64,000 nt of DNA, from assembly GCA_905479065.1 (NCBI GenBank), contig CAJQLB010000017.1, positions 1 to 64,000 on the forward strand. The letters are read 5' to 3'. The translations under genes and the position numbers were made by a program. The DNA is from an uncultured Flavobacteriaceae bacterium (GTDB lineage: Bacteria > Bacteroidota > Bacteroidia > Flavobacteriales > Flavobacteriaceae). The notes under the pieces were generated by a model. The model made no database searches and was not told the origin of the DNA. It saw only the letters and a list, made by a program, of their open reading frames with translations. Positions 1 to 64,000 of the stretch are shown piece by piece. How positions within the stretch are numbered: position 1 is the first letter of the stretch; every line of letters starts with the position of its first letter.

Positions 1-322
1 AGAAAAAGTTAATTTTATGGCAGAGTCTATGATTCCAGTAACTGGCAAAATCGATACAGATAAACGCAATAAGATAGACAATCCAAGAGGAGGTAATGTC
101 AAACACAGCAAGGTGATTAAATAATAAAGGGTAGGAAATGATGACAACTATTAACCCAAGAGAATCTTTAATGATGTTCGTTATGCCGGAGCTTAAACTC
201 GAAATTGTATCTAAGGCTCTATGGGTTTGTTTATTTGTGAAATGACCATAACCAATTTCAATCAACATTAAAATAATAAAACAGGGGATAGCATATAATA
301 AGACAGTTGTGTAATCTTCCAT
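1..322 (-). CDS. Sterol desaturase / fatty acid hydroxylase family protein (3'-partial)
   Basis: Reading the minus strand from the ATG at 322-320 gives an open frame of 107 codons that runs off the left window edge, so only the N-terminal part is present. It begins MEDYTTVLLYAIPCF, has hydrophobic segments around residues 7-20, 45-60 and 75-90, and contains D-F-A-S-Y-W-N-H-R-L-C-H near its end. The H-R-L-C-H there is the first histidine box (HxxxH) of the membrane-bound di-iron fatty acid hydroxylase/sterol desaturase superfamily. Members hydroxylate or desaturate lipids in the membrane. The remaining histidine boxes lie outside the window, so the substrate cannot be judged. It is divergent from guaB across a 161-bp gap. 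Confidence 0.8.
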   Translation of the reverse strand, partial: MEDYTTVLLYAIPCFIILMLIEIGYGHFTNKQTHRALDTISSLSSGITNIIKDSLGLIVVIISYPLLFNHLAVFDITSSWIVYLIAFICIDFASYWNHRLCHKINFF

Positions 323-453
323 GTATTATAATAAAGTGTAAAAGTAAATATTAATATTTATTTTTAAAAAGAGGGACATCTCTTAACGTATCTTAATATG
401 ATTATCTGATACAGTCTGAGTTGATTTCAGTCTTTTAAATGAAATAAAATGTG

Positions 454-461
454 TAATTTTG
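454..461 (+). promoter_or_regulatory. Probable -7 box of the guaB promoter
   Basis: TAATTTTG matches the Bacteroidota -7 consensus TAnnTTTG. No convincing -33 TTG lies 17-23 nt upstream. Transcription would begin near 468, downstream of the first in-frame ATG (463), which supports the ATG at 484 as the true guaB start. Confidence 0.5.
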
Positions 462-483
462 CATGCAATTAAAAGCTAAGGCG

Positions 484-1956
484 ATGATTGCACATCAAAA
501 CAAAATTGTTGGAGAAGGTCTTACCTATGACGACGTTCTATTGGTTCCAGCGTATTCCGAAACTTTACCTCGTGAAGTAAGCATAAAGACAAAATTTACA
601 AAAAATATTGCTATCAATATTCCAATTATTTCTGCAGCAATGGATACTGTTACAGAGAGCAGAATGGCTATAGCCATGGCGCAGGAGGGAGGTATTGGTG
701 TATTACATAAGAATATGTCTATAAAGGAACAAGCTGACAAAGTACGTAAAGTTAAGCGAGCTGAAAGTGGTATGATTATGGATCCTGTAACACTACCATT
801 ATCAGCAACAGTTCTAGATGCAAATCAATACATGAAGGAGTACCGTATTGGAGGAATTCCAATTGTAGATGATTCAGGGACTCTGAAAGGGATAGTAACC
901 AATAGAGATTTGCGTTTTGAGCATGACAAAAAGCGTCCAATTGTTGAGGTAATGACAAGCGATAATCTGGTGACTGCCGCAGTTGGAACATCCTTAAAAG
1001 ATGCAGAAGCTATTCTTCAGAAGCATAAAATAGAAAAGCTTCTCATTGTTAATGACAACAACAAATTAGTTGGATTAATTACGTTTAGAGATATTACAAA
1101 AGTAACACTAAAACCAATCGCAAATAAAGATCAGTTTGGTAGATTAAGAGTAGCTGCAGCAATTGGTGTCACAAGTGATGCGGTAGATAGGGCCTCAGCT
1201 TTAGTGAATTCTGGTGTTGATGCCGTTATCATAGACACCGCTCATGGACATACGAAAGGAGTAGTTGATGTATTAAAGCAAATTAAAACAAGTTTTCCAA
1301 CGTTGGATGTTATTGTAGGGAATATCGCAACTGGAGAAGCTGCAAAATATTTAGTAGAAGCAGGAGCTGACGCAGTCAAGGTAGGAATTGGTCCTGGTTC
1401 AATTTGTACAACTCGAGTTGTTGCAGGAGTAGGTTTTCCTCAATTTTCAGCAGTACTTGAAGTCGCTGACGCAATAAAAGGCTCAGGAGTTCCTGTCATT
1501 GCTGATGGAGGGATTAGATACACAGGTGATATTCCAAAAGCCATTGCTGCAGGTGCCGATTGTGTAATGTTAGGATCATTACTGGCTGGCACAAAAGAGT
1601 CACCGGGTGAAACTATTATCTATGAAGGTAGAAAATTTAAGTCTTACAGGGGTATGGGATCTGTTGAAGCAATGAAAGAAGGTAGTAAGGATCGTTATTT
1701 TCAGGATATTGAGGATGATATTAAAAAGTTAGTACCCGAGGGAATTGTTGGCAGAGTCCCTTACAAAGGAGAATTATTTGAAAGTATTCATCAGTTTGTT
1801 GGTGGTCTTAGAGCAGGAATGGGATATTGTGGTGCAAAAGACATCAATACATTGAAAGAAACGGGTCGTTTTGTAAAAATAACTTCTTCAGGGATAAACG
1901 AAAGCCATCCTCATGATGTGATGATAACAAAAGAAGCTCCAAATTACTCAAGATAA
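484..1956 (+). CDS. guaB: IMP dehydrogenase
   Basis: This enzyme oxidises IMP to XMP with NAD+, the committed step of GTP synthesis. The frame is open from an ATG at 463, but the start is placed at 484 ([12 protein letters not shown]), which matches the usual flavobacterial N-terminus, gives 490 residues and lies downstream of the -7 box at 454-461. The fold is a TIM barrel with two CBS domains inserted at about residues 95-210. The catalytic-cysteine loop G-P-G-S-I-C-T-T-R, the phosphate-binding stretch [13 protein letters not shown], the flap ([11 protein letters not shown]) and [11 protein letters not shown] with its catalytic Arg are all present. It is convergent with the next gene, with only 15 bp between the stop codons and no visible terminator. 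Confidence 0.97.
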
Positions 1957-1971
1957 CATTAGTGAACAACT

Positions 1972-2859
1972 TTAGCGAGTCATATTCATGACGGTGTAGC
2001 TTCTAGACCATGACGAGATTTCTCCCGGTTTGAGTTGAATTTGATGAAACAATTCTGGACTTATAACATGATTACATCCCCATAAATTTATTTTCTTTGT
2101 AAAAAAGTCTCCTACTTCTTTGATGGCTATTTGGTTTTTTATGTTTTGTATTTCCCATTGTGCTCTTACTTTTTTTCCTCCTGAAAGATTACTGAAAAAA
2201 AAAGGTGTGGAGGGGGATTTTATAAATTCAAAAGAATTTTGACTCAACTTTATAAGTTTTTCTGGATTTACAACTTCATCAAATAGTTCTTGATGTAGAA
2301 CGTTTGGAAATTTTAAGTCGTAGGCAGATCCAATCTTCGTGTTGTTGATGGCAATGAAATTATGCGTATACTCATCGGTAATAATATCCTTGCTACCTCT
2401 GTTTTCTAATTCATATGAAATTAAAAAACCAGAATTGAGTAACGAAATATTCTTTTTTAGTACATAGGCGTATCCGTTATAAATATCAGATTTACACTTA
2501 ATCGTAATATTGTTTAAGGATGGTTTTACACTAAATTGTGCTGGCTTAATGTCGTAAGGTTTTTCAAAGTGATAGCTTGAGTCAGTTTTTTTTAATAGTC
2601 CAATTCCAATTTTATGAAACCATCCGCCAATGTCAGTATCATCAAAGCCCAAAGCTTCATTAATACCAAATTCATTATAGCACCCTTTACCTTTAACATG
2701 TTCGTTTGATCCGTTAAATTTTTCGGTCTGTGTTAGAGGGATGTTTTTAAAAAGAACTTCAGCTATTTTTCCACTCCAATCAAATCGTGAAAATTTATAA
2801 TTTTTAGCTGGATGATCGATATGAATTTCTAAATTTTTATTTTTCAGTATAAACGTCAT
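1972..2859 (-). CDS. Galactose mutarotase-like protein
   Basis: A 295-residue protein without signal peptide. The beta-rich sequence, the stretch ITDEYTHNFIAIN and the ending L-K-P-G-E-I-S-S-W-S-R-S-Y resemble the galactose-mutarotase-like supersandwich fold found in aldose 1-epimerase relatives and in glycoside hydrolase accessory domains. The catalytic His/Glu pair of true aldose epimerases cannot be assigned with confidence, so an actual sugar epimerase activity is unproven. It follows the VOC gene on the same strand after 153 bp. Probably cytoplasmic. The substrate is unknown. Confidence 0.6.
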   Translation of the reverse strand: MTFILKNKNLEIHIDHPAKNYKFSRFDWSGKIAEVLFKNIPLTQTEKFNGSNEHVKGKGCYNEFGINEALGFDDTDIGGWFHKIGIGLLKKTDSSYHFEKPYDIKPAQFSVKPSLNNITIKCKSDIYNGYAYVLKKNISLLNSGFLISYELENRGSKDIITDEYTHNFIAINNTKIGSAYDLKFPNVLHQELFDEVVNPEKLIKLSQNSFEFIKSPSTPFFFSNLSGGKKVRAQWEIQNIKNQIAIKEVGDFFTKKINLWGCNHVISPELFHQIQLKPGEISSWSRSYTVMNMTR

Positions 2860-3012
2860 GAATTTTTAAAATTGTTTTTTTAGGCTTGAGGTATTACCAT
2901 GTAAATTATCAAACAAGCTGTCTTTAATATTATGGTCATACCTTGAAGCTAAATTAATGTGATTGATAGATCATGATCTCTAAATGATTAAATATTATGC
3001 ATTTCATACTTA

Positions 3013-3630
3013 TCATGAGTCTTTTAAAAAAATGACATCTTTGATACCACTCCCAATATATAATTTTAAAATATCATCATTACATAGCTCGTTAAGGATT
3101 GGTACGTATTTAGACTGCGTTCCGTACACAATACTTTTTATTTTTTTAACACCATTCGCATGTGTGTCACTCGTTGGTTTTGGGTCAACACTAAAGTATG
3201 TCATCATGAATGGAATTTGTTCATCATAAGGAAAAAGTAATTGCCATTTTAGTAACCTATCATATGGATCTAAACGGTTGCTTTTTGTAATCCAATACTT
3301 TTTGCCATTCTTTCTTAATATGGTTTCTTCTTTTTTAAATTGTGCTGCTTTCGTTTCTAAGCATATTTCGAAAAACCCCTCAGAGACGTCATCCCAAAGT
3401 TCAAAACGTTTAACAATACTACTTTTGCCTAAAAGTCTTAAAAATAGTTTTTGAAAAAAAGAGACAGGTGATTTTTCCAATAACTCAATATAGGGCCCCT
3501 CTGAAAAGTAAATTAAAGCATTATGAGGATTGTATTTAGAGCCGTATTCCACGTTGTACCCCATGCCTCTAAATAGTTCAATAGTTTTATTTAAATCATT
3601 GGCTTTGTAAATAACATGACTAATTTTCAT
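3013..3630 (-). CDS. VOC (glyoxalase-like) family protein
   Basis: A 205-residue protein starting M-K-I-S-H-V-I-Y-K-A-N-D-L, the typical first strand of a vicinal-oxygen-chelate domain with a potential metal-binding His at residue 5. The segment G-P-Y-I-E-L-L-E near residue 48 supplies the usual Glu ligand. The N-terminal half (about 1-125) aligns with the glyoxalase_3-like type; the C-terminal half is less clear. Such proteins are metal-dependent lyases, dioxygenases or isomerases, and nothing here identifies the substrate. It lies 103 bp downstream of the alpha/beta hydrolase gene on the same strand. Confidence 0.7.
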   Translation of the reverse strand: MKISHVIYKANDLNKTIELFRGMGYNVEYGSKYNPHNALIYFSEGPYIELLEKSPVSFFQKLFLRLLGKSSIVKRFELWDDVSEGFFEICLETKAAQFKKEETILRKNGKKYWITKSNRLDPYDRLLKWQLLFPYDEQIPFMMTYFSVDPKPTSDTHANGVKKIKSIVYGTQSKYVPILNELCNDDILKLYIGSGIKDVIFLKDS

Positions 3631-3733
3631 AACAAATTATTTTAACATGTTGCTTAAAATCAAAGCATTCTTCGAAGAAAAGCAATAAATTAAATTTAAC
3701 ATTTACACATCAATAAATAAAAAATAATGATAG

Positions 3734-4681
3734 TTATTTGGATAAAAAATCTTTCACAATTTTCACACTTTGAAAGGGGCTTTCTTCCATGGGGACATGA
3801 CCAACTTTCTGCATGATAACAAGTGTGTCATTTAATAAATCTTCATGAAATTGTTGTGCATGCGCTGTTGGTATTAATTGGTCTTGTGCACCCCATAAGA
3901 TTAATGTTTTCTGTTTTATGAGTTTGATGTTTTTGTAATCATATGTAATTTGGCTTGATGCTAGTTTGTCAACAAAAGCTTGACGGTTTCCTTCACTCAG
4001 TGTTAATTCAAAATACCGATCAATTAATTCATTGTTGACTTTACTTTTATCATAGTAGACATTCTCAATACTTGATTTTGCCAAAGCGCGAGGGGTTATA
4101 AATTTGAATAAATTTTTAACGAGAGGTATTTTCGCAAGTTTAAAAGCAATTGGAATACTTTGTGCTGTTGAAGGGTAACCCGAGGCGTCAATTAGAATTA
4201 ATTTATCAACAGAAGTTGGGTGCTTAAGAGTATAATTCCATGCAATGTTACCTCCCAATGAGTTCCCTGCAAGAATACACTGTTTTATGTTTAGTTTCGA
4301 TAGAAAGGTGTTGATAAAATCAACATAGTTGGTAATGGTATATGTTCGATTTAAAAAAGGACCAGTAAGTCCGTATGCTGGTAAATCCATTCTAATTACA
4401 CGATACTCTGAAATTAATTCTTGCGTCCATGTATCAAAAGTATGTAAACTAGAGCCCGTTCCATGAATCAAAACAATAGGAGTGCTGTCTTTAGGATTAC
4501 CTTCGTCGCGATAATGAACATCCATACCATCAATTGTCACAAAGGCTGAGGCTTCAGTTCCATATTTTGTCTTCAATATTTGTCTTGAGATGTCTTTGTG
4601 GCCATAAAACACAGACATAAGTATAAGGAGTATTACTACAATAAGCATGATTATTTTTATACTCTTGATTAGAATTCGCAT
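3734..4681 (-). CDS. Membrane-anchored alpha/beta hydrolase
   Basis: A 315-residue serine hydrolase. Residues about 8-26 form one hydrophobic helix after a basic start (MRILIKSIK), so the enzyme is probably tethered to the inner membrane or exported. The oxyanion region V-L-I-H-G-T-G-S-S-L is near residue 72, the nucleophile elbow is G-N-S-L-G-G near 142, the acid is in W-G-A-Q-D-Q-L-I-P near 265, and the catalytic His is in V-G-H-V-P-M-E-E near 295. The pattern fits the epoxide-hydrolase/haloalkane-dehalogenase/lactonase-like group, but the substrate cannot be told. Confidence 0.85.
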   Translation of the reverse strand: MRILIKSIKIIMLIVVILLILMSVFYGHKDISRQILKTKYGTEASAFVTIDGMDVHYRDEGNPKDSTPIVLIHGTGSSLHTFDTWTQELISEYRVIRMDLPAYGLTGPFLNRTYTITNYVDFINTFLSKLNIKQCILAGNSLGGNIAWNYTLKHPTSVDKLILIDASGYPSTAQSIPIAFKLAKIPLVKNLFKFITPRALAKSSIENVYYDKSKVNNELIDRYFELTLSEGNRQAFVDKLASSQITYDYKNIKLIKQKTLILWGAQDQLIPTAHAQQFHEDLLNDTLVIMQKVGHVPMEESPFQSVKIVKDFLSK

Positions 4682-4794
4682 GACATTAATGAATGTTGAT
4701 GAAAAATTTTAAATGTAGCATTTGTCCAAGACATAAGCAATGATAAATGACATAAGAAAGGATAATATATTTTGGTATGACTTGGTATTTGATG

Positions 4795-5451
4795 TCAGTC
4801 GCAATCTAAGGCGTATTCATCATCAATATCTGTTTCCCAGTTTATCGGTATGTTATTAAGTTGTTCTGGGCTTACTTGGATACAGGTGAGTGGATTACTA
4901 CTTGTTTTAAGTGTAAATAACTCATTATTGGAAGACACATCTAAATTTAAAATATTGTTTCCACTAATTTCAAGAATTTGTAAATTCGGGTTAGCACTAA
5001 CGTTGATTGACTGCACATTATTATTTACAAAACTCAACTTTTCAAGCGAGCTTAATCTACTTACGTCAATATTGGATATGTTATTATTATCAAAATAAAG
5101 AAATTTTAAAAGGATATTATTAGAAACATTAAGGTTTGTTAAGTTGGTGTTTTGGAGCCATAAATTATCAAGGTTTACAAAGTCCTCAATGCCCGAAAGA
5201 TTGGTGATGTTTAAATCGTCTAAAATAACCGTTACCACTGACGCAAGAGATGCTGTCGTAACTTCTCCATCAATTACATCATCTATGGAGTTATCAACCA
5301 AATATTGCTCAAATACTGGATCTGGAATTGCTGTTTTTGCCACTGGATTAGTGGAGTTGTCATTATTGTTATTAGTTGAGTTATCATCAGAAGAACAACT
5401 GAAACCAAAGCTCAATAACAACACCATAGATAGATAATTATAAGGTTTCAT
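4795..5451 (-). CDS. Leucine-rich-repeat lipoprotein
   Basis: The frame is open from an ATG at 5508, but the internal start at 5451 gives a clean lipoprotein signal (MKPYNYLSMVLLLSFGFSC) with cleavage before Cys and an S-S-D-D tail, so it is chosen; 218 residues. After an Asn/Ser-rich linker come P-D-P-V-F-E-Q-Y-L-V-D and then five or six bacterial leucine-rich repeats of the L-x-x-L-x-V-S-x-N type. The ending, with a conserved Cys and the motif I-N-W-E-T-D, is that of the common flavobacterial LRR surface proteins. No T9SS sorting domain is seen; lipid anchoring is expected. Likely binds a ligand or surface; function unknown. Confidence 0.8.
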   Translation of the reverse strand: MKPYNYLSMVLLLSFGFSCSSDDNSTNNNNDNSTNPVAKTAIPDPVFEQYLVDNSIDDVIDGEVTTASLASVVTVILDDLNITNLSGIEDFVNLDNLWLQNTNLTNLNVSNNILLKFLYFDNNNISNIDVSRLSSLEKLSFVNNNVQSINVSANPNLQILEISGNNILNLDVSSNNELFTLKTSSNPLTCIQVSPEQLNNIPINWETDIDDEYALDCD

Positions 5452-5547
5452 AAAATTGTTTTTTACCAATGTAAAGGAAATACTGTGTTCTTTTGTAAAG
5501 CTTATCATAAGTTTAACACGATTTCCATTTTTTTTAAATTTTTATTT

Positions 5548-6885
5548 TTAATCATTAAAATCTATGGTTTTGTTTGTAGGAATTATCCATACGTCGTTTT
5601 CATGATTTACACGGCCGCCCATTTCTTTGGTAACAACTTCATCGATAACCAACAAGCCGTCTGAAGCCATATTACTAAAGGTGTCAATGCCGTCATTTTT
5701 AAAATTTTGTCGTGTTCTGTGTATATTGAATCGATTAGAAAATTGTCTTAAAAAAGCATTTTCAATGCCCTTTTTACCTATTATAAAACCAATTAATCCC
5801 CCCCAAGTAGCTGTTGGATTATCGGAGTCCCATCCACACAAAGTTCCAATTTTTATTGTTTCTTTAAAATTACCTTCTCCATAAAAAAGGCTGACTAAGC
5901 TTGCTGCGAAATTTATCCCAGAAGCAAAACAACCATTACAATAAAGATTTTGGCCTGTGATATCGTAGCCATCTTTTTGATTTATTTGATATCTCTGATA
6001 AATAGAGTCTCTAGTTTGCTCCCAGGGAATTCCAGATAGATATAATTGTTTTGTATAATCATACATAAGGGCAGGATAAGTGCTTTCGTCAAGTATTTTT
6101 CTTGATTCATCTGCCATCCATAAAATACGGTTTTTAAGAGTTTCTTCTGTTTGTAATGATGCTAATGAATGCATCGTTACATAAAATTTTGAAATGGACT
6201 CTGCTTCAAATCTTGCAGTTGTTTGAATTGGTAATTTTGCTATTTTTCTGGCTATATCTGGCCTTGCTGGGGAAAACAAACCAAATATTTCAGTTGTCAA
6301 TTGTGCATCAATCATTTCAAAGAAAGCATTTTGATTTGGATGTCCTGTTTGAGGGGGTAACACTCCTTGTTTCATCAAATCAAAAGCTCTTTGATTGGAT
6401 ACCCACAAATAATTTTCCTCTTCATGTCGAATATGGGTTAACCAGCCATTTTTTATCTGTTCAGGTGTTAATTTTGTTGTTTTATGCTTGACTAGCAGGT
6501 ATTGGTACATGTACTCAATATCTGTATCGTCATCAGCACCCCAAACTTCACTTGAATCTCTGAAAACAAAGTCAATGTTTTCTGATAAATCACTTGGAAC
6601 TCCTTCACCCCAAATACTAGGTTTGTCAGGTTGTCCCCAATCATCTCTCGTGTAAAAAGAACCTGTTTTTAAATTCCCAATATTACCAATTTTATCCATC
6701 TCTGTTACTAAGCCTGTCCAATTTGCGATACATTGCCCCAACCAAAAGCCATATAATTTATTCTCGTAGTCTTGTCTTGAAATTATAATTGAATCTTCTT
6801 CAACGTTAGTGCTTTGAGTATTTGAATTTGAGCTACAGGAAACAAAGAGTGCAGTGAAATATAAAAAGAGGTACGCTACTCTCAT
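5548..6885 (-). CDS. ADP-ribosylglycohydrolase-family lipoprotein
   Basis: The start at 6885 is preferred over the track ATG at 6942 because it yields a lipoprotein signal (MRVAYLFLYFTALFVSCSS) and avoids overlap with the preceding gene, whose stop is at 6887; 445 residues. The metal-binding motifs of the ADP-ribosylglycohydrolase (DraG/ARH) fold are visible: Y-G-F-W-L-G-Q-C at the N-terminus, W-G-A-D-D-D-T-D-I-E about residue 118, and C-G-W-D-S-D-N-P-T-A about residue 350. Two acidic clusters bind the di-metal centre in this family. A lipid-anchored, exported member is unlikely to act on cytoplasmic ADP-ribosylated proteins; it may cleave extracellular N-glycosidic or nucleoside-like substrates (inference). 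It is the last gene of a tight three-gene unit. Confidence 0.85.
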   Translation of the reverse strand: MRVAYLFLYFTALFVSCSSNSNTQSTNVEEDSIIISRQDYENKLYGFWLGQCIANWTGLVTEMDKIGNIGNLKTGSFYTRDDWGQPDKPSIWGEGVPSDLSENIDFVFRDSSEVWGADDDTDIEYMYQYLLVKHKTTKLTPEQIKNGWLTHIRHEEENYLWVSNQRAFDLMKQGVLPPQTGHPNQNAFFEMIDAQLTTEIFGLFSPARPDIARKIAKLPIQTTARFEAESISKFYVTMHSLASLQTEETLKNRILWMADESRKILDESTYPALMYDYTKQLYLSGIPWEQTRDSIYQRYQINQKDGYDITGQNLYCNGCFASGINFAASLVSLFYGEGNFKETIKIGTLCGWDSDNPTATWGGLIGFIIGKKGIENAFLRQFSNRFNIHRTRQNFKNDGIDTFSNMASDGLLVIDEVVTKEMGGRVNHENDVWIIPTNKTIDFND

Positions 6886-6886
6886 C

Positions 6887-7363
6887 TTAGTTAAGAAGTT
6901 TTTTAATAAATTCTGATAGTTCTTTTTCTTTTTGCGTTCCAATTAATACTTTTTTCCCATTTTTAAACTCAAGGGCTAAGCCATACTTACCATTAACATT
7001 GTAAACGGTTCCATATTTGGTGCCTATTCTTATACCCCAACCTCCAACAAAGCCATAATTAACAACCTTTGCACTTTTAATATCAATCCATGAGACATGC
7101 TTTCTTACAAAAGGAAAAAAAATAAAATGCACCTCCTTGTTATCGATGTGTATTTCGAGTTTCATAGCTAGAAATAATCCTAATAAACAAAAGGTTAAAA
7201 GGGTAAATAATACCAGTCCTTCATCAGACATTGGATTATTACCTAAGCTGTTATTCCCAATAAATTGTTGGTAACCAAAAATGATTGGCAATAATCCAAT
7301 ACCTATCAAAATGAGCCAAAGCCACCATTGCCTAAATTTTTGTTTTTCGCTGAAGGATTTCAT
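6887..7363 (-). CDS. Two-TM membrane protein with PH-like domain
   Basis: A 158-residue protein with two hydrophobic helices (about 13-31 and 50-67) separated by a short loop, followed by a soluble beta-rich region of about 90 residues (E-I-H-I-D-N-K-E-V-H-F, V-S-W-I-D-I-K, a glycine-rich G-G-W-G-I-R strand, then F-K-N-G-K-K-V-L-I-G-T and a C-terminal helix). This is the layout of small bacterial PH-domain membrane proteins that recognise their own strand order. Function unknown. It starts 1 bp after the stop of the upstream gene and ends 1 bp before the next start, so translation of the three genes is probably coupled. Confidence 0.7.
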   Translation of the reverse strand: MKSFSEKQKFRQWWLWLILIGIGLLPIIFGYQQFIGNNSLGNNPMSDEGLVLFTLLTFCLLGLFLAMKLEIHIDNKEVHFIFFPFVRKHVSWIDIKSAKVVNYGFVGGWGIRIGTKYGTVYNVNGKYGLALEFKNGKKVLIGTQKEKELSEFIKKLLN

Positions 7364-7364
7364 G

Positions 7365-7997
7365 TTATTGTGCCGTTAAATCTTTAGTAATAACCATCGC
7401 ATTGCTATAAAAATAGAAAAACCAACTAATGATTCCAATCATTTTAGAGCTATCTTCGAGTAAGTAAGGATTTACTTGCGGGATTTTAAACATATCTAAA
7501 AAAATTGAGAGGCCAAAAAAACATAAGGCTAGAACAAGAAGAATATAATCTGTTTTTAAAATGACAAAGTAAAAATTACTAAGTAATGATAACGTAATAA
7601 TTCCATAAGTGATGAGTACAACTTTCTGTGGAATACCTATGGAAGGAAAAAGTTGTTCATGCATTAAAAACATGTCATCAAAGCAAAGAAGTAGTGTCAA
7701 TAGCCCAGCGAGAAACATGAATTTCTTGAGATGTTTTGCACCGTACACTGTTCGCTTCATCAATGAACTAAACAAGCATAAAGTCGCTGTTGCAATCCAA
7801 AACAGAAAACCAGTTTGTGAAAAAAAACCTATGTAGGCAGGGACCTCAGCAATGGTTGTTACATCTCGAGTTAAATGACCTATTGGAACACCTTTCCATA
7901 TATGTAGTATCACGACAAGACTTACAAGAAAGCAAGATGTGAATAGTATCATTAAAATTTTATAGCGATTAATCTTTAATTGATTTGAAAATTTCAT
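7365..7997 (-). CDS. Multi-pass membrane protein of unknown function
   Basis: A 210-residue protein with about six predicted transmembrane helices and short loops containing conserved-looking charged residues (C-F-D-D-M-F-L-M-H-E-Q in the middle). I do not recognise the family. It is the first gene of the unit that continues with the PH-like membrane protein and the ADP-ribosylglycohydrolase lipoprotein, so a shared envelope role is possible. The 128-bp gap to the SIMPL-domain gene upstream probably carries the promoter, but I see no consensus match. Confidence 0.65.
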   Translation of the reverse strand: MKFSNQLKINRYKILMILFTSCFLVSLVVILHIWKGVPIGHLTRDVTTIAEVPAYIGFFSQTGFLFWIATATLCLFSSLMKRTVYGAKHLKKFMFLAGLLTLLLCFDDMFLMHEQLFPSIGIPQKVVLITYGIITLSLLSNFYFVILKTDYILLVLALCFFGLSIFLDMFKIPQVNPYLLEDSSKMIGIISWFFYFYSNAMVITKDLTAQ

Positions 7998-8125
7998 AAT
8001 AATATATCTTATTAATTTAGCTGAGATGTCAGAAAGCGATTTAAATTTTTATTCGCTAAAATGATTTCTTTAATGAGATGCTTTTTACAAGGCGATTACA
8101 ATTTAAAAGGCGTGTGGTGCTTGTA

Positions 8126-8827
8126 TTATTCAATTTTAAATTTCACAGAAACTTCTGTCATTATTTTAATGGGTTTAAACTCTATATCAACAGGCTCTAA
8201 TTCAGTTTGTTTCTTTGAGTAGCCTCGAATGACTACTTCATCCGACACGCTATAGCTAGAGGAATTCCTGTTGTATTTACTATCACTAATAAATAAGACA
8301 GTACTTATTTTTTGATTTAATGGTTTTATTAAAAAATTAGCCTGCTTTTTAGCTTTTAAAACAGCTCTAGATCTTAGTTCGAATTTTAACTCTTCCATTT
8401 TTGAGTATTCAGTTTTATCAATTGAAACGTTAGAAATGCCAATACTTTCTAGTTTTATGAGTACTTTACCGGCCGTTTGAGCATCGTAAAGTTTTAAGGT
8501 ATATGCCTTACTTTTAAGAACATCTTTTTGTTTGAGAAAATATTTTTTAAAGTTACTAGCGAGATCCGATAAAGTCAATTGCTTTTTCAATTCGATACCA
8601 ATGGATTCTAATGTGTTGGCCATTTTATTTTCTAATTCTTCAACTGAAATCCGATTTTTATTGTCTTTCTCTCGCAGTAAGATGTCTAAATAAATAATAT
8701 CTGGCTTGACAATAGTATCAATGGTTGCGGTTGTTTCAAGGTAAGGTTGATCAATAAAATTTTTAGTCTGTCCCTTGATTAATTGACAACTAAGCATAAT
8801 CATTAACGTAGTAAATAACTTTTTCAT
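8126..8827 (-). CDS. SIMPL (DUF541) domain secreted protein
   Basis: Starting at the ATG at 8827 rather than 8881 gives a normal signal peptide (MKKLFTTLMIMLSCQLIKG|Q) and 233 residues; the extra N-terminal residues of the longer reading are polar and unlikely. The mature protein has the alternating beta-alpha pattern of SIMPL/DUF541 proteins: P-D-I-I-Y-L-D-I-L-L-R-E near the start, I-G-I-S-N-V-S-I-D in the middle, A-V-L-K-A-K-K-Q-A-N-F-L and a C-terminal V-S-V-K-F-K-I-E strand. Periplasmic or surface proteins of this family oligomerise; their role is poorly defined. Mature N-terminus is Gln. Confidence 0.75.
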   Translation of the reverse strand: MKKLFTTLMIMLSCQLIKGQTKNFIDQPYLETTATIDTIVKPDIIYLDILLREKDNKNRISVEELENKMANTLESIGIELKKQLTLSDLASNFKKYFLKQKDVLKSKAYTLKLYDAQTAGKVLIKLESIGISNVSIDKTEYSKMEELKFELRSRAVLKAKKQANFLIKPLNQKISTVLFISDSKYNRNSSSYSVSDEVVIRGYSKKQTELEPVDIEFKPIKIMTEVSVKFKIE

Positions 8828-9141
8828 TTTTTTCTGTTTTGTAGTATTTATGTGTTTCTCAATATTATTTATAGGTGGCATTGTATTTGGATTATAACAA
8901 CGTGTTTCTTTAATCGCAACAGGTTAATTGGTTTCTTTCTGCTAAAGTATTTGGCTCTTAAAATTACACAATTATCTTTCTTAAACTTAAGAATAGCACT
9001 ATGTTATTTTGCGTTAAGTAAAGATTTCTATTGCTAACTTATTTCAAAATACTTATTCAATTAATATGCCAAAACTACCAACTCAGTTAAAATAGGGTAC
9101 AACAAAGAAATTATTTTCACTTTGTTATAAAGTATTGTTGG
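8828..9141. other. 314-bp gap between two minus-strand genes
   Basis: It should hold the promoter of the SIMPL gene and the end of the amidohydrolase transcript's upstream neighbour region. The only structure seen is a weak inverted repeat, AACAAAG at 9101-9107 with CTTTGTT at 9120-9126, lacking a clean U-tract on either strand. No small gene is supported. Confidence 0.5.
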
Positions 9142-10902
9142 TTATTTTACCAAGTTGCCATTTACAAACGTTTTTAGACATTTTATTGTACTTAGTTTAT
9201 GAGTTTGAATCTTCAATGGATTTTTATCTATTATAATGAAATCTGCATACTTCCCTTTTTCTAACGATCCAATTTTGTTTTCCATATTAATTTGCCAAGC
9301 GGCATTGCGCGTCAATGACTTAATGGCCTCAAGAACGCTTAATTTTTGTTTATCACCAAGCGTATCACCCGAAAGAGTTTTACGCTCGACAGAGGTCTGT
9401 ATAAGTCTAAAGGGATCACTTTCAAACATTGGCTGGTCAGAATGTAAGGAATACTTAATACCACTATTTTTTACAAATCCTATTGGTAACATATTGTCTG
9501 CTCTTTTGCGTCCTATTAATTGTTGTTTTAAGGCATCGCCATAGTAGAATAAATGATTTATGTGAAAACTAGGAGTGAGGTTTAATTTCTTTAGTTGAAT
9601 TATTTTATCTTTAGGGAAAAGCAGACAATGTTCTAAGCGATGTCTTGAATTAGAGAAATCAAGCTCGTTTGCCAGCTCATCAAATATGTCAATAACTTGA
9701 CTTATTGCTGCATCTCCTTGTGTATGAAGCGCTATTTGCCAACCATTTTTATGATATGATCTTATAAAAGATTTTAAGGTATCTTTTTCAATTAAAGCAT
9801 GACCTTTATGGTTTTTTGGTATATGTAGCTTATTATTTGATAATTCCGTATTAAGGTAGGGTTCATTTAAATACATGGAGCCGATGTAAGGAGAACCGTC
9901 ATACCAATGCTTAATACCTATGATACCATAGAAATCATTTCCTCCGTTAGGTTTTTTTGGTAACAAATGTGCCATGTCGTGTCGCATGTATATAAAATGC
10001 CTTGGATTCTGTCTTCGTTTTGGTAAATAATTCAATTTTGATAGTAATCCTCCGAGCACCGTAATTTGATTATTAGATAAATGTTTAAAAAGTATGAAAG
10101 GTCTTTTATCTTCAGCAGTAATTCCTGCCGATACAATGGTTGTATTTCCTTTCTTTGCGTATTCTTTCATCACTTTAGAAGAAATTTTACTTAATTTTTT
10201 TGGAGTTAATACCTCCGTTTTTATGATATCAAAAAAAGGTTTTATGGCTTCTTGTTCTACAATCAATCCATTTAAATTTCCATGTTTGTCTTTGCTGTAA
10301 TAACTATGCTTTGATGGGTCTAAAGTTTTATTGTTAATACCTACACTTTCAAATGCTTTGGAGTTTGCCCAATAATTGTGTAAACTTTGACTAAAAAATA
10401 AGACTGGGTTTTCTGGAGCAACTGCGTTGAGGTAGTCAATTGATGGGGGAATCAAATCACTTACTAATACAGGATCAATACCTTTGCAAATAATCCATTT
10501 TCCTTTTTCTGTATTTTTTACGATGTTTTCAAAAGCATTCCAAATGTCTTTATTTGACTTAAAAGTAAATCCTGATAGATCATGCATTTCAGACAAAAAC
10601 ATACTTATTGCAAAATGTGTGTGAGGGTCAATAAAACCAGGTAATACGCTGTGTCCTTCAAGATCTACAACGATTGTGTTGCTTGATACATGTTTTTCTA
10701 AATGTTCATTAGTCCCTATTTCTGAAATTTTCCCATTAATAATTAGCATAGCCTCTGCAAATGGCTGTTCATCATTTAGAGTGATGATGTGTCCGTTTTT
10801 GTAAAGTGTGGGAGGTGTGATGTCAAAATCTTGGATTAAAAAGATAATGGCCATACAAATTAAGCTGAGACAAATGAGGCTTATTGTTATGGCTTTCTTC
10901 AT
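9142..10902 (-). CDS. YtcJ-like metal-dependent amidohydrolase, exported or membrane-anchored
   Basis: The start at 10902 (MKKAITISLICLSLICMAII) gives a hydrophobic N-terminal helix and 586 residues; the longer reading adds only six residues. The protein has the amidohydrolase superfamily layout of the YtcJ/N-substituted formamide deformylase-like group: a beta-sandwich N-terminus (L-Y-K-N-G-H-I-I-T-L-N), the metal motif D-P-H-T-H-F about residue 97, L-H-T-Q-G-D-A-A-I and H-R-L-E-H-C further on, L-H-S-D-Q-P-M-F near residue 490 and the closing G-K-Y-A-D-F-I-I-I-D. The substrate is not predictable. No lipobox is visible, so the helix may be an uncleaved anchor. Confidence 0.87.
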   Translation of the reverse strand: MKKAITISLICLSLICMAIIFLIQDFDITPPTLYKNGHIITLNDEQPFAEAMLIINGKISEIGTNEHLEKHVSSNTIVVDLEGHSVLPGFIDPHTHFAISMFLSEMHDLSGFTFKSNKDIWNAFENIVKNTEKGKWIICKGIDPVLVSDLIPPSIDYLNAVAPENPVLFFSQSLHNYWANSKAFESVGINNKTLDPSKHSYYSKDKHGNLNGLIVEQEAIKPFFDIIKTEVLTPKKLSKISSKVMKEYAKKGNTTIVSAGITAEDKRPFILFKHLSNNQITVLGGLLSKLNYLPKRRQNPRHFIYMRHDMAHLLPKKPNGGNDFYGIIGIKHWYDGSPYIGSMYLNEPYLNTELSNNKLHIPKNHKGHALIEKDTLKSFIRSYHKNGWQIALHTQGDAAISQVIDIFDELANELDFSNSRHRLEHCLLFPKDKIIQLKKLNLTPSFHINHLFYYGDALKQQLIGRKRADNMLPIGFVKNSGIKYSLHSDQPMFESDPFRLIQTSVERKTLSGDTLGDKQKLSVLEAIKSLTRNAAWQINMENKIGSLEKGKYADFIIIDKNPLKIQTHKLSTIKCLKTFVNGNLVK

Positions 10903-10984
10903 AAATAATCTTTTGAGCAATAGAAAAAAATGGTAACTAACTGCTTGTTAATTATTTTTTTAAACACTCATTATTTAATAGTTG

Positions 10985-12253
10985 TTATCCTGCAATGGTT
11001 TTTAAGGCATCAACTAAATAGTCAATATCCTTTTTGGTGATGAAAATTGCAAATGAAATCCTTACCCCATTTAACTCGTATGCACTCATTGGACGTGTAT
11101 CAATACCATAATAATCTATTAATTCTTTTTGCACTGAAACAACATTTTTCCCAACAACTTCTAAAGTTTGTATCGCACAGGATAGACGGTCGTCCTCTGG
11201 AGTTTTGAGATTTAGTTTTGGAATAGCGTTTATTTGCTCTCTAAAGTAATGCTTTAAAGCATAAGACCGATTTGAAATCTTTTCCTTTCCAATATTATTG
11301 ATGAAATCAATCGCACTCCCCAATCCGAGTAACTCAGGTAAATTTCTTGTATTATAATTTTCTAATCTTCTAATAGATTGGTCTTTATATCCTTTGGCAA
11401 CAATTAAAGGTTTAAGATAATTTTGACTTGATTTTTTTGCATAAAACACAGCTATTCCTTTAGGTGCAAATAGCCATTTGTGTGCACTAACTGCGTAAAA
11501 GTCGCATTTTAACTCCTTTAAATTTATATCAAACATACCTGCGGCCTGCGCACCGTCTACAGCAACGAGAATTCCTTTTTTATGAGCCATTTCTGAAACC
11601 TCCTTAACAGGTAAAACCATACCATTGGTGTTGATGCTATGACACATGGAAATAACTTTTGTTTTTGGAGTAATTGCTGCTTCATAAATGGCCACAATCT
11701 CTTCTACTGTTTTTGGGAGTATTGGTATAACAGGTCGTACCAATATCACACCTTTTTCAGCTTGAAAAACAGTCCAAGGAATGACGCTACTTTTATGCTC
11801 ATGATTTATAAGAATGACTTCATCACCGGGCGCCAAATCAAAACTTTTTGCAATGAGGTTCATGCCTTCAGTGGTATTGTGAGTTAACGCAATTTCTTCA
11901 TTGGAAACGGAAAACAAATCTGCTACTTTTTGCCTTACAGCTTCTTTTTCATCATTCCAGCCACCCCACATATATTTTGAAGGAAAGGCATCTAAAGTTG
12001 CTCTATAGGCGTTGGTGTCATTTTGAACAGACAAAGGACAAGAACCTAAGGAGCCATTATTAAAATAACGGAGGTTTGGTGCAAATTTAAATTGCGCTTT
12101 TACACTTTCCCAAAAAGCTTCACTATTATCATCAACTTTTAGATTAATGTTTAAATTTTGTGGATCATTAGATTTATAAGAGGAAAGTAGTAATGCCCCT
12201 GAAACTCCTGTAAATAATTGTTTCACAAAGGATCTACGATATAATTTTTTCAT
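10985..12253 (-). CDS. Tat-exported class V aminotransferase (isopenicillin-N-epimerase-like)
   Basis: The ATG at 12253 is chosen over 12310 because it begins M-K-K-L-Y-R-R-S-F-V-K-Q-L-F, a near-perfect twin-arginine signal (RRxFLK type) followed by a hydrophobic stretch (GVSGALLLSS); 422 residues. The body is a fold-type I PLP enzyme: L-T-H-N-T-T-E-G-M-N binds the cofactor phosphate, V-D-G-A-Q-A-A-G holds the ring-contacting Asp, and S-A-H-K-W-L-F carries the Schiff-base Lys. Class V members include cysteine desulfurases, isopenicillin-N epimerase and kynureninase. Export in folded form with PLP bound is consistent with Tat use. Reaction unknown. Confidence 0.87.
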   Translation of the reverse strand: MKKLYRRSFVKQLFTGVSGALLLSSYKSNDPQNLNINLKVDDNSEAFWESVKAQFKFAPNLRYFNNGSLGSCPLSVQNDTNAYRATLDAFPSKYMWGGWNDEKEAVRQKVADLFSVSNEEIALTHNTTEGMNLIAKSFDLAPGDEVILINHEHKSSVIPWTVFQAEKGVILVRPVIPILPKTVEEIVAIYEAAITPKTKVISMCHSINTNGMVLPVKEVSEMAHKKGILVAVDGAQAAGMFDINLKELKCDFYAVSAHKWLFAPKGIAVFYAKKSSQNYLKPLIVAKGYKDQSIRRLENYNTRNLPELLGLGSAIDFINNIGKEKISNRSYALKHYFREQINAIPKLNLKTPEDDRLSCAIQTLEVVGKNVVSVQKELIDYYGIDTRPMSAYELNGVRISFAIFITKKDIDYLVDALKTIAG

Positions 12254-12367
12254 TGTTGTTGTTGTATCTTTAAAGCTGTGTTTTGTAAATAGTACGTATT
12301 GTAATTGCACTAAGTTAGGTAAAACACAGTAGATTCAATTTAATTTAGCAGAACTTTTTTGAGCTTT

Positions 12368-14863
12368 TTATTGGATGAAATTTAAAAATTTTAATCCAAA
12401 AATCACTGCACCACTTTGATAACCATCTTGATAAGACCTAACGTAATCTAATCGTAAAAAACGCAGCTTTTTAAAACCAATATTATCGATACCAACACTG
12501 TATTCTTGATAGAGCTTTTGTTCTGGTGTAGCTAGAGTGTGTACTCCAAAAACAAGGTTGTAATTTAACTTTTTAACTAAAGGTATTTTATTTAATATAA
12601 AGCCTTTAAAATCATACTCAATATGTGTCTCTATATACTGCCTATTAGTACTTAATGAGTAGTAAGGGAGATTGTTAAATATATTAATATAAGTATTTGA
12701 TGTGCCAATTTTTGTTTGATTGCCATTAAAATGTTGGAAGTCCATAAACGCAATATCATCGGCGTTAAAAAAATGTCCTGCTTTAAGTTGATATTTTAAA
12801 TCTCCTTTATTGCCAAGGGTGATGTTTTGCGATAACCGCAATTGTATATGATCGTAGTGATATTGTTTTTTAGAGGCAGCAAATCCTTTTTGATAATTCA
12901 AATAGATAGTTGGAATACGCTTATTGGGTGTATTAAACTTACTTTTAGGGTAGCTAAAATAACGCTGGCCAAATCTTATTCGTGTGGATATGTCAAAAGT
13001 CAAAATTTGATGTGATTTGAATGGAGAAACCCCATTTAAATTAGTGTCTAATGGATTATTACTGGTGTATTTATCTCCTGACTCATTTAGAAAAGTATAA
13101 TCTGTGGTGTTAAACAAGGGAGATCTATACTGATAAGTCAAGCTTGAATAAAAATTAAAACCATTCATAATTTCTCTTGAAAATGTAAATTGAACAAATT
13201 GCTTTTCATATAATTTCATATAATTATCTTCAAAAAACAAGGTGCTTATTGAATTGATAAACGGTGAGATGGCGCCGCGATTAAACTGTTCTGTAGTTAT
13301 TCCACCAGTCATTTGTATTGTTTGGTCATCGATGTCATTAAACTTGTAGGAGGCGTAAATAACACCACGAAATTGTTTGTCACTCAGGCCATAACTCAAC
13401 TTAGCGTTTATTGACAAAAAGTGTTTGAACTCATCAATTTTTTTTGTAAAATTAAAACGCATGTTGTTGTTGAAGCCTTGGACGGTATTATAATTTAGTC
13501 CTGCAAGTAACCCACTAGCACTAAAAGAAGTTTTTTTGTAGGAATTATTAAAGTCATAACCTGATATCAAATTGATTATTTTAAAACGATTATTTTTAGT
13601 ATCAATTGAGTCTAAGTATGTCTTTGACTGTCTCACGACTTGTAAGCTGTCTTTTCTAATATAATCTCCAGACTCCTCATTTGTTAATGGAATTGGTCTA
13701 AGAGTTTTCCAAAACAAAGAATCTTTTTTATTAGCAGATTGTTCAAAACTTAAAACTTCAGGTCCAAATTGAGAGCTTTCAAATTGTGGATTAAAATCAT
13801 AGTTGCTGTAAACACCGTTAAAACGTCCCTTACCTTTTACTTTAAAGATACCAAAGGTGAAATCAATTTGTTGAGAAATTAATGCCCAAAGCTGCTCATC
13901 TTTTGCATAGCTGTGCGTCTGGGTCAAAACAATGTTATCAGCAATTGGAATTTGCGCCTGCTGCCCAGTAATATTTAATTCTAAAGCATAGATACTCCAT
14001 TGATCTTCAACGATATAAATGGAACCTGAAAAGACGCGATCATTGCTGCGCTTCGGAATGACGGTGACCTTATTTATTAGGTGACCTTTGTCGTCATAAA
14101 AAACACCATCTAGTTCATATTGATAGTAATTAAAGGCGTAATCTGAAATTGGAGAGACTATTTGGTTACCAAGTTCTACGGTATTTTTATAGAAATTAAA
14201 ATCTACATCCATGGCAGTATTAAAACTAAAACCATTGTCATCACCACTTACTTTTGAAGCTATAATACGTTCTTTAAAGTCATCTGGCGCTCTAAAATTA
14301 ATTTTGGAAAAGGTCTCAGATAAATAAATAATACCACTTCGAGTTGAGTCAAGACTACCATCAAGATCACCAACTTCACGACCCATGATTGTTTTTGGAA
14401 CGTTGTTTAGTTTTATAAAGCCCCGAGAATAGAAATCTGTCTTGTATTCTTTAATGCTTGCGAGTATCTTTTTTCTGTTGCTTATCGCTGCTTTTATGAT
14501 ACGATTTGCAGGATTGACGTCGCTATTTAGGATTACCTCATCAAGTGAAACACGTTCTTCTTGAAGAGTTATATTTAACGTGCTAGGTTCTGAGGATAAT
14601 GTAATTAACCTCTTTTCAGTTTGATATCCTAAATATTTAAAAACAATTGTTTGTTGTTTAGCGCTTGAAATCTGAAGTGTGTAATTTCCTTCCGCATTAC
14701 TTGTGGTTCCATTATAACTGTTTTCAACATATATATTGACATTTGCTAGTGGTTTGTTATTAATGTCTGTGATACGGCCTGTAATCTGACTATAGATTGA
14801 AAAGCTAAGAAAATTAAAAATGAGTACTACAACTAGTGTTTTGTAATAAATGGATTTAATCAT
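12368..14863 (-). CDS. DUF5686 outer-membrane protein with carboxypeptidase-regulatory-like domain
   Basis: Start at 14863 (MIKSIYYKTLVVVLIF) gives a signal peptide ending Y-S|Q and 831 residues. Residues about 25-105 form a CarboxypepD_reg-like beta domain (I-T-G-R-I-T-D-I-N-N-K-P-L-A-N-V-N), as in TonB-dependent receptors, but no TonB plug follows. The rest matches the DUF5686 family: a soluble region and then a long series of amphipathic strands with aromatic ends, finishing ...F-G-L-K-F-L-N-F, which suggests an outer-membrane beta-barrel. Such proteins are abundant in Flavobacteriaceae and their cargo is unknown. It is 87 bp downstream of smpB on the same strand. Confidence 0.85.
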   Translation of the reverse strand: MIKSIYYKTLVVVLIFNFLSFSIYSQITGRITDINNKPLANVNIYVENSYNGTTSNAEGNYTLQISSAKQQTIVFKYLGYQTEKRLITLSSEPSTLNITLQEERVSLDEVILNSDVNPANRIIKAAISNRKKILASIKEYKTDFYSRGFIKLNNVPKTIMGREVGDLDGSLDSTRSGIIYLSETFSKINFRAPDDFKERIIASKVSGDDNGFSFNTAMDVDFNFYKNTVELGNQIVSPISDYAFNYYQYELDGVFYDDKGHLINKVTVIPKRSNDRVFSGSIYIVEDQWSIYALELNITGQQAQIPIADNIVLTQTHSYAKDEQLWALISQQIDFTFGIFKVKGKGRFNGVYSNYDFNPQFESSQFGPEVLSFEQSANKKDSLFWKTLRPIPLTNEESGDYIRKDSLQVVRQSKTYLDSIDTKNNRFKIINLISGYDFNNSYKKTSFSASGLLAGLNYNTVQGFNNNMRFNFTKKIDEFKHFLSINAKLSYGLSDKQFRGVIYASYKFNDIDDQTIQMTGGITTEQFNRGAISPFINSISTLFFEDNYMKLYEKQFVQFTFSREIMNGFNFYSSLTYQYRSPLFNTTDYTFLNESGDKYTSNNPLDTNLNGVSPFKSHQILTFDISTRIRFGQRYFSYPKSKFNTPNKRIPTIYLNYQKGFAASKKQYHYDHIQLRLSQNITLGNKGDLKYQLKAGHFFNADDIAFMDFQHFNGNQTKIGTSNTYINIFNNLPYYSLSTNRQYIETHIEYDFKGFILNKIPLVKKLNYNLVFGVHTLATPEQKLYQEYSVGIDNIGFKKLRFLRLDYVRSYQDGYQSGAVIFGLKFLNFIQ

Positions 14864-14950
14864 AAGTGTAACAATAGGCAATAATGTGATATTTTTTAAA
14901 TTACGACCTACTCATATAAGCCGCGTAAAGTTGTTAGAAGAGTCTTTTAG

Positions 14951-15409
14951 TTATTTGAAATTTTTCTTGATTCTATCAAGGTGACGTTTGTTATCTCGAT
15001 CTTTAATAACTTCACGTTTGTCGTATAGTTTTTTACCTTTGGCTAAAGCAATATCAAGTTTAGCGTAGCCATTGTCATTAATATATAATTTTAAGGGAAC
15101 TATCGTTAAGCCAACATTTCGCACCTCTTTCTCTAATTTTCGAAGTTCTCGCTTATTCAATAGCAACTTGCGCTCAGCTTTAGGATTATGGTTGTAATAA
15201 TTGCCATAAACGTATTCTTCAACAGTCATATTTATAATAAAAAGCTCTCCAGCTTGATTAAACTCACAAAAGCTCTCCGATATAGATGCCTTACTGCTAC
15301 GTATCGATTTTATTTCTGTCCCTGATAAGACAATACCGGCAGAATATGTATCTAATATATCAAACTCAAATCGTGCTTTTTTATTTTTGATGTTGACCGA
15401 ATTTTTCAT
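14951..15409 (-). CDS. smpB: SsrA-binding protein (trans-translation)
   Basis: A 152-residue SmpB, normal length. It binds tmRNA and brings it to stalled ribosomes. Family marks: N-K-K-A-R-F-E-F-D-I-L at the start, G-I-V-L-S-G-T-E-I-K-S-I-R, the strand Y-N-H-N-P-K-A-E-R-K-L-L-L, L-Y-I-N-D-N-G-Y-A-K-L-D-I-A-L-A-K-G-K-K-L-Y-D-K-R in parts, and a basic C-terminal tail (D-R-I-K-K-N-F-K). The small lipoprotein gene ends 27 bp upstream, so the two may share a transcript. No tmRNA gene is seen in this window. Confidence 0.97.
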   Translation of the reverse strand: MKNSVNIKNKKARFEFDILDTYSAGIVLSGTEIKSIRSSKASISESFCEFNQAGELFIINMTVEEYVYGNYYNHNPKAERKLLLNKRELRKLEKEVRNVGLTIVPLKLYINDNGYAKLDIALAKGKKLYDKREVIKDRDNKRHLDRIKKNFK

Positions 15410-15436
15410 GATATATTTAACTAATTACTGATGGTA

Positions 15437-15862
15437 TTAAGGCGTCTCTTTTAGCAACGTTTCAGCATTACTAATACTTGAAAGCACCATCTTTTTCATG
15501 AGATTAACTTTGCTTTCTTCCTCAATTAACCATATTTTTTTTTCATTGCTTAACATTTTACCATCAAGAATTTCATCAGAATTAAAACGTTCTCCAAATC
15601 CTTTCATCCAATCCATCATGTAAGTGTAAGCTTCTTTTAAATCATGTTGAGCAGTATTATAGGGATTGCCAGTATCCATGCTATCTGTTTTTGATTCCAA
15701 GGCATTGATAAGTTGGCCGATTTTCCCCATTTTTGGCATGACGTCGTCATGAACAGCAATGACACGCTCCATTTGTGTCATTTCTGTAGCTTGAGAAGCT
15801 GACTTTTTACACGAAGTTGTTATGGTTAGTAAAATTAAAATTGTAGAGAAAAGGTATTTCAT
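15437..15862 (-). CDS. Small helical lipoprotein of unknown function
   Basis: A 141-residue protein with a lipoprotein signal (MKYLFSTILILLTITTSC|KK). The mature part is mostly charged helices (M-E-R-V-I-A-V-H-D-D-V-M-P-K-M-G, D-W-M-K-G-F-G-E-R-F, E-E-E-S-K-V-N-L-M-K-K). It resembles a conserved flavobacterial family that is often labelled 'viral A-type inclusion protein' without functional support. The helical, metal-ligand-rich look (several His, Met, Asp) recalls small four-helix periplasmic proteins, but no function can be assigned. Confidence 0.75.
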   Translation of the reverse strand: MKYLFSTILILLTITTSCKKSASQATEMTQMERVIAVHDDVMPKMGKIGQLINALESKTDSMDTGNPYNTAQHDLKEAYTYMMDWMKGFGERFNSDEILDGKMLSNEKKIWLIEEESKVNLMKKMVLSSISNAETLLKETP

Positions 15863-15974
15863 ATTTGTGGTTATTTACTAAGATTTGTTGATTACAAAAG
15901 TACAATCTTAAAGCCTGATATCAAATGTAATCAACATCTTTACGCACTTACGCTAACAATAAATTTAGAGAACT

Positions 15975-18551
15975 TTAGTTTTTAGCTCCTAAATAAAGGG
16001 CATTAAATATAAGTTTATAGGTTCCTCTCGGCTGTCCTCTAAATTGTGGTCTAAATCCATATAAGATAATATGACCATCACCACGTGGTATGTGCATCAT
16101 AGCACTTTTATTTTTCAGATAACGCTCTTCACCCATGGCCCATCCACTCATAAGTAAATTTTTTGACCCATAGGTCGTTATGTCTATAACATTTGCTTTT
16201 GGAGCGTCAGCAATATTTTCAGTACCACCTTCTCCATATTTACGTTGTTTTATAGTTTGAAAAGCTCTACTTCGATTAAAAGAAGCTGCGACCTCTTTTT
16301 GCATGCCATATCCCAAAGAATTCAATGTGTCAACACGCATTTTTATTAAGGAACCTGGAATAAAAAAATCACTTGTTGAAATTCCTGACACAACATTACG
16401 AATGGGTAATCCTAGTTGTTCAATTGCTAAATCACTAGCAGCATCAAAACAAAGTAATGTGCCTCCAGAGCTTACATAATTATCAAGAGCCGTCATTCCA
16501 CTCAATTCAATACCTCCAGTAAATTTGCTGGGCATACTGTTTTCAAGGTGTCCATGTAAAATATTTTCTGGTCTTTGAGAGGGAATTATAATGGCACTGT
16601 ACTTGGATAAACTACTATTTTGTATGTCTTTGTTGTGCAGGGTATCAATGTCAAATTCAAATTGTTCGAGCATCCATCGAGTCCAGCCCTCATCCATATT
16701 GGCCTGCCAAGATTTATAAATACCTACTTTTATTGGTTTTAAAGTATTATATGTTTTAGTACTCAAGGATTTTATTCCTTTAAAATTTATTCCAAATTGC
16801 TTGCTTAGCTGTGACAATTCATTTTTGAGTGATACAGCACTCTCAACAACAAAAGATCCCTGCGTAAATCCTGCTTGATTTGCATGTAATTGACCGACAA
16901 TAAATCCAGCTTTTTGAAGTCTATTAACTACAAGTGCACTTAAATTGTCTTTGTTTGAAAATAAATAATGTCCAGCTCCTGACACCTTGCCTGTATCGTA
17001 CTGTAATTTTGATGTAATTAGTCTTGACTGTACTTCAAATGACTTGTTAATTCTATCCACTTCGACTCCCATTTGTAGAGGTAATGTCCAACCTGCAAGA
17101 TCATATGGAGGTTGGGGTGGACCACCTGGATATAAAAATTGATCAGGATAGTTTTGCTTTTCCATCAAATCTACGAGGTAAGGTCTAAACGATTGTGCTC
17201 CATAAATTATAATACTTTCTTTTTCATATGTTTTATCATCAATTGTAAGAGGTTTTGTTGTTTGATGAATCCGAATCCCTCCTTGCATTAAAATATTGGC
17301 AAGGTTAATAGCTTCGCTTGGGTTCCACTGATTTTTTGGAATGATATAGGCAAATGCTTCGTCAGAATTATTGATAGCATCTCTACCCATTGAATAGATA
17401 TTATACAAAAATTCATCTTTTTTATCGGCAGCAAGATCCAAAATCCCTATTGAAGCAGTCATCATATAATTTACGGCATCTCTAAAATGAGATTCACCAC
17501 CTTTCCAAGGGTATGGATAAAAAATTTCCGTTCCATCTGAAGGTTTTCTTCCCACATTTTTGGGTTTCTTTTTTGGATCATAATAGCGTGGGGTAGGTGT
17601 TGCATGCGCAACCTCTGTAAGAATACCGATTTGATTATGATAATAGGGAGTTGTTCGCATACCACCATTCCAAAACATACTAAAGGAAGTCCCCGAAATC
17701 ACACCAGGCATTTTTTTCATAGCAAAGCGTTGTGCCATTGCAGTTCCAACTAAATTAACACTTGTCGTAACACCTGGATGAATATTAGGGTTTACGGGGC
17801 TTCTAAAAGGGGGTAGAAAAATTCTGGCCCAGGAAGGTGAGGTTTGATGATGATTGTGTACTATCTGAGGATACCATTCATTAAACAATATATTAGTCGC
17901 TGCTTTTGTTTCTGGCATATTATTCATAAACCAATCTCGATTATTGTCGTGGCCAACATATTTCTGATACAGAATGGGTGGGCCAGTGGTTTCAAATGGG
18001 GTTCCAATGTTTTTCTTATACCAATCAACTACGATGTCAACACCATCTGGATTAATGACAGGAACTATCAATGTGATGACATTATCTCTAATTTTTTTCA
18101 TTTCATCAGATTCTTCTGCTGCAATACGCCACATGAGTTCTGAAGTCATTTGAGCATGTGCCCTTTCTGTGGCATGCATACCACCGTCAATCCAGACGAC
18201 AGCTTTACCTTCAACAGATAATGTTCGAGCTTTTTTATCTGAAATGGTCGCACGCGACAACTGTTCACTAATGAGGCGCCATTTCTCTAGAGATTTCATA
18301 TTCTCTGCACTCGAAATAAATAGTAACTTTATCGGGCGATTCATGACAGATTTTCCGATATCAATCATTTGAACACGATCTGTTGCGTTGGCTAGCTTTT
18401 CGTAATAGCTTAGCATTTGGTCATAATCAGCTAATTTGTAATCTGCTCCTACCTCAAATCCAAAAATATCCGAGGGTTTAGGTATTTGAGCGTTTATAAT
18501 GCTACTTAAAAAGATAAAAATAATCGCAAAACGATAAGAACAATTAATCAT
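15975..18551 (-). CDS. Secreted M14-family zinc carboxypeptidase
   Basis: An 858-residue exported metallopeptidase. The signal peptide (MINCSYRFAIIFIFLSSIINA) is followed by Gln. The M14 zinc site is visible as G-G-M-H-A-T-E-R (HxxE) about residue 117, N-P-D-G-V-D about 167, and H-N-H-H-Q-T-S about 235 with the third His; the general-base Glu lies in L-T-E-V-A-H-A-T-P near 313. A long C-terminal part (about 430-858), with L-A-G-W-T-L-P-L-Q-M-G and a Rossmann-like segment beginning K-V-G-I-Y-K-S-W, is typical of this large bacterial subfamily. No T9SS sorting domain is present, so it probably acts in the periplasm. It is divergent from the adhesion locus. Confidence 0.93.
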   Translation of the reverse strand: MINCSYRFAIIFIFLSSIINAQIPKPSDIFGFEVGADYKLADYDQMLSYYEKLANATDRVQMIDIGKSVMNRPIKLLFISSAENMKSLEKWRLISEQLSRATISDKKARTLSVEGKAVVWIDGGMHATERAHAQMTSELMWRIAAEESDEMKKIRDNVITLIVPVINPDGVDIVVDWYKKNIGTPFETTGPPILYQKYVGHDNNRDWFMNNMPETKAATNILFNEWYPQIVHNHHQTSPSWARIFLPPFRSPVNPNIHPGVTTSVNLVGTAMAQRFAMKKMPGVISGTSFSMFWNGGMRTTPYYHNQIGILTEVAHATPTPRYYDPKKKPKNVGRKPSDGTEIFYPYPWKGGESHFRDAVNYMMTASIGILDLAADKKDEFLYNIYSMGRDAINNSDEAFAYIIPKNQWNPSEAINLANILMQGGIRIHQTTKPLTIDDKTYEKESIIIYGAQSFRPYLVDLMEKQNYPDQFLYPGGPPQPPYDLAGWTLPLQMGVEVDRINKSFEVQSRLITSKLQYDTGKVSGAGHYLFSNKDNLSALVVNRLQKAGFIVGQLHANQAGFTQGSFVVESAVSLKNELSQLSKQFGINFKGIKSLSTKTYNTLKPIKVGIYKSWQANMDEGWTRWMLEQFEFDIDTLHNKDIQNSSLSKYSAIIIPSQRPENILHGHLENSMPSKFTGGIELSGMTALDNYVSSGGTLLCFDAASDLAIEQLGLPIRNVVSGISTSDFFIPGSLIKMRVDTLNSLGYGMQKEVAASFNRSRAFQTIKQRKYGEGGTENIADAPKANVIDITTYGSKNLLMSGWAMGEERYLKNKSAMMHIPRGDGHIILYGFRPQFRGQPRGTYKLIFNALYLGAKN

Positions 18552-18738
18552 ATGAGTGTGTTGAATAAAATTATTAGCCTAAAACCTAAAGTTAGAAATT
18601 ATTTATTGTTCTCAAGACAGTTTTAACATGATAAATGATAACTTTTAAAAAAGTATGGTAAAATTGAGAAAATCAAAAGACAGCTTTTTGTTATAAAAAT
18701 TGAGGCGCAATGACCACAGTTTAAGAAGATTTTTTGAC

Positions 18739-18786
18739 TATTTTATCGATGAAATGTTTTTTTTATCGTTATATTGCATAAATTTA
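18739..18786 (+). promoter_or_regulatory. Tandem-repeat operator and promoter, copy 1
   Basis: TATTTTATCGAT at 18739-18750 and TTTTTTATCGTT at 18759-18770 are direct copies with a 20-bp period. A TAnnTTTG-like box, TAAATTTA, lies at 18779-18786, putting the transcription start near 18793 and leaving about 19 nt before the ATG. The same arrangement precedes three other units of this locus. Confidence 0.6.
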
Positions 18787-18811
18787 TCTTTTTAACCCCA
18801 AAATAAAGATT

Positions 18812-19252
18812 ATGAAAAATCTTGTCTTATACCTTTTTTTCTGCTGTGTTTCAACTGTGTTTGCTCAAACAAAGAACGTTTCACCAAGTATCATTAGTGA
18901 TGATGTTAGTATCAAGAAATACCATAATAAAAGTGAGCTTAACAAAATGGATAAAGGAGAGCTGTTAACATTATACATTGAGCGTATTGAAAGTCTTGTG
19001 AAAACATTACCTTACATCGCTTTTGCCACAAAACCAGGAAAAACTTTATCTACTTTTGGCATACCTAATTCCAAATTAAATACCAAGGCTTTAAAAGATA
19101 AAGAAAATGCTACTGTTGATTTTATTGAGACAACATCAGATTTTCATAAAAAAATGTTGCCTTATGCCGACAAGAGTAATTTGATTGCTGGGATTCTTTT
19201 CTATGAAGAAACAATGAAATTATTGCATGAATATAATGAAGTCATTGAGTAA
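18812..19252 (+). CDS. Small secreted protein of unknown function
   Basis: A 146-residue protein with a Sec signal peptide (MKNLVLYLFFCCVSTVFA|Q). The mature part is predicted helical, with K-S-E-L-N-K-M-D-K-G-E-L-L-T-L-Y-I-E-R-I-E-S in the first half and an acidic C-terminus (H-E-Y-N-E-V-I-E). I do not recognise the family and there is no sorting domain, lipobox or transmembrane segment, so it should be periplasmic. Its promoter shares the tandem operator of the downstream adhesion units, which suggests a role in the same process; this is inference. It is a separate transcription unit from the next gene, which has its own operator. Confidence 0.75.
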   Translation: MKNLVLYLFFCCVSTVFAQTKNVSPSIISDDVSIKKYHNKSELNKMDKGELLTLYIERIESLVKTLPYIAFATKPGKTLSTFGIPNSKLNTKALKDKENATVDFIETTSDFHKKMLPYADKSNLIAGILFYEETMKLLHEYNEVIE

Positions 19253-19403
19253 CCTTTACTACTTCACCCATCAAAACACATATGATCGCTGTTTGAAATC
19301 CTCTGATCAATAGATAGAATTCTATGATATAGTCTTCATTAACTCCATTATTTATAATCTGTAGAAATTCTCTATAATGTAAGAAAAAACGTATTTAAAA
19401 ATG

Positions 19404-19451
19404 TTGTTCATCGAATATAATTGCATTTTATGGATATAAATTCTAAATTTG
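19404..19451 (+). promoter_or_regulatory. Tandem-repeat operator and promoter, copy 2
   Basis: TTGTTCATCGAA at 19404-19415 and CATTTTATGGAT at 19424-19435 have a 20-bp period. The -7 box TAAATTTG at 19444-19451 matches TAnnTTTG exactly. The expected start is near 19458, about 29 nt before the ATG at 19487. Copy 2 of the repeat is the most degenerate of the eight. Confidence 0.6.
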
Positions 19452-19486
19452 ACTTTGGTATATACAATAATTTTTAAATCTTAGTT

Positions 19487-20791
19487 ATGAAAAACATCAT
19501 CTTGAGTATGTGTCTTATTCTTTTTGCTTTAATGACTATTTCTGGACAGCAAGAAAAAGGTATGGTAGGTATTAACAATTGGTTAAACAATTGGACCGAA
19601 TTTAATACGCACAAAATTGATTATGGAGAAGCAACACAGATAATTGCAGGAAATATTACCAGTAATATCTTTTTAGAGAAAAAACATGTGTATTTGTTGG
19701 TGGGAAGCGTGTTTGTCACGAACAATGCCGTCATGACCATTGAACCCGGAACTGTGATTATTGGAGATTATGATTCCAAAGCCTCATTAACCATTACACG
19801 TGGTGCTAGATTAATAGCAGAGGGAGAAGCAACAGATCCCATTGTTTTTACTTCAAACCGTGGCTTGAAAAGAGCTGGTGATTGGGGAGGTGTTATCATG
19901 CTAGGGGATGCTCCGAGTAATCAATTTGGTGAAGGCTCTGTTGCATCTTACTATCCAGATTTAAAGCCTTTAGATTACATATTTACAAATTTTGGTGGTA
20001 ATGATAGTACGAGTAATTCAGGGATTCTTAAATACGTGAGAATTGAATATGCAGGAAAAAACATTAAAGGATTTGGTCACTTTAATGGTTTGATGTTAGC
20101 TGGTGTAGGTAATCAAACGGTCTTGGAAAATATCATGATTAGTCATTCTGCTGGAAATTCTTTTGAGCTATTAGGGGGAGAGGTTTTTCTTGAAAAAGTA
20201 GTGTCATTTAAAACACATGAAAACGATTTTGAGTTTAACCACGGCGCACAAGCACACCTTTATAATTCATTAGCAGTTCGTTCACCCTATGTGTCAAGTA
20301 GTGATGGTTCGAGATGTTTATTAGTAAAATCTTTTGACAAAAAAAACACAAATGATTTTTCTAAGAACGGGACCTCAGTGATTGCGCAGAATATTACTTT
20401 TATTAATACAAGTAATAATTTAAAGTCTGACATGGAATCTGGACTTATCAATGAAGCCATTTTAGTTGGCGAATATGCAGCATTAGATATGAGTAAAAGT
20501 GTCTTGTCTGGTTTTAGTCCTGCAGTCCTATTAGATAAGAACGTAGAGTTGAATCAAGATAATCTAGAGAAAATACAATTTACTAGCATGTATTTTAATA
20601 ATTGTAATGGTAATATTTTTACTGAAAATAATTCAAATAACGATGATCTTGAAAACTGGTATGGAAATCAAGTTTTTTTTAATGTCTATTCAAAAGGAGA
20701 TAATATTGAGACATTCATTGCCTCAGACAACTTAAAAAGGCCTGATTTTAGATTACAAATCAATAAGATTTTAGCATCAAACGATGATTGA
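19487..20791 (+). CDS. Exported right-handed beta-helix protein
   Basis: A 434-residue protein with a Sec signal peptide (MKNIILSMCLILFALMTISG|Q). From about residue 60 it shows the solenoid pattern of flavobacterial beta-helix proteins: V-M-T-I-E-P-G-T-V-I-I-G-D, L-T-I-T-R-G-A-R-L-I-A-E-G, P-I-V-F-T-S-N-R-G, G-D-W-G-G-V-I-M-L-G-D-A-P, then repeated short strands (V-R-I-E-Y-A-G, N-I-M-I-S-H-S-A-G-N). No T9SS sorting domain or lipobox is visible at the C-terminus. It is the first gene of an apparent three-gene operon with a type-B T9SS substrate and a PorP/SprF fusion, so it may be part of the same surface structure. Confidence 0.8.
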   Translation: MKNIILSMCLILFALMTISGQQEKGMVGINNWLNNWTEFNTHKIDYGEATQIIAGNITSNIFLEKKHVYLLVGSVFVTNNAVMTIEPGTVIIGDYDSKASLTITRGARLIAEGEATDPIVFTSNRGLKRAGDWGGVIMLGDAPSNQFGEGSVASYYPDLKPLDYIFTNFGGNDSTSNSGILKYVRIEYAGKNIKGFGHFNGLMLAGVGNQTVLENIMISHSAGNSFELLGGEVFLEKVVSFKTHENDFEFNHGAQAHLYNSLAVRSPYVSSSDGSRCLLVKSFDKKNTNDFSKNGTSVIAQNITFINTSNNLKSDMESGLINEAILVGEYAALDMSKSVLSGFSPAVLLDKNVELNQDNLEKIQFTSMYFNNCNGNIFTENNSNNDDLENWYGNQVFFNVYSKGDNIETFIASDNLKRPDFRLQINKILASNDD

Positions 20792-20862
20792 TTGAACAAA
20801 CAAAAAAGATAAAACCTGCGATGATGACAAAAAATTAACCTTCGTTTATAACGAAAATTAGC

Positions 20863-22305
20863 ATGAAAAAAATTACACATATTTGTAGCTTGTTAACTTG
20901 TTTTTTAATAACAGTAAGTTCACTGAATGCTCAAATTGTAATCAGTGCACCGAACTTAGGGTTTAGTCAAGCGTGCGCAAGTGAATCATTTAATATCTTC
21001 TTCACAACATTTACTTTTTCTCCAGAAGCAGCTCTAAATAATTCTAACCAATTTATTGTTGAACTTTCAAATGCTCTAGGTGATTTTTCTGATGCAACAA
21101 TTGTTTATTCATCCGAGGAAGGTGAAATTTTAACATCACCGGCAACTGTTGGATTTTCTTTACCTGATACGACAGCAGGAGAATCTTATAAAATTAGAAT
21201 TAAGAGTACAGCACCCGAAACAATGAGTTCAAATTCGGTATCATTTGCTGCCTACTTCAAGATACATGATGAACCTTTTTCAATCAATAATTTAATTGAA
21301 AATGTTGTGTTCTGTTCAGGTAGTAGCTATCTTTTGAGTATTGATGATCCTGGAAATGAAAATAATAATTCTCCTTTGCAATACGAATCGTTGTCTTTCA
21401 ATTGGTATAGAGAAACCAGTGCCACAACATCAATTTTTTTGGAAACAAGCGAGGCGCTTTCAGTAACCGAACCCGGTACCTATTTTGTAGAAACGAATTA
21501 TGGAACTTGTACTTCTAATTCGTTCTCTAACAGAGTAACGTTGTCTGAGGCAGCTTCTGGTGTAATATCAGCATCCGTAAATTCAAGCCTTGGAAATCCT
21601 TATTGTGTTACAGAGGGACCTACTACTTTGAGCACTATTAGTGGAAATAGCTATCAATGGTATAAAGATAGTAATGAAATTTCAGGGGCAACAAATCAAG
21701 AATATACAACAAATGAATCTGGGTTTTATGAGGTAAATGTGAGTTTAGGAGACTGTTCTGTTTTAGCAGACATTAATTTAGAAAATAAAGATTTTATAAG
21801 TAGCATCAATGTTTCTGACACCATTCAGCTTGAAAATGATGAGGCAATTCAAGTTATTGTTTCTACAACTGCTGATAATCCCGAGTATGTTTGGTACTTA
21901 AATGGAATAGAAATTACTGATGAAATATCAAATTCATACGATATTTATGAGCCAGGAAATTATGTGGTAATAGTGACGCAAACATTGGGATGTAATGCGT
22001 CGGATGATTTTAGCTTTGTGGTAGTTGAACAATTCCCTGATGTCACTAAAATTCCAAACTTAATTAGTCCAAACGGTGATGGTATTAATGATACATGGGT
22101 GCTTCCTCAACAATATGCTACAGGATCTAATACAGAGGTGCTCATTTTAGATAGTAATGGCACCTACGTGCTGAAAACTACAGAATATCAAAATGATTGG
22201 CCTCAAAACCAAATCAATAATAACAATACCAATCCAGTGTACTATTATGTAATTATATCTCAAGATGATGACATAAGAAAGGGTTCAATTACGGTCATAA
22301 AATAA
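20863..22305 (+). CDS. T9SS type-B substrate with Ig-like domains
   Basis: A 480-residue secreted protein. The signal peptide (MKKITHICSLLTCFLITVSSLNA) is followed by Gln. The middle consists of beta-sandwich, Ig/PKD-like modules with the strand Y-Q-W-Y-K-D-S-N-E-I and the G-x-Y-x-V-x-V ending seen in cell-surface modules. The last 85 or so residues begin I-P-N-L-I-S-P-N-G-D-G-I-N-D-T-W and end in a short strand after Y-Y-Y-V-I-I, the gliding-motility-associated (type B) C-terminal sorting domain that sends proteins through T9SS. Its stop is 1 bp before the next ATG, so it is translationally coupled to a PorP/SprF protein, the expected partner of type-B substrates. Confidence 0.88.
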   Translation: MKKITHICSLLTCFLITVSSLNAQIVISAPNLGFSQACASESFNIFFTTFTFSPEAALNNSNQFIVELSNALGDFSDATIVYSSEEGEILTSPATVGFSLPDTTAGESYKIRIKSTAPETMSSNSVSFAAYFKIHDEPFSINNLIENVVFCSGSSYLLSIDDPGNENNNSPLQYESLSFNWYRETSATTSIFLETSEALSVTEPGTYFVETNYGTCTSNSFSNRVTLSEAASGVISASVNSSLGNPYCVTEGPTTLSTISGNSYQWYKDSNEISGATNQEYTTNESGFYEVNVSLGDCSVLADINLENKDFISSINVSDTIQLENDEAIQVIVSTTADNPEYVWYLNGIEITDEISNSYDIYEPGNYVVIVTQTLGCNASDDFSFVVVEQFPDVTKIPNLISPNGDGINDTWVLPQQYATGSNTEVLILDSNGTYVLKTTEYQNDWPQNQINNNNTNPVYYYVIISQDDDIRKGSITVIK

Positions 22306-22306
22306 T

Positions 22307-24457
22307 ATGAAGCTTCCTTTAATTCTAATGTTTTTCTTTGTCAATTGTGTAGCACATATTGAGGCACAAGAGTTTGGAACAGTTGCTTTAAATATTCCTG
22401 ACAGAAGTTCATTAAAATTTAATAAGTTTTTAATACATCCTACATTTAGTTTTGTAAGAGAACAGAACAAATATTTGAGTATTACGAATCAAAGACAATG
22501 GGTCCAGTTTGATGATGCCCCCTCTAGTTATATAGCAAGCTATTCAGGGAGGTTTAATGAGAAAGTTGGTCTAGGAATGAGTGTATTTCAGCAAAATTAT
22601 GGTGTGTTGACGTCTTTTGGAGCTATTGTTAATATGGCTTATAACGCGAGACTGCAATATGAGCAAAATTTAACCTTTGGTTTAAATTTAGAGTTTATTA
22701 AAAGTGGTGTTAATGATGGAAATATTATTACAAATATTCCTGATCCTGTAATTAATAATATTCCATCAAATGCGATTGCATTTATTAGTCCAGGAATTAA
22801 TTATGGCTTGGAATTTATAGATGTTGGTTTGGTTATAAATAATTTGATTCAATATAATTTAACTTCCTCCGAGCTCATAAACGAGGATGCCCAGCGAAGT
22901 ATTCAAGCTCATGTGATGTACACAGGTTACATGGATGTTCGTGGTTTTTTTGATGACACTAAATTCTCAACACTAATTAGATCTGAGTTTAAAACAAATA
23001 AAACGGAAGTCTCAGGTTTGGCAATACTCCAAGTTCCAAAGGGTATTTGGGGGCAAATTGGCTACCACTCACGTTATGGTGTTTCAGCGGGTATTGGTCT
23101 AAACATAACAGAGCAAATTGCGATTGAGTATAATTTTGAAAAAGCAATAGGTAAACTTGACTTTTTTGGTAATTCTCATAACATCACAATTGCATATCGT
23201 TTTAAAAATGGCACTAACGACAGGAGAAATGATGAGGAATCTGCTTTTGTTATTCCAAGAAGAAAAAGACGAGTATTGGCAACATCAAGTACAAAAAGAG
23301 CTAAAACAAAGAAATCTGTCCTAACCGAAATAAGTGGTGTTAAACCGTTGGATGAAGGAGAAAAAATCTTAAAAAATCAAGCGAATGTAAAAATTGAGTC
23401 AAAAATAGAAGTTTTGGAGCATGCAAGTCAGCCTAATATCAAAACAGAGATTACGACTGAAAAATCACCTCCAAACACCAAAATCGCTGAAGAGAAATTA
23501 GATGAAATTGAATTGACTGCCAAAGCGGAAAAACAACGAATTTTAGCACAAAAGGCAATTTTATTTGAAATCACTCATAAAGATGACCTTGCAGCTGCTA
23601 TGTTTGAGATGGTTGAGAAAGCTAAGACAGCGAAGCAACAAGAAGAAAATTTATTGATAGAATTAGATGTCCTAGTAGACGCAAAAAACAATGATTTAAA
23701 GGCTTTAAAAGAAGAAAATGATTTGAGTGAGCAAGGGGTTTATCAAAAACCAACATCTTTTAAAAGTATATCGAAACAGAAAAAAATATTAGAAAATTTG
23801 AAGACCAACATAGATACATCCATAAAAATGAGAGAGAATGGGATGTCAGATCTTGAATTGACTTATCAGAGACGTCTCAAAAAAATGACAGATGAGGCTG
23901 ATAAAACAAATAAATATTATCTATCAGCCATAAAAACATTAAAGGAAGATCACAAGCAGCTTTTTGCATCCAAACAAGCACTCATGTTGCGCTTAAAAGC
24001 TATAAATACCGGTCTTGAATTTGAAAGAAAAAGACGTATTAAAAAAGCAATTTATGACAATGAAAGTGATCGCTATAAAAAAGATACAGCAACACTAAAT
24101 TCGATAAAAAAGTTGACAAAAATCGGAAGTAACACAAACTTAAAAATTGAAGATTTTGATTTTGGCAACAAATTTTCTGCAAATAATATTCAAATAATTA
24201 AGGGGGTAACATATGCCAAAAAAGGGTATTACCTCATTTTGGCAGTCCATAGTGATATCAAAAGAAGAGATGAATTCATTACTAAGGTCGTTTTATTTGG
24301 TGAACCAAATATCGATTTCTTTTATGATGTCAAAACAAGTATGTATTACATTTTCTCACAGAAATTTAATTCACTTAACGCAGCAAAAATATTCATGCAA
24401 TTGAACAAACAATTACCCTTTATGAGTGAGGTTTCCATTATAAAAGTTGAAAATTAA
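22307..24457 (+). CDS. PorP/SprF-family protein fused to coiled coil and SPOR-like domain
   Basis: A 716-residue protein. After a signal peptide (ending I-E-A|Q), residues about 25-305 match the PorP/SprF outer-membrane barrel: P-T-F-S-F-V-R-E-Q, R-Q-W-V-Q-F-D-D-A-P-S-S-Y, and late strands A-I-E-Y-N-F-E-K-A-I-G and I-A-Y-R-F-K-N. A very basic linker follows (R-R-K-R-R, about 320), then about 250 residues of charged helix or coiled coil (350-610), and a C-terminal beta-alpha-beta module of about 85 residues (G-Y-Y-L-I-L-A-V-H-S-D, F-F-Y-D-V-K-T-S-M-Y-Y-I-F) that looks like SPOR. SPOR domains bind denuded peptidoglycan. The gene is long for the family, which is usually 300-350 residues. See the findings. 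Confidence 0.85.
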   Translation: MKLPLILMFFFVNCVAHIEAQEFGTVALNIPDRSSLKFNKFLIHPTFSFVREQNKYLSITNQRQWVQFDDAPSSYIASYSGRFNEKVGLGMSVFQQNYGVLTSFGAIVNMAYNARLQYEQNLTFGLNLEFIKSGVNDGNIITNIPDPVINNIPSNAIAFISPGINYGLEFIDVGLVINNLIQYNLTSSELINEDAQRSIQAHVMYTGYMDVRGFFDDTKFSTLIRSEFKTNKTEVSGLAILQVPKGIWGQIGYHSRYGVSAGIGLNITEQIAIEYNFEKAIGKLDFFGNSHNITIAYRFKNGTNDRRNDEESAFVIPRRKRRVLATSSTKRAKTKKSVLTEISGVKPLDEGEKILKNQANVKIESKIEVLEHASQPNIKTEITTEKSPPNTKIAEEKLDEIELTAKAEKQRILAQKAILFEITHKDDLAAAMFEMVEKAKTAKQQEENLLIELDVLVDAKNNDLKALKEENDLSEQGVYQKPTSFKSISKQKKILENLKTNIDTSIKMRENGMSDLELTYQRRLKKMTDEADKTNKYYLSAIKTLKEDHKQLFASKQALMLRLKAINTGLEFERKRRIKKAIYDNESDRYKKDTATLNSIKKLTKIGSNTNLKIEDFDFGNKFSANNIQIIKGVTYAKKGYYLILAVHSDIKRRDEFITKVVLFGEPNIDFFYDVKTSMYYIFSQKFNSLNAAKIFMQLNKQLPFMSEVSIIKVEN

Positions 24458-24581
24458 AGAAGAAGTTAAAGATGTTTCATCAAAGCCAATCATTTGAATT
24501 ATTTCATAAATGAGTGTTGATAAAAATTTTCAAGCTTGCGTGAAATTATTTATGTTTCAACTAAAAAGTTAAAGTTTTATG

Positions 24582-24629
24582 TATTACATCGATTAATTAA
24601 TATATTTCATCGATAATTTTATATTTTTG
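24582..24629 (+). promoter_or_regulatory. Tandem-repeat operator and promoter, copy 3 (adhesin)
   Basis: TATTACATCGAT at 24582-24593 and TATTTCATCGAT at 24603-24614 differ at one base and have an exact 21-bp period. TATTTTTG at 24622-24629 is a perfect -7 box. The repeats occupy the positions of a -33 element, as expected for an activator site. The leader to the adhesin ATG would be about 227 nt. This is the best-conserved of the four sites. Confidence 0.7.
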
Positions 24630-24787
24630 ATAGTACAATTCAATCTCTGTACATTGAAGTCATCTCTTGTAAATATTAAATTTCTTCTTAGCCTTAATTT
24701 AAAGGATTTAGCACTTATTTTTTCTAAATGTTATTTAGTGAAGCTTTGCCACTTAATCATAAATCTTTTTGACTTTGAAACGAATTA

Positions 24788-24816
24788 TTTGGTTAATCAC
24801 TTCAGTGATATTTTTA
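24788..24816 (+). promoter_or_regulatory. Second promoter-like element or attenuator-like hairpin in the adhesin leader
   Basis: TTTG at 24788-24791, a 17-nt spacer and TATTTTTA at 24809-24816 resemble a Bacteroidota promoter with a start about 40 nt before the adhesin ATG. The same bases form a hairpin, ATCAC (24796-24800), loop TTCA, GTGAT (24805-24809), followed by A and five T. The two readings cannot be told apart from sequence. Confidence 0.4.
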
Positions 24817-24862
24817 GGATAATGTATGTTCAGAATTATTATAAAATTTCACAAAAAATAGT

Positions 24863-27800
24863 ATGAACAGAATTACGTATTTTAAACATAGTTTTTTTCT
24901 AATATGTATCATTTTAGGATGTTCTTCTTTTGCTCAAAATTATATTCCTTTTACACCGCGATTTGATCAGGATGTACGAGGTGATATCATTCTTATTGGA
25001 AATAATATTTTAGGTCCAAATAATGAAGCCTTTAATGAGAATTCTGTTTATAATCATAACGTAGATATGAGATATGTGGATATTGATAATGATATATCAA
25101 CATACAGTTCTTCGAGTGCAGACTTAGAAATACCAAATCCCAATTGTTATCAAATTATATACGCAGGATTGTATTGGGGTGCAGTCACAAGTGGTGCTGA
25201 ATCTATTACTGAAGTTCAACTAAAAGGGCCATCTGGGGAGTATATCAATGTGACGGGAACCGTTATTTACAGTGCTGATGGCACTGTCACAGGAAACTCT
25301 TTTCCTTATTCATGTTATGCAGATGTGACGGATATCATTTCAAATTTGGAGAATGATTTAGGAACATATACTGTGGCAAATGTATCAAGCGCTCAAGGCG
25401 AAACGAGTTCCTTAAACCCCTACAATGGTACAGGGTATTCAGCGGGTTGGTCACTATTTATTGTGTATGAGGATCCCACCATGCCTGGTAAGTCCATAAC
25501 AAGTTTTGACGGATTCAGCGCCATTAGTAGTTCTGTGAATCTAGATGTTCCTATCTCTGGATTTCGAACAGTACCAGCTCCAGCGCCAGTACGAGCAAAT
25601 TTTGCATTTGCAGCTTTAGAAGGGGATAAGCCAATTAGAAATGATCGCATGTTAATTAATGATGTTAATTTATCAACAGTCGATCGTCCTGAGAATAATT
25701 TTTTCAATAGTTCAGTGACTCGATTAGATGCGACTCCTGTAACAAACAGAAATCCCAATAGTACGAATACTTTAGGATTTGATACAGGTGTTATGGTTGT
25801 CCCTAATCCCAACAATACAGTCATTGCGAATGATGCCACCAATGCAACAGTCCGCTTAGAGAGTAATCAAGATACTTATTTCGAATATTTTTTTGCTTTT
25901 GCTGTTGAAATTATCGAACCAAACATAGTACTAACGAAAATTGTTGAAGACGCTAACGGCAATAACATTGGTGGTCAAATAGTAAATCTTGGTGATGAAC
26001 TTAATTATGTCATTGGTTTTCAGAATACTGGAAATGACGGTGCTACTAACATTACTGTGAGAGATATTTTACCAACAAATATAGTTTTTAATTACCCTGA
26101 AGATATAATTTCATTACCACTGGGTGTAAGTGTTGAGAGTTTTAACTCTGAAACGCGTGAAATTATTTTTAGAATTGAAGAGTCTATTGTTGAGGAAAAT
26201 GACCCTCTCTCTGAAATTAGATTTAAAGTAGAAGTTGTTTCTACATGCAGCCTGTTAAATGACGCCTGTTCAAATATCGTTACAAATCAGGCATTTGCAA
26301 CCTATTATGGAACTTTAAATCCTTCATTTGTAATTACAGATGATCCTAGTATCAGCACAAATGTTGGTTGTTTGTTGACACCTGCAGCAACTAATTTTCT
26401 GGCCGATATAAATTGTGTTTTCTCTGAGGAAGTTATTTTATGCGGAGATAGCGTTCAATTAACAGCAGCAGATGGATATGATACTTATTCATGGTCAACA
26501 AATCCCACTGGAACACCTGAAATCGGTACAACACAAATTATCACGGTCACAACTACGGGAACTTATTATTCATTTAACACCGCTGTAGCACCTTGTCAAT
26601 CCATTGAACAAGAATATGAAGTTATTACGTTTGGGGCAAATGTGCCCAATCCTGTTATTCCATATGCCGATCAGATTGTTGTTTGTCCAAATGATGGTAA
26701 AGATTTACCAAATATCTTTTTATGTGGCTCCAATGATACACGCTTAATCCAAACGGGTATTACAGACGCCAATTCAATTATATGGGAGAAATTAGATGAA
26801 TCTAGCTGTCCTCCTGTTTCTAATCAAGACTGTGCAAATGAAAATAGTACTTGTATTTGGAATGAGGTAAACTCAGGGCCAGATTTTCTGATTGACACAT
26901 CCGGTCAATATAGACTTACATTAAATTATGATGGAGGTTGTTTTAATCAATTTTATTTTAATGTGTTCACAAACTTACTCAGCCCAAGTGCAGTCACAAA
27001 AGATATTATTTGTGATACGCCTGGAGAAATTGTTGTCAATGATGTTCCAAATGGTTACGAGTATAGCATTGATGGTGTCAATTACCAAGACAGTAATGTG
27101 TTTTCAGTAGCAACTCCAGGAATTTATACAATTTTTATTAGGCAAATTGGAATAACTCCTAACCCATGTATTTTTACGGTACCAGAGGTTCAAGTTCGAA
27201 AACGCACCTTTACCGTTTCTACAATCATTACGCAGCCTTATTGTCATGGTGATTTGGGAAGCGTTCACATCGCTGCCAATGACGCTAATCCACAATATTT
27301 TTTCTCAATTTATCAAGAATCAACCTTGGTCAACAGTGTTGGGCCAATACTTCCAAACGATTATTCTTTTAATAATTTAAACCCGGGAATCTATACTGTT
27401 AAAGTATCAACCGAAGATGGATGTGAATTTACTGGGGATATTGAAATTATTACCCCACCGATACTTACTGCGACGGCAGCTATTACTAAACCAATCACTT
27501 GCACAGCTGGAGAGATTACAGTATATCCAAATGGAGGGACAGCACCATATTTTTATTTTGTAAATAGTGACACTACATTTCAAACAACACCTGTTATACC
27601 TGTTTTAAACCCAGGGCAATACAATATTACAGTCACAGATTCAAATAACTGTTCGGTTGACCTATCCATTACAATTGAAACCACACCGAGTCCAGAGTTT
27701 TATATTGAAACTTCAAATATTTTATGCTCAGATACAGGTGCTCTCGGAATTATTGATATTAATGTGACTAATCCACATGGCAACACTTTAAAATTTAGTA

Positions 27801-30800
27801 TTGATGGTGGAAATACATTTTATGATTCATCAACTTTTAATGATCTGTCTGAAGGTAATTATGATGTCGTTATTCAGTATGTGATGGGTATGGATACTTG
27901 TTTGACCCCACCGCAAACAGTGACAATTACAGCAGTTCCTGAAATACAGGGTATTGCTGAGGTGACGACACAGTTTTCTTGCGATTCTTATGGTATTATT
28001 GCAGTTTCGAACGTTAGTGGAGGCACACCACCTTATACTTACAGCCTCGACGGCACTACATTTCAAACAGGAAACATATTTAATGGATTAACATCAGGAA
28101 CTTTTACCGTAACAATTAAAGACGCTAATAACTGTGGATCTTTTACGCTGCCGGTAACAATAGATCCTTTGAATCCACCAACAGATTTAGATTTTAATAA
28201 TACACCGTTAACCTGTCCTGAATTAAAGTCGGATGTGACAATTACATCAACGACTGGAGGAACAGGAATGTTAGAGTACAGAATATTGGCTCCAGTTGGA
28301 TATGAAACGACCTATCAAGCTTCAAATGTTTTTTTAAGTTTGGATCCAGGGACCTATACGTTTAAGGTAAAAGATTTTTTAGAATGCACATACATTGAAT
28401 CTCATACCATAGCGCCAATACCTCCAATTACGATATCTACAATTTTGACAAAAGATTTAGATTGTTCAGGGACACCTAATGCCATAATTTCTGGTATAAT
28501 TTTAGAAGGTTTAGCACCATTTACTTATGAGGTATCATACAATAGCGGCGTTTACACCACTGTTGGTAGTACCAATACAAATTTTGAGTATAGCGCATCT
28601 AATTCAGGTAGTTATCAATTTAAAGTGACGGATTCAAATGGATGTTCTGCTGAATCAAATATTCAAAATATTTCTGCACTTTCATTACCTGAAATAGTAT
28701 CCGTTACGTCGACACCAAATTTATGCTTAGGAGACTCAAATGGATCCCTTCAAATCACTTTAAATACGTCTGTTGGAACACCTTTTTATACCATCAATGT
28801 TTTTAACACCACAACAGGGACAGATTATGGGAGTCAAACAACAGGATTGCCATCCGGGAATTACACAATTACATTGACAGATGCCAAATTTTGTACTGAC
28901 ACAAAAATGATTACTATTTTTGAACCAGATCCATTAGAGGTGAATTTCCATGTTATAGATATTTCTTGTGTTGAAACTGGGCTTTCTCAGGGTTCTATTA
29001 TTATTGATAATGTTATTGGAGGAACCGCTCCATACACCTATTATGTCACTGGATCAAATGGCTATTCTGAAAATGAATCTAATGCCTTAGGTACGGCATC
29101 AACTACTTTTAGTAATATTGATTTTGGACTGTATCAAATAAACATTGTAGACTTCAATGGATGTTCTACACTAATCCAGGACGTTTTAGTAGCTTCCCCT
29201 CCAAATGATTTAGACATCACGATAAATACAACATCAAATTGTTTGATAGGAGGAGAGGCTGATGTGAGTATTGGAACTACCTTAGCAGGAACAGGGCCCT
29301 TTTATTTTGATATTTACAGGGGAGAAACACCTCCACCTCCACCAGGTGGAACATGGTTGTCTGAAGATTCACCAGGCAGTCAATCGGCAACATTCTTGGG
29401 CTTAACACCAGGAATTACTTATACATTTATCGTGTATGATTCCTCAAGTGGATGTAGTTATTATGAACAAGCAACAACGCCAACATCATCAAGTTCTACA
29501 TTGATTGTAAATACATCAACTGTTAACAATATTAGTTGTGTTGGAAATGCAGATGGTAATGTGTCTTTCACTGCAAATAGCTCGTATAATGTTTCTGTGG
29601 ATATAGACTATGAGGTGTTTAATTCATTATCATTGTTACCAGTGGGAATCTCTGGATCCAATACAATTTTATCAAATGGAAGTATCTCTGTTGAAAATTT
29701 AGGGCCATTGGAACTCGGAACCTATTTTATTTTAGTTAAGGAGACCAGTGGGGCTAACTCAGGATGTGGCGCTGTGACTGTTCCGTTTAATATTTTAGAA
29801 TCGTCATTAGAATTATCCCTATCGGCGAAGGTTGAAAAAAATGCAAATTGCAATCCTAACTCGGGAATTATCAATGCCACAGCCAGCCATGGTACAGCTC
29901 CATATTTATATCAACTAACAACATCGGAGATTCCTCCATCTATTTCAGACATAAACTGGTTAGATCAGCATGTTTTTAATGTCGATGCGAACAGTTATTA
30001 TGTACATGCTCTTGATGCCTTTGGGTGCATAAAATCAACTCCAGTAATTGTACTAATGTCAGATTCTGAACCAATTATTGCTGCAACATCAAGTAATCAA
30101 TGTTTTGTATCAGAAGGGAACTATGAAATAAATGTTTCATTAATGTCACCTGGAGTACCACCTTATACATTTAGTATAAATGATGGTGCATTTCAAACAA
30201 AGGAAATACCATTTGTTATGACAAATTTAGCTGCAGGAAATCATACAATTGAAATTAAGGATGCTAATGGTTGTGGAAATTTTGTAACCGTTACACTAGA
30301 GTCTTCTCTAGTATTGTCACCAAATCTCTCTGCAGTGCCATCATGCAACAATAATGATGGTCAAATATCCATGACAACTAATGGTGGAAGTGGCTTATTT
30401 GACTATAATATTAGTCCAAGTCCAGCTTCAATTTATTTAAATGGCAATTCGTTTTTTGGTGTGCCTGCAGGGTGGTATACCATCACTGCAATTGATACCA
30501 CTACATTGTGTTCTGTTGAAGCTGAAATATTTGTACCAAACGCAACATCACCTTCATTATCAATTGTGTCAGATGCCTTAGAATGTTTTGGAGATAATTC
30601 TGGTGTATTTGAATTGCGAGTCGCAGGCTACTCAGGGACCTATAATTACGAAGTTTTTGATGTGAATAACAATTCAGTTTTTGGACTAATGGCGGCCTCA
30701 ACAACCACAAATCCTGAAATAATTACAGGATTAGATTCCGGAACCTTTACAGTTCAAGTGAGTGAAACAGAATTTCCATTCTGTACTAGCGAAACAGAGG

Positions 30801-33067
30801 TTGTTATTTTATCTCCAATAAATGAACTAACCCTAGATATATTAGAGACTTCAAATGTTACATGTGATAATATTGGAGGGACACTAATAGCGATGGCGAG
30901 CAATGGTTGGGGAGATTACGAATATGAATTAACAGGTGACCTCGTACTCCCGTATTCTAATAATGGAACCTTTGCAAATTTAAGCTCAGGAACCTACACA
31001 ATAAATGTGAAAGATGCCGGTGGTTGTGTAGTTTCAGAGACGGTGGTATTGTCCATGCCTAATCCAATAGAAGCCACGTTCGCTACAAATTCAAATGTAC
31101 TGTCTTGCTTTGGTGACACCAATGGGACTATTATTGTTGAAAATGTTACAGGGGGACAAGAATTTAACTATAATTACACGCTTTACATGTCCTCCCCACA
31201 AAACACTTCCTCAGGGCCTCAAACTTCAAACATATTTACAGATTTAAGTCCAGGTACGTATCATGTTATAATTAACGATGGGTTTAATTGTGAATTTATA
31301 TCACCTGATATTATAATTACAGAACCAGAGGCAATGACAGTAAATTTAGTAGCTGATTCGTTACCGACATGTACTTTGGATGCAACACTAACGCTGAGTG
31401 CTTCAGGCGGTACAGGAATTTATACATATAGTGATCATATTGATTTCACGACAATTCTCGGATCATTTGCAGCCTCAATATCATTCTCTGTTGCTCCTGG
31501 AACGTATAGGTATTACATAAAAGATGTCAATGGATGCATATCATCAGTTTCGAATGAAATTACGATAGATTCATTACCTGAGTTATATATTGATTTAGAA
31601 AGAACCGACATTACGATTAATTGTGCTGGAGATAATTCGGGTGTGATTGTAGCCAATGCTTACGGAGGTTTAGGGTTTTATATATATACATTGCAAGACG
31701 ATTTAGGTAATGATATTTTACCTGAACCGAGTCAAACAACACCCGGAGTCTTTTCAGATTTGTCTGCAGGTAATTATCGCGTTAGAGTTGAAAGTGGTGA
31801 TTGTTTAATGCAATCAGAAATAATTAATATTAGAGAGCCTTCAGCACCACTGATTGCAAATTATACAGTATCTAATATTGTATGTAGTGGTGCTAATAAT
31901 GGGAGTGTTGAAATTCTAGCTACAGGGGGTACAGGCTCCATTAAATATGCTATTTCTCCACAATTGAATCAATTTTTTGAGGGTTCAGTTTTTGAAAATC
32001 TTGCGCCTGGCTCATATCAAGCAATGGCTCAGGATGAACTTGGTTGTTTTTCTGTCATTGATTTTACAATTGATGATCCTGTTCCGGTACAATTAGAAAT
32101 CGTAGAAGACTCATTGTTTCCTGAGGTGTGTGAGGGTGTCAATGATGGCGAGTTTAGTATCGACATATCGGGCGGAAGCTTACCTTACAGTGTAAGCTTA
32201 GATGACAGCACAGGTATTTATAACACTGGAACTGAAATACAAACTCAATTTGATTTTTATGAGTTGTCTGGTGGAAATCATGTTGTTTATATACGTGATG
32301 CTTTGGGATGTGAATCTGAGTGGAATATTTCTTTTCCAAATTCTGTAGTGATAAACCCTCAAGTTAATATCGAATATAGTTGTACAAACAATTTACAATC
32401 GAATCAGGTAATTGTCAGTGTCGATACTAGTATTTTAGATTTAGCAGATGTTGATTATTCGTTAGATGGAGGTGTGTATCAGTCAAATTATATATTTGAT
32501 AACGTATCAACAAGCATGGATCATTACATCGATGTAAGGCATACAAATGGCTGTATTCAAAGAACAGCAATATTTAATATTCCTAATTATCAGCCATTAG
32601 ATTTAGTACTTCAGGAAGGTGAAATTAATGAAATTATAGCCCAAATATCTGGTGGTTCTTCACCTTACGAATTGTCATTAAATGGTAATTATTTTGGTGC
32701 TGTTCATACGTTTCAAATCGAAGAATCTGGAACTTATTTTGTCACAGTTACAGATAGTGCGGGCTGTTCCGTTAGTGCCTCGATAGATGTCGAATTTACT
32801 GATGTTTGTATTTCCAATTATTTCACTCCAAATGATGATGGAGTTCTTGATACCTGGGGGCCTAGCTGTGCTCAACAATATCCAAATCTCACGGTTGATA
32901 TTTTTGACAGATATGGTCGTGTAGTAGCGACTTTAAGCCAGGGTCTGAAGTGGGATGGTAAATATCAAGGTAACGATTTGCCAACAGGGGATTATTGGTA
33001 TGTGGTAAAATTAAACGATGCGGTTGAACAACGAGATTTTGTGGGTCATTTTACGCTCTACCGATAA
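24863..33067 (+). CDS. Giant SprB-like repeat adhesin with T9SS type-B sorting domain
   Basis: A 2734-residue cell-surface protein. The signal peptide (ending S-S-F-A|Q) is followed by an N-terminal region (about 25-345) with Y-A-G-L-Y-W-G-A typical of large flavobacterial surface proteins, then a DUF11-like module (about 350-500; N-I-V-L-T-K-I-V-E-D, L-N-Y-V-I-G-F-Q-N-T-G). From about 700 to 2640 I count some 23 SprB-type repeats of 70-95 residues, each ending in a strand of the form G-x-[YF]-x-[VI]-x-[VI]-x-D-x-x-x-C (for example S-G-T-F-T-V-T-I-K-D-A-N-N-C). The C-terminus begins F-T-P-N-D-D-G-V-L-D-T-W and holds G-R-V-V-A and L-P-T-G-D-Y-W-Y-V-V, a type-B sorting domain. Such proteins are gliding or attachment adhesins exported by T9SS. 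Its PorP/SprF partner is the next gene. Confidence 0.93.
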   Translation: MNRITYFKHSFFLICIILGCSSFAQNYIPFTPRFDQDVRGDIILIGNNILGPNNEAFNENSVYNHNVDMRYVDIDNDISTYSSSSADLEIPNPNCYQIIYAGLYWGAVTSGAESITEVQLKGPSGEYINVTGTVIYSADGTVTGNSFPYSCYADVTDIISNLENDLGTYTVANVSSAQGETSSLNPYNGTGYSAGWSLFIVYEDPTMPGKSITSFDGFSAISSSVNLDVPISGFRTVPAPAPVRANFAFAALEGDKPIRNDRMLINDVNLSTVDRPENNFFNSSVTRLDATPVTNRNPNSTNTLGFDTGVMVVPNPNNTVIANDATNATVRLESNQDTYFEYFFAFAVEIIEPNIVLTKIVEDANGNNIGGQIVNLGDELNYVIGFQNTGNDGATNITVRDILPTNIVFNYPEDIISLPLGVSVESFNSETREIIFRIEESIVEENDPLSEIRFKVEVVSTCSLLNDACSNIVTNQAFATYYGTLNPSFVITDDPSISTNVGCLLTPAATNFLADINCVFSEEVILCGDSVQLTAADGYDTYSWSTNPTGTPEIGTTQIITVTTTGTYYSFNTAVAPCQSIEQEYEVITFGANVPNPVIPYADQIVVCPNDGKDLPNIFLCGSNDTRLIQTGITDANSIIWEKLDESSCPPVSNQDCANENSTCIWNEVNSGPDFLIDTSGQYRLTLNYDGGCFNQFYFNVFTNLLSPSAVTKDIICDTPGEIVVNDVPNGYEYSIDGVNYQDSNVFSVATPGIYTIFIRQIGITPNPCIFTVPEVQVRKRTFTVSTIITQPYCHGDLGSVHIAANDANPQYFFSIYQESTLVNSVGPILPNDYSFNNLNPGIYTVKVSTEDGCEFTGDIEIITPPILTATAAITKPITCTAGEITVYPNGGTAPYFYFVNSDTTFQTTPVIPVLNPGQYNITVTDSNNCSVDLSITIETTPSPEFYIETSNILCSDTGALGIIDINVTNPHGNTLKFSIDGGNTFYDSSTFNDLSEGNYDVVIQYVMGMDTCLTPPQTVTITAVPEIQGIAEVTTQFSCDSYGIIAVSNVSGGTPPYTYSLDGTTFQTGNIFNGLTSGTFTVTIKDANNCGSFTLPVTIDPLNPPTDLDFNNTPLTCPELKSDVTITSTTGGTGMLEYRILAPVGYETTYQASNVFLSLDPGTYTFKVKDFLECTYIESHTIAPIPPITISTILTKDLDCSGTPNAIISGIILEGLAPFTYEVSYNSGVYTTVGSTNTNFEYSASNSGSYQFKVTDSNGCSAESNIQNISALSLPEIVSVTSTPNLCLGDSNGSLQITLNTSVGTPFYTINVFNTTTGTDYGSQTTGLPSGNYTITLTDAKFCTDTKMITIFEPDPLEVNFHVIDISCVETGLSQGSIIIDNVIGGTAPYTYYVTGSNGYSENESNALGTASTTFSNIDFGLYQINIVDFNGCSTLIQDVLVASPPNDLDITINTTSNCLIGGEADVSIGTTLAGTGPFYFDIYRGETPPPPPGGTWLSEDSPGSQSATFLGLTPGITYTFIVYDSSSGCSYYEQATTPTSSSSTLIVNTSTVNNISCVGNADGNVSFTANSSYNVSVDIDYEVFNSLSLLPVGISGSNTILSNGSISVENLGPLELGTYFILVKETSGANSGCGAVTVPFNILESSLELSLSAKVEKNANCNPNSGIINATASHGTAPYLYQLTTSEIPPSISDINWLDQHVFNVDANSYYVHALDAFGCIKSTPVIVLMSDSEPIIAATSSNQCFVSEGNYEINVSLMSPGVPPYTFSINDGAFQTKEIPFVMTNLAAGNHTIEIKDANGCGNFVTVTLESSLVLSPNLSAVPSCNNNDGQISMTTNGGSGLFDYNISPSPASIYLNGNSFFGVPAGWYTITAIDTTTLCSVEAEIFVPNATSPSLSIVSDALECFGDNSGVFELRVAGYSGTYNYEVFDVNNNSVFGLMAASTTTNPEIITGLDSGTFTVQVSETEFPFCTSETEVVILSPINELTLDILETSNVTCDNIGGTLIAMASNGWGDYEYELTGDLVLPYSNNGTFANLSSGTYTINVKDAGGCVVSETVVLSMPNPIEATFATNSNVLSCFGDTNGTIIVENVTGGQEFNYNYTLYMSSPQNTSSGPQTSNIFTDLSPGTYHVIINDGFNCEFISPDIIITEPEAMTVNLVADSLPTCTLDATLTLSASGGTGIYTYSDHIDFTTILGSFAASISFSVAPGTYRYYIKDVNGCISSVSNEITIDSLPELYIDLERTDITINCAGDNSGVIVANAYGGLGFYIYTLQDDLGNDILPEPSQTTPGVFSDLSAGNYRVRVESGDCLMQSEIINIREPSAPLIANYTVSNIVCSGANNGSVEILATGGTGSIKYAISPQLNQFFEGSVFENLAPGSYQAMAQDELGCFSVIDFTIDDPVPVQLEIVEDSLFPEVCEGVNDGEFSIDISGGSLPYSVSLDDSTGIYNTGTEIQTQFDFYELSGGNHVVYIRDALGCESEWNISFPNSVVINPQVNIEYSCTNNLQSNQVIVSVDTSILDLADVDYSLDGGVYQSNYIFDNVSTSMDHYIDVRHTNGCIQRTAIFNIPNYQPLDLVLQEGEINEIIAQISGGSSPYELSLNGNYFGAVHTFQIEESGTYFVTVTDSAGCSVSASIDVEFTDVCISNYFTPNDDGVLDTWGPSCAQQYPNLTVDIFDRYGRVVATLSQGLKWDGKYQGNDLPTGDYWYVVKLNDAVEQRDFVGHFTLYR

Positions 33068-33429
33068 AGATCCTATTTTTCTTAACTTTATAATCTTTCC
33101 ACAGAGTAATTGGTTGAACTAAGTTTGAATTTCTTTTTAAGACTTTATGTTTAAAGGATGCCTGTCCTAATTCAAAAAAATGAGGTAAAATGATTATAAT
33201 GTTAAATTTTTATGCTTTATATCGATTAAATAATGTATTACGTCGATTTTTTTAGTATTTTTATAAACAGAACCCAAACCTATTAAATTGAACTCAGAAG
33301 GAATTATTTTAAATTGATACGAGCGAACTAAAAACTCCAAGTTTAAACACAAAACGCTCTGTATTTTTCTTAACTAAATCGCAAAAGTTCATTAAAAATT
33401 CACAAAGACTGTAAATGGTTTTTTACGCA
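33068..33429. other. 362-bp gap between adhesin and sprF-like gene
   Basis: No gene is supported. It contains the tandem operator and promoter at 33215-33263 and a leader of about 160 nt. No hairpin with U-tract is visible after the adhesin stop, so read-through from the adhesin transcript into the partner gene is possible. Confidence 0.6.
33215..33263 (+). promoter_or_regulatory. Tandem-repeat operator and promoter, copy 4 (sprF-like gene)
   Basis: CTTTATATCGAT at 33215-33226 and TATTACGTCGAT at 33236-33247 have an exact 21-bp period. TATTTTTA at 33256-33263 is a -7-like box with the last G replaced by A. Transcription would start near 33270. Confidence 0.65.
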
Positions 33430-34410
33430 ATGAAAAAACTTCACCTACTTACTTTATTTTTGTCTTTATCCTACAGTTATTCTCAGGAGTTAAACTTACC
33501 CGTGTTTACGCAATATCTTGCTGATAATAATTTTGTGATCTCACCAACTTATGCAGGAATTGGTGATAATTTAAAGCTTCGTGCCAATGGACTTACGCAA
33601 TGGGTTGGAATTAAAGATGCCCCTGATAACCAATCCTTTTATGGCGATTTTAGACTAGGAGACCGCTCAGGAATTGGCTTGTCGCTTTACAATGATAAAA
33701 ATGGTAATACCATCCAAACTGGTGCTAAATTTTCTTTTGCTCACCATCTTATTCTTGATATTCCTACCGAACAATTTTTATCATTAGGTTTGTCATACAA
33801 TATCAATACGTTTCGAATTGACATTGATAACTTTAACACAACTTATGACAATCCTGTAATCGATCCATTTATAACAGATGACCGCAAGGCAAACAATAAT
33901 AATTTTGATGTGGGACTACTTTACAGGTTTAAAAATTATTTTTTGAGTATTAATGCAAATAACATTTTACCAAAAAAAATTGATCAGAGTCTCAGAATAT
34001 TTGAACCCAATATGCTCTTTAATATGCAAGTTTTTACAGGTTTAACTTTTGGAGGTTATTCAAAAAAAAATGAGTTTGAATTCGAGTCATCTTTGTTTTT
34101 TCAATATTTTGCTAGTGACAGTAGATCAAGTAGTGATTTAAATATTAAAATTAAAAAATATGGTCGAGATGAAAATTATTTTTGGGGAGGTATTTCGTAT
34201 AGGTTTTTAAACGATCAATTTTTCAAACCTTTAAATATCGGTCCTATGGTTGGGTTTAAACAATCTATTTTTTATTTTGGTTATGCCTATCAATTAACGA
34301 CAAACGCATTGTCTGCATATAACTCTGGAACACACGTGGTAACTGTTGGAGTAGATCTTTTAAGAGGTGTCAGTAATTGTGCATGTACAAAAAGTAGAGT
34401 AAAATATTAA
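33430..34410 (+). CDS. PorP/SprF-family T9SS outer-membrane protein
   Basis: The start at 33430 (MKKLHLLTLFLSLSYSYS|Q) is preferred over 33415 because it yields a regular signal peptide; 326 residues. The mature protein opens with L-P-V-F-T-Q-Y-L-A-D-N-N-F-V-I-S-P-T-Y-A-G in parts, the hallmark of PorP/SprF proteins, followed by N-G-L-T-Q-W-V-G-I-K-D-A-P and alternating barrel strands (G-I-G-L-S-L-Y-N-D-K-N-G). In F. johnsoniae, SprF is needed for surface delivery of the adhesin SprB encoded just upstream, and the same order is seen here. It has no C-terminal extension, unlike the paralogue at 22307-24457. Confidence 0.92.
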   Translation: MKKLHLLTLFLSLSYSYSQELNLPVFTQYLADNNFVISPTYAGIGDNLKLRANGLTQWVGIKDAPDNQSFYGDFRLGDRSGIGLSLYNDKNGNTIQTGAKFSFAHHLILDIPTEQFLSLGLSYNINTFRIDIDNFNTTYDNPVIDPFITDDRKANNNNFDVGLLYRFKNYFLSINANNILPKKIDQSLRIFEPNMLFNMQVFTGLTFGGYSKKNEFEFESSLFFQYFASDSRSSSDLNIKIKKYGRDENYFWGGISYRFLNDQFFKPLNIGPMVGFKQSIFYFGYAYQLTTNALSAYNSGTHVVTVGVDLLRGVSNCACTKSRVKY

Positions 34411-34465
34411 AATACTCTTCTTTATTTTTAATTAATTTTGTCCTTTAAAAAAAATAAATTTTATC

Positions 34466-35200
34466 ATGCGCTCCATTGTCTTTTATGCTCTCTTGATTGT
34501 GATAACGTCATGTCATATTGACGAGAAATTATCTGCTCAAAAGATAATAGATAAAACTATAAATGTTTCAGGTGGAGACCACTATCTAAATGTCAATATA
34601 AAATTTGATTTTAGAGACAAGCATTATCGATCTTCTCGCAACAATGGTATGTTTCAATATGAGCGTTATTTCAAGGACTCTCTTGGGGCAGTGAAAGACG
34701 TCTTAAGCAATGACGGAATTCAGCGATTTATCAATAATAAAGTAATTACAATATCGGATACTTTGGCTAAAAGCATTGCCAGTTCTGTGAATTCTGTCCA
34801 TTATTTTGCGTTTTTGCCTTTTGGATTGAACGATTCCTCTGTGAATAAGCATTATATTGGAGATGTTGAGATGTTCGGCAAGTCCTATTATAAAATAAAA
34901 ATTTGGTTTAATAAGGAGGGTGGAGGTGAAGATTACGAAGATGAATTTATTTATTGGATTAATAAGAAAAATTTTATGGTTGATTACCTAGCGTATTCTT
35001 ATAACGAAGCTAATGACATTGGAATACGTTTTAGAGTTGCAAATAATGAGCGTTTTATTGGAGGTTTACGATTTGTAGATTATTTAAATTTTAAACCAAA
35101 AAGTAGCGAAATCGATTTATTAAACATAGAAGAATCATATCTAAGAAATCATCTAGAATTAGTCTCTAAAATCGTTCTTCATAATATTGAAACCTACTAG
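34466..35200 (+). CDS. Lipoprotein of the DUF6503-like type
   Basis: A 244-residue protein with a short lipoprotein signal (MRSIVFYALLIVITSC|H). The mature part starts with a helix (A-Q-K-I-I-D-K-T-I-N-V-S-G-G) followed by antiparallel strands such as V-N-I-K-F-D-F-R-D-K-H-Y-R-S and F-G-K-S-Y-Y-K-I-K-I-W-F, reminiscent of LolA/LolB-like outer-membrane lipoprotein folds. I believe this is the DUF6503 family but am not certain of the number. It starts 55 bp after the sprF-like gene on the same strand, and similar genes often lie near deoC in this family of bacteria, so it may not belong to the adhesion process. Confidence 0.7.
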   Translation: MRSIVFYALLIVITSCHIDEKLSAQKIIDKTINVSGGDHYLNVNIKFDFRDKHYRSSRNNGMFQYERYFKDSLGAVKDVLSNDGIQRFINNKVITISDTLAKSIASSVNSVHYFAFLPFGLNDSSVNKHYIGDVEMFGKSYYKIKIWFNKEGGGEDYEDEFIYWINKKNFMVDYLAYSYNEANDIGIRFRVANNERFIGGLRFVDYLNFKPKSSEIDLLNIEESYLRNHLELVSKIVLHNIETY

Positions 35201-35207
35201 TCATAAA

Positions 35208-35723
35208 TCAATCAATTACTAAAAGGGAATCATTTATTTTCCCATCTGGAGTGAACGTTAAAATGTATAAATTAGCATTGTTGTTATCATCAATATTTGG
35301 ATATTTTTCTGTTTCTAGAAGCATATTGACTAATTGAGGTGTGGTGTTGCTATGTCCAACCACTAATACAGTCTTGCCAGTATTTGAGAAAAGAAAGTTT
35401 TTTCGATTTATTTCTGATGGATTGTAGTAAGATAATTTGAGACCGTTTTTTTCAGCGGTTGGTAAAGCTGTTTGCCTCGTACGTTGATAAGTTGTGGTGT
35501 ATACCGCATCAAAGTTTATGTTTTGAAAAACTAAGCTCCATTTGGCAGCTCTTAAAACACCTTTCTGTGTTAAATTTGGATTTTTATTTTCCTTGTCACT
35601 TCGATTTTTTTCAGCATGACGAATAAAATAAAATGTGGTTGATGTGTCTTTTTTTTCTGTATTCTGAGCGAGAGTAGGTGCTGTTAAAATCAAAGATAAA
35701 ATAAGAAGGGTAAAATGTTTCAT
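35208..35723 (-). CDS. Exported histidine phosphatase family protein
   Basis: A 171-residue protein with a signal peptide (MKHFTLLILSLILTAPTLA|Q). It carries the phosphoglycerate-mutase-type catalytic motif F-I-R-H-A-E-K near residue 33, a second Arg in Y-Q-R-T-R-Q-T-A near 78, and the second catalytic His in V-V-G-H-S-N-T near 120. These residues form the phosphohistidine pocket of the branch-2-like small phosphatases. Export suggests dephosphorylation of periplasmic or extracellular esters; the substrate is unknown. It is convergent with the lipoprotein gene with 7 bp between stops and 53 bp downstream of deoD. Confidence 0.9.
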   Translation of the reverse strand: MKHFTLLILSLILTAPTLAQNTEKKDTSTTFYFIRHAEKNRSDKENKNPNLTQKGVLRAAKWSLVFQNINFDAVYTTTYQRTRQTALPTAEKNGLKLSYYNPSEINRKNFLFSNTGKTVLVVGHSNTTPQLVNMLLETEKYPNIDDNNNANLYILTFTPDGKINDSLLVID

Positions 35724-35776
35724 ATTGTGTTAAATTTAAAAATATTTTGAGTTATGTTATTATTTTAACAAGAAAA

Positions 35777-36475
35777 CTAGGCAAGTTCTAAGGCTATTTC
35801 AATCATTCCTATAAAAGTGGTCTCTCGTTCTTTACTCGTTGTCTTTTCTCCAGACACTAATGAATCTGAAATTGTTAAAATCGCGAGTGCATTCACATTA
35901 TGCTTTGCGGCAACAGTGTACAAGCCAGCAGCTTCCATCTCTACGCACAAAATACCAAATTTTGACCATTTTTTGTAACTTTCAAATGCATCTGCATAAA
36001 ATTCATCACTAGTAAAAACATTACCAGCTTTGATATCAATATTTTTTTCTCTCGCGATATCCACAGCTTTCATAAATAATTCAAAACTCGCAGTGGGAGC
36101 ATAATCTGCACCTCCAAATCTTAATTCATTAAGACCAGAATTTGAAGAAGCAGCCATCGCAATAACAATATCTCGAATTTTAATACTTTCATTATATGAC
36201 CCTGCAGAACCAACTCTAATTAAATTTTTTACGCCGTAGTCATTAATTAACTCATGAGCATAAATCGAAATACTTGGAACTCCCATGCCAGTGCCCATAA
36301 CTGATATTTTTTTACCGTTAAAAAAACCGGTATAACCAAGCATGTTTCTGACTCTATTAAAACAAACAGCGTTCTTTAAAAATGTTTCAGCAATCCATTT
36401 TGCTCTTAAGGGGTCGCCCGGAAGTAGAATTGTTTCAGCAATGTCGCCTCTTTTGGCTTCGATATGTAAACTCAT
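35777..36475 (-). CDS. deoD: Purine-nucleoside phosphorylase
   Basis: A 232-residue trimer/hexamer-type (NP-I) phosphorylase that cleaves purine (deoxy)nucleosides with phosphate to base and (deoxy)ribose-1-phosphate. Family marks: L-L-P-G-D-P-L-R-A-K-W-I-A near residue 18, G-T-G-M-G-V-P-S near 62, I-R-V-G-S-A-G-S near 86, the nucleoside-binding V-E-M-E-A-A-G-L-Y near 178 and T-I-S-D-S with the catalytic Asp near 203. It starts 11 bp after deoC ends, so the two genes form an operon for deoxyribonucleoside salvage and catabolism. Confidence 0.95.
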   Translation of the reverse strand: MSLHIEAKRGDIAETILLPGDPLRAKWIAETFLKNAVCFNRVRNMLGYTGFFNGKKISVMGTGMGVPSISIYAHELINDYGVKNLIRVGSAGSYNESIKIRDIVIAMAASSNSGLNELRFGGADYAPTASFELFMKAVDIAREKNIDIKAGNVFTSDEFYADAFESYKKWSKFGILCVEMEAAGLYTVAAKHNVNALAILTISDSLVSGEKTTSKERETTFIGMIEIALELA

Positions 36476-36486
36476 ATTTTAAACTA

Positions 36487-37155
36487 TTAATAATCAGATG
36501 TACCTGTTGAGCCATCGACAATGGCTATGCTCGATGAAAGTCCTAAGCGGTCTACTCCTAGGTCAATAAATTCTTTGGCAATATTGTAATTTCTGATACC
36601 TCCAGAGGCTTTTAATTTTGTGTTTGATTTATGTGCCGCATACTTCATAAGACGAATATTTTTTACAGTGGCTCCTTCAGTACCAAACCCAGTAGACGTT
36701 TTGATAAAGTCTGCACCACATTCAATAGCAATACTGCTCGCTTTAATAATTTCATCATCATCCAAATAACATGTTTCTAAAATTACTTTTAAAACTTTAT
36801 TTGGCATAATTTTTTTGATCGCTCTAATGTCCTCTGCGAAGGCATCATAATCATGACTTTTCAATAAACCGATATTCATCACCATATCGATTTCATCTGC
36901 ACCATCTGAAAGTGCTGATTGCGCTTCAAATAATTTGGATTCTGAACTCATTGCTCCAAGTGGAAAACCAACAACACCACAAATTTTAACTTCTGATTTT
37001 TGAAGTTCCTTTTTAGCTAATTTTATATAACTGCTGTTGACACAAACAGAGAAAAAATGGTGCTCTTTTGCTTCTTGACATAATAATTTAATATCCTGCT
37101 TTGTTGCCGTTGGCTTTAAAAGGGTATGGTCAATGTATTTTTGAATTGGTTTCAT
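36487..37155 (-). CDS. deoC: Deoxyribose-phosphate aldolase
   Basis: A 222-residue class I aldolase that splits 2-deoxyribose-5-phosphate into glyceraldehyde-3-phosphate and acetaldehyde. It begins Y-I-D-H-T-L-L-K-P-T-A, has E-I-D-M-V-M-N-I-G with the proton-relay Asp, V-I-L-E-T-C-Y-L, the Schiff-base Lys in A-D-F-I-K-T-S-T-G-F near residue 150 and the second active-site Lys in L-K-A-S-G-G-I-R near 178. It is the first gene of the deoC-deoD unit. The 171-bp gap to the divergent gene at 37327 holds both promoters. Confidence 0.96.
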   Translation of the reverse strand: MKPIQKYIDHTLLKPTATKQDIKLLCQEAKEHHFFSVCVNSSYIKLAKKELQKSEVKICGVVGFPLGAMSSESKLFEAQSALSDGADEIDMVMNIGLLKSHDYDAFAEDIRAIKKIMPNKVLKVILETCYLDDDEIIKASSIAIECGADFIKTSTGFGTEGATVKNIRLMKYAAHKSNTKLKASGGIRNYNIAKEFIDLGVDRLGLSSSIAIVDGSTGTSDY

Positions 37156-37326
37156 CTCTATTCACTCTTGGATAAAGTTAAGTTATTTTAGTTAAAACAT
37201 TAGGTATTAAAAGACAATTTTACCTAAACAAGATGCATTTAAAAATGTATTTGAAACAATGATATTAATCAGTTTTTAAGATTGCTTTCAGGATTATTTT
37301 TGTTAAAATTATAAATCAATTTAATC

Positions 37327-37875
37327 ATGAAAAAAACATTTTTCACATTTTTAGTAGCGAGTTTACTTGTATTTAATGGTGCCTTTGCACAAGACTCGGA
37401 GGAAAGTCAAGGTTTAAAAGGAGCTTGGTGGGCTCTGGGTCAATTAGAATTTAATGATAACGATGTAAATGATGTCAGTACCTTTACGGTTTTACCTGTC
37501 GTTGGAACTTTTATAAGTCCAACGATTACGTTAGGCTTAGGTGCTGGTTACACAACTACAACATCAGGAGATTCGGACGCTGTTAGTGCGCTTATTATAA
37601 TGCCATTAGTTCGAAACTATTGGAGTCTTAATGAGAAATTTTACATTTTTGGGCAAGCCGATGTTCCTCTCATTTTCGGTGATGGATATACGGGATATGG
37701 TTTTAATTTAAGTCCAGGTATTGACTATTTTGTATCGAGTAAAGTGACTATTGAAGCAACTTTTGGCCAATTTGGATATAATGCCGTAAAACCTGAGAAT
37801 GGTGACACCTTGGGTAGCACATCGTTAGGTGTAAATTTAATGGAAATAAATTTTGGAATTAAATTAATACTTTAA
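37327..37875 (+). CDS. Small outer-membrane beta-barrel protein
   Basis: A 182-residue exported protein (signal peptide MKKTFFTFLVASLLVFNGAFA|Q). It shows eight or so amphipathic strands, including L-G-L-G-A-G-Y-T-T-T-T, K-F-Y-I-F-G-Q-A-D-V and Y-G-F-N-L-S-P-G-I-D-Y-F-V-S-S-K-V-T-I-E in parts, and ends in I-N-F-G-I-K-L-I-L with a hydrophobic terminal strand, as in OmpW/OmpX-sized barrels. Specific role unknown. A TATTTTTG box at 37295-37302 is a likely -7 element; no -33 is obvious. The transcript ends at the hairpin terminator 37946-37984. Confidence 0.85.
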   Translation: MKKTFFTFLVASLLVFNGAFAQDSEESQGLKGAWWALGQLEFNDNDVNDVSTFTVLPVVGTFISPTITLGLGAGYTTTTSGDSDAVSALIIMPLVRNYWSLNEKFYIFGQADVPLIFGDGYTGYGFNLSPGIDYFVSSKVTIEATFGQFGYNAVKPENGDTLGSTSLGVNLMEINFGIKLIL

Positions 37876-37945
37876 AACTGGAAATAGTGAACAACAAAGA
37901 GTCATTTTTATTGAAGTGAGTCTCTTGTTTTAGCCTGTGGTAATC

Positions 37946-37984
37946 AAAAAAGCAACACTCGGTAAAATAAAAGTGTTGCTTTTT
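37946..37984. terminator. Bidirectional rho-independent terminator
   Basis: AAAAAAGCAACACT at 37946-37959 pairs with AGTGTTGCTTTTT at 37972-37984 around a 12-nt loop. The A-run and T-run on both sides make it usable for the outer-membrane gene on the plus strand and for clpB on the minus strand. Confidence 0.85.
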
Positions 37985-38014
37985 AACTAACTAATCAAAC
38001 TATAACATATATTT

Positions 38015-40618
38015 TCAAAGCCCCTCCACAAGATCCGCTTGATTTCTAAAGATTAAAGTGGTGTCAAACACATCGAGTAAAATGATGCTGTCTCCTGAGA
38101 CTTTTCCGGCTAGTATTTGTTTGCTCAATTCATTTAAAACATCTTTTTGAATAACTCTTTTAACAGGTCTAGCTCCGTATTCTGGGTGGTATCCTTTTTT
38201 AGCTAAATGTGCAATAGATTCCTGTGTAGCATCAAATGTGATTCCCTGAAGTGAAAGCATTCTTGTTAACGATTTTAATTGGAGTTCCACGATTTCTGCA
38301 ATATTGTCTTTACTTAAAGGAGTAAACATCACAGTGTCGTCAATCCGATTTAAAAATTCTGGTCTTAGATGTTGTTTTAAGGAGTTAAGGACGTCCTTCT
38401 TTGCAGATTCTGCAGCAGATTGGATGTTTTTTGATTTTTCAAAATGTTCCTGAATAAGTTGACTTCCTATATTTGAGGTCATGATAATAATACTATTCTT
38501 AAAATCAGCAATCCGGCCTTTGTTATCTGTTAATCTCCCTTCATCTAGAACTTGTAGTAAAATATTAAAGGTGTCTGGATGTGCTTTTTCAATTTCATCA
38601 AGCAATACAACTGAATAAGGCTTTCGTCTAACTGCTTCGGTCAATTGGCCGCCTTCATCATAACCGACGTATCCTGGAGGTGCTCCAACTAATCTACTCA
38701 CTGAGTGACGCTCTTGGTACTCGCTCATGTCAATCCTGGTCATTGCATTATCATCATCAAATAGATACTCTGCAAGTGCTTTGGCTAGCTCAGTTTTACC
38801 AACACCAGTAGTCCCTAAAAATAAAAAAGTCCCTATGGGTTTATTTGGATTTTGTAATCCAGCTCGACTTCTTCTTACGGCATCACTAACAGCTGTGATA
38901 GCCTCATCTTGACCAATAACTCTTTTATGTATATCATCTTCAAGCTTTAAGAGTTTTTCTCGTTCACTTTGAATCATTTTAGTGACTGGAATTCCTGTCC
39001 ATTTTGCAACGACTTCTGCGATGTCTTCTGAGGTCACTTCTTCTTTAATTAAAGTATTCCCTTGTTGGTTCGATAGGGTTTCTTGATGCATTTCGAGAGC
39101 TTCTTGAGCTTCTTTTATTTTGCCATAACGAATTTCAGCAACTTTTCCATAATTTCCATCTCTCTCAGCGCGTTCTGCCTCAAGCTTATAATTTTCAATA
39201 GCTCCTTTTACTGATTGAATGTTATCCACTACTTCTTTTTCACTTCTCCATTTTGCGCTAATTTCATTTCTTTCTTCTTTTAAATTAGCTAAATCCGAAC
39301 GAAGAGCTTTGAGTTTAATATCGTCTTTTTCACGCTTGATCGCTTCAATTTCAATTTCTAACTGCATAACTTTTCTATCTAAAACATCTAATTCTTCTGG
39401 TTTTGAATTTATTTCCATTCTAAGTTTTGATGCAGCTTCGTCCATGAGATCAATGGCCTTATCTGGTAAAAAACGATTAGTAATATAGCGCTCAGAAAGT
39501 TTAACTGCTCCAATAATAGCTTCATCTTTAATACGTACTTTATGGTGAGTTTCATATTTTTCTTTGATACCTCTTAAAATTGAGATGGCACTCTCAGTGT
39601 CGGGTTCATTCACCATGACCTTTTGAAATCTACGTTCTAACGCCTTGTCTTTTTCAAAATATTTTTGATACTCATCGAGTGTTGTGGCTCCAATTGCTCT
39701 GAGTTCACCTCGAGCTAAAGCGGGTTTCAATATATTAGCTGCGTCCATCGCTCCCTGTCCACCACCAGCTCCCACCAATGTGTGAATTTCATCTATGAAT
39801 AACACAACATCTCCATTACTTGTCGTCACCTCTTTAATGACTGCTTTTAAGCGTTCTTCAAATTCTCCCTTAAATTTCGCTCCAGCTATGAGGGCCCCCA
39901 TGTCTAATGCGAAAATTTGTTTGTCTTTTAAGTTTTCTGGAATATCACCATCAATAATTCGGTGTGCTAATCCTTCCGCAATAGCAGTTTTCCCTGTGCC
40001 TGGTTCGCCAACTAAAATAGGATTGTTCTTGGTTCGTCTTGATAATATTTGTAAAATTCTTCTTATTTCTTCATCACGACCAATAACGGGATCTAACTTA
40101 CCATCTTTAGCTAATTGATTTAAGTTTTTAGCATATTTTTCTAGCGAATTGTATGTGTCCTCTTGACTTTGGGAGGTCACTCGATTACCTTTCCGTAATT
40201 CGTGAATAGCTGAAAGTAAACTCTTTTCTGTGACTCCTTGGTCTTTTAACATTTGAGAAATATTCGTATTTGATTTAAAAATAGCAAGAATAAGGTGTTC
40301 AACAGATACATACTCATCTTTCATTTTTTTTGCAATAATAGCGGCTTCATTCAATGTTTTTCCTGTTTTCTGGGACCACATAATGTCAGTACCAGAAACT
40401 TTCGAGATACTTTTTAATTGATTGTTTAGTGCGTGTTTGAGAGTTTCAATCTTAACATTAAGTTTTTTAAGTAAAAAAGGGAGTACATATTTGTCAGTGT
40501 CAAAAATAGCTTTAAAAAGATGTTCATTTTCAATTGTCTGATGTTCGTTTTCTTGAGCTATTAATTGTGCTCTTTGCAATGACTCTTGAGATTTGATTGT
40601 ATAATTGTTTGGGTTCAT
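38015..40618 (-). CDS. clpB: ATP-dependent disaggregase ClpB
   Basis: An 867-residue Hsp100 chaperone, standard length. It has the N-terminal Clp_N repeat domain (1-145), NBD1 with G-E-P-G-T-G-K-T-A near residue 205, an M-domain coiled coil (about 400-525) that separates ClpB from ClpA/ClpC, and NBD2 with G-T-T-G-V-G-K-T-E near 606, G-Y-V-G-Y-D-E-G-G as pore loop, and the C-terminal D2-small domain ([16 protein letters not shown]). With DnaK it rescues aggregated proteins after heat stress. Two short palindromes in the 203-bp divergent region with the laminarinase gene could be regulatory. Confidence 0.98.
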
Positions 40619-40670
40619 AATGTTGTGTTTTTTTTATTTATTGTCAATTACCTTACCATTACAGGTCATC

Positions 40671-40714
40671 AGACAAAATGTCTTAAAAAACAGAAGTTTA
40701 CATGACTTTTTGTC
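40671..40714. promoter_or_regulatory. Paired palindromes between clpB and the GH16 gene
   Basis: AGACAAAATGTCT at 40671-40683 and GACTTTTTGTC at 40704-40714 are inverted repeats whose centres are 32 bp apart, about three helical turns. They lie 53-96 bp upstream of the clpB start. They may be operator half-sites for clpB or for the divergent gene. No known regulator is implied. Confidence 0.35.
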
Positions 40715-40821
40715 TTATTTTGTAATTTACCTTGATTATCGAGAATTGTGTATAGTCGATGTATTGGTAACATTTTGGGTTATTGATTTTTAAATGATAA
40801 TTTTGGCTGAAATTGTTACAA

Positions 40822-42447
40822 ATGAACAGAGTTAGTTATTCCATAATTTCAATGCTGCTATGTTGCTGTGCAGGATTTACGCAAAATTATGACGGATTTG
40901 AGCCTTTTGATGCATTAACAACAAATGAATTCTTAGATGATAATGGTTCGACATTCGCCTCTGTGGAAAGTATATCCTTAGGTGGTGAGAATGGTGTAAA
41001 TTCAGAGGGTGAATATGGATACGTGGTGACCAAGGCAACTTCTGATCCTTGGCAAGCAGCCGCTTTAGTGTTACAAGATAATTATATGGATTTAACGAAC
41101 GTTAGGACCATTGAAGTTGATATTTATTCGAATGAGTCAACTTTTATACTTGCGAAGGCAGTTGATGGGGTTAACGGAGGAACCGAGGGAGCAACAGATG
41201 CTCAACACCCTGGTGGTGGGTGGGCTACTTTGATTTTTAACTTTGATATCCCAAAAGATGGTGGTGTTGCTGCTTTTGATGAGTTTTCAAAACTTTTTTT
41301 CTTTCCCCTATGGAATGGTGACGGATGGGATGGTTCTGTTGGCAACAGTGCCGTTACAGCTACTGCCTATGACAATGTGAAATATTCGGCTGGTGCTGAA
41401 ATTAATTCAAATCCTGACTCTGACCCGTCTTTTGACAACCTAGTATGGTACGATGAGTTTGATGGTAACGGAGCAATTGATGGTTCTAAATGGCATCATC
41501 AAACACAGTTGATAGCGGGTGATAGTTGGGCCAATAACGAAAAACAGCACTATACAAATAGGACCACTAATTCATATGTTAATAACGGAACTTTGAAAAT
41601 TGTCGCTAGAGAAGAGTCTTACACTGATCAAGGAGTTACGAAACAATATACATCTGCAAGACTTAATTCAAAATATGCTTTTCAAAATGGGCGTGTTGAG
41701 GTGAGAGCAAAATTACCCTCTTTCGCTGGAACTTGGCCAGCAATTTGGCTTTTAGGACAAAATATAAATGAAGATGGTTCTTATTGGGATAATTTAGGGT
41801 TTGGAACTACCTCTTGGCCTTTTTGTGGTGAAATAGACATTATGGAACCAAACATTCCTAAAACAGAAATTCTAGCCACATGGCATTGGGATAATGGAAG
41901 TGGTTATACGATGAACAGTGACTTTATTGAAGTATCAAATAGTGAAACTTCTCAAAATTTTCATCTTTATGCTCTTGAATGGACCTCCAATACAATGAAA
42001 ATATATTTTGACGATATTTTGGTTAATGAAATGAACACGTTTGCGCCATTTAATCAAGATTTTTTTATTTTACTGAATCTAGCTATGGGAGGTAATTTGG
42101 GCGGCAATATTGATCCTAATTTTTCACAAGATAGAATGGAAATTGATTATGTAAGAGTCTACCAGCAAAGTACATTGAGCGATGCAGAATTTAGTTTCGA
42201 TAATCAACGAATAAATATTTCACCTAACCCAGTCGAAGAAGTGTTGACTATTGTCACTTCTTTTAAAAATGAAACAGTAAAGTTAATTATTTCCGACGTC
42301 ACTGGTCGAGAGGTTATGAATCAAGTTGTTCACATGAAAGACGGGATGATTCAAGTAGATGCGACGTCTTTTTTATCTGGTTTGTATTTCGGAAGGTTAT
42401 ATTTTGGAGATACTAAAAATAAGGTGATTAAATTCATAAAAAAATAA
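40822..42447 (+). CDS. Secreted GH16 endo-beta-1,3-glucanase (laminarinase-like), T9SS type A
   Basis: The start at 40822 (MNRVSYSIISMLLCCCAGFT|Q) is preferred to 40813; 541 residues. Residues about 20-190 form a beta-sandwich resembling the carbohydrate-binding domain often placed before flavobacterial GH16 enzymes (ending T-A-Y-D-N-V-K-Y). The GH16 domain (about 200-450) opens L-V-W-Y-D-E-F-D-G-N-G and carries the catalytic E-I-D-I-M-E motif after W-P-F-C-G, with A-R-L-N-S-K and the final D-Y-V-R-V-Y. The last 70 residues start I-S-P-N-P-V-E-E and end in a basic strand, a type-A T9SS sorting domain. It should hydrolyse laminarin-type glucans at the cell surface or outside. No SusCD pair accompanies it. 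Confidence 0.93.
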   Translation: MNRVSYSIISMLLCCCAGFTQNYDGFEPFDALTTNEFLDDNGSTFASVESISLGGENGVNSEGEYGYVVTKATSDPWQAAALVLQDNYMDLTNVRTIEVDIYSNESTFILAKAVDGVNGGTEGATDAQHPGGGWATLIFNFDIPKDGGVAAFDEFSKLFFFPLWNGDGWDGSVGNSAVTATAYDNVKYSAGAEINSNPDSDPSFDNLVWYDEFDGNGAIDGSKWHHQTQLIAGDSWANNEKQHYTNRTTNSYVNNGTLKIVAREESYTDQGVTKQYTSARLNSKYAFQNGRVEVRAKLPSFAGTWPAIWLLGQNINEDGSYWDNLGFGTTSWPFCGEIDIMEPNIPKTEILATWHWDNGSGYTMNSDFIEVSNSETSQNFHLYALEWTSNTMKIYFDDILVNEMNTFAPFNQDFFILLNLAMGGNLGGNIDPNFSQDRMEIDYVRVYQQSTLSDAEFSFDNQRINISPNPVEEVLTIVTSFKNETVKLIISDVTGREVMNQVVHMKDGMIQVDATSFLSGLYFGRLYFGDTKNKVIKFIKK

Positions 42448-42471
42448 TCTTAATTAAGATGATTTAAAAAT

Positions 42472-42861
42472 ATGGGACTATTTACGAAACTTTTTAAACA
42501 GCAAGATCAAACCATAACGGATCTGCAAGTGCCATGGATTCATTTATCAAATGTAGATCAGTTGGCTGAAATAGAAGAGCACTCAATATTAAAAACGCAA
42601 CTTATTTTCAAACACTCAACACGTTGTGGAATCAGTAGAATGGTAAAGAAACAATTTGAAAATGATTTTGATCCATCGCTCAATATTGATTTATTTTATC
42701 TTGATTTATTAAAATTTCGTGATGTTTCTAACGAAATTGAATCAAAGTTTCAAATTAGTCATGAGTCACCACAAATAATAATTATTAAAAATGGTAATGC
42801 TGTCACTCATGCCAGTCATAGTGATATAAATAATGTAGAACTTATTAGATTTATTTTGTGA
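42472..42861 (+). CDS. ytxJ: YtxJ-type monothiol bacilliredoxin-like protein
   Basis: A 129-residue cytoplasmic thioredoxin-fold protein. L-I-F-K-H-S-T-R-C-G-I-S-R-M places a single redox Cys where thioredoxins have CxxC, as in YtxJ, the 'bacillithiol system redox-active protein' found in Firmicutes and Bacteroidota. The cis-Pro region is S-P-Q-I-I-I-I-K-N-G near residue 100. It implies, from family knowledge, that this organism may use bacillithiol. It starts 24 bp after the laminarinase stop and could be co-transcribed with it. A strong terminator follows directly. Confidence 0.85.
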   Translation: MGLFTKLFKQQDQTITDLQVPWIHLSNVDQLAEIEEHSILKTQLIFKHSTRCGISRMVKKQFENDFDPSLNIDLFYLDLLKFRDVSNEIESKFQISHESPQIIIIKNGNAVTHASHSDINNVELIRFIL

Positions 42862-42862
42862 T

Positions 42863-42905
42863 AAAAAAAGAGCTTCCATTTATTTCAAATGGAAGCTCTT
42901 TTTTT
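42863..42905. terminator. Bidirectional rho-independent terminator
   Basis: A 19-nt arm (42863-42881, core GAGCTTCCATTT) pairs perfectly with 42887-42905 around the loop ATTTC, with A and T runs on both sides. It begins 1 bp after the ytxJ stop and touches the stop codon of the convergent lipoprotein gene, so it serves both. Confidence 0.93.
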
Positions 42906-44086
42906 TAATTTAATTTATTGTACCTCATAACGTCAATGAGTTGTAATCTCAAGTCTTCGCTTGAATCAAAAATCATTTGTTCGTTTGTTGGAAAGTAAAC
43001 ACTTTTTTCTCTTGTTAAAGCTCTGTCAAAGCGTGTTAAAGCCCTAAAGTCTCCGCTGTAAGTCCCAAAATTATTTTCAAATACCAACTTACTATCTATC
43101 GGAATCGTTTTCAGAATAGTGTTTGTTTTTAAATTTACAAAAGTAACCTCAGCAAGGATTTCACTTGTTTTAAATTGATTAAACGCAAAAAATCGCGCCC
43201 TAACTTGTTTTATTTTATCAATTTTCACATCGTTCCCTAGAGAATCCTTCAGAACGTTTCCATCGATATCTAGCTGATATTCCCAACCGTCAACAATATT
43301 TTTATTTCGGATAAATTGTTTTTCAGTTAATGCTTCAGGAGATATTAATATTTGTTTAATATCAACATTCATTTCAAAATCATATCTCATAGACTCTTTT
43401 GCAAAATTATGATACTGAATCCACTGATGATTAATGGTAGCATCCTTTATATTAGCAACTTCCTCTTTTATATATGTTGGAATAATTTGATCAGTGGTAT
43501 CAAAAAGATTAATTATAACATGATCAATACCTTTCAGATGAGCATTTTTTATCAGTTCTCTAGTGTTTTTAAAGTTTGGATTTATGTCTTCCACGTATGT
43601 AAATAGCTTGTGAGCCTTTCTAGCGTCATACTTGTCCTCAGAGGATAATAATATTAAACCATTGTTAAACATATGATTGGAGACCTTAAATTGATATTCT
43701 TGAATATCCTTTGAGTAATCTATAAAAGTTAAATTAACAATATGATTTCCAATTTTCATTGGAAGATATGGCTTGATAGCTTCTTGGCGATAGTCCAGTT
43801 TCACATATAATTCAAAAATTGACTTTAATAATTCTGGATTATCACCCTTTTTGAAGTGATTAATCCTTTTTATATCTCTTTTAACAACTTGTTCGTAAGC
43901 ATCTTTCAGCAATAGTACATAGTGCTGCTTCCTTTTGTCACTCTTGTTTTTATTGAGTTTTTTTAGAGCGTTACTAATAACGGCGTCATAATTACCTAAT
44001 TGTAACTGTTTTTCAATTTGCTTTCTTCCACCACAAGACAGAAGTCCTGAAAGAAGCACTAATAATAGGAGTAGTTTTTTCATCAT
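42905..44086 (-). CDS. Lipoprotein of unknown function
   Basis: The start is set at the double ATG at 44081-44086, which gives the lipoprotein signal MMKKLLLLLVLLSGLLSC|GG; the upstream ATG (44107) only adds polar residues. The mature protein (about 375 residues) starts with TPR-like helices (Q-L-Q-L-G-N-Y-D-A-V-I-S-N-A-L-K-K-L) and continues with a mixed region including I-D-G-N-V-L-K-D-S-L-G-N-D-V-K and a C-terminal Y-S-G-D-F-R-A-L-T motif. I recognise it only as a conserved flavobacterial lipoprotein. It stands alone between a shared terminator and a 172-bp gap. Confidence 0.75.
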   Translation of the reverse strand: MMKKLLLLLVLLSGLLSCGGRKQIEKQLQLGNYDAVISNALKKLNKNKSDKRKQHYVLLLKDAYEQVVKRDIKRINHFKKGDNPELLKSIFELYVKLDYRQEAIKPYLPMKIGNHIVNLTFIDYSKDIQEYQFKVSNHMFNNGLILLSSEDKYDARKAHKLFTYVEDINPNFKNTRELIKNAHLKGIDHVIINLFDTTDQIIPTYIKEEVANIKDATINHQWIQYHNFAKESMRYDFEMNVDIKQILISPEALTEKQFIRNKNIVDGWEYQLDIDGNVLKDSLGNDVKIDKIKQVRARFFAFNQFKTSEILAEVTFVNLKTNTILKTIPIDSKLVFENNFGTYSGDFRALTRFDRALTREKSVYFPTNEQMIFDSSEDLRLQLIDVMRYNKLN

Positions 44087-44258
44087 CTTGAGTTTTAAAT
44101 TATACATATAAAACGCTTTTCAAAGATAATGCCAAACTGAATTTTGAAATGAATATTAATAAGATCTTAAAGCAAAATTCGTACCCACACAAGATTATAG
44201 GAATACGTACTTGAACCCTTTAGGCTTTTAAGAAGTTATCCAATAAGCAGATAAAATA

Positions 44259-45539
44259 TTACTTTTCGTAAACAGGAAGTAATTTTGTTTTAACTTCCCC
44301 AAATCCGATTCTCACATCATCATTCTCACTGAAAGCTCTCATGATTACAGTGTCATTGTCTTGAATGAATTTTCGTTCTGATCCGTCTTTCATTTTTAAT
44401 GGCTTTTCACCTCGCCAGGTTAACTCCAACATCGATCCATATGAATCTTCCGTTGGCCCTGAAATTGTTCCACTACCCATCATATCCCCAGAATTAACAG
44501 GACATCCGTTGACAGTGTGGTGTGCTAGTTGTTGTGCCATATTCCAATACATGTACCTGAAATTAGATCGACAAACAATTGTTTCTTTTGCCTCCTGAGG
44601 TTTAATCGAAGCTTCCAAGTTAATATCGTAACTGTTCTTTCCTCCCAATTGCAAATATGGAAGTGGCTGCGGGTGCTGTTTTGGAGATTCAACACGAAAT
44701 GGCTCAAGAGCGTCCAAAGTGACAATCCACGGTGATATTGTCGATGCAAAATTTTTCCCTAAAAAAGGGCCTAAGGGCACATACTCCCATTTTTGTATGT
44801 CGCGAGCGCTCCAATCATTAAATAACACCAATCCAAAAATATATTCTTCTGCTTCGGAAATCGGAATAGGCTCACCTAAATCATTGGCATCAGTTGTAAT
44901 AAATGCCATCTCTAACTCAAAATCTACCAGATTACTTGGGCCAAACGTCGGGACTGTGGCCCCTGCTGGTAATGTTTGACCTTGTGGTCTATGAATTGGA
45001 ATTCCAGAGGGAATAATGGAAGAGCTTCTACCGTGATAGCCAACTGGAAGATGAAGCCAATTAGGCATCAAGGCATTATCTTTGCCTCTAAACATGGTTC
45101 CAACGTTCGTAGCATGTTCTTTACTTGCATAAAAGTCAGTGTAATCACCGATTTGTACAGGTAACTGCATCTCAATTTCATCAAGTCGAAATAAAACTAT
45201 TTCTTTATTTTTTTTATTGTTTTTTAGGGTATCGTCAGTGTCATCAAATATGTCTGCAATTCTGTTTCTAACCAAGCGCCAAGTTTTGCGACCATCGGCT
45301 ATAAAGTCATTCAATGTGTCTTGAAGAAAAATATCATCTGTTAAAGGAATGCCATCAAAATACCCTAATTGATGCAGGGCACCTAAATCAATTGCTGTAT
45401 CACCGATTCTAGTTCCAATCGTAACAATATCATCACGAGTTAAAAACACACCAAATGGTATATTTTGAATTGGAAAATCAGAATTTTTATCTACATGTAG
45501 CCAAGATGCTCTGTCAGGATTATTTGCTGAAATAGACAT
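44259..45539 (-). CDS. fahA: Fumarylacetoacetase
   Basis: A 426-residue enzyme, the usual length, that hydrolyses 4-fumarylacetoacetate to fumarate and acetoacetate in the last step of tyrosine catabolism. The N-terminal SH3-like domain contains I-P-F-G-V-F. The catalytic and metal-binding residues are in D-Y-T-D-F-Y-A-S near 130, F-E-L-E-M-A-F near 207 and N-D-W-S-A-R-D-I-Q near 240, with G-K-N-F-A-S-T-I-S-P-W and the late G-S-G-T-I-S-G motif. No other tyrosine-pathway gene is adjacent. It is divergent from glyA. Confidence 0.96.
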   Translation of the reverse strand: MSISANNPDRASWLHVDKNSDFPIQNIPFGVFLTRDDIVTIGTRIGDTAIDLGALHQLGYFDGIPLTDDIFLQDTLNDFIADGRKTWRLVRNRIADIFDDTDDTLKNNKKNKEIVLFRLDEIEMQLPVQIGDYTDFYASKEHATNVGTMFRGKDNALMPNWLHLPVGYHGRSSSIIPSGIPIHRPQGQTLPAGATVPTFGPSNLVDFELEMAFITTDANDLGEPIPISEAEEYIFGLVLFNDWSARDIQKWEYVPLGPFLGKNFASTISPWIVTLDALEPFRVESPKQHPQPLPYLQLGGKNSYDINLEASIKPQEAKETIVCRSNFRYMYWNMAQQLAHHTVNGCPVNSGDMMGSGTISGPTEDSYGSMLELTWRGEKPLKMKDGSERKFIQDNDTVIMRAFSENDDVRIGFGEVKTKLLPVYEK

Positions 45540-45587
45540 AATATATTGTTGATTAATTGTTATTAAATTCTCTGTAAATATATGTTT

Positions 45588-45622
45588 TTTGACTTATTAA
45601 ACTAATCAATTCACTATTTTTG
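45588..45622 (+). promoter_or_regulatory. glyA promoter
   Basis: TTTG at 45588-45591 and the perfect -7 box TATTTTTG at 45615-45622 are separated by 23 nt, the long end of the normal range. The start would be near 45629, about 20 nt before the glyA ATG at 45650. Confidence 0.55.
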
Positions 45623-45649
45623 ATAAATATTTAACCTTAAGAGTATTTT

Positions 45650-46921
45650 ATGCAACGAGACAGACAAATATTTGAATTAATTCAAGCTGAAAAACAACGT
45701 CAACTCAATGGATTAGAGTTGATTGCCTCTGAAAATTTTGTAAGCGATCAAGTGATGGAAGCTGCTGGCTCAGTTCTGACCAATAAATATGCTGAAGGCT
45801 ATCCTGGCAAGCGTTATTATGGAGGATGTGAAATTGTTGATGAAGTTGAAGAATTGGCAATAGAAAGGGCTAAGACACTATTTAATGCAGAATTTGTAAA
45901 CGTTCAACCGCACTCAGGGAGTCAAGCGAACACTGCGGTATTTCATGCGTGCTTAAATCCAGGAGATAAAATTTTAGGATTTGATTTGTCTCATGGTGGT
46001 CATTTGACACACGGTTCTCCAGTTAATTTCTCGGGGCGTTTGTACAATCCTTGTTTTTATGGAGTTGATGAAGCTACAGGTGTTTTAAACTATGATAGGA
46101 TAGAGGAGATTGCAAAAAAGGAACGTCCAAAATTAATTATTGCAGGAGCTTCTGCCTATTCACGCGATATGGACTTTAAGCGATTCAGGACTATTGCAGA
46201 TAGCGTTAATGCAATCTTGTTAGCAGATATTTCTCATCCATCAGGGTTAATTGCAAAAGGAATATTAAATGATCCTTTACCTCATTGTCATATCGTTACT
46301 ACCACCACTCATAAAACCCTTCGTGGTCCAAGAGGTGGTATGATTCTGATGGGACAAGATTTTGAAAACCCTTTTGGTTTAACACTAAAAAGTGGTAAAC
46401 TACGTTCAATGTCTTCTTTGCTTAATTCAGGTGTTTTTCCAGGAAATCAGGGTGGTCCTTTAGAACATATAATCGCTGCAAAGGCCATTGCTTTTGAGGA
46501 AGCCTTAACAGATGATTTTATGCATTACATTTTGCAGGTAAAAAACAATGCTGATGCGATGGCGAGAGCCTTTGTAACTAAAGATTATAATATTATTTCA
46601 GGTGGTACTGATAACCATATGATGTTAATTGATTTAAGAAATAAAAATATTACAGGTAAAGATGCGGAGCAGGCATTGGTTAAAGCAGATATTACTGTGA
46701 ATAAAAACATGGTTCCTTTCGATGATAAAAGTCCTTTCGTCACCTCAGGTATTCGTGTTGGGACTCCAGCAATTACAACACGTGGACTTAAGGAAACTGA
46801 CATGGAAATTATCGTATCACTAATTGATGAGGTTATCAGAAACTATGAAGATGACTCTACTCTGGCCGAGGTTGCTAACAAAGTAAATTCGCTGATGTCA
46901 GATAGGCCTCTGTTTTCTTGA
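45650..46921 (+). CDS. glyA: Serine hydroxymethyltransferase
   Basis: A 423-residue PLP enzyme that converts serine and tetrahydrofolate to glycine and methylene-tetrahydrofolate. Marks: L-E-L-I-A-S-E-N-F near residue 22, [15 protein letters not shown], the cofactor-binding [17 protein letters not shown] and the Schiff-base Lys in [15 protein letters not shown] near 225. The region around residue 110-125 and the C-terminal domain are complete. It is convergent with the beta-helix lipoprotein gene 8 bp away. Confidence 0.97.
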
Positions 46922-46929
46922 CGGATGAC

Positions 46930-48507
46930 TTAATTGTCAAAAACTGTGCTTTCGTAGGCGCCTAAATCTGGAGGGTCACTTCGAGTTGTCCCTAAAATAT
47001 CTAAAAATAAATTTCCTGAAATGATTCCTGCCCCGTCCGAAGGTGAGAGGTTAGGAATTTGTAATTTATTTTGAAATGGATCTAAAAATTCAGGATCTTC
47101 ATTAACTCTTATATTCTCATAATAGTTTGTATTATCAAAATCATACTCCTCAGTATTGAAATTATTGTTTGGATCACTAAACTTGATTAGACAATTTGTG
47201 AATTTGAAGTTAAAAGTAGCGTCATTGTTGTTGTCTAGAAGTAGTTCTAGGTTGTCATTTCCAAAAATTATAGTGTTGGTAAAATCAGCTGTTTCCAAGG
47301 CGTTTAATTGCACTGAGTTATCTTCATTAATAATGTAATTGTTTAATAAAATCGCAGGAAATTGTCTAAAGCTTTTATTCCAATAATTTGTAATGGTAGA
47401 ATGCACGAAATTATATCTTCCTCCATATGTTCCTGCAAAGGAAGATTGTCCACTACTGTTAATTACTAAGTTTTCTCCAAATATAGAGGTTGCTCTTCCC
47501 AGAATGCCAAAATTGCTAGAATTATAAATTTGGGTATTCGTGATATTTAATTTTGAAAAATCTTCTTGATTACCTTCACACAATATCCCAACCGTGCTAT
47601 TTTTTATGGTGACATGCTTGAAAATATTATTGATACTTCCATTAAATAACCAAATAGTTTCCCATTGCCCGGGAATGTCTGCGAATCCTGGTTCTAATCG
47701 ATCTCCTTCAAAAATAATTTCACCCTCCATAAGGTCTGAGTTTGCACTCAAGGCTCCTTGCGCATTGATTGAGCCACCTGTGGCAACTAACAAACCAGAT
47801 TTCGAATGAAAGTGTATCCTAGCTCCTGGTTCAATGTGAAGTGTTTGAGCATCACCAACAGCGGCGTAACCGTAAATCACATAAGGTTTTTCGTTCGTAA
47901 AGGTAAGTTCACTTTGTGTCAGAAAACGTCCTTCAATAGCAGTTTCGTCATCGATTCCGTCACCATCGATATCAAAACTTAATGTCTCTTTGATGTAAGC
48001 ACCTTCCTCATTTATAAAACGTTGTGGATATATAAAAACTGCATCTTTTACAAGTGTAACGAGTTCAACTTTTTGAAGATTCGAACCTGAATCAAACTCG
48101 ATAGCATCTGTGTACAAGAATTGATTGTTATTCTCCACTAGTTGTTGAATGTCGATTGTAGTTTCAATAAAAATATACATGCTGTCTTTGGCAAGTATTT
48201 CAATATTTTGAAATTCTCTTCCAGATGTTGTGCCAACGCCGGTCTGGCCATCGACATTTAGACGATACATCGAGTTTTGGCCTTGACTCAGTCTTAACGT
48301 TGGAATTACAATGTCATTATCACTGGTATTGAATACTTTTAAATTATAGGTGCTCGAACCAATATTACTAAATACAGTGTCAAGATATACTGTGTCTTTG
48401 GAAAATTCTAAGTTTCCGGAACTTAAATCAAATTCAAAATCTTTTCTACAAGAACTCCAAAAGATTAATATGGCAGTGGTGAAAACAAAATATAGATTTT
48501 TTTTCAT
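46930..48507 (-). CDS. Beta-helix repeat lipoprotein
   Basis: A 525-residue lipoprotein (signal MKKNLYFVFTTAILIFWSSC|RK). The first part (about 25-190) is beta-rich with D-T-V-F-S-N-I-G-S-S-T, resembling the Ig-like stretches that precede flavobacterial parallel beta-helices. From about 200 it shows the solenoid motifs L-H-I-E-P-G-A-R-I-H-F, A-T-G-G-S-I-N-A-Q-G, W-E-T-I-W-L-F-N-G and many N-x-x-I-x-N rungs, similar in style to the exported helix at 19487-20791. The protein ends with P-P-D-L-G-A-Y-E-S, a common close for 'choice-of-anchor' beta-helix proteins. Probably on the outer membrane. Ligand unknown. Confidence 0.82.
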   Translation of the reverse strand: MKKNLYFVFTTAILIFWSSCRKDFEFDLSSGNLEFSKDTVYLDTVFSNIGSSTYNLKVFNTSDNDIVIPTLRLSQGQNSMYRLNVDGQTGVGTTSGREFQNIEILAKDSMYIFIETTIDIQQLVENNNQFLYTDAIEFDSGSNLQKVELVTLVKDAVFIYPQRFINEEGAYIKETLSFDIDGDGIDDETAIEGRFLTQSELTFTNEKPYVIYGYAAVGDAQTLHIEPGARIHFHSKSGLLVATGGSINAQGALSANSDLMEGEIIFEGDRLEPGFADIPGQWETIWLFNGSINNIFKHVTIKNSTVGILCEGNQEDFSKLNITNTQIYNSSNFGILGRATSIFGENLVINSSGQSSFAGTYGGRYNFVHSTITNYWNKSFRQFPAILLNNYIINEDNSVQLNALETADFTNTIIFGNDNLELLLDNNNDATFNFKFTNCLIKFSDPNNNFNTEEYDFDNTNYYENIRVNEDPEFLDPFQNKLQIPNLSPSDGAGIISGNLFLDILGTTRSDPPDLGAYESTVFDN

Positions 48508-48573
48508 GTATAAGCTAACAGGTTTGTAAAAAAAATTGAACCCTAAAAATATAACTTTTAACGCTATATTTTG

Positions 48574-49626
48574 TTATTGTTCAATAATTTTAACCTCAAA
48601 AAGTTTATCCCAACGCTTTCCTGTCACGAACAACGTTTGAGAAGTTGGATTCCAAGCCAATCCGTTTAGCACGTCTAAACCTTGATGTTGTGTTACTTTT
48701 TTCTTCAAAGCTCTAAAGTCGATAACGCCTTCTATAGCTCCATTTAAAGGATTGATAATTGCAACGCCATCGAGTTGATAGCGATTAGCAAATATTTTAC
48801 CGTTAACCCATTCCAATTCGTTGATGCCAACAATTTTCCCCTTATTTGTGTATGTTTGTATATAATCTGTCTCTTTCAAACTTTTAGGATTTAAAAGCCA
48901 AATCTTTTCAGTGCCATCTGATTTATAAATGTTTTCTCCGTTATTACAGAGCCCCCAACCTTCTTTACTTTTTTCAAAATAAAATTCATCTAATTTATTA
49001 AATGTGTCTCGGTCATAAATAAAACCTTTGCCTCCTTGCCAAGTTAGCTGTAATATTCGATTGCCTTTTATTGTTAGACCCTCACCAAAAAATTGAGGTT
49101 TTAAGGCTATATTTTTGAGAACCTCTCCAGTTTTGTAATTAACCTTTCTCAGCTTAGATTCTCCTCGCTGCCCGGTACTTTCATATAATTCACCATTGTA
49201 AAATTCGAGTCCTTGCGTGTAGGAAGTTATATCGTGAGGGTATTCGTTTATTATGTCAAACGTGAATAGTTTTGGTGGCTTATCATTGAGTATTTGTATT
49301 GCTTGATTAATTGATGTCGAGTCTCCTTGAAAATAAATTGTAGCTTTTATTTGTTGTATCCCTAATTTAAAGTCATTCAATATTGTTTGTGATCCAATAG
49401 TCGTTTTATTGTATTGATAGACCACAGAATCTATTGGAATATTATTAGGATTGGTAATGCTTAGTTTTAGAAGTTTGTTTTTTGCAATGGTGTGCATTTT
49501 TAATTTTTTATCGTATGATCCATTGGTAGATATAGAAAAGGCACTTTTTTTTGCATTCGAATTGGATCCGCATGAACTCAATAAATGAAGCGTAATAATA
49601 AGGATTATAAACCTGTAAAATTGCAT
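48574..49626 (-). CDS. Lipoprotein glutaminyl-peptide cyclotransferase (plant-type)
   Basis: A 350-residue lipoprotein (signal ends L-L-S-S-C|GS). After an N-terminal beta domain (about 30-105), residues 110-350 match the five-bladed propeller of plant-type glutaminyl cyclases: Y-T-Q-G-L-E-F near 122, Y-E-S-T-G-Q-R-G-E-S, F-F-G-E-G-L-T, K-E-G-W-G-L, I-N-E-L-E-W and L-N-G-L-A-W-N-P. The enzyme turns an N-terminal Gln into pyroglutamate. Lipid anchoring puts it in the envelope, where it can meet freshly cleaved exported proteins. At least 13 exported proteins of this window are predicted to begin with Gln after cleavage, so its substrates are plainly present. Confidence 0.92.
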   Translation of the reverse strand: MQFYRFIILIITLHLLSSCGSNSNAKKSAFSISTNGSYDKKLKMHTIAKNKLLKLSITNPNNIPIDSVVYQYNKTTIGSQTILNDFKLGIQQIKATIYFQGDSTSINQAIQILNDKPPKLFTFDIINEYPHDITSYTQGLEFYNGELYESTGQRGESKLRKVNYKTGEVLKNIALKPQFFGEGLTIKGNRILQLTWQGGKGFIYDRDTFNKLDEFYFEKSKEGWGLCNNGENIYKSDGTEKIWLLNPKSLKETDYIQTYTNKGKIVGINELEWVNGKIFANRYQLDGVAIINPLNGAIEGVIDFRALKKKVTQHQGLDVLNGLAWNPTSQTLFVTGKRWDKLFEVKIIEQ

Positions 49627-49679
49627 AAAAATCGAAATTAGTGAGCAAGTTATTTATTTAAATACAATTAAAAAAATCA

Positions 49680-49709
49680 TTGTGAAAATATTAAAAGATT
49701 GTATATTTA
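49680..49709 (+). promoter_or_regulatory. Promoter of the SRP RNA gene
   Basis: TTG at 49680-49682, a 19-nt spacer and TATATTTA at 49702-49709 (one mismatch to TAnnTTTG). The expected start, about 7 nt later near 49716, coincides with the first base of the RNA stem. Confidence 0.65.
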
Positions 49710-49714
49710 CACCC

Positions 49715-49808
49715 GGCAAGTCCTACACAACCAGCTCCTGTTGAATCCTCCAGGGCGGGAACGCAGCAAAGGTAAATGGTCGTAGCGGTGTGATGTAGGT
49801 AGCTTGCC
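49715..49808 (+). ncRNA. ffs: Small signal recognition particle RNA (4.5S type)
   Basis: The 94-nt sequence starts GGCAAG and ends CTTGCC, closing the terminal stem, and CCTACA pairs with TGTAGG further in. The apical part, CCTCCAGGGC-GGGAACGCAGCAAAGG, contains the conserved SRP core with a GGAA tetraloop closed by GCG/CGC and the AGCA-side symmetric loop bound by Ffh. Seven T (49809-49815) follow the stem and act as terminator. With Ffh and FtsY it targets membrane proteins to the translocon. A 72-codon frame on the opposite strand is a shadow. Confidence 0.93.
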
Positions 49809-49867
49809 TTTTTTTGTACTTGAAACTTTCCTTTTTTATTGTACTTTTAAAGACTAAATTTCTTTTT

Positions 49868-50671
49868 ATGGCTAAAGTTATTTTAATAACCGGAGGTTCG
49901 TCTGGTATTGGCAAATCAATAGGTGAATTTTTATTAGGCAAAGGATATTGTGTTTATGGCACGAGTAGAGATCCATCTAAATATCCAAATAGTAAATTTT
50001 CACTTCTACCTCTTGATGTTACGGATCGTAACTCTATCAAAAAATGTATAAGTGATGTTTTAAATCTTCAAGGTAGATTGGATGTGCTAGTAAATAATGC
50101 TGGAGCAGGGATTACAGGACCAATTGAGGAAATTCCTCACAAGGAAATTCAAAGAAATTTTGATATTAACTTTTTCGGGCCTGTGAGCATGATTCAAACA
50201 ACTTTACCTGCAATGAGAGCACAAAATTCAGGTTTAATTATTAACATTACCTCCATAGCGGGCTATATGGGGTTGCCTTATCGTGGTGTTTATTGTGCGA
50301 GCAAAGGAGCCCTAGAAATAATTACTGAGGCCTTTAGAATGGAAATTAAAGATTTTAATATAAAAATGACCAATATTGCACCCGGAGATTTTGCTACCAA
50401 CATTGCTTCAGGGCGTTACCATGCTCCTTTGTTGGATAATTCTGCCTACAAAACTCCTTACGGAAACACATTGAAATTAATGGATACGCACGTTGATGAC
50501 GGCAGTGACCCCCGAATAATGGCAAATGCAGTTTATAAAATTATCGAAACAGATAACCCTAAAATTCATTATAAGGTTGGAAAGTTTTTACAAAAGTTTT
50601 CCATTGTGTTAAAGCGAATTCTTCCTGATCGGGCATATGAGTACATGTTAGAAAAGCACTATAAAATTTAG
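49868..50671 (+). CDS. Short-chain dehydrogenase/reductase
   Basis: The start is set at 49868 (M-A-K-V-I-L-I-T-G-G); the frame extends to 49814 but that part would overlap the SRP RNA terminator; 267 residues. Classical SDR features: the dinucleotide motif T-G-G-S-S-G-I-G-K near residue 8, L-V-N-N-A-G-A-G near 80, catalytic Ser in I-N-I-T-S-I-A-G near 130 and Y-C-A-S-K with catalytic Tyr and Lys near 147. T-S-R-D-P in the second strand end suggests NADP(H) preference (Arg). Substrate unknown; similar proteins act on lipids or retinol-like alcohols. Confidence 0.9.
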   Translation: MAKVILITGGSSGIGKSIGEFLLGKGYCVYGTSRDPSKYPNSKFSLLPLDVTDRNSIKKCISDVLNLQGRLDVLVNNAGAGITGPIEEIPHKEIQRNFDINFFGPVSMIQTTLPAMRAQNSGLIINITSIAGYMGLPYRGVYCASKGALEIITEAFRMEIKDFNIKMTNIAPGDFATNIASGRYHAPLLDNSAYKTPYGNTLKLMDTHVDDGSDPRIMANAVYKIIETDNPKIHYKVGKFLQKFSIVLKRILPDRAYEYMLEKHYKI

Positions 50672-50778
50672 AAAAAATATTTTTATTAGTTGTTAATATA
50701 TTTTCATCAATTATTACTAATTAAGACTGTTTTAGTTGTAAGTTTGTTTGATAATTTTTACTTAATTATTCTGAACAA

Positions 50779-51432
50779 ATGAAGTTTTTTATTGACACAG
50801 CCAACCTAGACCAAATTAAAGAGGCACAAGATCTTGGTGTTTTAGATGGTGTAACTACAAACCCATCCTTAATGGCTAAGGAAGGTATTACAGGAAAAGA
50901 AAATATCATTAACCATTACAAGACTATTTGTGAGATTGTCGATGGAGATGTATCGGCAGAGGTAATTTCTACAGACTTTGAGGGAATGATAAAAGAAGGC
51001 GAGGAGTTGGCAGCATTAAACTCTCAAATTGTTGTTAAACTGCCAATGATAAGAGATGGTGTTAAAGCAGCAAAGTATTTTAGTGATAAAGGCATTAAAA
51101 CCAATGTAACTCTCGTGTTTTCTGCTGGACAAGCCTTATTAGCAGCCAAGGCAGGAGCGACATACGTATCGCCCTTTCTAGGTCGTTTGGATGACATTTC
51201 TACTGATGGTTTGAATTTAATTGCAGAAATTCGTCTTATTTATGATAACTATGGTTTTGATACACAAATTTTATCAGCATCTGTAAGACACACCATGCAC
51301 ATTATTGATTGTGCTAAATTAGGTTCTGATGTTATGACAGGACCGCTCAGTGCTATTGAAGGTTTATTAAAGCATCCTCTAACCGATATTGGTTTGGCTA
51401 AATTCCTTGCCGATTACAAAAAAGGAAATTGA
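50779..51432 (+). CDS. Transaldolase / fructose-6-phosphate aldolase family
   Basis: A 217-residue single-domain TIM-barrel aldolase of the short (TalC/Fsa) type. It starts [13 protein letters not shown] and contains G-V-T-T-N-P-S-L near 25, the Schiff-base Lys in V-V-K-L-P-M near 83, [14 protein letters not shown] near 108-120 and F-L-G-R-L-D-D near 133. The short family includes both true transaldolases and fructose-6-phosphate aldolases. Phe/Tyr differences at the active site decide between them, and I do not assign the activity; in Bacteroidota these usually serve as transaldolase of the pentose phosphate pathway. Confidence 0.9.
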
Positions 51433-51499
51433 GGATATCTAAGAAGAAAAAAGCACCATCAGTATTGAATGACTAGTGCTTGTAGTCAGCCTTTGAGAA

Positions 51500-52909
51500 T
51501 TAGAGTTCGTTGAGTAACCCTTTAAACTCATTACTGAACATATTTGCATTTGACGTAATGATTTGATTGTTTTGACCTACGACCATGACTTTATTAATAT
51601 AATGAATCGCGAGGATTTTTTTTGCCGCCTCGGCATCCCTAAATCTATATTCACCATCTAATGAGAAATTATGTTGATACAACAAGCGCTTCCACATCGT
51701 TAACTTATCTGCATTTATATTTATCGAAACAAATTTAATATCAGGGAACGCCTTTTTTAAATTTGCTGCTTTTAAATGACTATTTTTAAAGTGATTCTTG
51801 ATAGCATGAGACCAAAAGTAGACGACAGTAGGCCCCTCAAACATAGCATTCATGTTATGGACTTGGTTCTTGAAATCAAGTACTTCAATCGCCGGAAATG
51901 TATTTCCTGGACGCAATTTTAGTATGGTTTGGTAAAGACCTGATATATAATCTAAATGTTCTTGGTTCGAACTTTTCGCTTCGAAGGATTGAAACATGGC
52001 ATCACAATCCTCATCAGAGTTATTGTACGACAAAAAATTTCTGGTTGCATATTTTAAAAGATTATTTTTGATGTCTTTATGTTGCACTAATTTATCCATT
52101 AAATCCAGCTTATTTAGATGGTATTCAATGGCATTTTTATCAAATACAGTGTCTTTGGTCGCCTCAAAATAACGATCCAAAGCAAGGTTGTTAAAATGTG
52201 GAAATAAAAAATTGTAGTAAGGATAAAAGTCCTTTAACATTTCATCATTATAATTGACATTTTTTCTGAAATTATAAAAGTTCTCTGGTAATTGGGATCT
52301 GTTTCTCAAGTCGTTTTTACCAAAATATCGGAATGGATACAATTCTTTATGTGTTGCATATGAGTAGTTGATGTTGGCATTTGCGACTAGATTAAACAAT
52401 GAAGAACTTTCATATTTTGACTTAAAGGATTCGAGTCTATTTATTTTTTCATTTTTCAAAGAATCAATACTGGTTAAAAACACATCAGGTTTAGACTTCG
52501 AAAATTTGTAAACCTGTTGACTTTCGCTTTCTAACGTATTGGATAAATTTATAAGATAGTTATTTTTTTTTGCACCGACACCTGTAAAAACTAATGACTC
52601 GTCAAAATCTAAAGTGTTTAATCGCAGCATAAGACTGTCATTTGCTTCTAAAAGAATGACCTGATACTCTCCGCCGTGAACTAATGAATGTAATCCAGGG
52701 TTGAGACTTTCAATTTCAAAAGAAAAGCGATTGTCATCGTCGAGGTAAAGTGTATCTATGGGCGCAATATTGTCATACAGAACGAGATGGTCGTTGATGG
52801 GATTGACAATTTCACCACCAACAAAAGCGTATCCACAACTGTTATTATTTGTTGTGTTGCACCCTAAAAGTGATAAAGTTACGAGTATAACTAGTGAAAA
52901 TCGTTTCAT
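51500..52909 (-). CDS. TlpA-like lipoprotein with degenerate thioredoxin site
   Basis: Start at 52909 (MKRFSLVILVTLSLLGC|NT) gives a lipoprotein; the frame extends further upstream without a signal; 469 residues. The N-terminal part is a DUF4369-like beta domain (V-G-G-E-I-V-N, L-D-D-D-N-R-F-S-F-E), then a helical middle, then a thioredoxin-like fold from about 345 (F-P-A-I-E-V-L-D-F-K, V-V-Y-F-W-S-H-A-I). The WCxxC motif of TlpA/ResA proteins is replaced by W-S-H-A-I, so no disulfide exchange is expected. Envelope protein, role unknown. It stands alone between two oppositely oriented genes. Confidence 0.8.
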   Translation of the reverse strand: MKRFSLVILVTLSLLGCNTTNNNSCGYAFVGGEIVNPINDHLVLYDNIAPIDTLYLDDDNRFSFEIESLNPGLHSLVHGGEYQVILLEANDSLMLRLNTLDFDESLVFTGVGAKKNNYLINLSNTLESESQQVYKFSKSKPDVFLTSIDSLKNEKINRLESFKSKYESSSLFNLVANANINYSYATHKELYPFRYFGKNDLRNRSQLPENFYNFRKNVNYNDEMLKDFYPYYNFLFPHFNNLALDRYFEATKDTVFDKNAIEYHLNKLDLMDKLVQHKDIKNNLLKYATRNFLSYNNSDEDCDAMFQSFEAKSSNQEHLDYISGLYQTILKLRPGNTFPAIEVLDFKNQVHNMNAMFEGPTVVYFWSHAIKNHFKNSHLKAANLKKAFPDIKFVSININADKLTMWKRLLYQHNFSLDGEYRFRDAEAAKKILAIHYINKVMVVGQNNQIITSNANMFSNEFKGLLNEL

Positions 52910-53018
52910 TGTATCTACCTCATGTTGTGCTTTATAACGCAAGCACACATAACAAAAATATACCTTGAGTATGAAAAGCAATGTTAAGGCGTTGTTAAAT
53001 GTTTTAGAATACCTTTTA

Positions 53019-53049
53019 TTTGAGTTCTAGTTAGATTTTTCTACTTTTG
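53019..53049 (+). promoter_or_regulatory. Promoter of the ABC-F gene
   Basis: TTTG at 53019-53022, exactly 19 nt, and TACTTTTG at 53042-53049: a full match to the Bacteroidota housekeeping promoter. The start near 53056 leaves about 14 nt before the ATG. Confidence 0.8.
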
Positions 53050-53069
53050 CGCCAACTTAAAAAAACAAC

Positions 53070-54686
53070 ATGCTCTCAGTTTCTAATTTATCTGTACAAT
53101 TTGGTAAACGCGTCTTATTTGACGAAGTCAATACAACCTTTAATAACGGAAATTGCTACGGAATAATTGGGGCAAATGGTGCGGGAAAATCTACTTTTTT
53201 AAAAATTCTAGCTGGAAAGCAAGATCCAACTTCTGGTCATGTTCATTTGGAACCTACCAAACGTATGTCAGTTTTAGAACAAAATCACAATCTATATGAT
53301 GACCATACAGTGCTAGAGACAATTATCATTGGGAATAAGCCTTTGTTTAAATTAAAGTCAGAAATAGATGCTCTTTATGCTGATTATTCTGATGAAAATG
53401 CTGATAAAATCGGAGAACTTCAAGTTAGGTTTGAGGAAATGAATGGTTGGAATGCAGAAAGTGATGCAGCAGCTATGCTGTCTAACTTGGGCATAAAAGA
53501 AGAATTTCATTACACATTAATGAAAGACTTAGATGGAAAACAGAAAGTTCGTGTTCTTTTGGCTCAAGCACTGTTTGGAAGTCCAGATGTTCTAATTATG
53601 GATGAGCCTACCAATGACTTAGATTATGAAACCATTGCATGGTTAGAAAGTTTTTTGGCAAATTATGATAATTGCGTTATTGTTGTTTCACACGACAGAC
53701 ACTTTTTAGATGCTGTTTGTACGCACATATCTGATATTGATTTCGGAAAAATCAATCATTTTTCGGGTAATTATACCTTTTGGTATGAATCATCGCAGTT
53801 AGCAGCGCGACAGCATGCTCAACAAAACAAGAAAGCTGAAGAAAAGAAAAAAGAATTAGAAGAATTTATAAGACGTTTTTCTGCTAACGTCGCAAAGTCC
53901 AAACAAGCAACTAGTAGAAAAAAAATGATAGAAAAATTAAATATTGCAGATATTAAACGTTCAAGTAGACGGTATCCTGCAATCATTTTTGAACGAGAAA
54001 GGGAAGCTGGAGATCAAATTTTGAATATTGAAGGGTTATCCGGTGTTATTGACGGTGAGTCTGTATTTAGCAATATTCACATAAATTTATCAAAAGGTGA
54101 TAAGGTTGTCTTATATTCAAAAGATTCAAGAGCTACTTCATTATTTTACGATATCGTCAATAATAATGTGACAGCTAATTCAGGTAAGTTTTCCTGGGGA
54201 ATTACAACGTCACAATCGTATTTGCCCTTAGATAATGATAGTTTTTTTCAAAATAAATTAAGTCTTGTTGATTGGTTGCGACAGTGGGCAACAACAGAAG
54301 AGGAGCGCGAAGAGGTTTACGTTCGTGGATTTTTGGGTAAAATGATTTTTAGTGGAGAAGAAGCCTTGAAGACATCCGATGTCCTGTCTGGAGGTGAAAA
54401 AGTGAGATGTATGTTGTCAAGAATGATGATGATTCGGGCGAACGTGTTAATGCTCGATGAGCCAACAAATCACTTAGATCTTGAAAGTATCACAGCGTTT
54501 AACAATTCTTTAAAAAACTTTAAAGGGACAGTGATATTCACCACTCATGATCATGAATTTGCACAGACTGTCGCAAACCGTGTCATTGAGATTACTCCTA
54601 AAGGCGTGATTGATCGGTATACCACATTCGATGAGTACATGCAAGATTCAAAAATAAAAGACTTGCGTCACAAAATGTATTCTTAA
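53070..54686 (+). CDS. YbiT-like ABC-F protein with one degenerate ATP site
   Basis: A 538-residue soluble protein with two ABC domains and no membrane part, of the ABC-F type that acts on ribosomes. NBD1 has an intact Walker A (G-A-N-G-A-G-K-S-T near 34), Walker B with M-D-E-P-T-N-D-L-D near 177, and a changed signature, D-L-D-G-K-Q near 151. The linker (about 245-300) is rich in Lys/Arg/Glu, as in the P-site tRNA interaction motif region. NBD2 (about 315-520) keeps the signature L-S-G-G-E-K and L-D-E-P-T-N-H-L-D, but at the Walker A position reads L-Y-S-K-D-S-R-A-T-S. The closest known type is YbiT. See the findings. Confidence 0.9.
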   Translation: MLSVSNLSVQFGKRVLFDEVNTTFNNGNCYGIIGANGAGKSTFLKILAGKQDPTSGHVHLEPTKRMSVLEQNHNLYDDHTVLETIIIGNKPLFKLKSEIDALYADYSDENADKIGELQVRFEEMNGWNAESDAAAMLSNLGIKEEFHYTLMKDLDGKQKVRVLLAQALFGSPDVLIMDEPTNDLDYETIAWLESFLANYDNCVIVVSHDRHFLDAVCTHISDIDFGKINHFSGNYTFWYESSQLAARQHAQQNKKAEEKKKELEEFIRRFSANVAKSKQATSRKKMIEKLNIADIKRSSRRYPAIIFEREREAGDQILNIEGLSGVIDGESVFSNIHINLSKGDKVVLYSKDSRATSLFYDIVNNNVTANSGKFSWGITTSQSYLPLDNDSFFQNKLSLVDWLRQWATTEEEREEVYVRGFLGKMIFSGEEALKTSDVLSGGEKVRCMLSRMMMIRANVLMLDEPTNHLDLESITAFNNSLKNFKGTVIFTTHDHEFAQTVANRVIEITPKGVIDRYTTFDEYMQDSKIKDLRHKMYS

Positions 54687-54706
54687 ATAGCCAAGAATTA
54701 TAATTG

Positions 54707-54955
54707 TTAGTCGTCTGAATTAGAAGCATTGCTTTCATCCACGATACTTTCGATTACAAAAGTAGCCTTTTCTATTTCATCTTGTCGTACATAAATTTCT
54801 TGAAAATATTGTATTGCAGAGCCAAAACCAGCAAGTCTTCCAGATTCTGATTCATCTTTGATAACGGGTATTATCCCCACTTTCTCGAGTTTAGCAACGA
54901 TATTTGTGACGATAATCATGCTTCCTGAATAGACTTTTTTGTACAATGAATCCAT
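54707..54955 (-). CDS. DUF2007 small protein
   Basis: An 82-residue protein with the fold expected of DUF2007 ('putative signal-transducing protein', PII-like ferredoxin fold): Y-K-K-V-Y-S-G-S-M-I-I-V at the start, a helix, V-G-I-I-P-V-I-K-D, then Q-E-I-Y-V-R-Q-D-E-I-E-K-A near residue 50. The acidic tail (N-A-S-N-S-D-D) is unstructured. Such proteins are single-copy in many Bacteroidota; their ligand is not known. Convergent with the ABC-F gene with 20 bp between them. Confidence 0.8.
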   Translation of the reverse strand: MDSLYKKVYSGSMIIVTNIVAKLEKVGIIPVIKDESESGRLAGFGSAIQYFQEIYVRQDEIEKATFVIESIVDESNASNSDD

Positions 54956-55045
54956 GGGTTCAATTTTATAAACTTAAGATACAAAAATTCAAGGGATTTT
55001 GTACTTTTAAATGTCAAATAGAATCTAATTTTATTCAAATTGTAA

Positions 55046-56488
55046 ATGAACCATATTTTAAAACGAATTAATGAATTACATGCTATTTCAGAAGCTTTGG
55101 AGCCCAGTAATTTAGAGCGTGTAAACTATATAGAGCAAGTCAGTTCTTATGCAAATAATTTTATTGACGGTTTGGAACAAACAAAGGCGTATTCTGCAGA
55201 CCAGGAAAACCTTAAATCTTTGAAATTATTTACCGGAAAAAAATCATTACCCGAAATCTTAAAAATTTACAATAATGAAATTGCTTCTAAAGGAATTAAA
55301 CCGGCATCTGGAGGTCATATTGGCTATATCCCGGGCGGAGGTATTTACTCCTCGGGTATTGCAGATTTCCTAGCGGATATTACAAATGAGTATGTTGGAA
55401 TGCATTTTTCTAGTCCTGGAGGAGTGGCAGTTGAACAGGTGCTTTTAGATTGGATGAAAGATATTTTTTCATTTCCCATTAATGCTGTTGGTAATTTGAC
55501 CTCTGGTGGTTCTATTGCAAATTTAATAGCAATGACTGCTGCTCGAGATAAATATCAAATTAAAAACGAAGTTATTTCAAAAAGTGTTGTTTATCTCAGT
55601 CATCAAGTACATCATTGTATTCAAAAAGCATTAAAAATAATTGGCCTTGAAGATGTCATAATAAACTACCTAGAGCTTGATGATTATTCAAAAATTAATA
55701 TTCGAGACCTAAAATCAAAGATAGCGTTAGATAAAGAAAATGGCCTTGTTCCGTTTTTGATAGTTGCCTCGGCAGGAACAACAGATACTGGAGCTATTGA
55801 TCCTCTGAATGCTATTGGAGTAGTTGCGAAAGAAAATAATTTGTGGTATCATGTCGATGCTGCATATGGAGGCTTTTTTATTTTGATAGATCACCTCAAG
55901 CATAAATTTATAGGGATTGAAATGGCTGATTCTTTGGTGGTTGATCCACATAAAGGTCTTTTTTTACCTTACGGTTTAGGAGCAGTCCTTGTGAAAGATG
56001 AAAAAGCAGTTTTTCATTCTCATATGTTAAGCGCCAATTATATGCAGGACGCTAGAACTCAAGTAACAGCAATAAATCCAGCGGATGTTTCACCAGAATT
56101 ATCGAAACATTTTAGAGGCTTACGATTATGGCTACCGCTTCAATTGCACGGGATTGAGCCCTTTATTGCATGTCTTGAAGAAAAAATATTGTTAACAAAG
56201 TATTTTAGAGAGCAACTAGTGACAATTGGTTTTAGAGTAGGACCAGAACCAGATTTATCTGTGAGTTACTTTTGGTATCCATCAAGTAATCAGAGTAGCA
56301 ATAAATTTAACCAATCACTATTAAAGGAATTACATAAAGACGGAGAGATTTTTTTTAGCTCGACAGTAATTAAGGAAAAGTTTGTCATACGAATGGCTCT
56401 ATTGTCTTTTAGAACAAAACTAATTACCATTGATAAAGCCTTAGAGATGCTTAAACGAGCGTTAGAAAAAATCAACCTAAAAAATTAA
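55046..56488 (+). CDS. Group II PLP-dependent decarboxylase
   Basis: A 480-residue fold-type I decarboxylase of the aromatic-amino-acid/glutamate/diaminobutyrate group. Features: G-H-I-G-Y-I-P-G-G-G near residue 92, N-L-T-S-G-G-S-I-A-N near 152, S-H-Q-V-H-H-C near 185, the PLP-ring Asp in W-Y-H-V-D-A-A-Y-G near 272 and the Schiff-base Lys in V-D-P-H-K-G-L-F-L-P near 307. The amino acid substrate cannot be read from the sequence. It stands alone, upstream of a convergent pheT, with no transporter beside it that would suggest an acid-resistance system. Confidence 0.88.
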   Translation: MNHILKRINELHAISEALEPSNLERVNYIEQVSSYANNFIDGLEQTKAYSADQENLKSLKLFTGKKSLPEILKIYNNEIASKGIKPASGGHIGYIPGGGIYSSGIADFLADITNEYVGMHFSSPGGVAVEQVLLDWMKDIFSFPINAVGNLTSGGSIANLIAMTAARDKYQIKNEVISKSVVYLSHQVHHCIQKALKIIGLEDVIINYLELDDYSKINIRDLKSKIALDKENGLVPFLIVASAGTTDTGAIDPLNAIGVVAKENNLWYHVDAAYGGFFILIDHLKHKFIGIEMADSLVVDPHKGLFLPYGLGAVLVKDEKAVFHSHMLSANYMQDARTQVTAINPADVSPELSKHFRGLRLWLPLQLHGIEPFIACLEEKILLTKYFREQLVTIGFRVGPEPDLSVSYFWYPSSNQSSNKFNQSLLKELHKDGEIFFSSTVIKEKFVIRMALLSFRTKLITIDKALEMLKRALEKINLKN

Positions 56489-56644
56489 TATTTATTGATA
56501 AAAAAGAGCTTGTGCAGTATTCTTTCTTTTCAAAAAGTTAATAAACGACCAAGGTGATATTGAATTGAATTTCTTACAATTGAAAAATTGATAACTTAAT
56601 TGAAGTAATACAATGAACTAAATAATTAATCTCTAAATTTTTTA

Positions 56645-59074
56645 TTAGCGTAATTCAGCACCTAATTGCTTTTCAAAATTCAATTGTAATTTGTTCATTA
56701 TTTTTTCAATCTGCTTATCGGTCAGTGTTTTGCGCTCATCTTGCAGCGTAAAACTTATGGCATAACTTTTTTTACCTTTTGGTAAACTGTCTCCTTCGTA
56801 AACATCAAATAAGTTTAAGTTTTTCAATAATTTCTTTTCGGTTTGCATTGCAATTTCATAAATATCTTTGAAATGAATTGATTCGTCAATCATCAACGCA
56901 AAGTCACGCCTAACCTCAGGATATTTTGTAATGTCACTAAACTTAATAGTCTTATTTTTAATCTCGTTTAAAATTAAATCCCAATTAAAATCTGCATAAA
57001 AAACTTTTTGAGAGATACCAAAGGATTTTAGAACTGAAGTCTTGATTATGCCATAATCTACAAGGCTATTGTTTTTGAACATCAAACTCAAGCCATCACT
57101 GAACAAATCATTGATTACTGGTAAAATACGATCATGTGAAAGACCTAATCTCTGTAATAAGGAGTGAACAAATCCCTTTAAGAAAAAGAAGTCGCTTTCG
57201 CTATTGTTTGAACTCCAATGCTCTGCATGTTTATTGCCGGTAATAATCAGTGATAAGTGCTTTCGCTCCTCTCGAGAGCCATTTAAACTATGGTAAGTTT
57301 TACCAAATTCAAATAATTTCAAGTTGGATTGTTTCCTGTTGATATTGTGTGCAATGACCTCAAGACCTGAGAAGAGTAATGATTGTCTGAGTACGGATAA
57401 GTCGTTACTTAAAGAATTTAAAATAAAAACGTTTTCATTTTCAACTAATTGTTCACTTAATTTGATGTAATCTGGTGTGGTTAACGAATTGGACATGATT
57501 TCATAAAATCCTTGAGATACAAGTTGATTTCCAATTGTATTCTGAATTTTATGGTCCTCAAACTTGGAGGATTTTGAAATAGAAGCGTTTAGTTTTTCAG
57601 TTGTGCCAATATTGTTGTATCCATAAACACGTAAAATTTCTTCAATGATATCCGCTTCCCTTTGTACATCATTTCTGTAAGCAGGTACGGTTAATCCAAG
57701 ACCGGTTTCAGTAACATTGTTTATGGTGATATCAAGCGACATCAGAATACGTTTGATGATTTCTCTAGGAATTTCCTCTCCGATTAGCTTTTGAGCATTT
57801 TCAAAGCTTAATCTTACTTGGAAGTCTTCAATTTTTAAAGGGTACTCATCAATAATATCAGACGTTATTTTACCCCCAGCTATTTCAGTTATAAGTAATA
57901 CAGCGCGTTTTAAAGCATATCTAGTAATATTAGGATCAATACCTCTTTCAAATCTAAACGACGCATCTGTATTGAGTCCATGGCGCTTGGCTGTTTTTCT
58001 TATCGAGACAGAATCAAAAAATGCACTTTCAAGGAAAATATTCGTTGTTTCTTCACTAACACCTGATTTTAAACCACCAAATACTCCTGCAATACACATG
58101 GGTTGTTCTTTGCCATCACAAATCACTAAATCATCTTCGTGCAATTCTCGATCCACCCCATCAAGGGTCGTAAATTTCGTTCCTTTTGGAAGTGTTTTTA
58201 CAATTATTTTTTTGTCAAAAATTTTGTCTGCATCAAAAGCGTGTAGCGGTTGCCCCAATTCATGTAAGACGTAATTGGTTGCATCGACAACATTGTTAAT
58301 AGGGGATAAGCCTATAGCGTTTAAGCGGTTTTTTAACCAAAGAGGGGACTCACTAACCTTGAGACCAGAAATAGTAACACCACAGTATCTTGGCGCCCTT
58401 AATTTATCTTTGATGTCGATATCGATTCTGTTTGAACGATTATCAACATGAAAAGCACTTACTGATGGTGTAATTAACTCTATATGTTGTTCTTGTTGAA
58501 TTAAACCAGCCTTTAAATCTCTTGCAACACCATAATGACTCATGGCGTCTGCTCTATTTGGCGTTAATCCAATATCAAAAACTTCATCGTTTTCAATTTC
58601 AAAAATATCTGATGCACTGGTTCCTGGTATAACGGCATTGTCTAGGACCATTATGCCTTCATGTGATGATCCTAAGCCTAATTCATCCTCAGCACAAATC
58701 ATTCCGTGACTCTCTGCACCTCTAATTTTACCTTTTTTAATAGACCAAGATTCCCCTTCAGATGTATACAATGTTGTTCCAATGGTTGCCACGAGTACTT
58801 TTTGACCAACAGCTACATTTGGTGCTCCACATATTATTTGTAAAGGATTGCTTTTTCCAATGTCAACGTTTGTAATTTTAAGTCTATCAGCATTTTGGTG
58901 TTGCTCACAACTCAAGACTTCTCCAACCACAACACCTGATAAACTGCCTTTTACAGACTCAAAGGTGTCAATGCCTTCAATTTCTAGCCCTAGATCTGTT
59001 AAAAGGTTTCCTGTTTTTTCAGCGTTCCAGTCAATTTTGATGAATTGCTTTAACCAATTGTATGAAATCTTCAT
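56645..59074 (-). CDS. pheT: Phenylalanine--tRNA ligase beta subunit
   Basis: An 809-residue subunit, full length. Domains in order: N-terminal EMAP/tRNA-binding OB domain (about 40-150; V-V-G-E-V-L, K-I-T-N-V-D, S-H-G-M-I-C-A near 115), B3/B4 editing domain (about 210-385; W-L-K-N-R-L-N-A-I-G, N-N-V-V-D-A-T-N-Y-V, G-Q-P-L-H-A-F-D), B5 (about 405-475), the catalytic-like core, and the C-terminal FDX-ACB anticodon-binding domain (about 715-809; T-K-Y-P-E-V-R-R-D-F). pheS is not in this window, as is common in Bacteroidota where the two are unlinked. It is 136 bp downstream of recG. Confidence 0.97.
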   Translation of the reverse strand: MKISYNWLKQFIKIDWNAEKTGNLLTDLGLEIEGIDTFESVKGSLSGVVVGEVLSCEQHQNADRLKITNVDIGKSNPLQIICGAPNVAVGQKVLVATIGTTLYTSEGESWSIKKGKIRGAESHGMICAEDELGLGSSHEGIMVLDNAVIPGTSASDIFEIENDEVFDIGLTPNRADAMSHYGVARDLKAGLIQQEQHIELITPSVSAFHVDNRSNRIDIDIKDKLRAPRYCGVTISGLKVSESPLWLKNRLNAIGLSPINNVVDATNYVLHELGQPLHAFDADKIFDKKIIVKTLPKGTKFTTLDGVDRELHEDDLVICDGKEQPMCIAGVFGGLKSGVSEETTNIFLESAFFDSVSIRKTAKRHGLNTDASFRFERGIDPNITRYALKRAVLLITEIAGGKITSDIIDEYPLKIEDFQVRLSFENAQKLIGEEIPREIIKRILMSLDITINNVTETGLGLTVPAYRNDVQREADIIEEILRVYGYNNIGTTEKLNASISKSSKFEDHKIQNTIGNQLVSQGFYEIMSNSLTTPDYIKLSEQLVENENVFILNSLSNDLSVLRQSLLFSGLEVIAHNINRKQSNLKLFEFGKTYHSLNGSREERKHLSLIITGNKHAEHWSSNNSESDFFFLKGFVHSLLQRLGLSHDRILPVINDLFSDGLSLMFKNNSLVDYGIIKTSVLKSFGISQKVFYADFNWDLILNEIKNKTIKFSDITKYPEVRRDFALMIDESIHFKDIYEIAMQTEKKLLKNLNLFDVYEGDSLPKGKKSYAISFTLQDERKTLTDKQIEKIMNKLQLNFEKQLGAELR

Positions 59075-59210
59075 TATTTCGCGTCTTTACAAGCCACAAA
59101 TATACTAAACCTCCTCTTTTACCAATAGTTTATGTTTGTTTTTTTCGACGTGAAAAATATCAAAAATATATTTAAATTAATAGATCTAATTTTATTTAAA
59201 GCTTCTATTG

Positions 59211-61313
59211 TTAGCTAATGTAATTCCAAATATTTTTGTACTTCGATAATTCGTTATAAGTTCTTAAAATAGGATCATTCTCTTTGTTTGTTAGCGTGGG
59301 ATCTTTTTTTAATATACGTTTTGCAACATACCGAGCTTGCTGCAAAATGTCTTTGTCTCTCGTGATATCTGCAATTTTTAGATTTAAAACACCGCTTTGT
59401 TGCGTTCCCATAAGATCTCCAGGACCTCTTAAGCGTAAATCTACTTCAGCAATATCAAAACCGTCGTTCGTTTCAACCATCGTAGCTAATCTCGTTTTAC
59501 TGTCGCTGCTCAGTTTGTGACTGGTCATTAAAATACAATAACTTTGCTCTGCTCCCCGTCCAACACGACCTCTAAGTTGATGTAATTGAGATAATCCAAA
59601 ACGCTCTGCACTTTCAATTACCATCACAGATGCATTTGGCACATTAACCCCAACTTCAATAACGGTTGTTGCAACCATAATTTGGGTTTCTCCATGCACA
59701 AATCGTTGCATTTCAAAATCTTTATCAGCAGCCTTCATTTTGCCGTGAACGATTGATATTTGATAATTTGATTTTGGAAATTCTCTTTCGATACTTGCAT
59801 ATCCGTCCATTAAATCTTTGTAATCCATATTAGCACTTTCTTGTATTAGAGGATATACAATATAAACCTGACGCCCTTTATGTATCTCGTCTTTCATAAA
59901 GCGGAATACTTTTAGCCGGTTACTGTCATAACGATGAACCGTTTTTATATTTTTTCTACCAGGGGGCAACTCGTCAATGACAGAGACATCTAAATCACCG
60001 TAAACCGACATGGCTAATGTTCTGGGTATTGGAGTGGCGGTCATCACTAACACATGAGGAGGAATGGTGTTTTTTTTCCATAATTTACTTCTTTGAGCGA
60101 CACCAAAACGGTGTTGTTCGTCAATAATAGCTAGTCCTAAATTTTTAAATTTCACTTTTTCTTCGAGAAGAGCATGAGTGCCAATTAAAATGTCTAACTC
60201 ACCATTTTCAAGTAAATCATGAATTTCTTTTCTTTCTAAAGTTTTAGTTGAGCTATTAAGTAGTTTTATACTGATTTTTAGTTTGTTACAGTATATTTTT
60301 AACTCATTATAATGTTGAACTGACAAAATAGCAGTTGGAGCCATCAAGCAGGTCTGGAAGTTGTTGTCAAGCCCCATCAGTATTGACATGAAGGCTACGA
60401 TGGTTTTTCCGGAACCTACATCACCCTGTAATAGCCTGTTCATTTGTGCATTACTACCCATGTCACTTCTTATTTCTTTTAAAACTCGTTTTTGAGCATT
60501 GGTTAATTCGAAAGGTAGATGTGTTTGGTAAAAAGTATTGAAATAGGTTCCAATTGATTTGAAGAGAAACCCTTTAATTTTTGATTTATGAAGTAGATTT
60601 TTCAGAATCAGCTGTATTTGAATATAAAATAATTCTTCAAATTTGAGTCTGAATTTTGATTTGGAGAGTAAGGATTGTGATTTTGGAAAATGAATATTAA
60701 AAACAGCTAAGTTTTTGGATAATAATTTTTGTTCATCAATAAGATGCGCCGGTAGTGTTTCTTTAAAATTTAAACTAGTTTCGGTAAAAAGTTGTTGTAG
60801 CATTTTAATCATGACTCTATTGGAGATGCCTTTATTGGAAAGCTTTTCAGTCGACGGATATATGGCTTGCATCGCTGTACTGAGACTTTTTTCGTGATCC
60901 TTTAGCAGTTCCATTTCTGGATGTGGAATACTAAAGGCGTGATTAAACCAATTTATTTTTCCAAAAACGACATATTTTGTATTTAATTTAATGCTTTCAC
61001 GTATCCATTTATGACCTCTAAACCAAACGAGTTCCATAGTTCCTGTTGCATCTTGAAAGGTTGCGACTAAACGTTTGCCACGTTTTTGACTCACTTCTTT
61101 GAGATGTGTGAATTCACCAATAATTTGAACCTCAGATGAATGGCGTTGAAGTTCATTTATTTGGTAATATTTAGTCTTGTCAATATAACGAATTGGGAAT
61201 AAGTTTAATAAATCTTGGTACGTATGAATGCTTAATTCTTGACGCAGAAGTTTTGCGCGGTTTGGACCAACGCCTTTAAGGTAGTCAATCGGTGTTTGTA
61301 GATTTAAGCTCAT
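59211..61313 (-). CDS. recG: ATP-dependent DNA helicase RecG
   Basis: A 700-residue helicase that regresses stalled forks and branch-migrates recombination intermediates. It opens with a helical segment (L-Q-T-P-I-D-Y-L-K-G-V-G-P), then the OB 'wedge' domain (about 55-160). Helicase motifs: L-L-Q-G-D-V-G-S-G-K-T near 295, A-P-T-A-I-L near 327, the D-E-Q-H box in I-I-D-E-Q-H-R-F-G near 400, V-M-T-A-T-P-I-P-R-T near 428 and Q-L-R-G-R-V-G-R-G near 585. All motifs are intact. Together with the small membrane-protein gene upstream (68 bp) it is part of a minus-strand series. Confidence 0.98.
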   Translation of the reverse strand: MSLNLQTPIDYLKGVGPNRAKLLRQELSIHTYQDLLNLFPIRYIDKTKYYQINELQRHSSEVQIIGEFTHLKEVSQKRGKRLVATFQDATGTMELVWFRGHKWIRESIKLNTKYVVFGKINWFNHAFSIPHPEMELLKDHEKSLSTAMQAIYPSTEKLSNKGISNRVMIKMLQQLFTETSLNFKETLPAHLIDEQKLLSKNLAVFNIHFPKSQSLLSKSKFRLKFEELFYIQIQLILKNLLHKSKIKGFLFKSIGTYFNTFYQTHLPFELTNAQKRVLKEIRSDMGSNAQMNRLLQGDVGSGKTIVAFMSILMGLDNNFQTCLMAPTAILSVQHYNELKIYCNKLKISIKLLNSSTKTLERKEIHDLLENGELDILIGTHALLEEKVKFKNLGLAIIDEQHRFGVAQRSKLWKKNTIPPHVLVMTATPIPRTLAMSVYGDLDVSVIDELPPGRKNIKTVHRYDSNRLKVFRFMKDEIHKGRQVYIVYPLIQESANMDYKDLMDGYASIEREFPKSNYQISIVHGKMKAADKDFEMQRFVHGETQIMVATTVIEVGVNVPNASVMVIESAERFGLSQLHQLRGRVGRGAEQSYCILMTSHKLSSDSKTRLATMVETNDGFDIAEVDLRLRGPGDLMGTQQSGVLNLKIADITRDKDILQQARYVAKRILKKDPTLTNKENDPILRTYNELSKYKNIWNYIS

Positions 61314-61381
61314 TCTTACAAGATATTTTTCTGAAAAAACTATTTAAATTGACTTGGCTTTAATTTAAAAACACTGTTGAT

Positions 61382-61903
61382 TTACCACAACTCACTGACC
61401 TCATTTTTTATATATGACAGAGCGGCGTCACTTGGAGCTCTTTTTTCCATCATTTCGGTAAGAATAACTTCTCTAAGTTTGTTTGCTGAATTGGTTTTTT
61501 CGAGTAAAGATGCTTTTCTAATAAGCTGAATTGTTGCATTTTTAGCAGCGCATATAATGTTCCAGCATTCGTCAGTTAAATAAATTTGTTGAGATAAATT
61601 ATGTTCAAATTCTTCTTCAATTTTTGATATAAGTAAAGATTCATAACTATCTTTGTTTGAATTAATTGGAGTTATTCTTACAATTAATTTATTAGGCGAA
61701 ATCCGCTCTAAAAATAATGCCATTCTTTCATACGCTTGAAGCCGAATGGGTAAGGTGTTTACTTGAATATCCTTATGTAGTAAAAAGCGTCTTCGACCTG
61801 CTTCATTCTTTGTGTGTTCTTTAAAAAAATAATAAGCTATTATTCCTGTAATTAGTGCAGGTACTGCATATAAAAAAACTTCAAATACTTTTTCAACTTC
61901 CAT
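61382..61903 (-). CDS. Single-TM protein of unknown function (DUF7935-like)
   Basis: A 173-residue protein with one N-terminal transmembrane helix (about 8-27) and a cytoplasmic, mostly helical part with R-R-R-F-L, L-P-I-R-L-Q-A-Y-E-R-M-A-L-F-L-E-R-I and N-K-L-R-E-V-I-L-T-E-M. I recognise it as a conserved flavobacterial protein, probably the DUF7935 family, without known function. It starts 10 bp after the M20 hydrolase gene ends, so the two are probably co-transcribed. Confidence 0.72.
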   Translation of the reverse strand: MEVEKVFEVFLYAVPALITGIIAYYFFKEHTKNEAGRRRFLLHKDIQVNTLPIRLQAYERMALFLERISPNKLIVRITPINSNKDSYESLLISKIEEEFEHNLSQQIYLTDECWNIICAAKNATIQLIRKASLLEKTNSANKLREVILTEMMEKRAPSDAALSYIKNEVSELW

Positions 61904-61913
61904 TAATTTATTT

Positions 61914-63185
61914 TTATTTGTTTAAATAATCTAGGGACATCTGGGCAAATGTTTTAACTCCCAATAGTAACCCTGACTCATCTATAAAGAAATCAGGTGT
62001 ATGGTGGGGATACGCTTCCATCTCACCAACTGTCATTCCTCCCAGAAAAAAAAACACCCCTGGTATTTCTTTTTGAAAAAATGAAAAATCTTCTGCCCCT
62101 GTAATTGCTTTAATTTTTAAAACATTTTCTTTACCTGCTGCTTTTTCAAAAGAGGGAACTATTTGTTTTGTTAATGCCGGATCATTATAGGTTATTTCTG
62201 CTCCCTCGTCAATTTTAACTGTCGCATCAGCTCTGTAGGCTTTGGCGATAGCTGGAACCATCTCTCTCATACGATCATTGATTTGTTGTTGCATATCATA
62301 ATCTAGAGTACGAATTGTTCCAATGATTTGTGCTGATTCTGGAATTATATTGCTTCTCACTCCACTTGTTATTTTCCCAACAGATATGACCACTGCTTCA
62401 TTGGTTAGAGCAGCTTCTCGACTTACCAAAGTTTGTAATCCATCTATAATTTTTACACTTGCCATAATTGGATCAATACCTCCCCAAGGTAATGAGCCAT
62501 GCGTTTGCTTTCCAGTGACATTAATTTCAAATCTTTGTGCTGCAGCCATGATGCCTCCAGATTTATAGGCTATGGTGTTGACAGGCTGGCCGGAACTGAT
62601 GTGCAAACCAAAAATTGCATCAACGTTAGGATTTGTCAAAACACCTTCTTTAATCATAAGTTTTGCACCACCTTCTTCACCCTGAGGAGCTCCTTCTTCT
62701 GCGGGTTGAAAAATAAATTTAATGGTGCCATTGAATTTATCAGTATTTTTAGACATAATTTCAGCAACTCCCATTAAAATAGCAATGTGTGTGTCATGGC
62801 CACAGGCATGCATCACAGGTACTTCCTCACCATTAAAAATCCCTGTAGCCTTTGATTTAAAAGGAAGATCAGTTCTCTCATATACCGGAAGTGCATCCAT
62901 ATCTGCTCTTAATCCGAGGACTTTTCCTGGGTTATCACCCTCTAGAACACCCACAACACCGGTAAAAGCAACATCTGTTTGTACTTTTATACCTAATGAT
63001 TTTAAGTGTAATTCAATTTTTTTTGCAGTATTAAATTCACGATTAGAAAGTTCCGGGTTTTGATGAAAATGTTGCCTCCATTCAATAACCTTATCTTCGA
63101 TATTAGCAATTTGATCATCCAATGACATTTGGCTAAATCCCCAAGAGAATATAAATAGAGATATCGTGAAAAGTGTTGATTTCAT
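61914..63185 (-). CDS. Exported M20 family amidohydrolase
   Basis: A 423-residue metallohydrolase of the M20D/hippurate-hydrolase type with a signal peptide (MKSTLFTISLFIFSWGFS|Q). Marks: W-R-Q-H-F-H-Q-N-P-E-L-S near 37, L-R-A-D-M-D-A-L-P near 95, H-A-C-G-H-D-T-H near 125 with the metal-binding Cys and His, F-Q-P-A-E-E-G near 160 and H-H-T-P-D-F-F near 390. The family removes N-acyl groups from amino acids. Export suggests use of extracellular peptides or conjugates. Divergent from the UvrD-type gene. Confidence 0.93.
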   Translation of the reverse strand: MKSTLFTISLFIFSWGFSQMSLDDQIANIEDKVIEWRQHFHQNPELSNREFNTAKKIELHLKSLGIKVQTDVAFTGVVGVLEGDNPGKVLGLRADMDALPVYERTDLPFKSKATGIFNGEEVPVMHACGHDTHIAILMGVAEIMSKNTDKFNGTIKFIFQPAEEGAPQGEEGGAKLMIKEGVLTNPNVDAIFGLHISSGQPVNTIAYKSGGIMAAAQRFEINVTGKQTHGSLPWGGIDPIMASVKIIDGLQTLVSREAALTNEAVVISVGKITSGVRSNIIPESAQIIGTIRTLDYDMQQQINDRMREMVPAIAKAYRADATVKIDEGAEITYNDPALTKQIVPSFEKAAGKENVLKIKAITGAEDFSFFQKEIPGVFFFLGGMTVGEMEAYPHHTPDFFIDESGLLLGVKTFAQMSLDYLNK

Positions 63186-63332
63186 TTGACGTTTGGTTTA
63201 GTTAATTAGTATGTCTAAAGATATTTAAAATTTTAATAATAAATAGATTTCCAATTGTTTATAATTATTCGATATTTGGTTTAGATAACCGTTCTACAAT
63301 GGTTAAATTCACAGTTCAAAAAAATCAGTGTA

Positions 63333-64000
63333 TTGGAAAAATATTTAAGTCAACTTAATGAGGCACAATTAGCACCTACAATACAGAAGGAGGGACCAAT
63401 GATTGTCATTGCAGGTGCAGGATCAGGTAAAACGCGAGTGCTAACATTTCGCATAGCTTATTTAATGAGTCAAAATATAGATCCATTCAATATTCTTGCC
63501 TTAACATTTACAAACAAAGCTGCACGTGAAATGAAGAGCAGAATTGCTCATATTGTAGGGGATAGTGAGGCAAAAAATCTTTGGATGGGAACTTTTCACT
63601 CTGTTTTTGCTAAAATTTTACGCAGTGAAGCAGACCGTCTCGGATATCCAAGTAATTTTACAATTTACGACACTCAAGATTCCGATCGCTTAATTTCTGC
63701 AATAATAAAGGAATTGAGATTGGACAAGGACCTCTACAAGTTTAAACAAATAAGATCGCGAATTTCATCCTATAAAAATAGTCTCATAACTGTAAAAGCA
63801 TATTTTCAAAATCCAGAACTTATGGAAGCTGACGCAGCTGCCAGAAGGCCGCAATTAGGCGAAATATATAAGCATTATGTTGACCGTTGTTTTAAAGCTG
63901 GGGCTATGGATTTTGATGATTTATTATTGAAAACTAATGAACTGCTAACCCGTTTTCCTGATGTATTAGCAAAATATCAGAACCGATTTAGATATATTTT
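63333..64000 (+). CDS. UvrD/PcrA-type DNA helicase (3'-partial)
   Basis: The frame is open from about 63283 to the right edge and has no ATG before codon 23. The best start is TTG at 63333-63335, which gives (M)EKYLSQLNEAQ, the common N-terminus of flavobacterial UvrD proteins. Superfamily I helicase motifs follow: Q-motif (L-N-E-A-Q), Walker A G-A-G-S-G-K-T-R near residue 31, motif Ia L-A-L-T-F-T-N-K-A-A near 58, Ib M-G-T-F-H-S near 89 and motif II's approach D-F-D-D-L-L near 192. It acts in nucleotide-excision and mismatch repair or replication restart. The rest of the gene (two thirds) is outside the window. Confidence 0.93.
   Translation, partial: MEKYLSQLNEAQLAPTIQKEGPMIVIAGAGSGKTRVLTFRIAYLMSQNIDPFNILALTFTNKAAREMKSRIAHIVGDSEAKNLWMGTFHSVFAKILRSEADRLGYPSNFTIYDTQDSDRLISAIIKELRLDKDLYKFKQIRSRISSYKNSLITVKAYFQNPELMEADAAARRPQLGEIYKHYVDRCFKAGAMDFDDLLLKTNELLTRFPDVLAKYQNRFRYI

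Follow-up and report, generated by a model that had tools for sequence, protein, structure and literature searches.

Tandem repeats in a flavobacterial surface-protein locus are copies of a genome-wide, predicted LytTR-type operator

The tandem repeats found at four places in the window (the whole stretch of 64,000 nt analysed here) represent one switch sequence that recurs throughout the genome and is common to many flavobacteria. They are predicted operators of a LytTR-type regulator, and their likely reader is a highly conserved orphan protein with a receiver and a LytTR domain, encoded outside the window at C13 (L040, G000:C13:11585-12277); on sequence grounds the two assignments, taken jointly, are very probable. 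Throughout the family the gene of this protein co-occurs with the sites, and in some relatives the gene itself is preceded by a similar one. The same regulator may control small RNAs too. Surface-gene control in Flavobacteriaceae is little mapped; the operator, the candidate for its regulator gene and the catalogue of genes behind the sites are open to testing in many species, and they connect surface proteins with sensor kinases and possibly with small RNAs.

Tandem sites in the window

The half-site, TGYATTTCATCGAT, forms a direct repeat with a period of 20-22 (once 19), includes GCATTTCAT and is longer at its 5' side than first described. The repeat pairs lie where the preliminary description had placed them (Table 1), and the -7 box does start 8-9 nt further on, copy 2 and the box being separated by 8, 8, 7 and 8 nt. 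The 18739 site scores nearly equally on both strands (26.8 bits on plus, 25.0 bits on minus) and its minus-strand reading points to the M14 peptidase gene at 15975-18551. A TAnnTTTG-like box lies 7-8 nt downstream at all five first-aligned sites; the alignment of 20 sites shows no conservation of the -7 box. Neither the scan for sigma-70-type promoters [94 vs. 82.6 (s.d. 8.2) in shuffles] nor that for terminators (6 vs. 7.7) gave an excess.

Table 1. Tandem sites in the window and the genes behind them.
Feature	Position	Strand	Copy starts	Period	-7 box	Support	Context
Tandem LytTR-type operator (predicted)	18737-18786	.	18739/18759	20	-7-like TAAATTTA, 18779-18786	held-out model E 2e-6	before gene 18812
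Tandem operator (predicted)	19402-19451	+	19404/19424	20	TAAATTTG, 19444-19451	held-out model E 1e-5	before gene 19487
Tandem operator (predicted)	24580-24629	+	24582/24603	21	TATTTTTG, 24622-24629	held-out model E 4e-4	233 nt before SprB-like gene 24863
Tandem operator (predicted)	33213-33263	+	33215/33236	21	-7-like TATTTTTA, 33256-33263	held-out model E 2e-3	166 nt before PorP/SprF gene 33430
146-aa protein, signal peptide by eye	18812-19252	+				no Pfam family	behind site 18737
434-aa protein, exported by eye	19487-20791	+				no Pfam family	behind site 19402
CHU_C (T9SS type B signal) protein	20863-22305	+				PF13585 E 2e-13	apparent operon with 19487
PorP/SprF-family protein	22307-24457	+				PF11751 E 2e-46	apparent operon with 19487 and 20863
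2734-aa SprB-like protein, SprB repeats and CHU_C	24863-33067	+				PF13573, PF13585	behind site 24580
PorP/SprF-family protein	33430-34410	+				PF11751 E 1e-63	behind site 33213

The half-site resembles the operator of YpdB (PyrR), a LytTR response regulator of E. coli that also combines a receiver with a LytTR domain. According to the passages on the yhjX operator in PMC4847170, YpdB binds a direct repeat of GGCATTTCAT, period 21, with the core GCATTTCAT; a LytTR operator is defined there as two repeats of 9-11 nt with 11-13 nt between them. The flavobacterial sites have a 9-nt core, GYATTTYAT, and its period of 20-22 gives a spacing of 11-13 nt; one of the 20 model sites (C5) has a period of 19. 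The LytTR-type layout that had been proposed is thus borne out by the presence of the YpdB core in the half-site. The accompanying doubt, that the repeat is unlike the LytTR consensus and the regulator perhaps of another family, was needless, since the half-site carries this core and resembles GGCATTTCAT with its period of 21. Compared with the YpdB operator as given in those passages, the flavobacterial half-site continues into CGAT and there are many sites per genome.

Sites across the genome and in relatives

A search for pairs of TWTTWYATCGAT (up to three mismatches per copy and five in total, periods 20 and 21) finds, per window, 0.1 pairs with three mismatches, 0.15 with four and none with fewer in 20 dinucleotide-Markov windows, the four window sites having 1, 4, 0 and 2 mismatches; this test is circular because the word was taken from the four sites themselves. 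A held-out model (R3) is built on 15 sites elsewhere in the genome, outside the four window sites. It returns these four as the top unrelated places of the window (E 2e-6 to 2e-3), the next unrelated place having E 0.048. A PWM made from the same 15 sites gives the four 27.5-28.3, 22.7 and 18.9, and the best unrelated place 15.3. One of 100 shuffled windows holds a place at 25.4 by this PWM and the next best window reaches 18.9 (rounded), so a single weak site does not prove itself. The half-site GYATTTYATCGA occurs at 22 places in the genome, vs. 2 for the reversed pattern. That the repeats are chance A+T-rich direct repeats chosen by eye, as the 34% G+C of the window and the one high-scoring shuffled window might suggest, has a negligible probability and is already refuted: the held-out model recovers the four sites, the reversed pattern is rare and matches are nearly absent from genomes that lack the regulator.

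Most sites lie outside genes. Exact half-sites avoid ORFs of 100 aa in 17 of 22 cases and overlap one in five (L058 merely at a gene end). Among the 19 distinct matches of model R1 that were not used in building it, 13 have no ORF overlap (ATG ORFs of at least 100 aa), three a partial one (under half) and three lie inside ORFs; ORFs make up 84% of the stretches in which the 19 were examined. A set of 52 best matches retrieved from other genomes has no overlap in 38 cases, under half in 11 and over half in three. For model R2, 22 of 22 sites lie mostly outside ORFs, a figure that comes close to circularity since 20 of them had trained R2 after coding matches had been excluded, so the position relative to genes is to be judged on R1 and the other genomes. 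Left out of R2 were the coding matches L022, L031 and L033, the weak L021, the overlapping or neighbouring L027, L030 and L032 and the opposite-strand readings L019, L026, L028, L034 and L037. One-by-one inspection of the R1 list covered the matches with a locus, besides which there are 26 further matches; a match at C2:2079 was dropped as lying inside a gene that reads by eye as thrS.

The genome has at least 22 distinct strong sites, and 18 of 36 relatives of the same family have 10-26 matches. Among the products of the genes behind them are surface proteins linked to the T9SS, histidine kinases and small proteins. As anticipated, genes of other surface proteins also have sites in front of them, among them the gene of a T9SS type B protein of 1627 aa with a CHU_C signal, whose site, the fifth, is almost identical. 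One regulator had been proposed for the whole surface locus. One likely regulator stands; a single-locus switch does not, because sites are found genome-wide, in front of genes for histidine kinases and small proteins and of putative small RNAs as well. Conservation of the orthologous promoters in the sister species (G003) is likewise mixed: the 19404 site is kept and the 18739 site partly kept, but the spacers of 24582 and 33215 do not exist there, and for the sites of the sprB- and sprF-like genes there is no counterpart.

Candidate regulator and rival readings

The earlier statement that the window has no regulator gene holds for LytTR and AraC (HTH_18) domains, the two kinds searched. The C13 protein has a receiver domain (PF00072, E 1e-19) and a LytTR domain (PF04397, E 6e-19). 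Its receiver aspartate and lysine align with D53 and K101 of YpdB, which we take to be the phospho-acceptor aspartate and the conserved receiver lysine, and are invariant across five aligned proteins. Whole-protein identity to YpdB is 28%, no more than for other LytTR proteins of the genome (L039, 29%; L038, 30%). The YpdB gene adjoins that of its LytS-type kinase, YpdA, whereas the C13 gene adjoins genes read by eye as rpsR, rpsF and priA, with no kinase gene in the 3.3 kb around it. In 814 kb around regulator genes, 25 of 37 R2 matches with E ≤ 1 lie within ~130 nt before the gene (22 of 80 loci), six of the 25 reading away from it; in the own genome this site is weak (7.2 bits).

Among 60 genomes, the own included, 27 have an orthologue (at least 61% identity) and all 27 have at least three sites, as do three of the 33 others. 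In a set of 219 genomes at least three sites are found in 163 of 171 with an orthologue vs. two of 48 without; site counts in this set are lower bounds, scoring having covered up to 25 candidates per genome (the own genome has at least 24 there and 31 in the 60-genome set), and 26 genomes absent from both lists count as having neither orthologue nor site. The 187 genomes new to this set give 138 of 146 vs. two of 41 (Fisher 8e-30, a P value inflated by kinship; since the genomes are related, such values overstate independence). The median is at least 17 sites in 76 genomes with an 86-100% identical form of the regulator and at least eight in 95 with a more distant form (60-71% where listed). 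Winogradskyella eckloniae and Flavobacterium flevense are examples of cultured environmental species with the orthologue. Sites without an orthologue occur in G003 (20 sites, 90% complete), G038 (4) and G039 (3; a 42% homologue) of the first set and in G193 (at least 7) and G239 (at least 13; listed as 99% complete) of the second; eight genomes have an orthologue and one or two sites, again as lower bounds.

The comparison took in four genes, L038, L039, L040 and L041. In the 37 family genomes, at least three sites with vs. without the orthologue are found in 27/27 vs. 1/10 for the C13 gene. The fit is poorer for L041 (C2; 24/29 vs. 4/8), for L038 (C15, beside a TPR kinase; 17/17 vs. 11/20) and for L039 (C7; 13/14 vs. 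15/23). Within the family, site number is also correlated with the presence of L038 (Fisher 0.0015, among related genomes); a plasmid search with its protein returned LytTR relatives below 60% identity only.

In the mechanism that we propose, one LytTR-class response regulator, most likely the C13 protein, would use the tandem repeats as operators. Two protomers, separated by two helical turns, would contact the same face of the DNA. The promoter-proximal half-site would stand in for the -33 element, and sigma-A RNA polymerase would be recruited by the bound pair to the TAnnTTTG-like -7 box, 7-8 nt further downstream. The regulator would be phosphorylated by a kinase whose gene lies elsewhere, and the sites would share a common signal.

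Activation by the regulator is probable. Repression, or action both ways with incidental -7 boxes, is rather improbable; a repressor too would act at the -33 position, which the sites overlie, the 18739 site can be read in both directions, several sites are not followed by a long ORF and the box is not conserved in the 20-site alignment, but it is present in the five first-aligned sites and YpdB/PyrR, with its similar operator, is annotated as an activator. AraC-type regulators also use direct repeats ~21 bp apart. It is nevertheless unlikely that another DNA-binding protein, for instance one of this type or the membrane LytTR protein L042 (C45), reads the sites and is merely co-inherited with the C13 gene. 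The genome has five HTH_18 matches (four above the cut-off) besides L042, the co-occurrence comparison having covered L038 to L041, and a few site-rich genomes are without the LytTR orthologue; against this, the half-site resembles the LytTR operator as described for YpdB, a site precedes the LytTR gene itself in the 22 loci given above, and three other LytTR genes match the site profile less well than the C13 gene.

Putative small RNAs and related systems

Behind a few sites lie conserved stretches with a terminator, which are putative small RNAs. A terminator lies within ~330 nt in seven of 65 loci, five after removal of L085 (terminator in a gene) and L184 (site wholly in an ORF). At the gathering score, Rfam has no family for the stretch behind C29:91993 among 10 sources (116 kb), in which the sole match is the small SRP RNA of the window. 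The word CCC(T/A)AAATCT is weak evidence for a small-RNA family because it is also found at places without an operator, the window included, and this lowers the odds of the wider reading that follows. It is a doubtful, if possible, extension that a near-invariant, orphan, self-controlled LytTR regulator would be a global surface switch of Flavobacteriaceae, acting directly on T9SS proteins and sensor kinases and on a second layer of targets via operator-linked small RNAs, as a separately arisen agr-RNAIII analogue in Bacteroidota.

AgrA with RNAIII and VirR with VR-RNA are LytTR regulators driving a regulatory RNA. They resemble the case proposed here in that a LytTR regulator has genes for surface or secreted proteins, and possibly for small RNAs, downstream of its sites; the phylum is different and the small RNAs here are candidates. 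The portions consulted of the open-licence PMC literature, LytTR passages of flavobacterial papers included, contain no description of the motif or the regulator. In F. psychrophilum, a flavobacterial sprB/sprF operon is likewise under special promoter control, the remFG-sprCDBF promoters having sigma-54 (SM4) and SM5 motifs (PMC9723704, main text); these are unlike the tandem LytTR-type sites, and 'LytTR', 'direct repeat' and 'response regulator' do not occur in that main text. PorX, to our knowledge, is not a LytTR protein. In P. gingivalis, PorX/PorY and SigP control T9SS genes, according to the parts of that literature consulted; response-regulator control of T9SS-linked genes is shared with the system proposed here, whereas in P. 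gingivalis a sigma factor belongs to the pathway.

Tandem repeats in the window and across the genome

The four tandem repeats and their -7 boxes, as placed by the preliminary description, were confirmed in the window sequence (see table). Their mismatch count against shuffles is circular, because the search word was drawn from the sites themselves. A model built from 15 sites elsewhere in the own genome (R3) recovers the four at E = 2e-6, 1e-5, 4e-4 and 2e-3, the next unrelated place having E = 0.048, and with a PWM from the same 15 sites all four outrank every unrelated place in the window. With this PWM 1 of 100 shuffled windows contained a place scoring 25.4; the argument therefore rests on the site set. 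The window sites are absent from the R3 training sequences, yet R3 does not rest on an independent discovery, because its 15 sites came mostly via an earlier model (R1), whose training included the window sites.

A pattern search of the own genome gave four exact matches, two in the window and one inside a thrS-like gene. It thereby gave a fifth, near-identical site on contig C47, which precedes a further surface protein (1627 aa, CHU_C signal). R1, made from the four window sites and the C47 site, finds 56 places at E ≤ 10 in the own genome. Inspection of 30 of these widened the half-site to TGYATTTCATCGAT, directly repeated with a period of 20–22 (once 19); the genome contains its core GYATTTYATCGA at 22 places vs 2 for the reversed control. 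Coding overlap was counted against ATG ORFs of at least 100 aa, which make up 84% of the stretches containing the R1 matches. Among 19 distinct R1 matches outside its training set, 13 are free of ORF overlap, three overlap by less than half and three lie within ORFs. A model of 20 sites (R2) has 31 matches at E ≤ 0.01 in the own genome, counting opposite-strand readings; among them 22 distinct places are listed (19 without ORF overlap, three partial), 20 of which are R2 training sites. The best R2 matches fetched from other genomes (n = 52, none used in training) comprise 38 without overlap, 11 overlapping by less than half and three by more.

The locus is syntenic in the sister species G003 (contig C11), where conservation of the repeats proved partial. 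G003 retains the 19404 site, which lies 78 nt upstream of the 19487 orthologue; of the site before 18812 it retains the -7 box and a single half-site, which reads better on the minus strand; 24582 and 33215 have no counterpart, because the spacers before the sprB- and sprF-like genes are only ~70 and ~30 nt. Sites 24582, 33215 and C47 look similar beyond the repeats as well, and a single promoter may have been copied to all three places. G002 has a near-identical site before a protein that by eye begins like the C47 protein; the G002 orthologue of the window locus was not found among the first 12 stretches fetched.

A LytTR protein as candidate regulator

The preliminary description doubted that the repeat belongs to the LytTR family. 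The half-site contains GCATTTCAT. According to PMC4847170, the Escherichia coli LytTR regulator YpdB binds upstream of yhjX to two copies of GGCATTTCAT with period 21; the paper describes LytTR sites in general as a pair of 9–11-nt repeats, 11–13 nt apart, that lack a common consensus. The 9-nt core with period 20–22 matches this layout, which largely removes the doubt. All five LytTR genes of the own genome lie on other contigs, which for LytTR genes agrees with the earlier statement that the window has no regulator gene. One of them, L040, encodes a 231-aa receiver+LytTR protein; its neighbours read as rpsR, rpsF and priA, with no adjoining kinase. L040 was rejected as a YpdB orthologue, because it is 28% identical to YpdB and two of the other LytTR proteins encoded in this genome are at least as similar.

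When R2 site counts in 60 genomes were compared with orthologues of four of the five LytTR genes, L040 gave the best fit. At least three sites are present in 27/27 genomes with an L040 orthologue (at least 61% identity) vs 3/33 without (G003 20, G038 4, G039 3 sites), P values for such co-occurrence being too small because the genomes are related. In a second, larger set, the 219 family genomes divide into 171 with an orthologue (at least three sites in 163, one or two in the other eight), eight with weak homologues (0–2 sites) and 40 with neither (at least three sites in two, G239 with 13 and G193 with 7). For the 187 genomes outside the first set the counts are 138/146 with the orthologue vs 2/41 without. 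The exceptions may reflect assembly gaps. The scarcity of sites cannot be put down to a small genome, because five genomes of 3.4–4.8 Mb without the orthologue (G005, G028, G036, G126, G132) have 0–1. The protein is 86–100% identical across 76 of the family genomes, with a median of 17 sites; a more distant form in 95 genomes goes with fewer (median 8).

The regulator gene itself is preceded by a site in part of the relatives. The 80 loci examined around L040 orthologues (814 kb), many of them from metagenome bins, contain 37 R2 matches at E ≤ 1. Of these matches 25, spread over 22 loci, lie within ~130 nt upstream of the regulator gene; six of the 25 read on the other strand. A simple score of at least 18 is reached by 18/80 of these upstream regions vs 0/400 mononucleotide shuffles. 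The stretch may serve the gene on the opposite side as well. The site before L040 in the own genome is weak (7.2 bits). Sequence, distribution, co-occurrence and the site upstream of the regulator gene in part of the relatives all support the assignment: the repeats are very probably operators of L040, which probably activates rather than represses. Two protomers would bind half-sites two turns apart, replace the -33 contact and so activate sigma-A promoters; the receiver would be phosphorylated by a kinase from another locus, for which the three kinases whose genes follow sites may be candidates.

No description of the motif (CATTTCATCGA) or of its regulator turned up in searches of open-licence PMC papers. 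Flavobacterial LytTR proteins are merely named or counted in passages of PMC10057207, PMC10197871, PMC11278836, PMC5395568 and PMC7440613, one of which reports mutations in a F. johnsoniae LytTR regulator, their effect not established. The F. psychrophilum sprB operon is described in PMC9723704 as driven from sigma-54 and SM5 promoters.

Genes and putative small RNAs behind the sites

Features at operator sites in the own genome, and elsewhere where stated
Feature	Position	Remarks
Window gene	18812	behind 18739/18759
Window gene	19487	behind 19404/19424
SprB-like window gene	24863	behind 24582/24603
PorP/SprF window gene	33430	behind 33215/33236
CHU_C protein	C47	behind site
Laminin-G-like protein	C13	promoter with two sites; match to T9SS tail does not reach cut-off
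T9SS-tail protein	C47:27828	behind site
PAS/GAF histidine kinase	C29	behind site
Two TPR histidine kinases	C36 and C5	behind sites
251-aa protein		weakly AmiS/UreI-like; behind site
Small protein, 84 aa	C19 (L024:1587-1838)	directly behind operator; like the next by eye
Small protein, 77 aa	C15 (L154)	directly behind operator
Candidate regulator L040	C13:11585-12277	receiver+LytTR
Putative small RNA	C29:91926-92194 (L157:3427-3695)	double site 91926-92043, -7-like box, ~140 nt without ORF ending in strong terminator
Putative small RNA	C36 (L155:2100-2350), minus	terminator; z -1.27 for part before it
Putative small RNA	G030 (L083)	terminator-bearing stretch behind operator

The C19-type small protein also stands behind sites in G010, G020 and G022, and there and at C19 the operator overlaps the end of the preceding gene. 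Proteins of this type (77–89 aa; L024, L154, L076, L079, L086) have Cys pairs and a DUF1660 match below cut-off. At C8:2617 (L161) an operator precedes a gene resembling, by eye, a SixA-type histidine phosphatase. Two adjoining large ORFs on C47 (L005:5877-12795) appear by eye identical along a long C-terminal stretch, be it by recent duplication, gene conversion or assembly fault.

Several own-genome sites have no long ORF downstream. A terminator without ORF was kept at 5 of 65 loci examined, one case in a gene and one with its site in an ORF being discarded. A core of the C29 stretch is unchanged in G001, G002, G003 and G031 (another genus), and is also present in G198. The stretch matches no Rfam family and shows a compensatory change in one pair only; its fold surpasses that of shuffles by 3.95 standard deviations, probably owing largely to the terminator. 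The putative small RNAs of C29, G198 and G031 share CCCTAAATCT and those of C36 and G030 share CCCAAATCT; the word is present elsewhere too. C21 has the word, and a terminator was not found there. A small-RNA layer behind the operators is a tentative and rather doubtful proposal. The window itself carries a small SRP RNA at 49707-49813 on the plus strand (RF04183, 105.4 bits).
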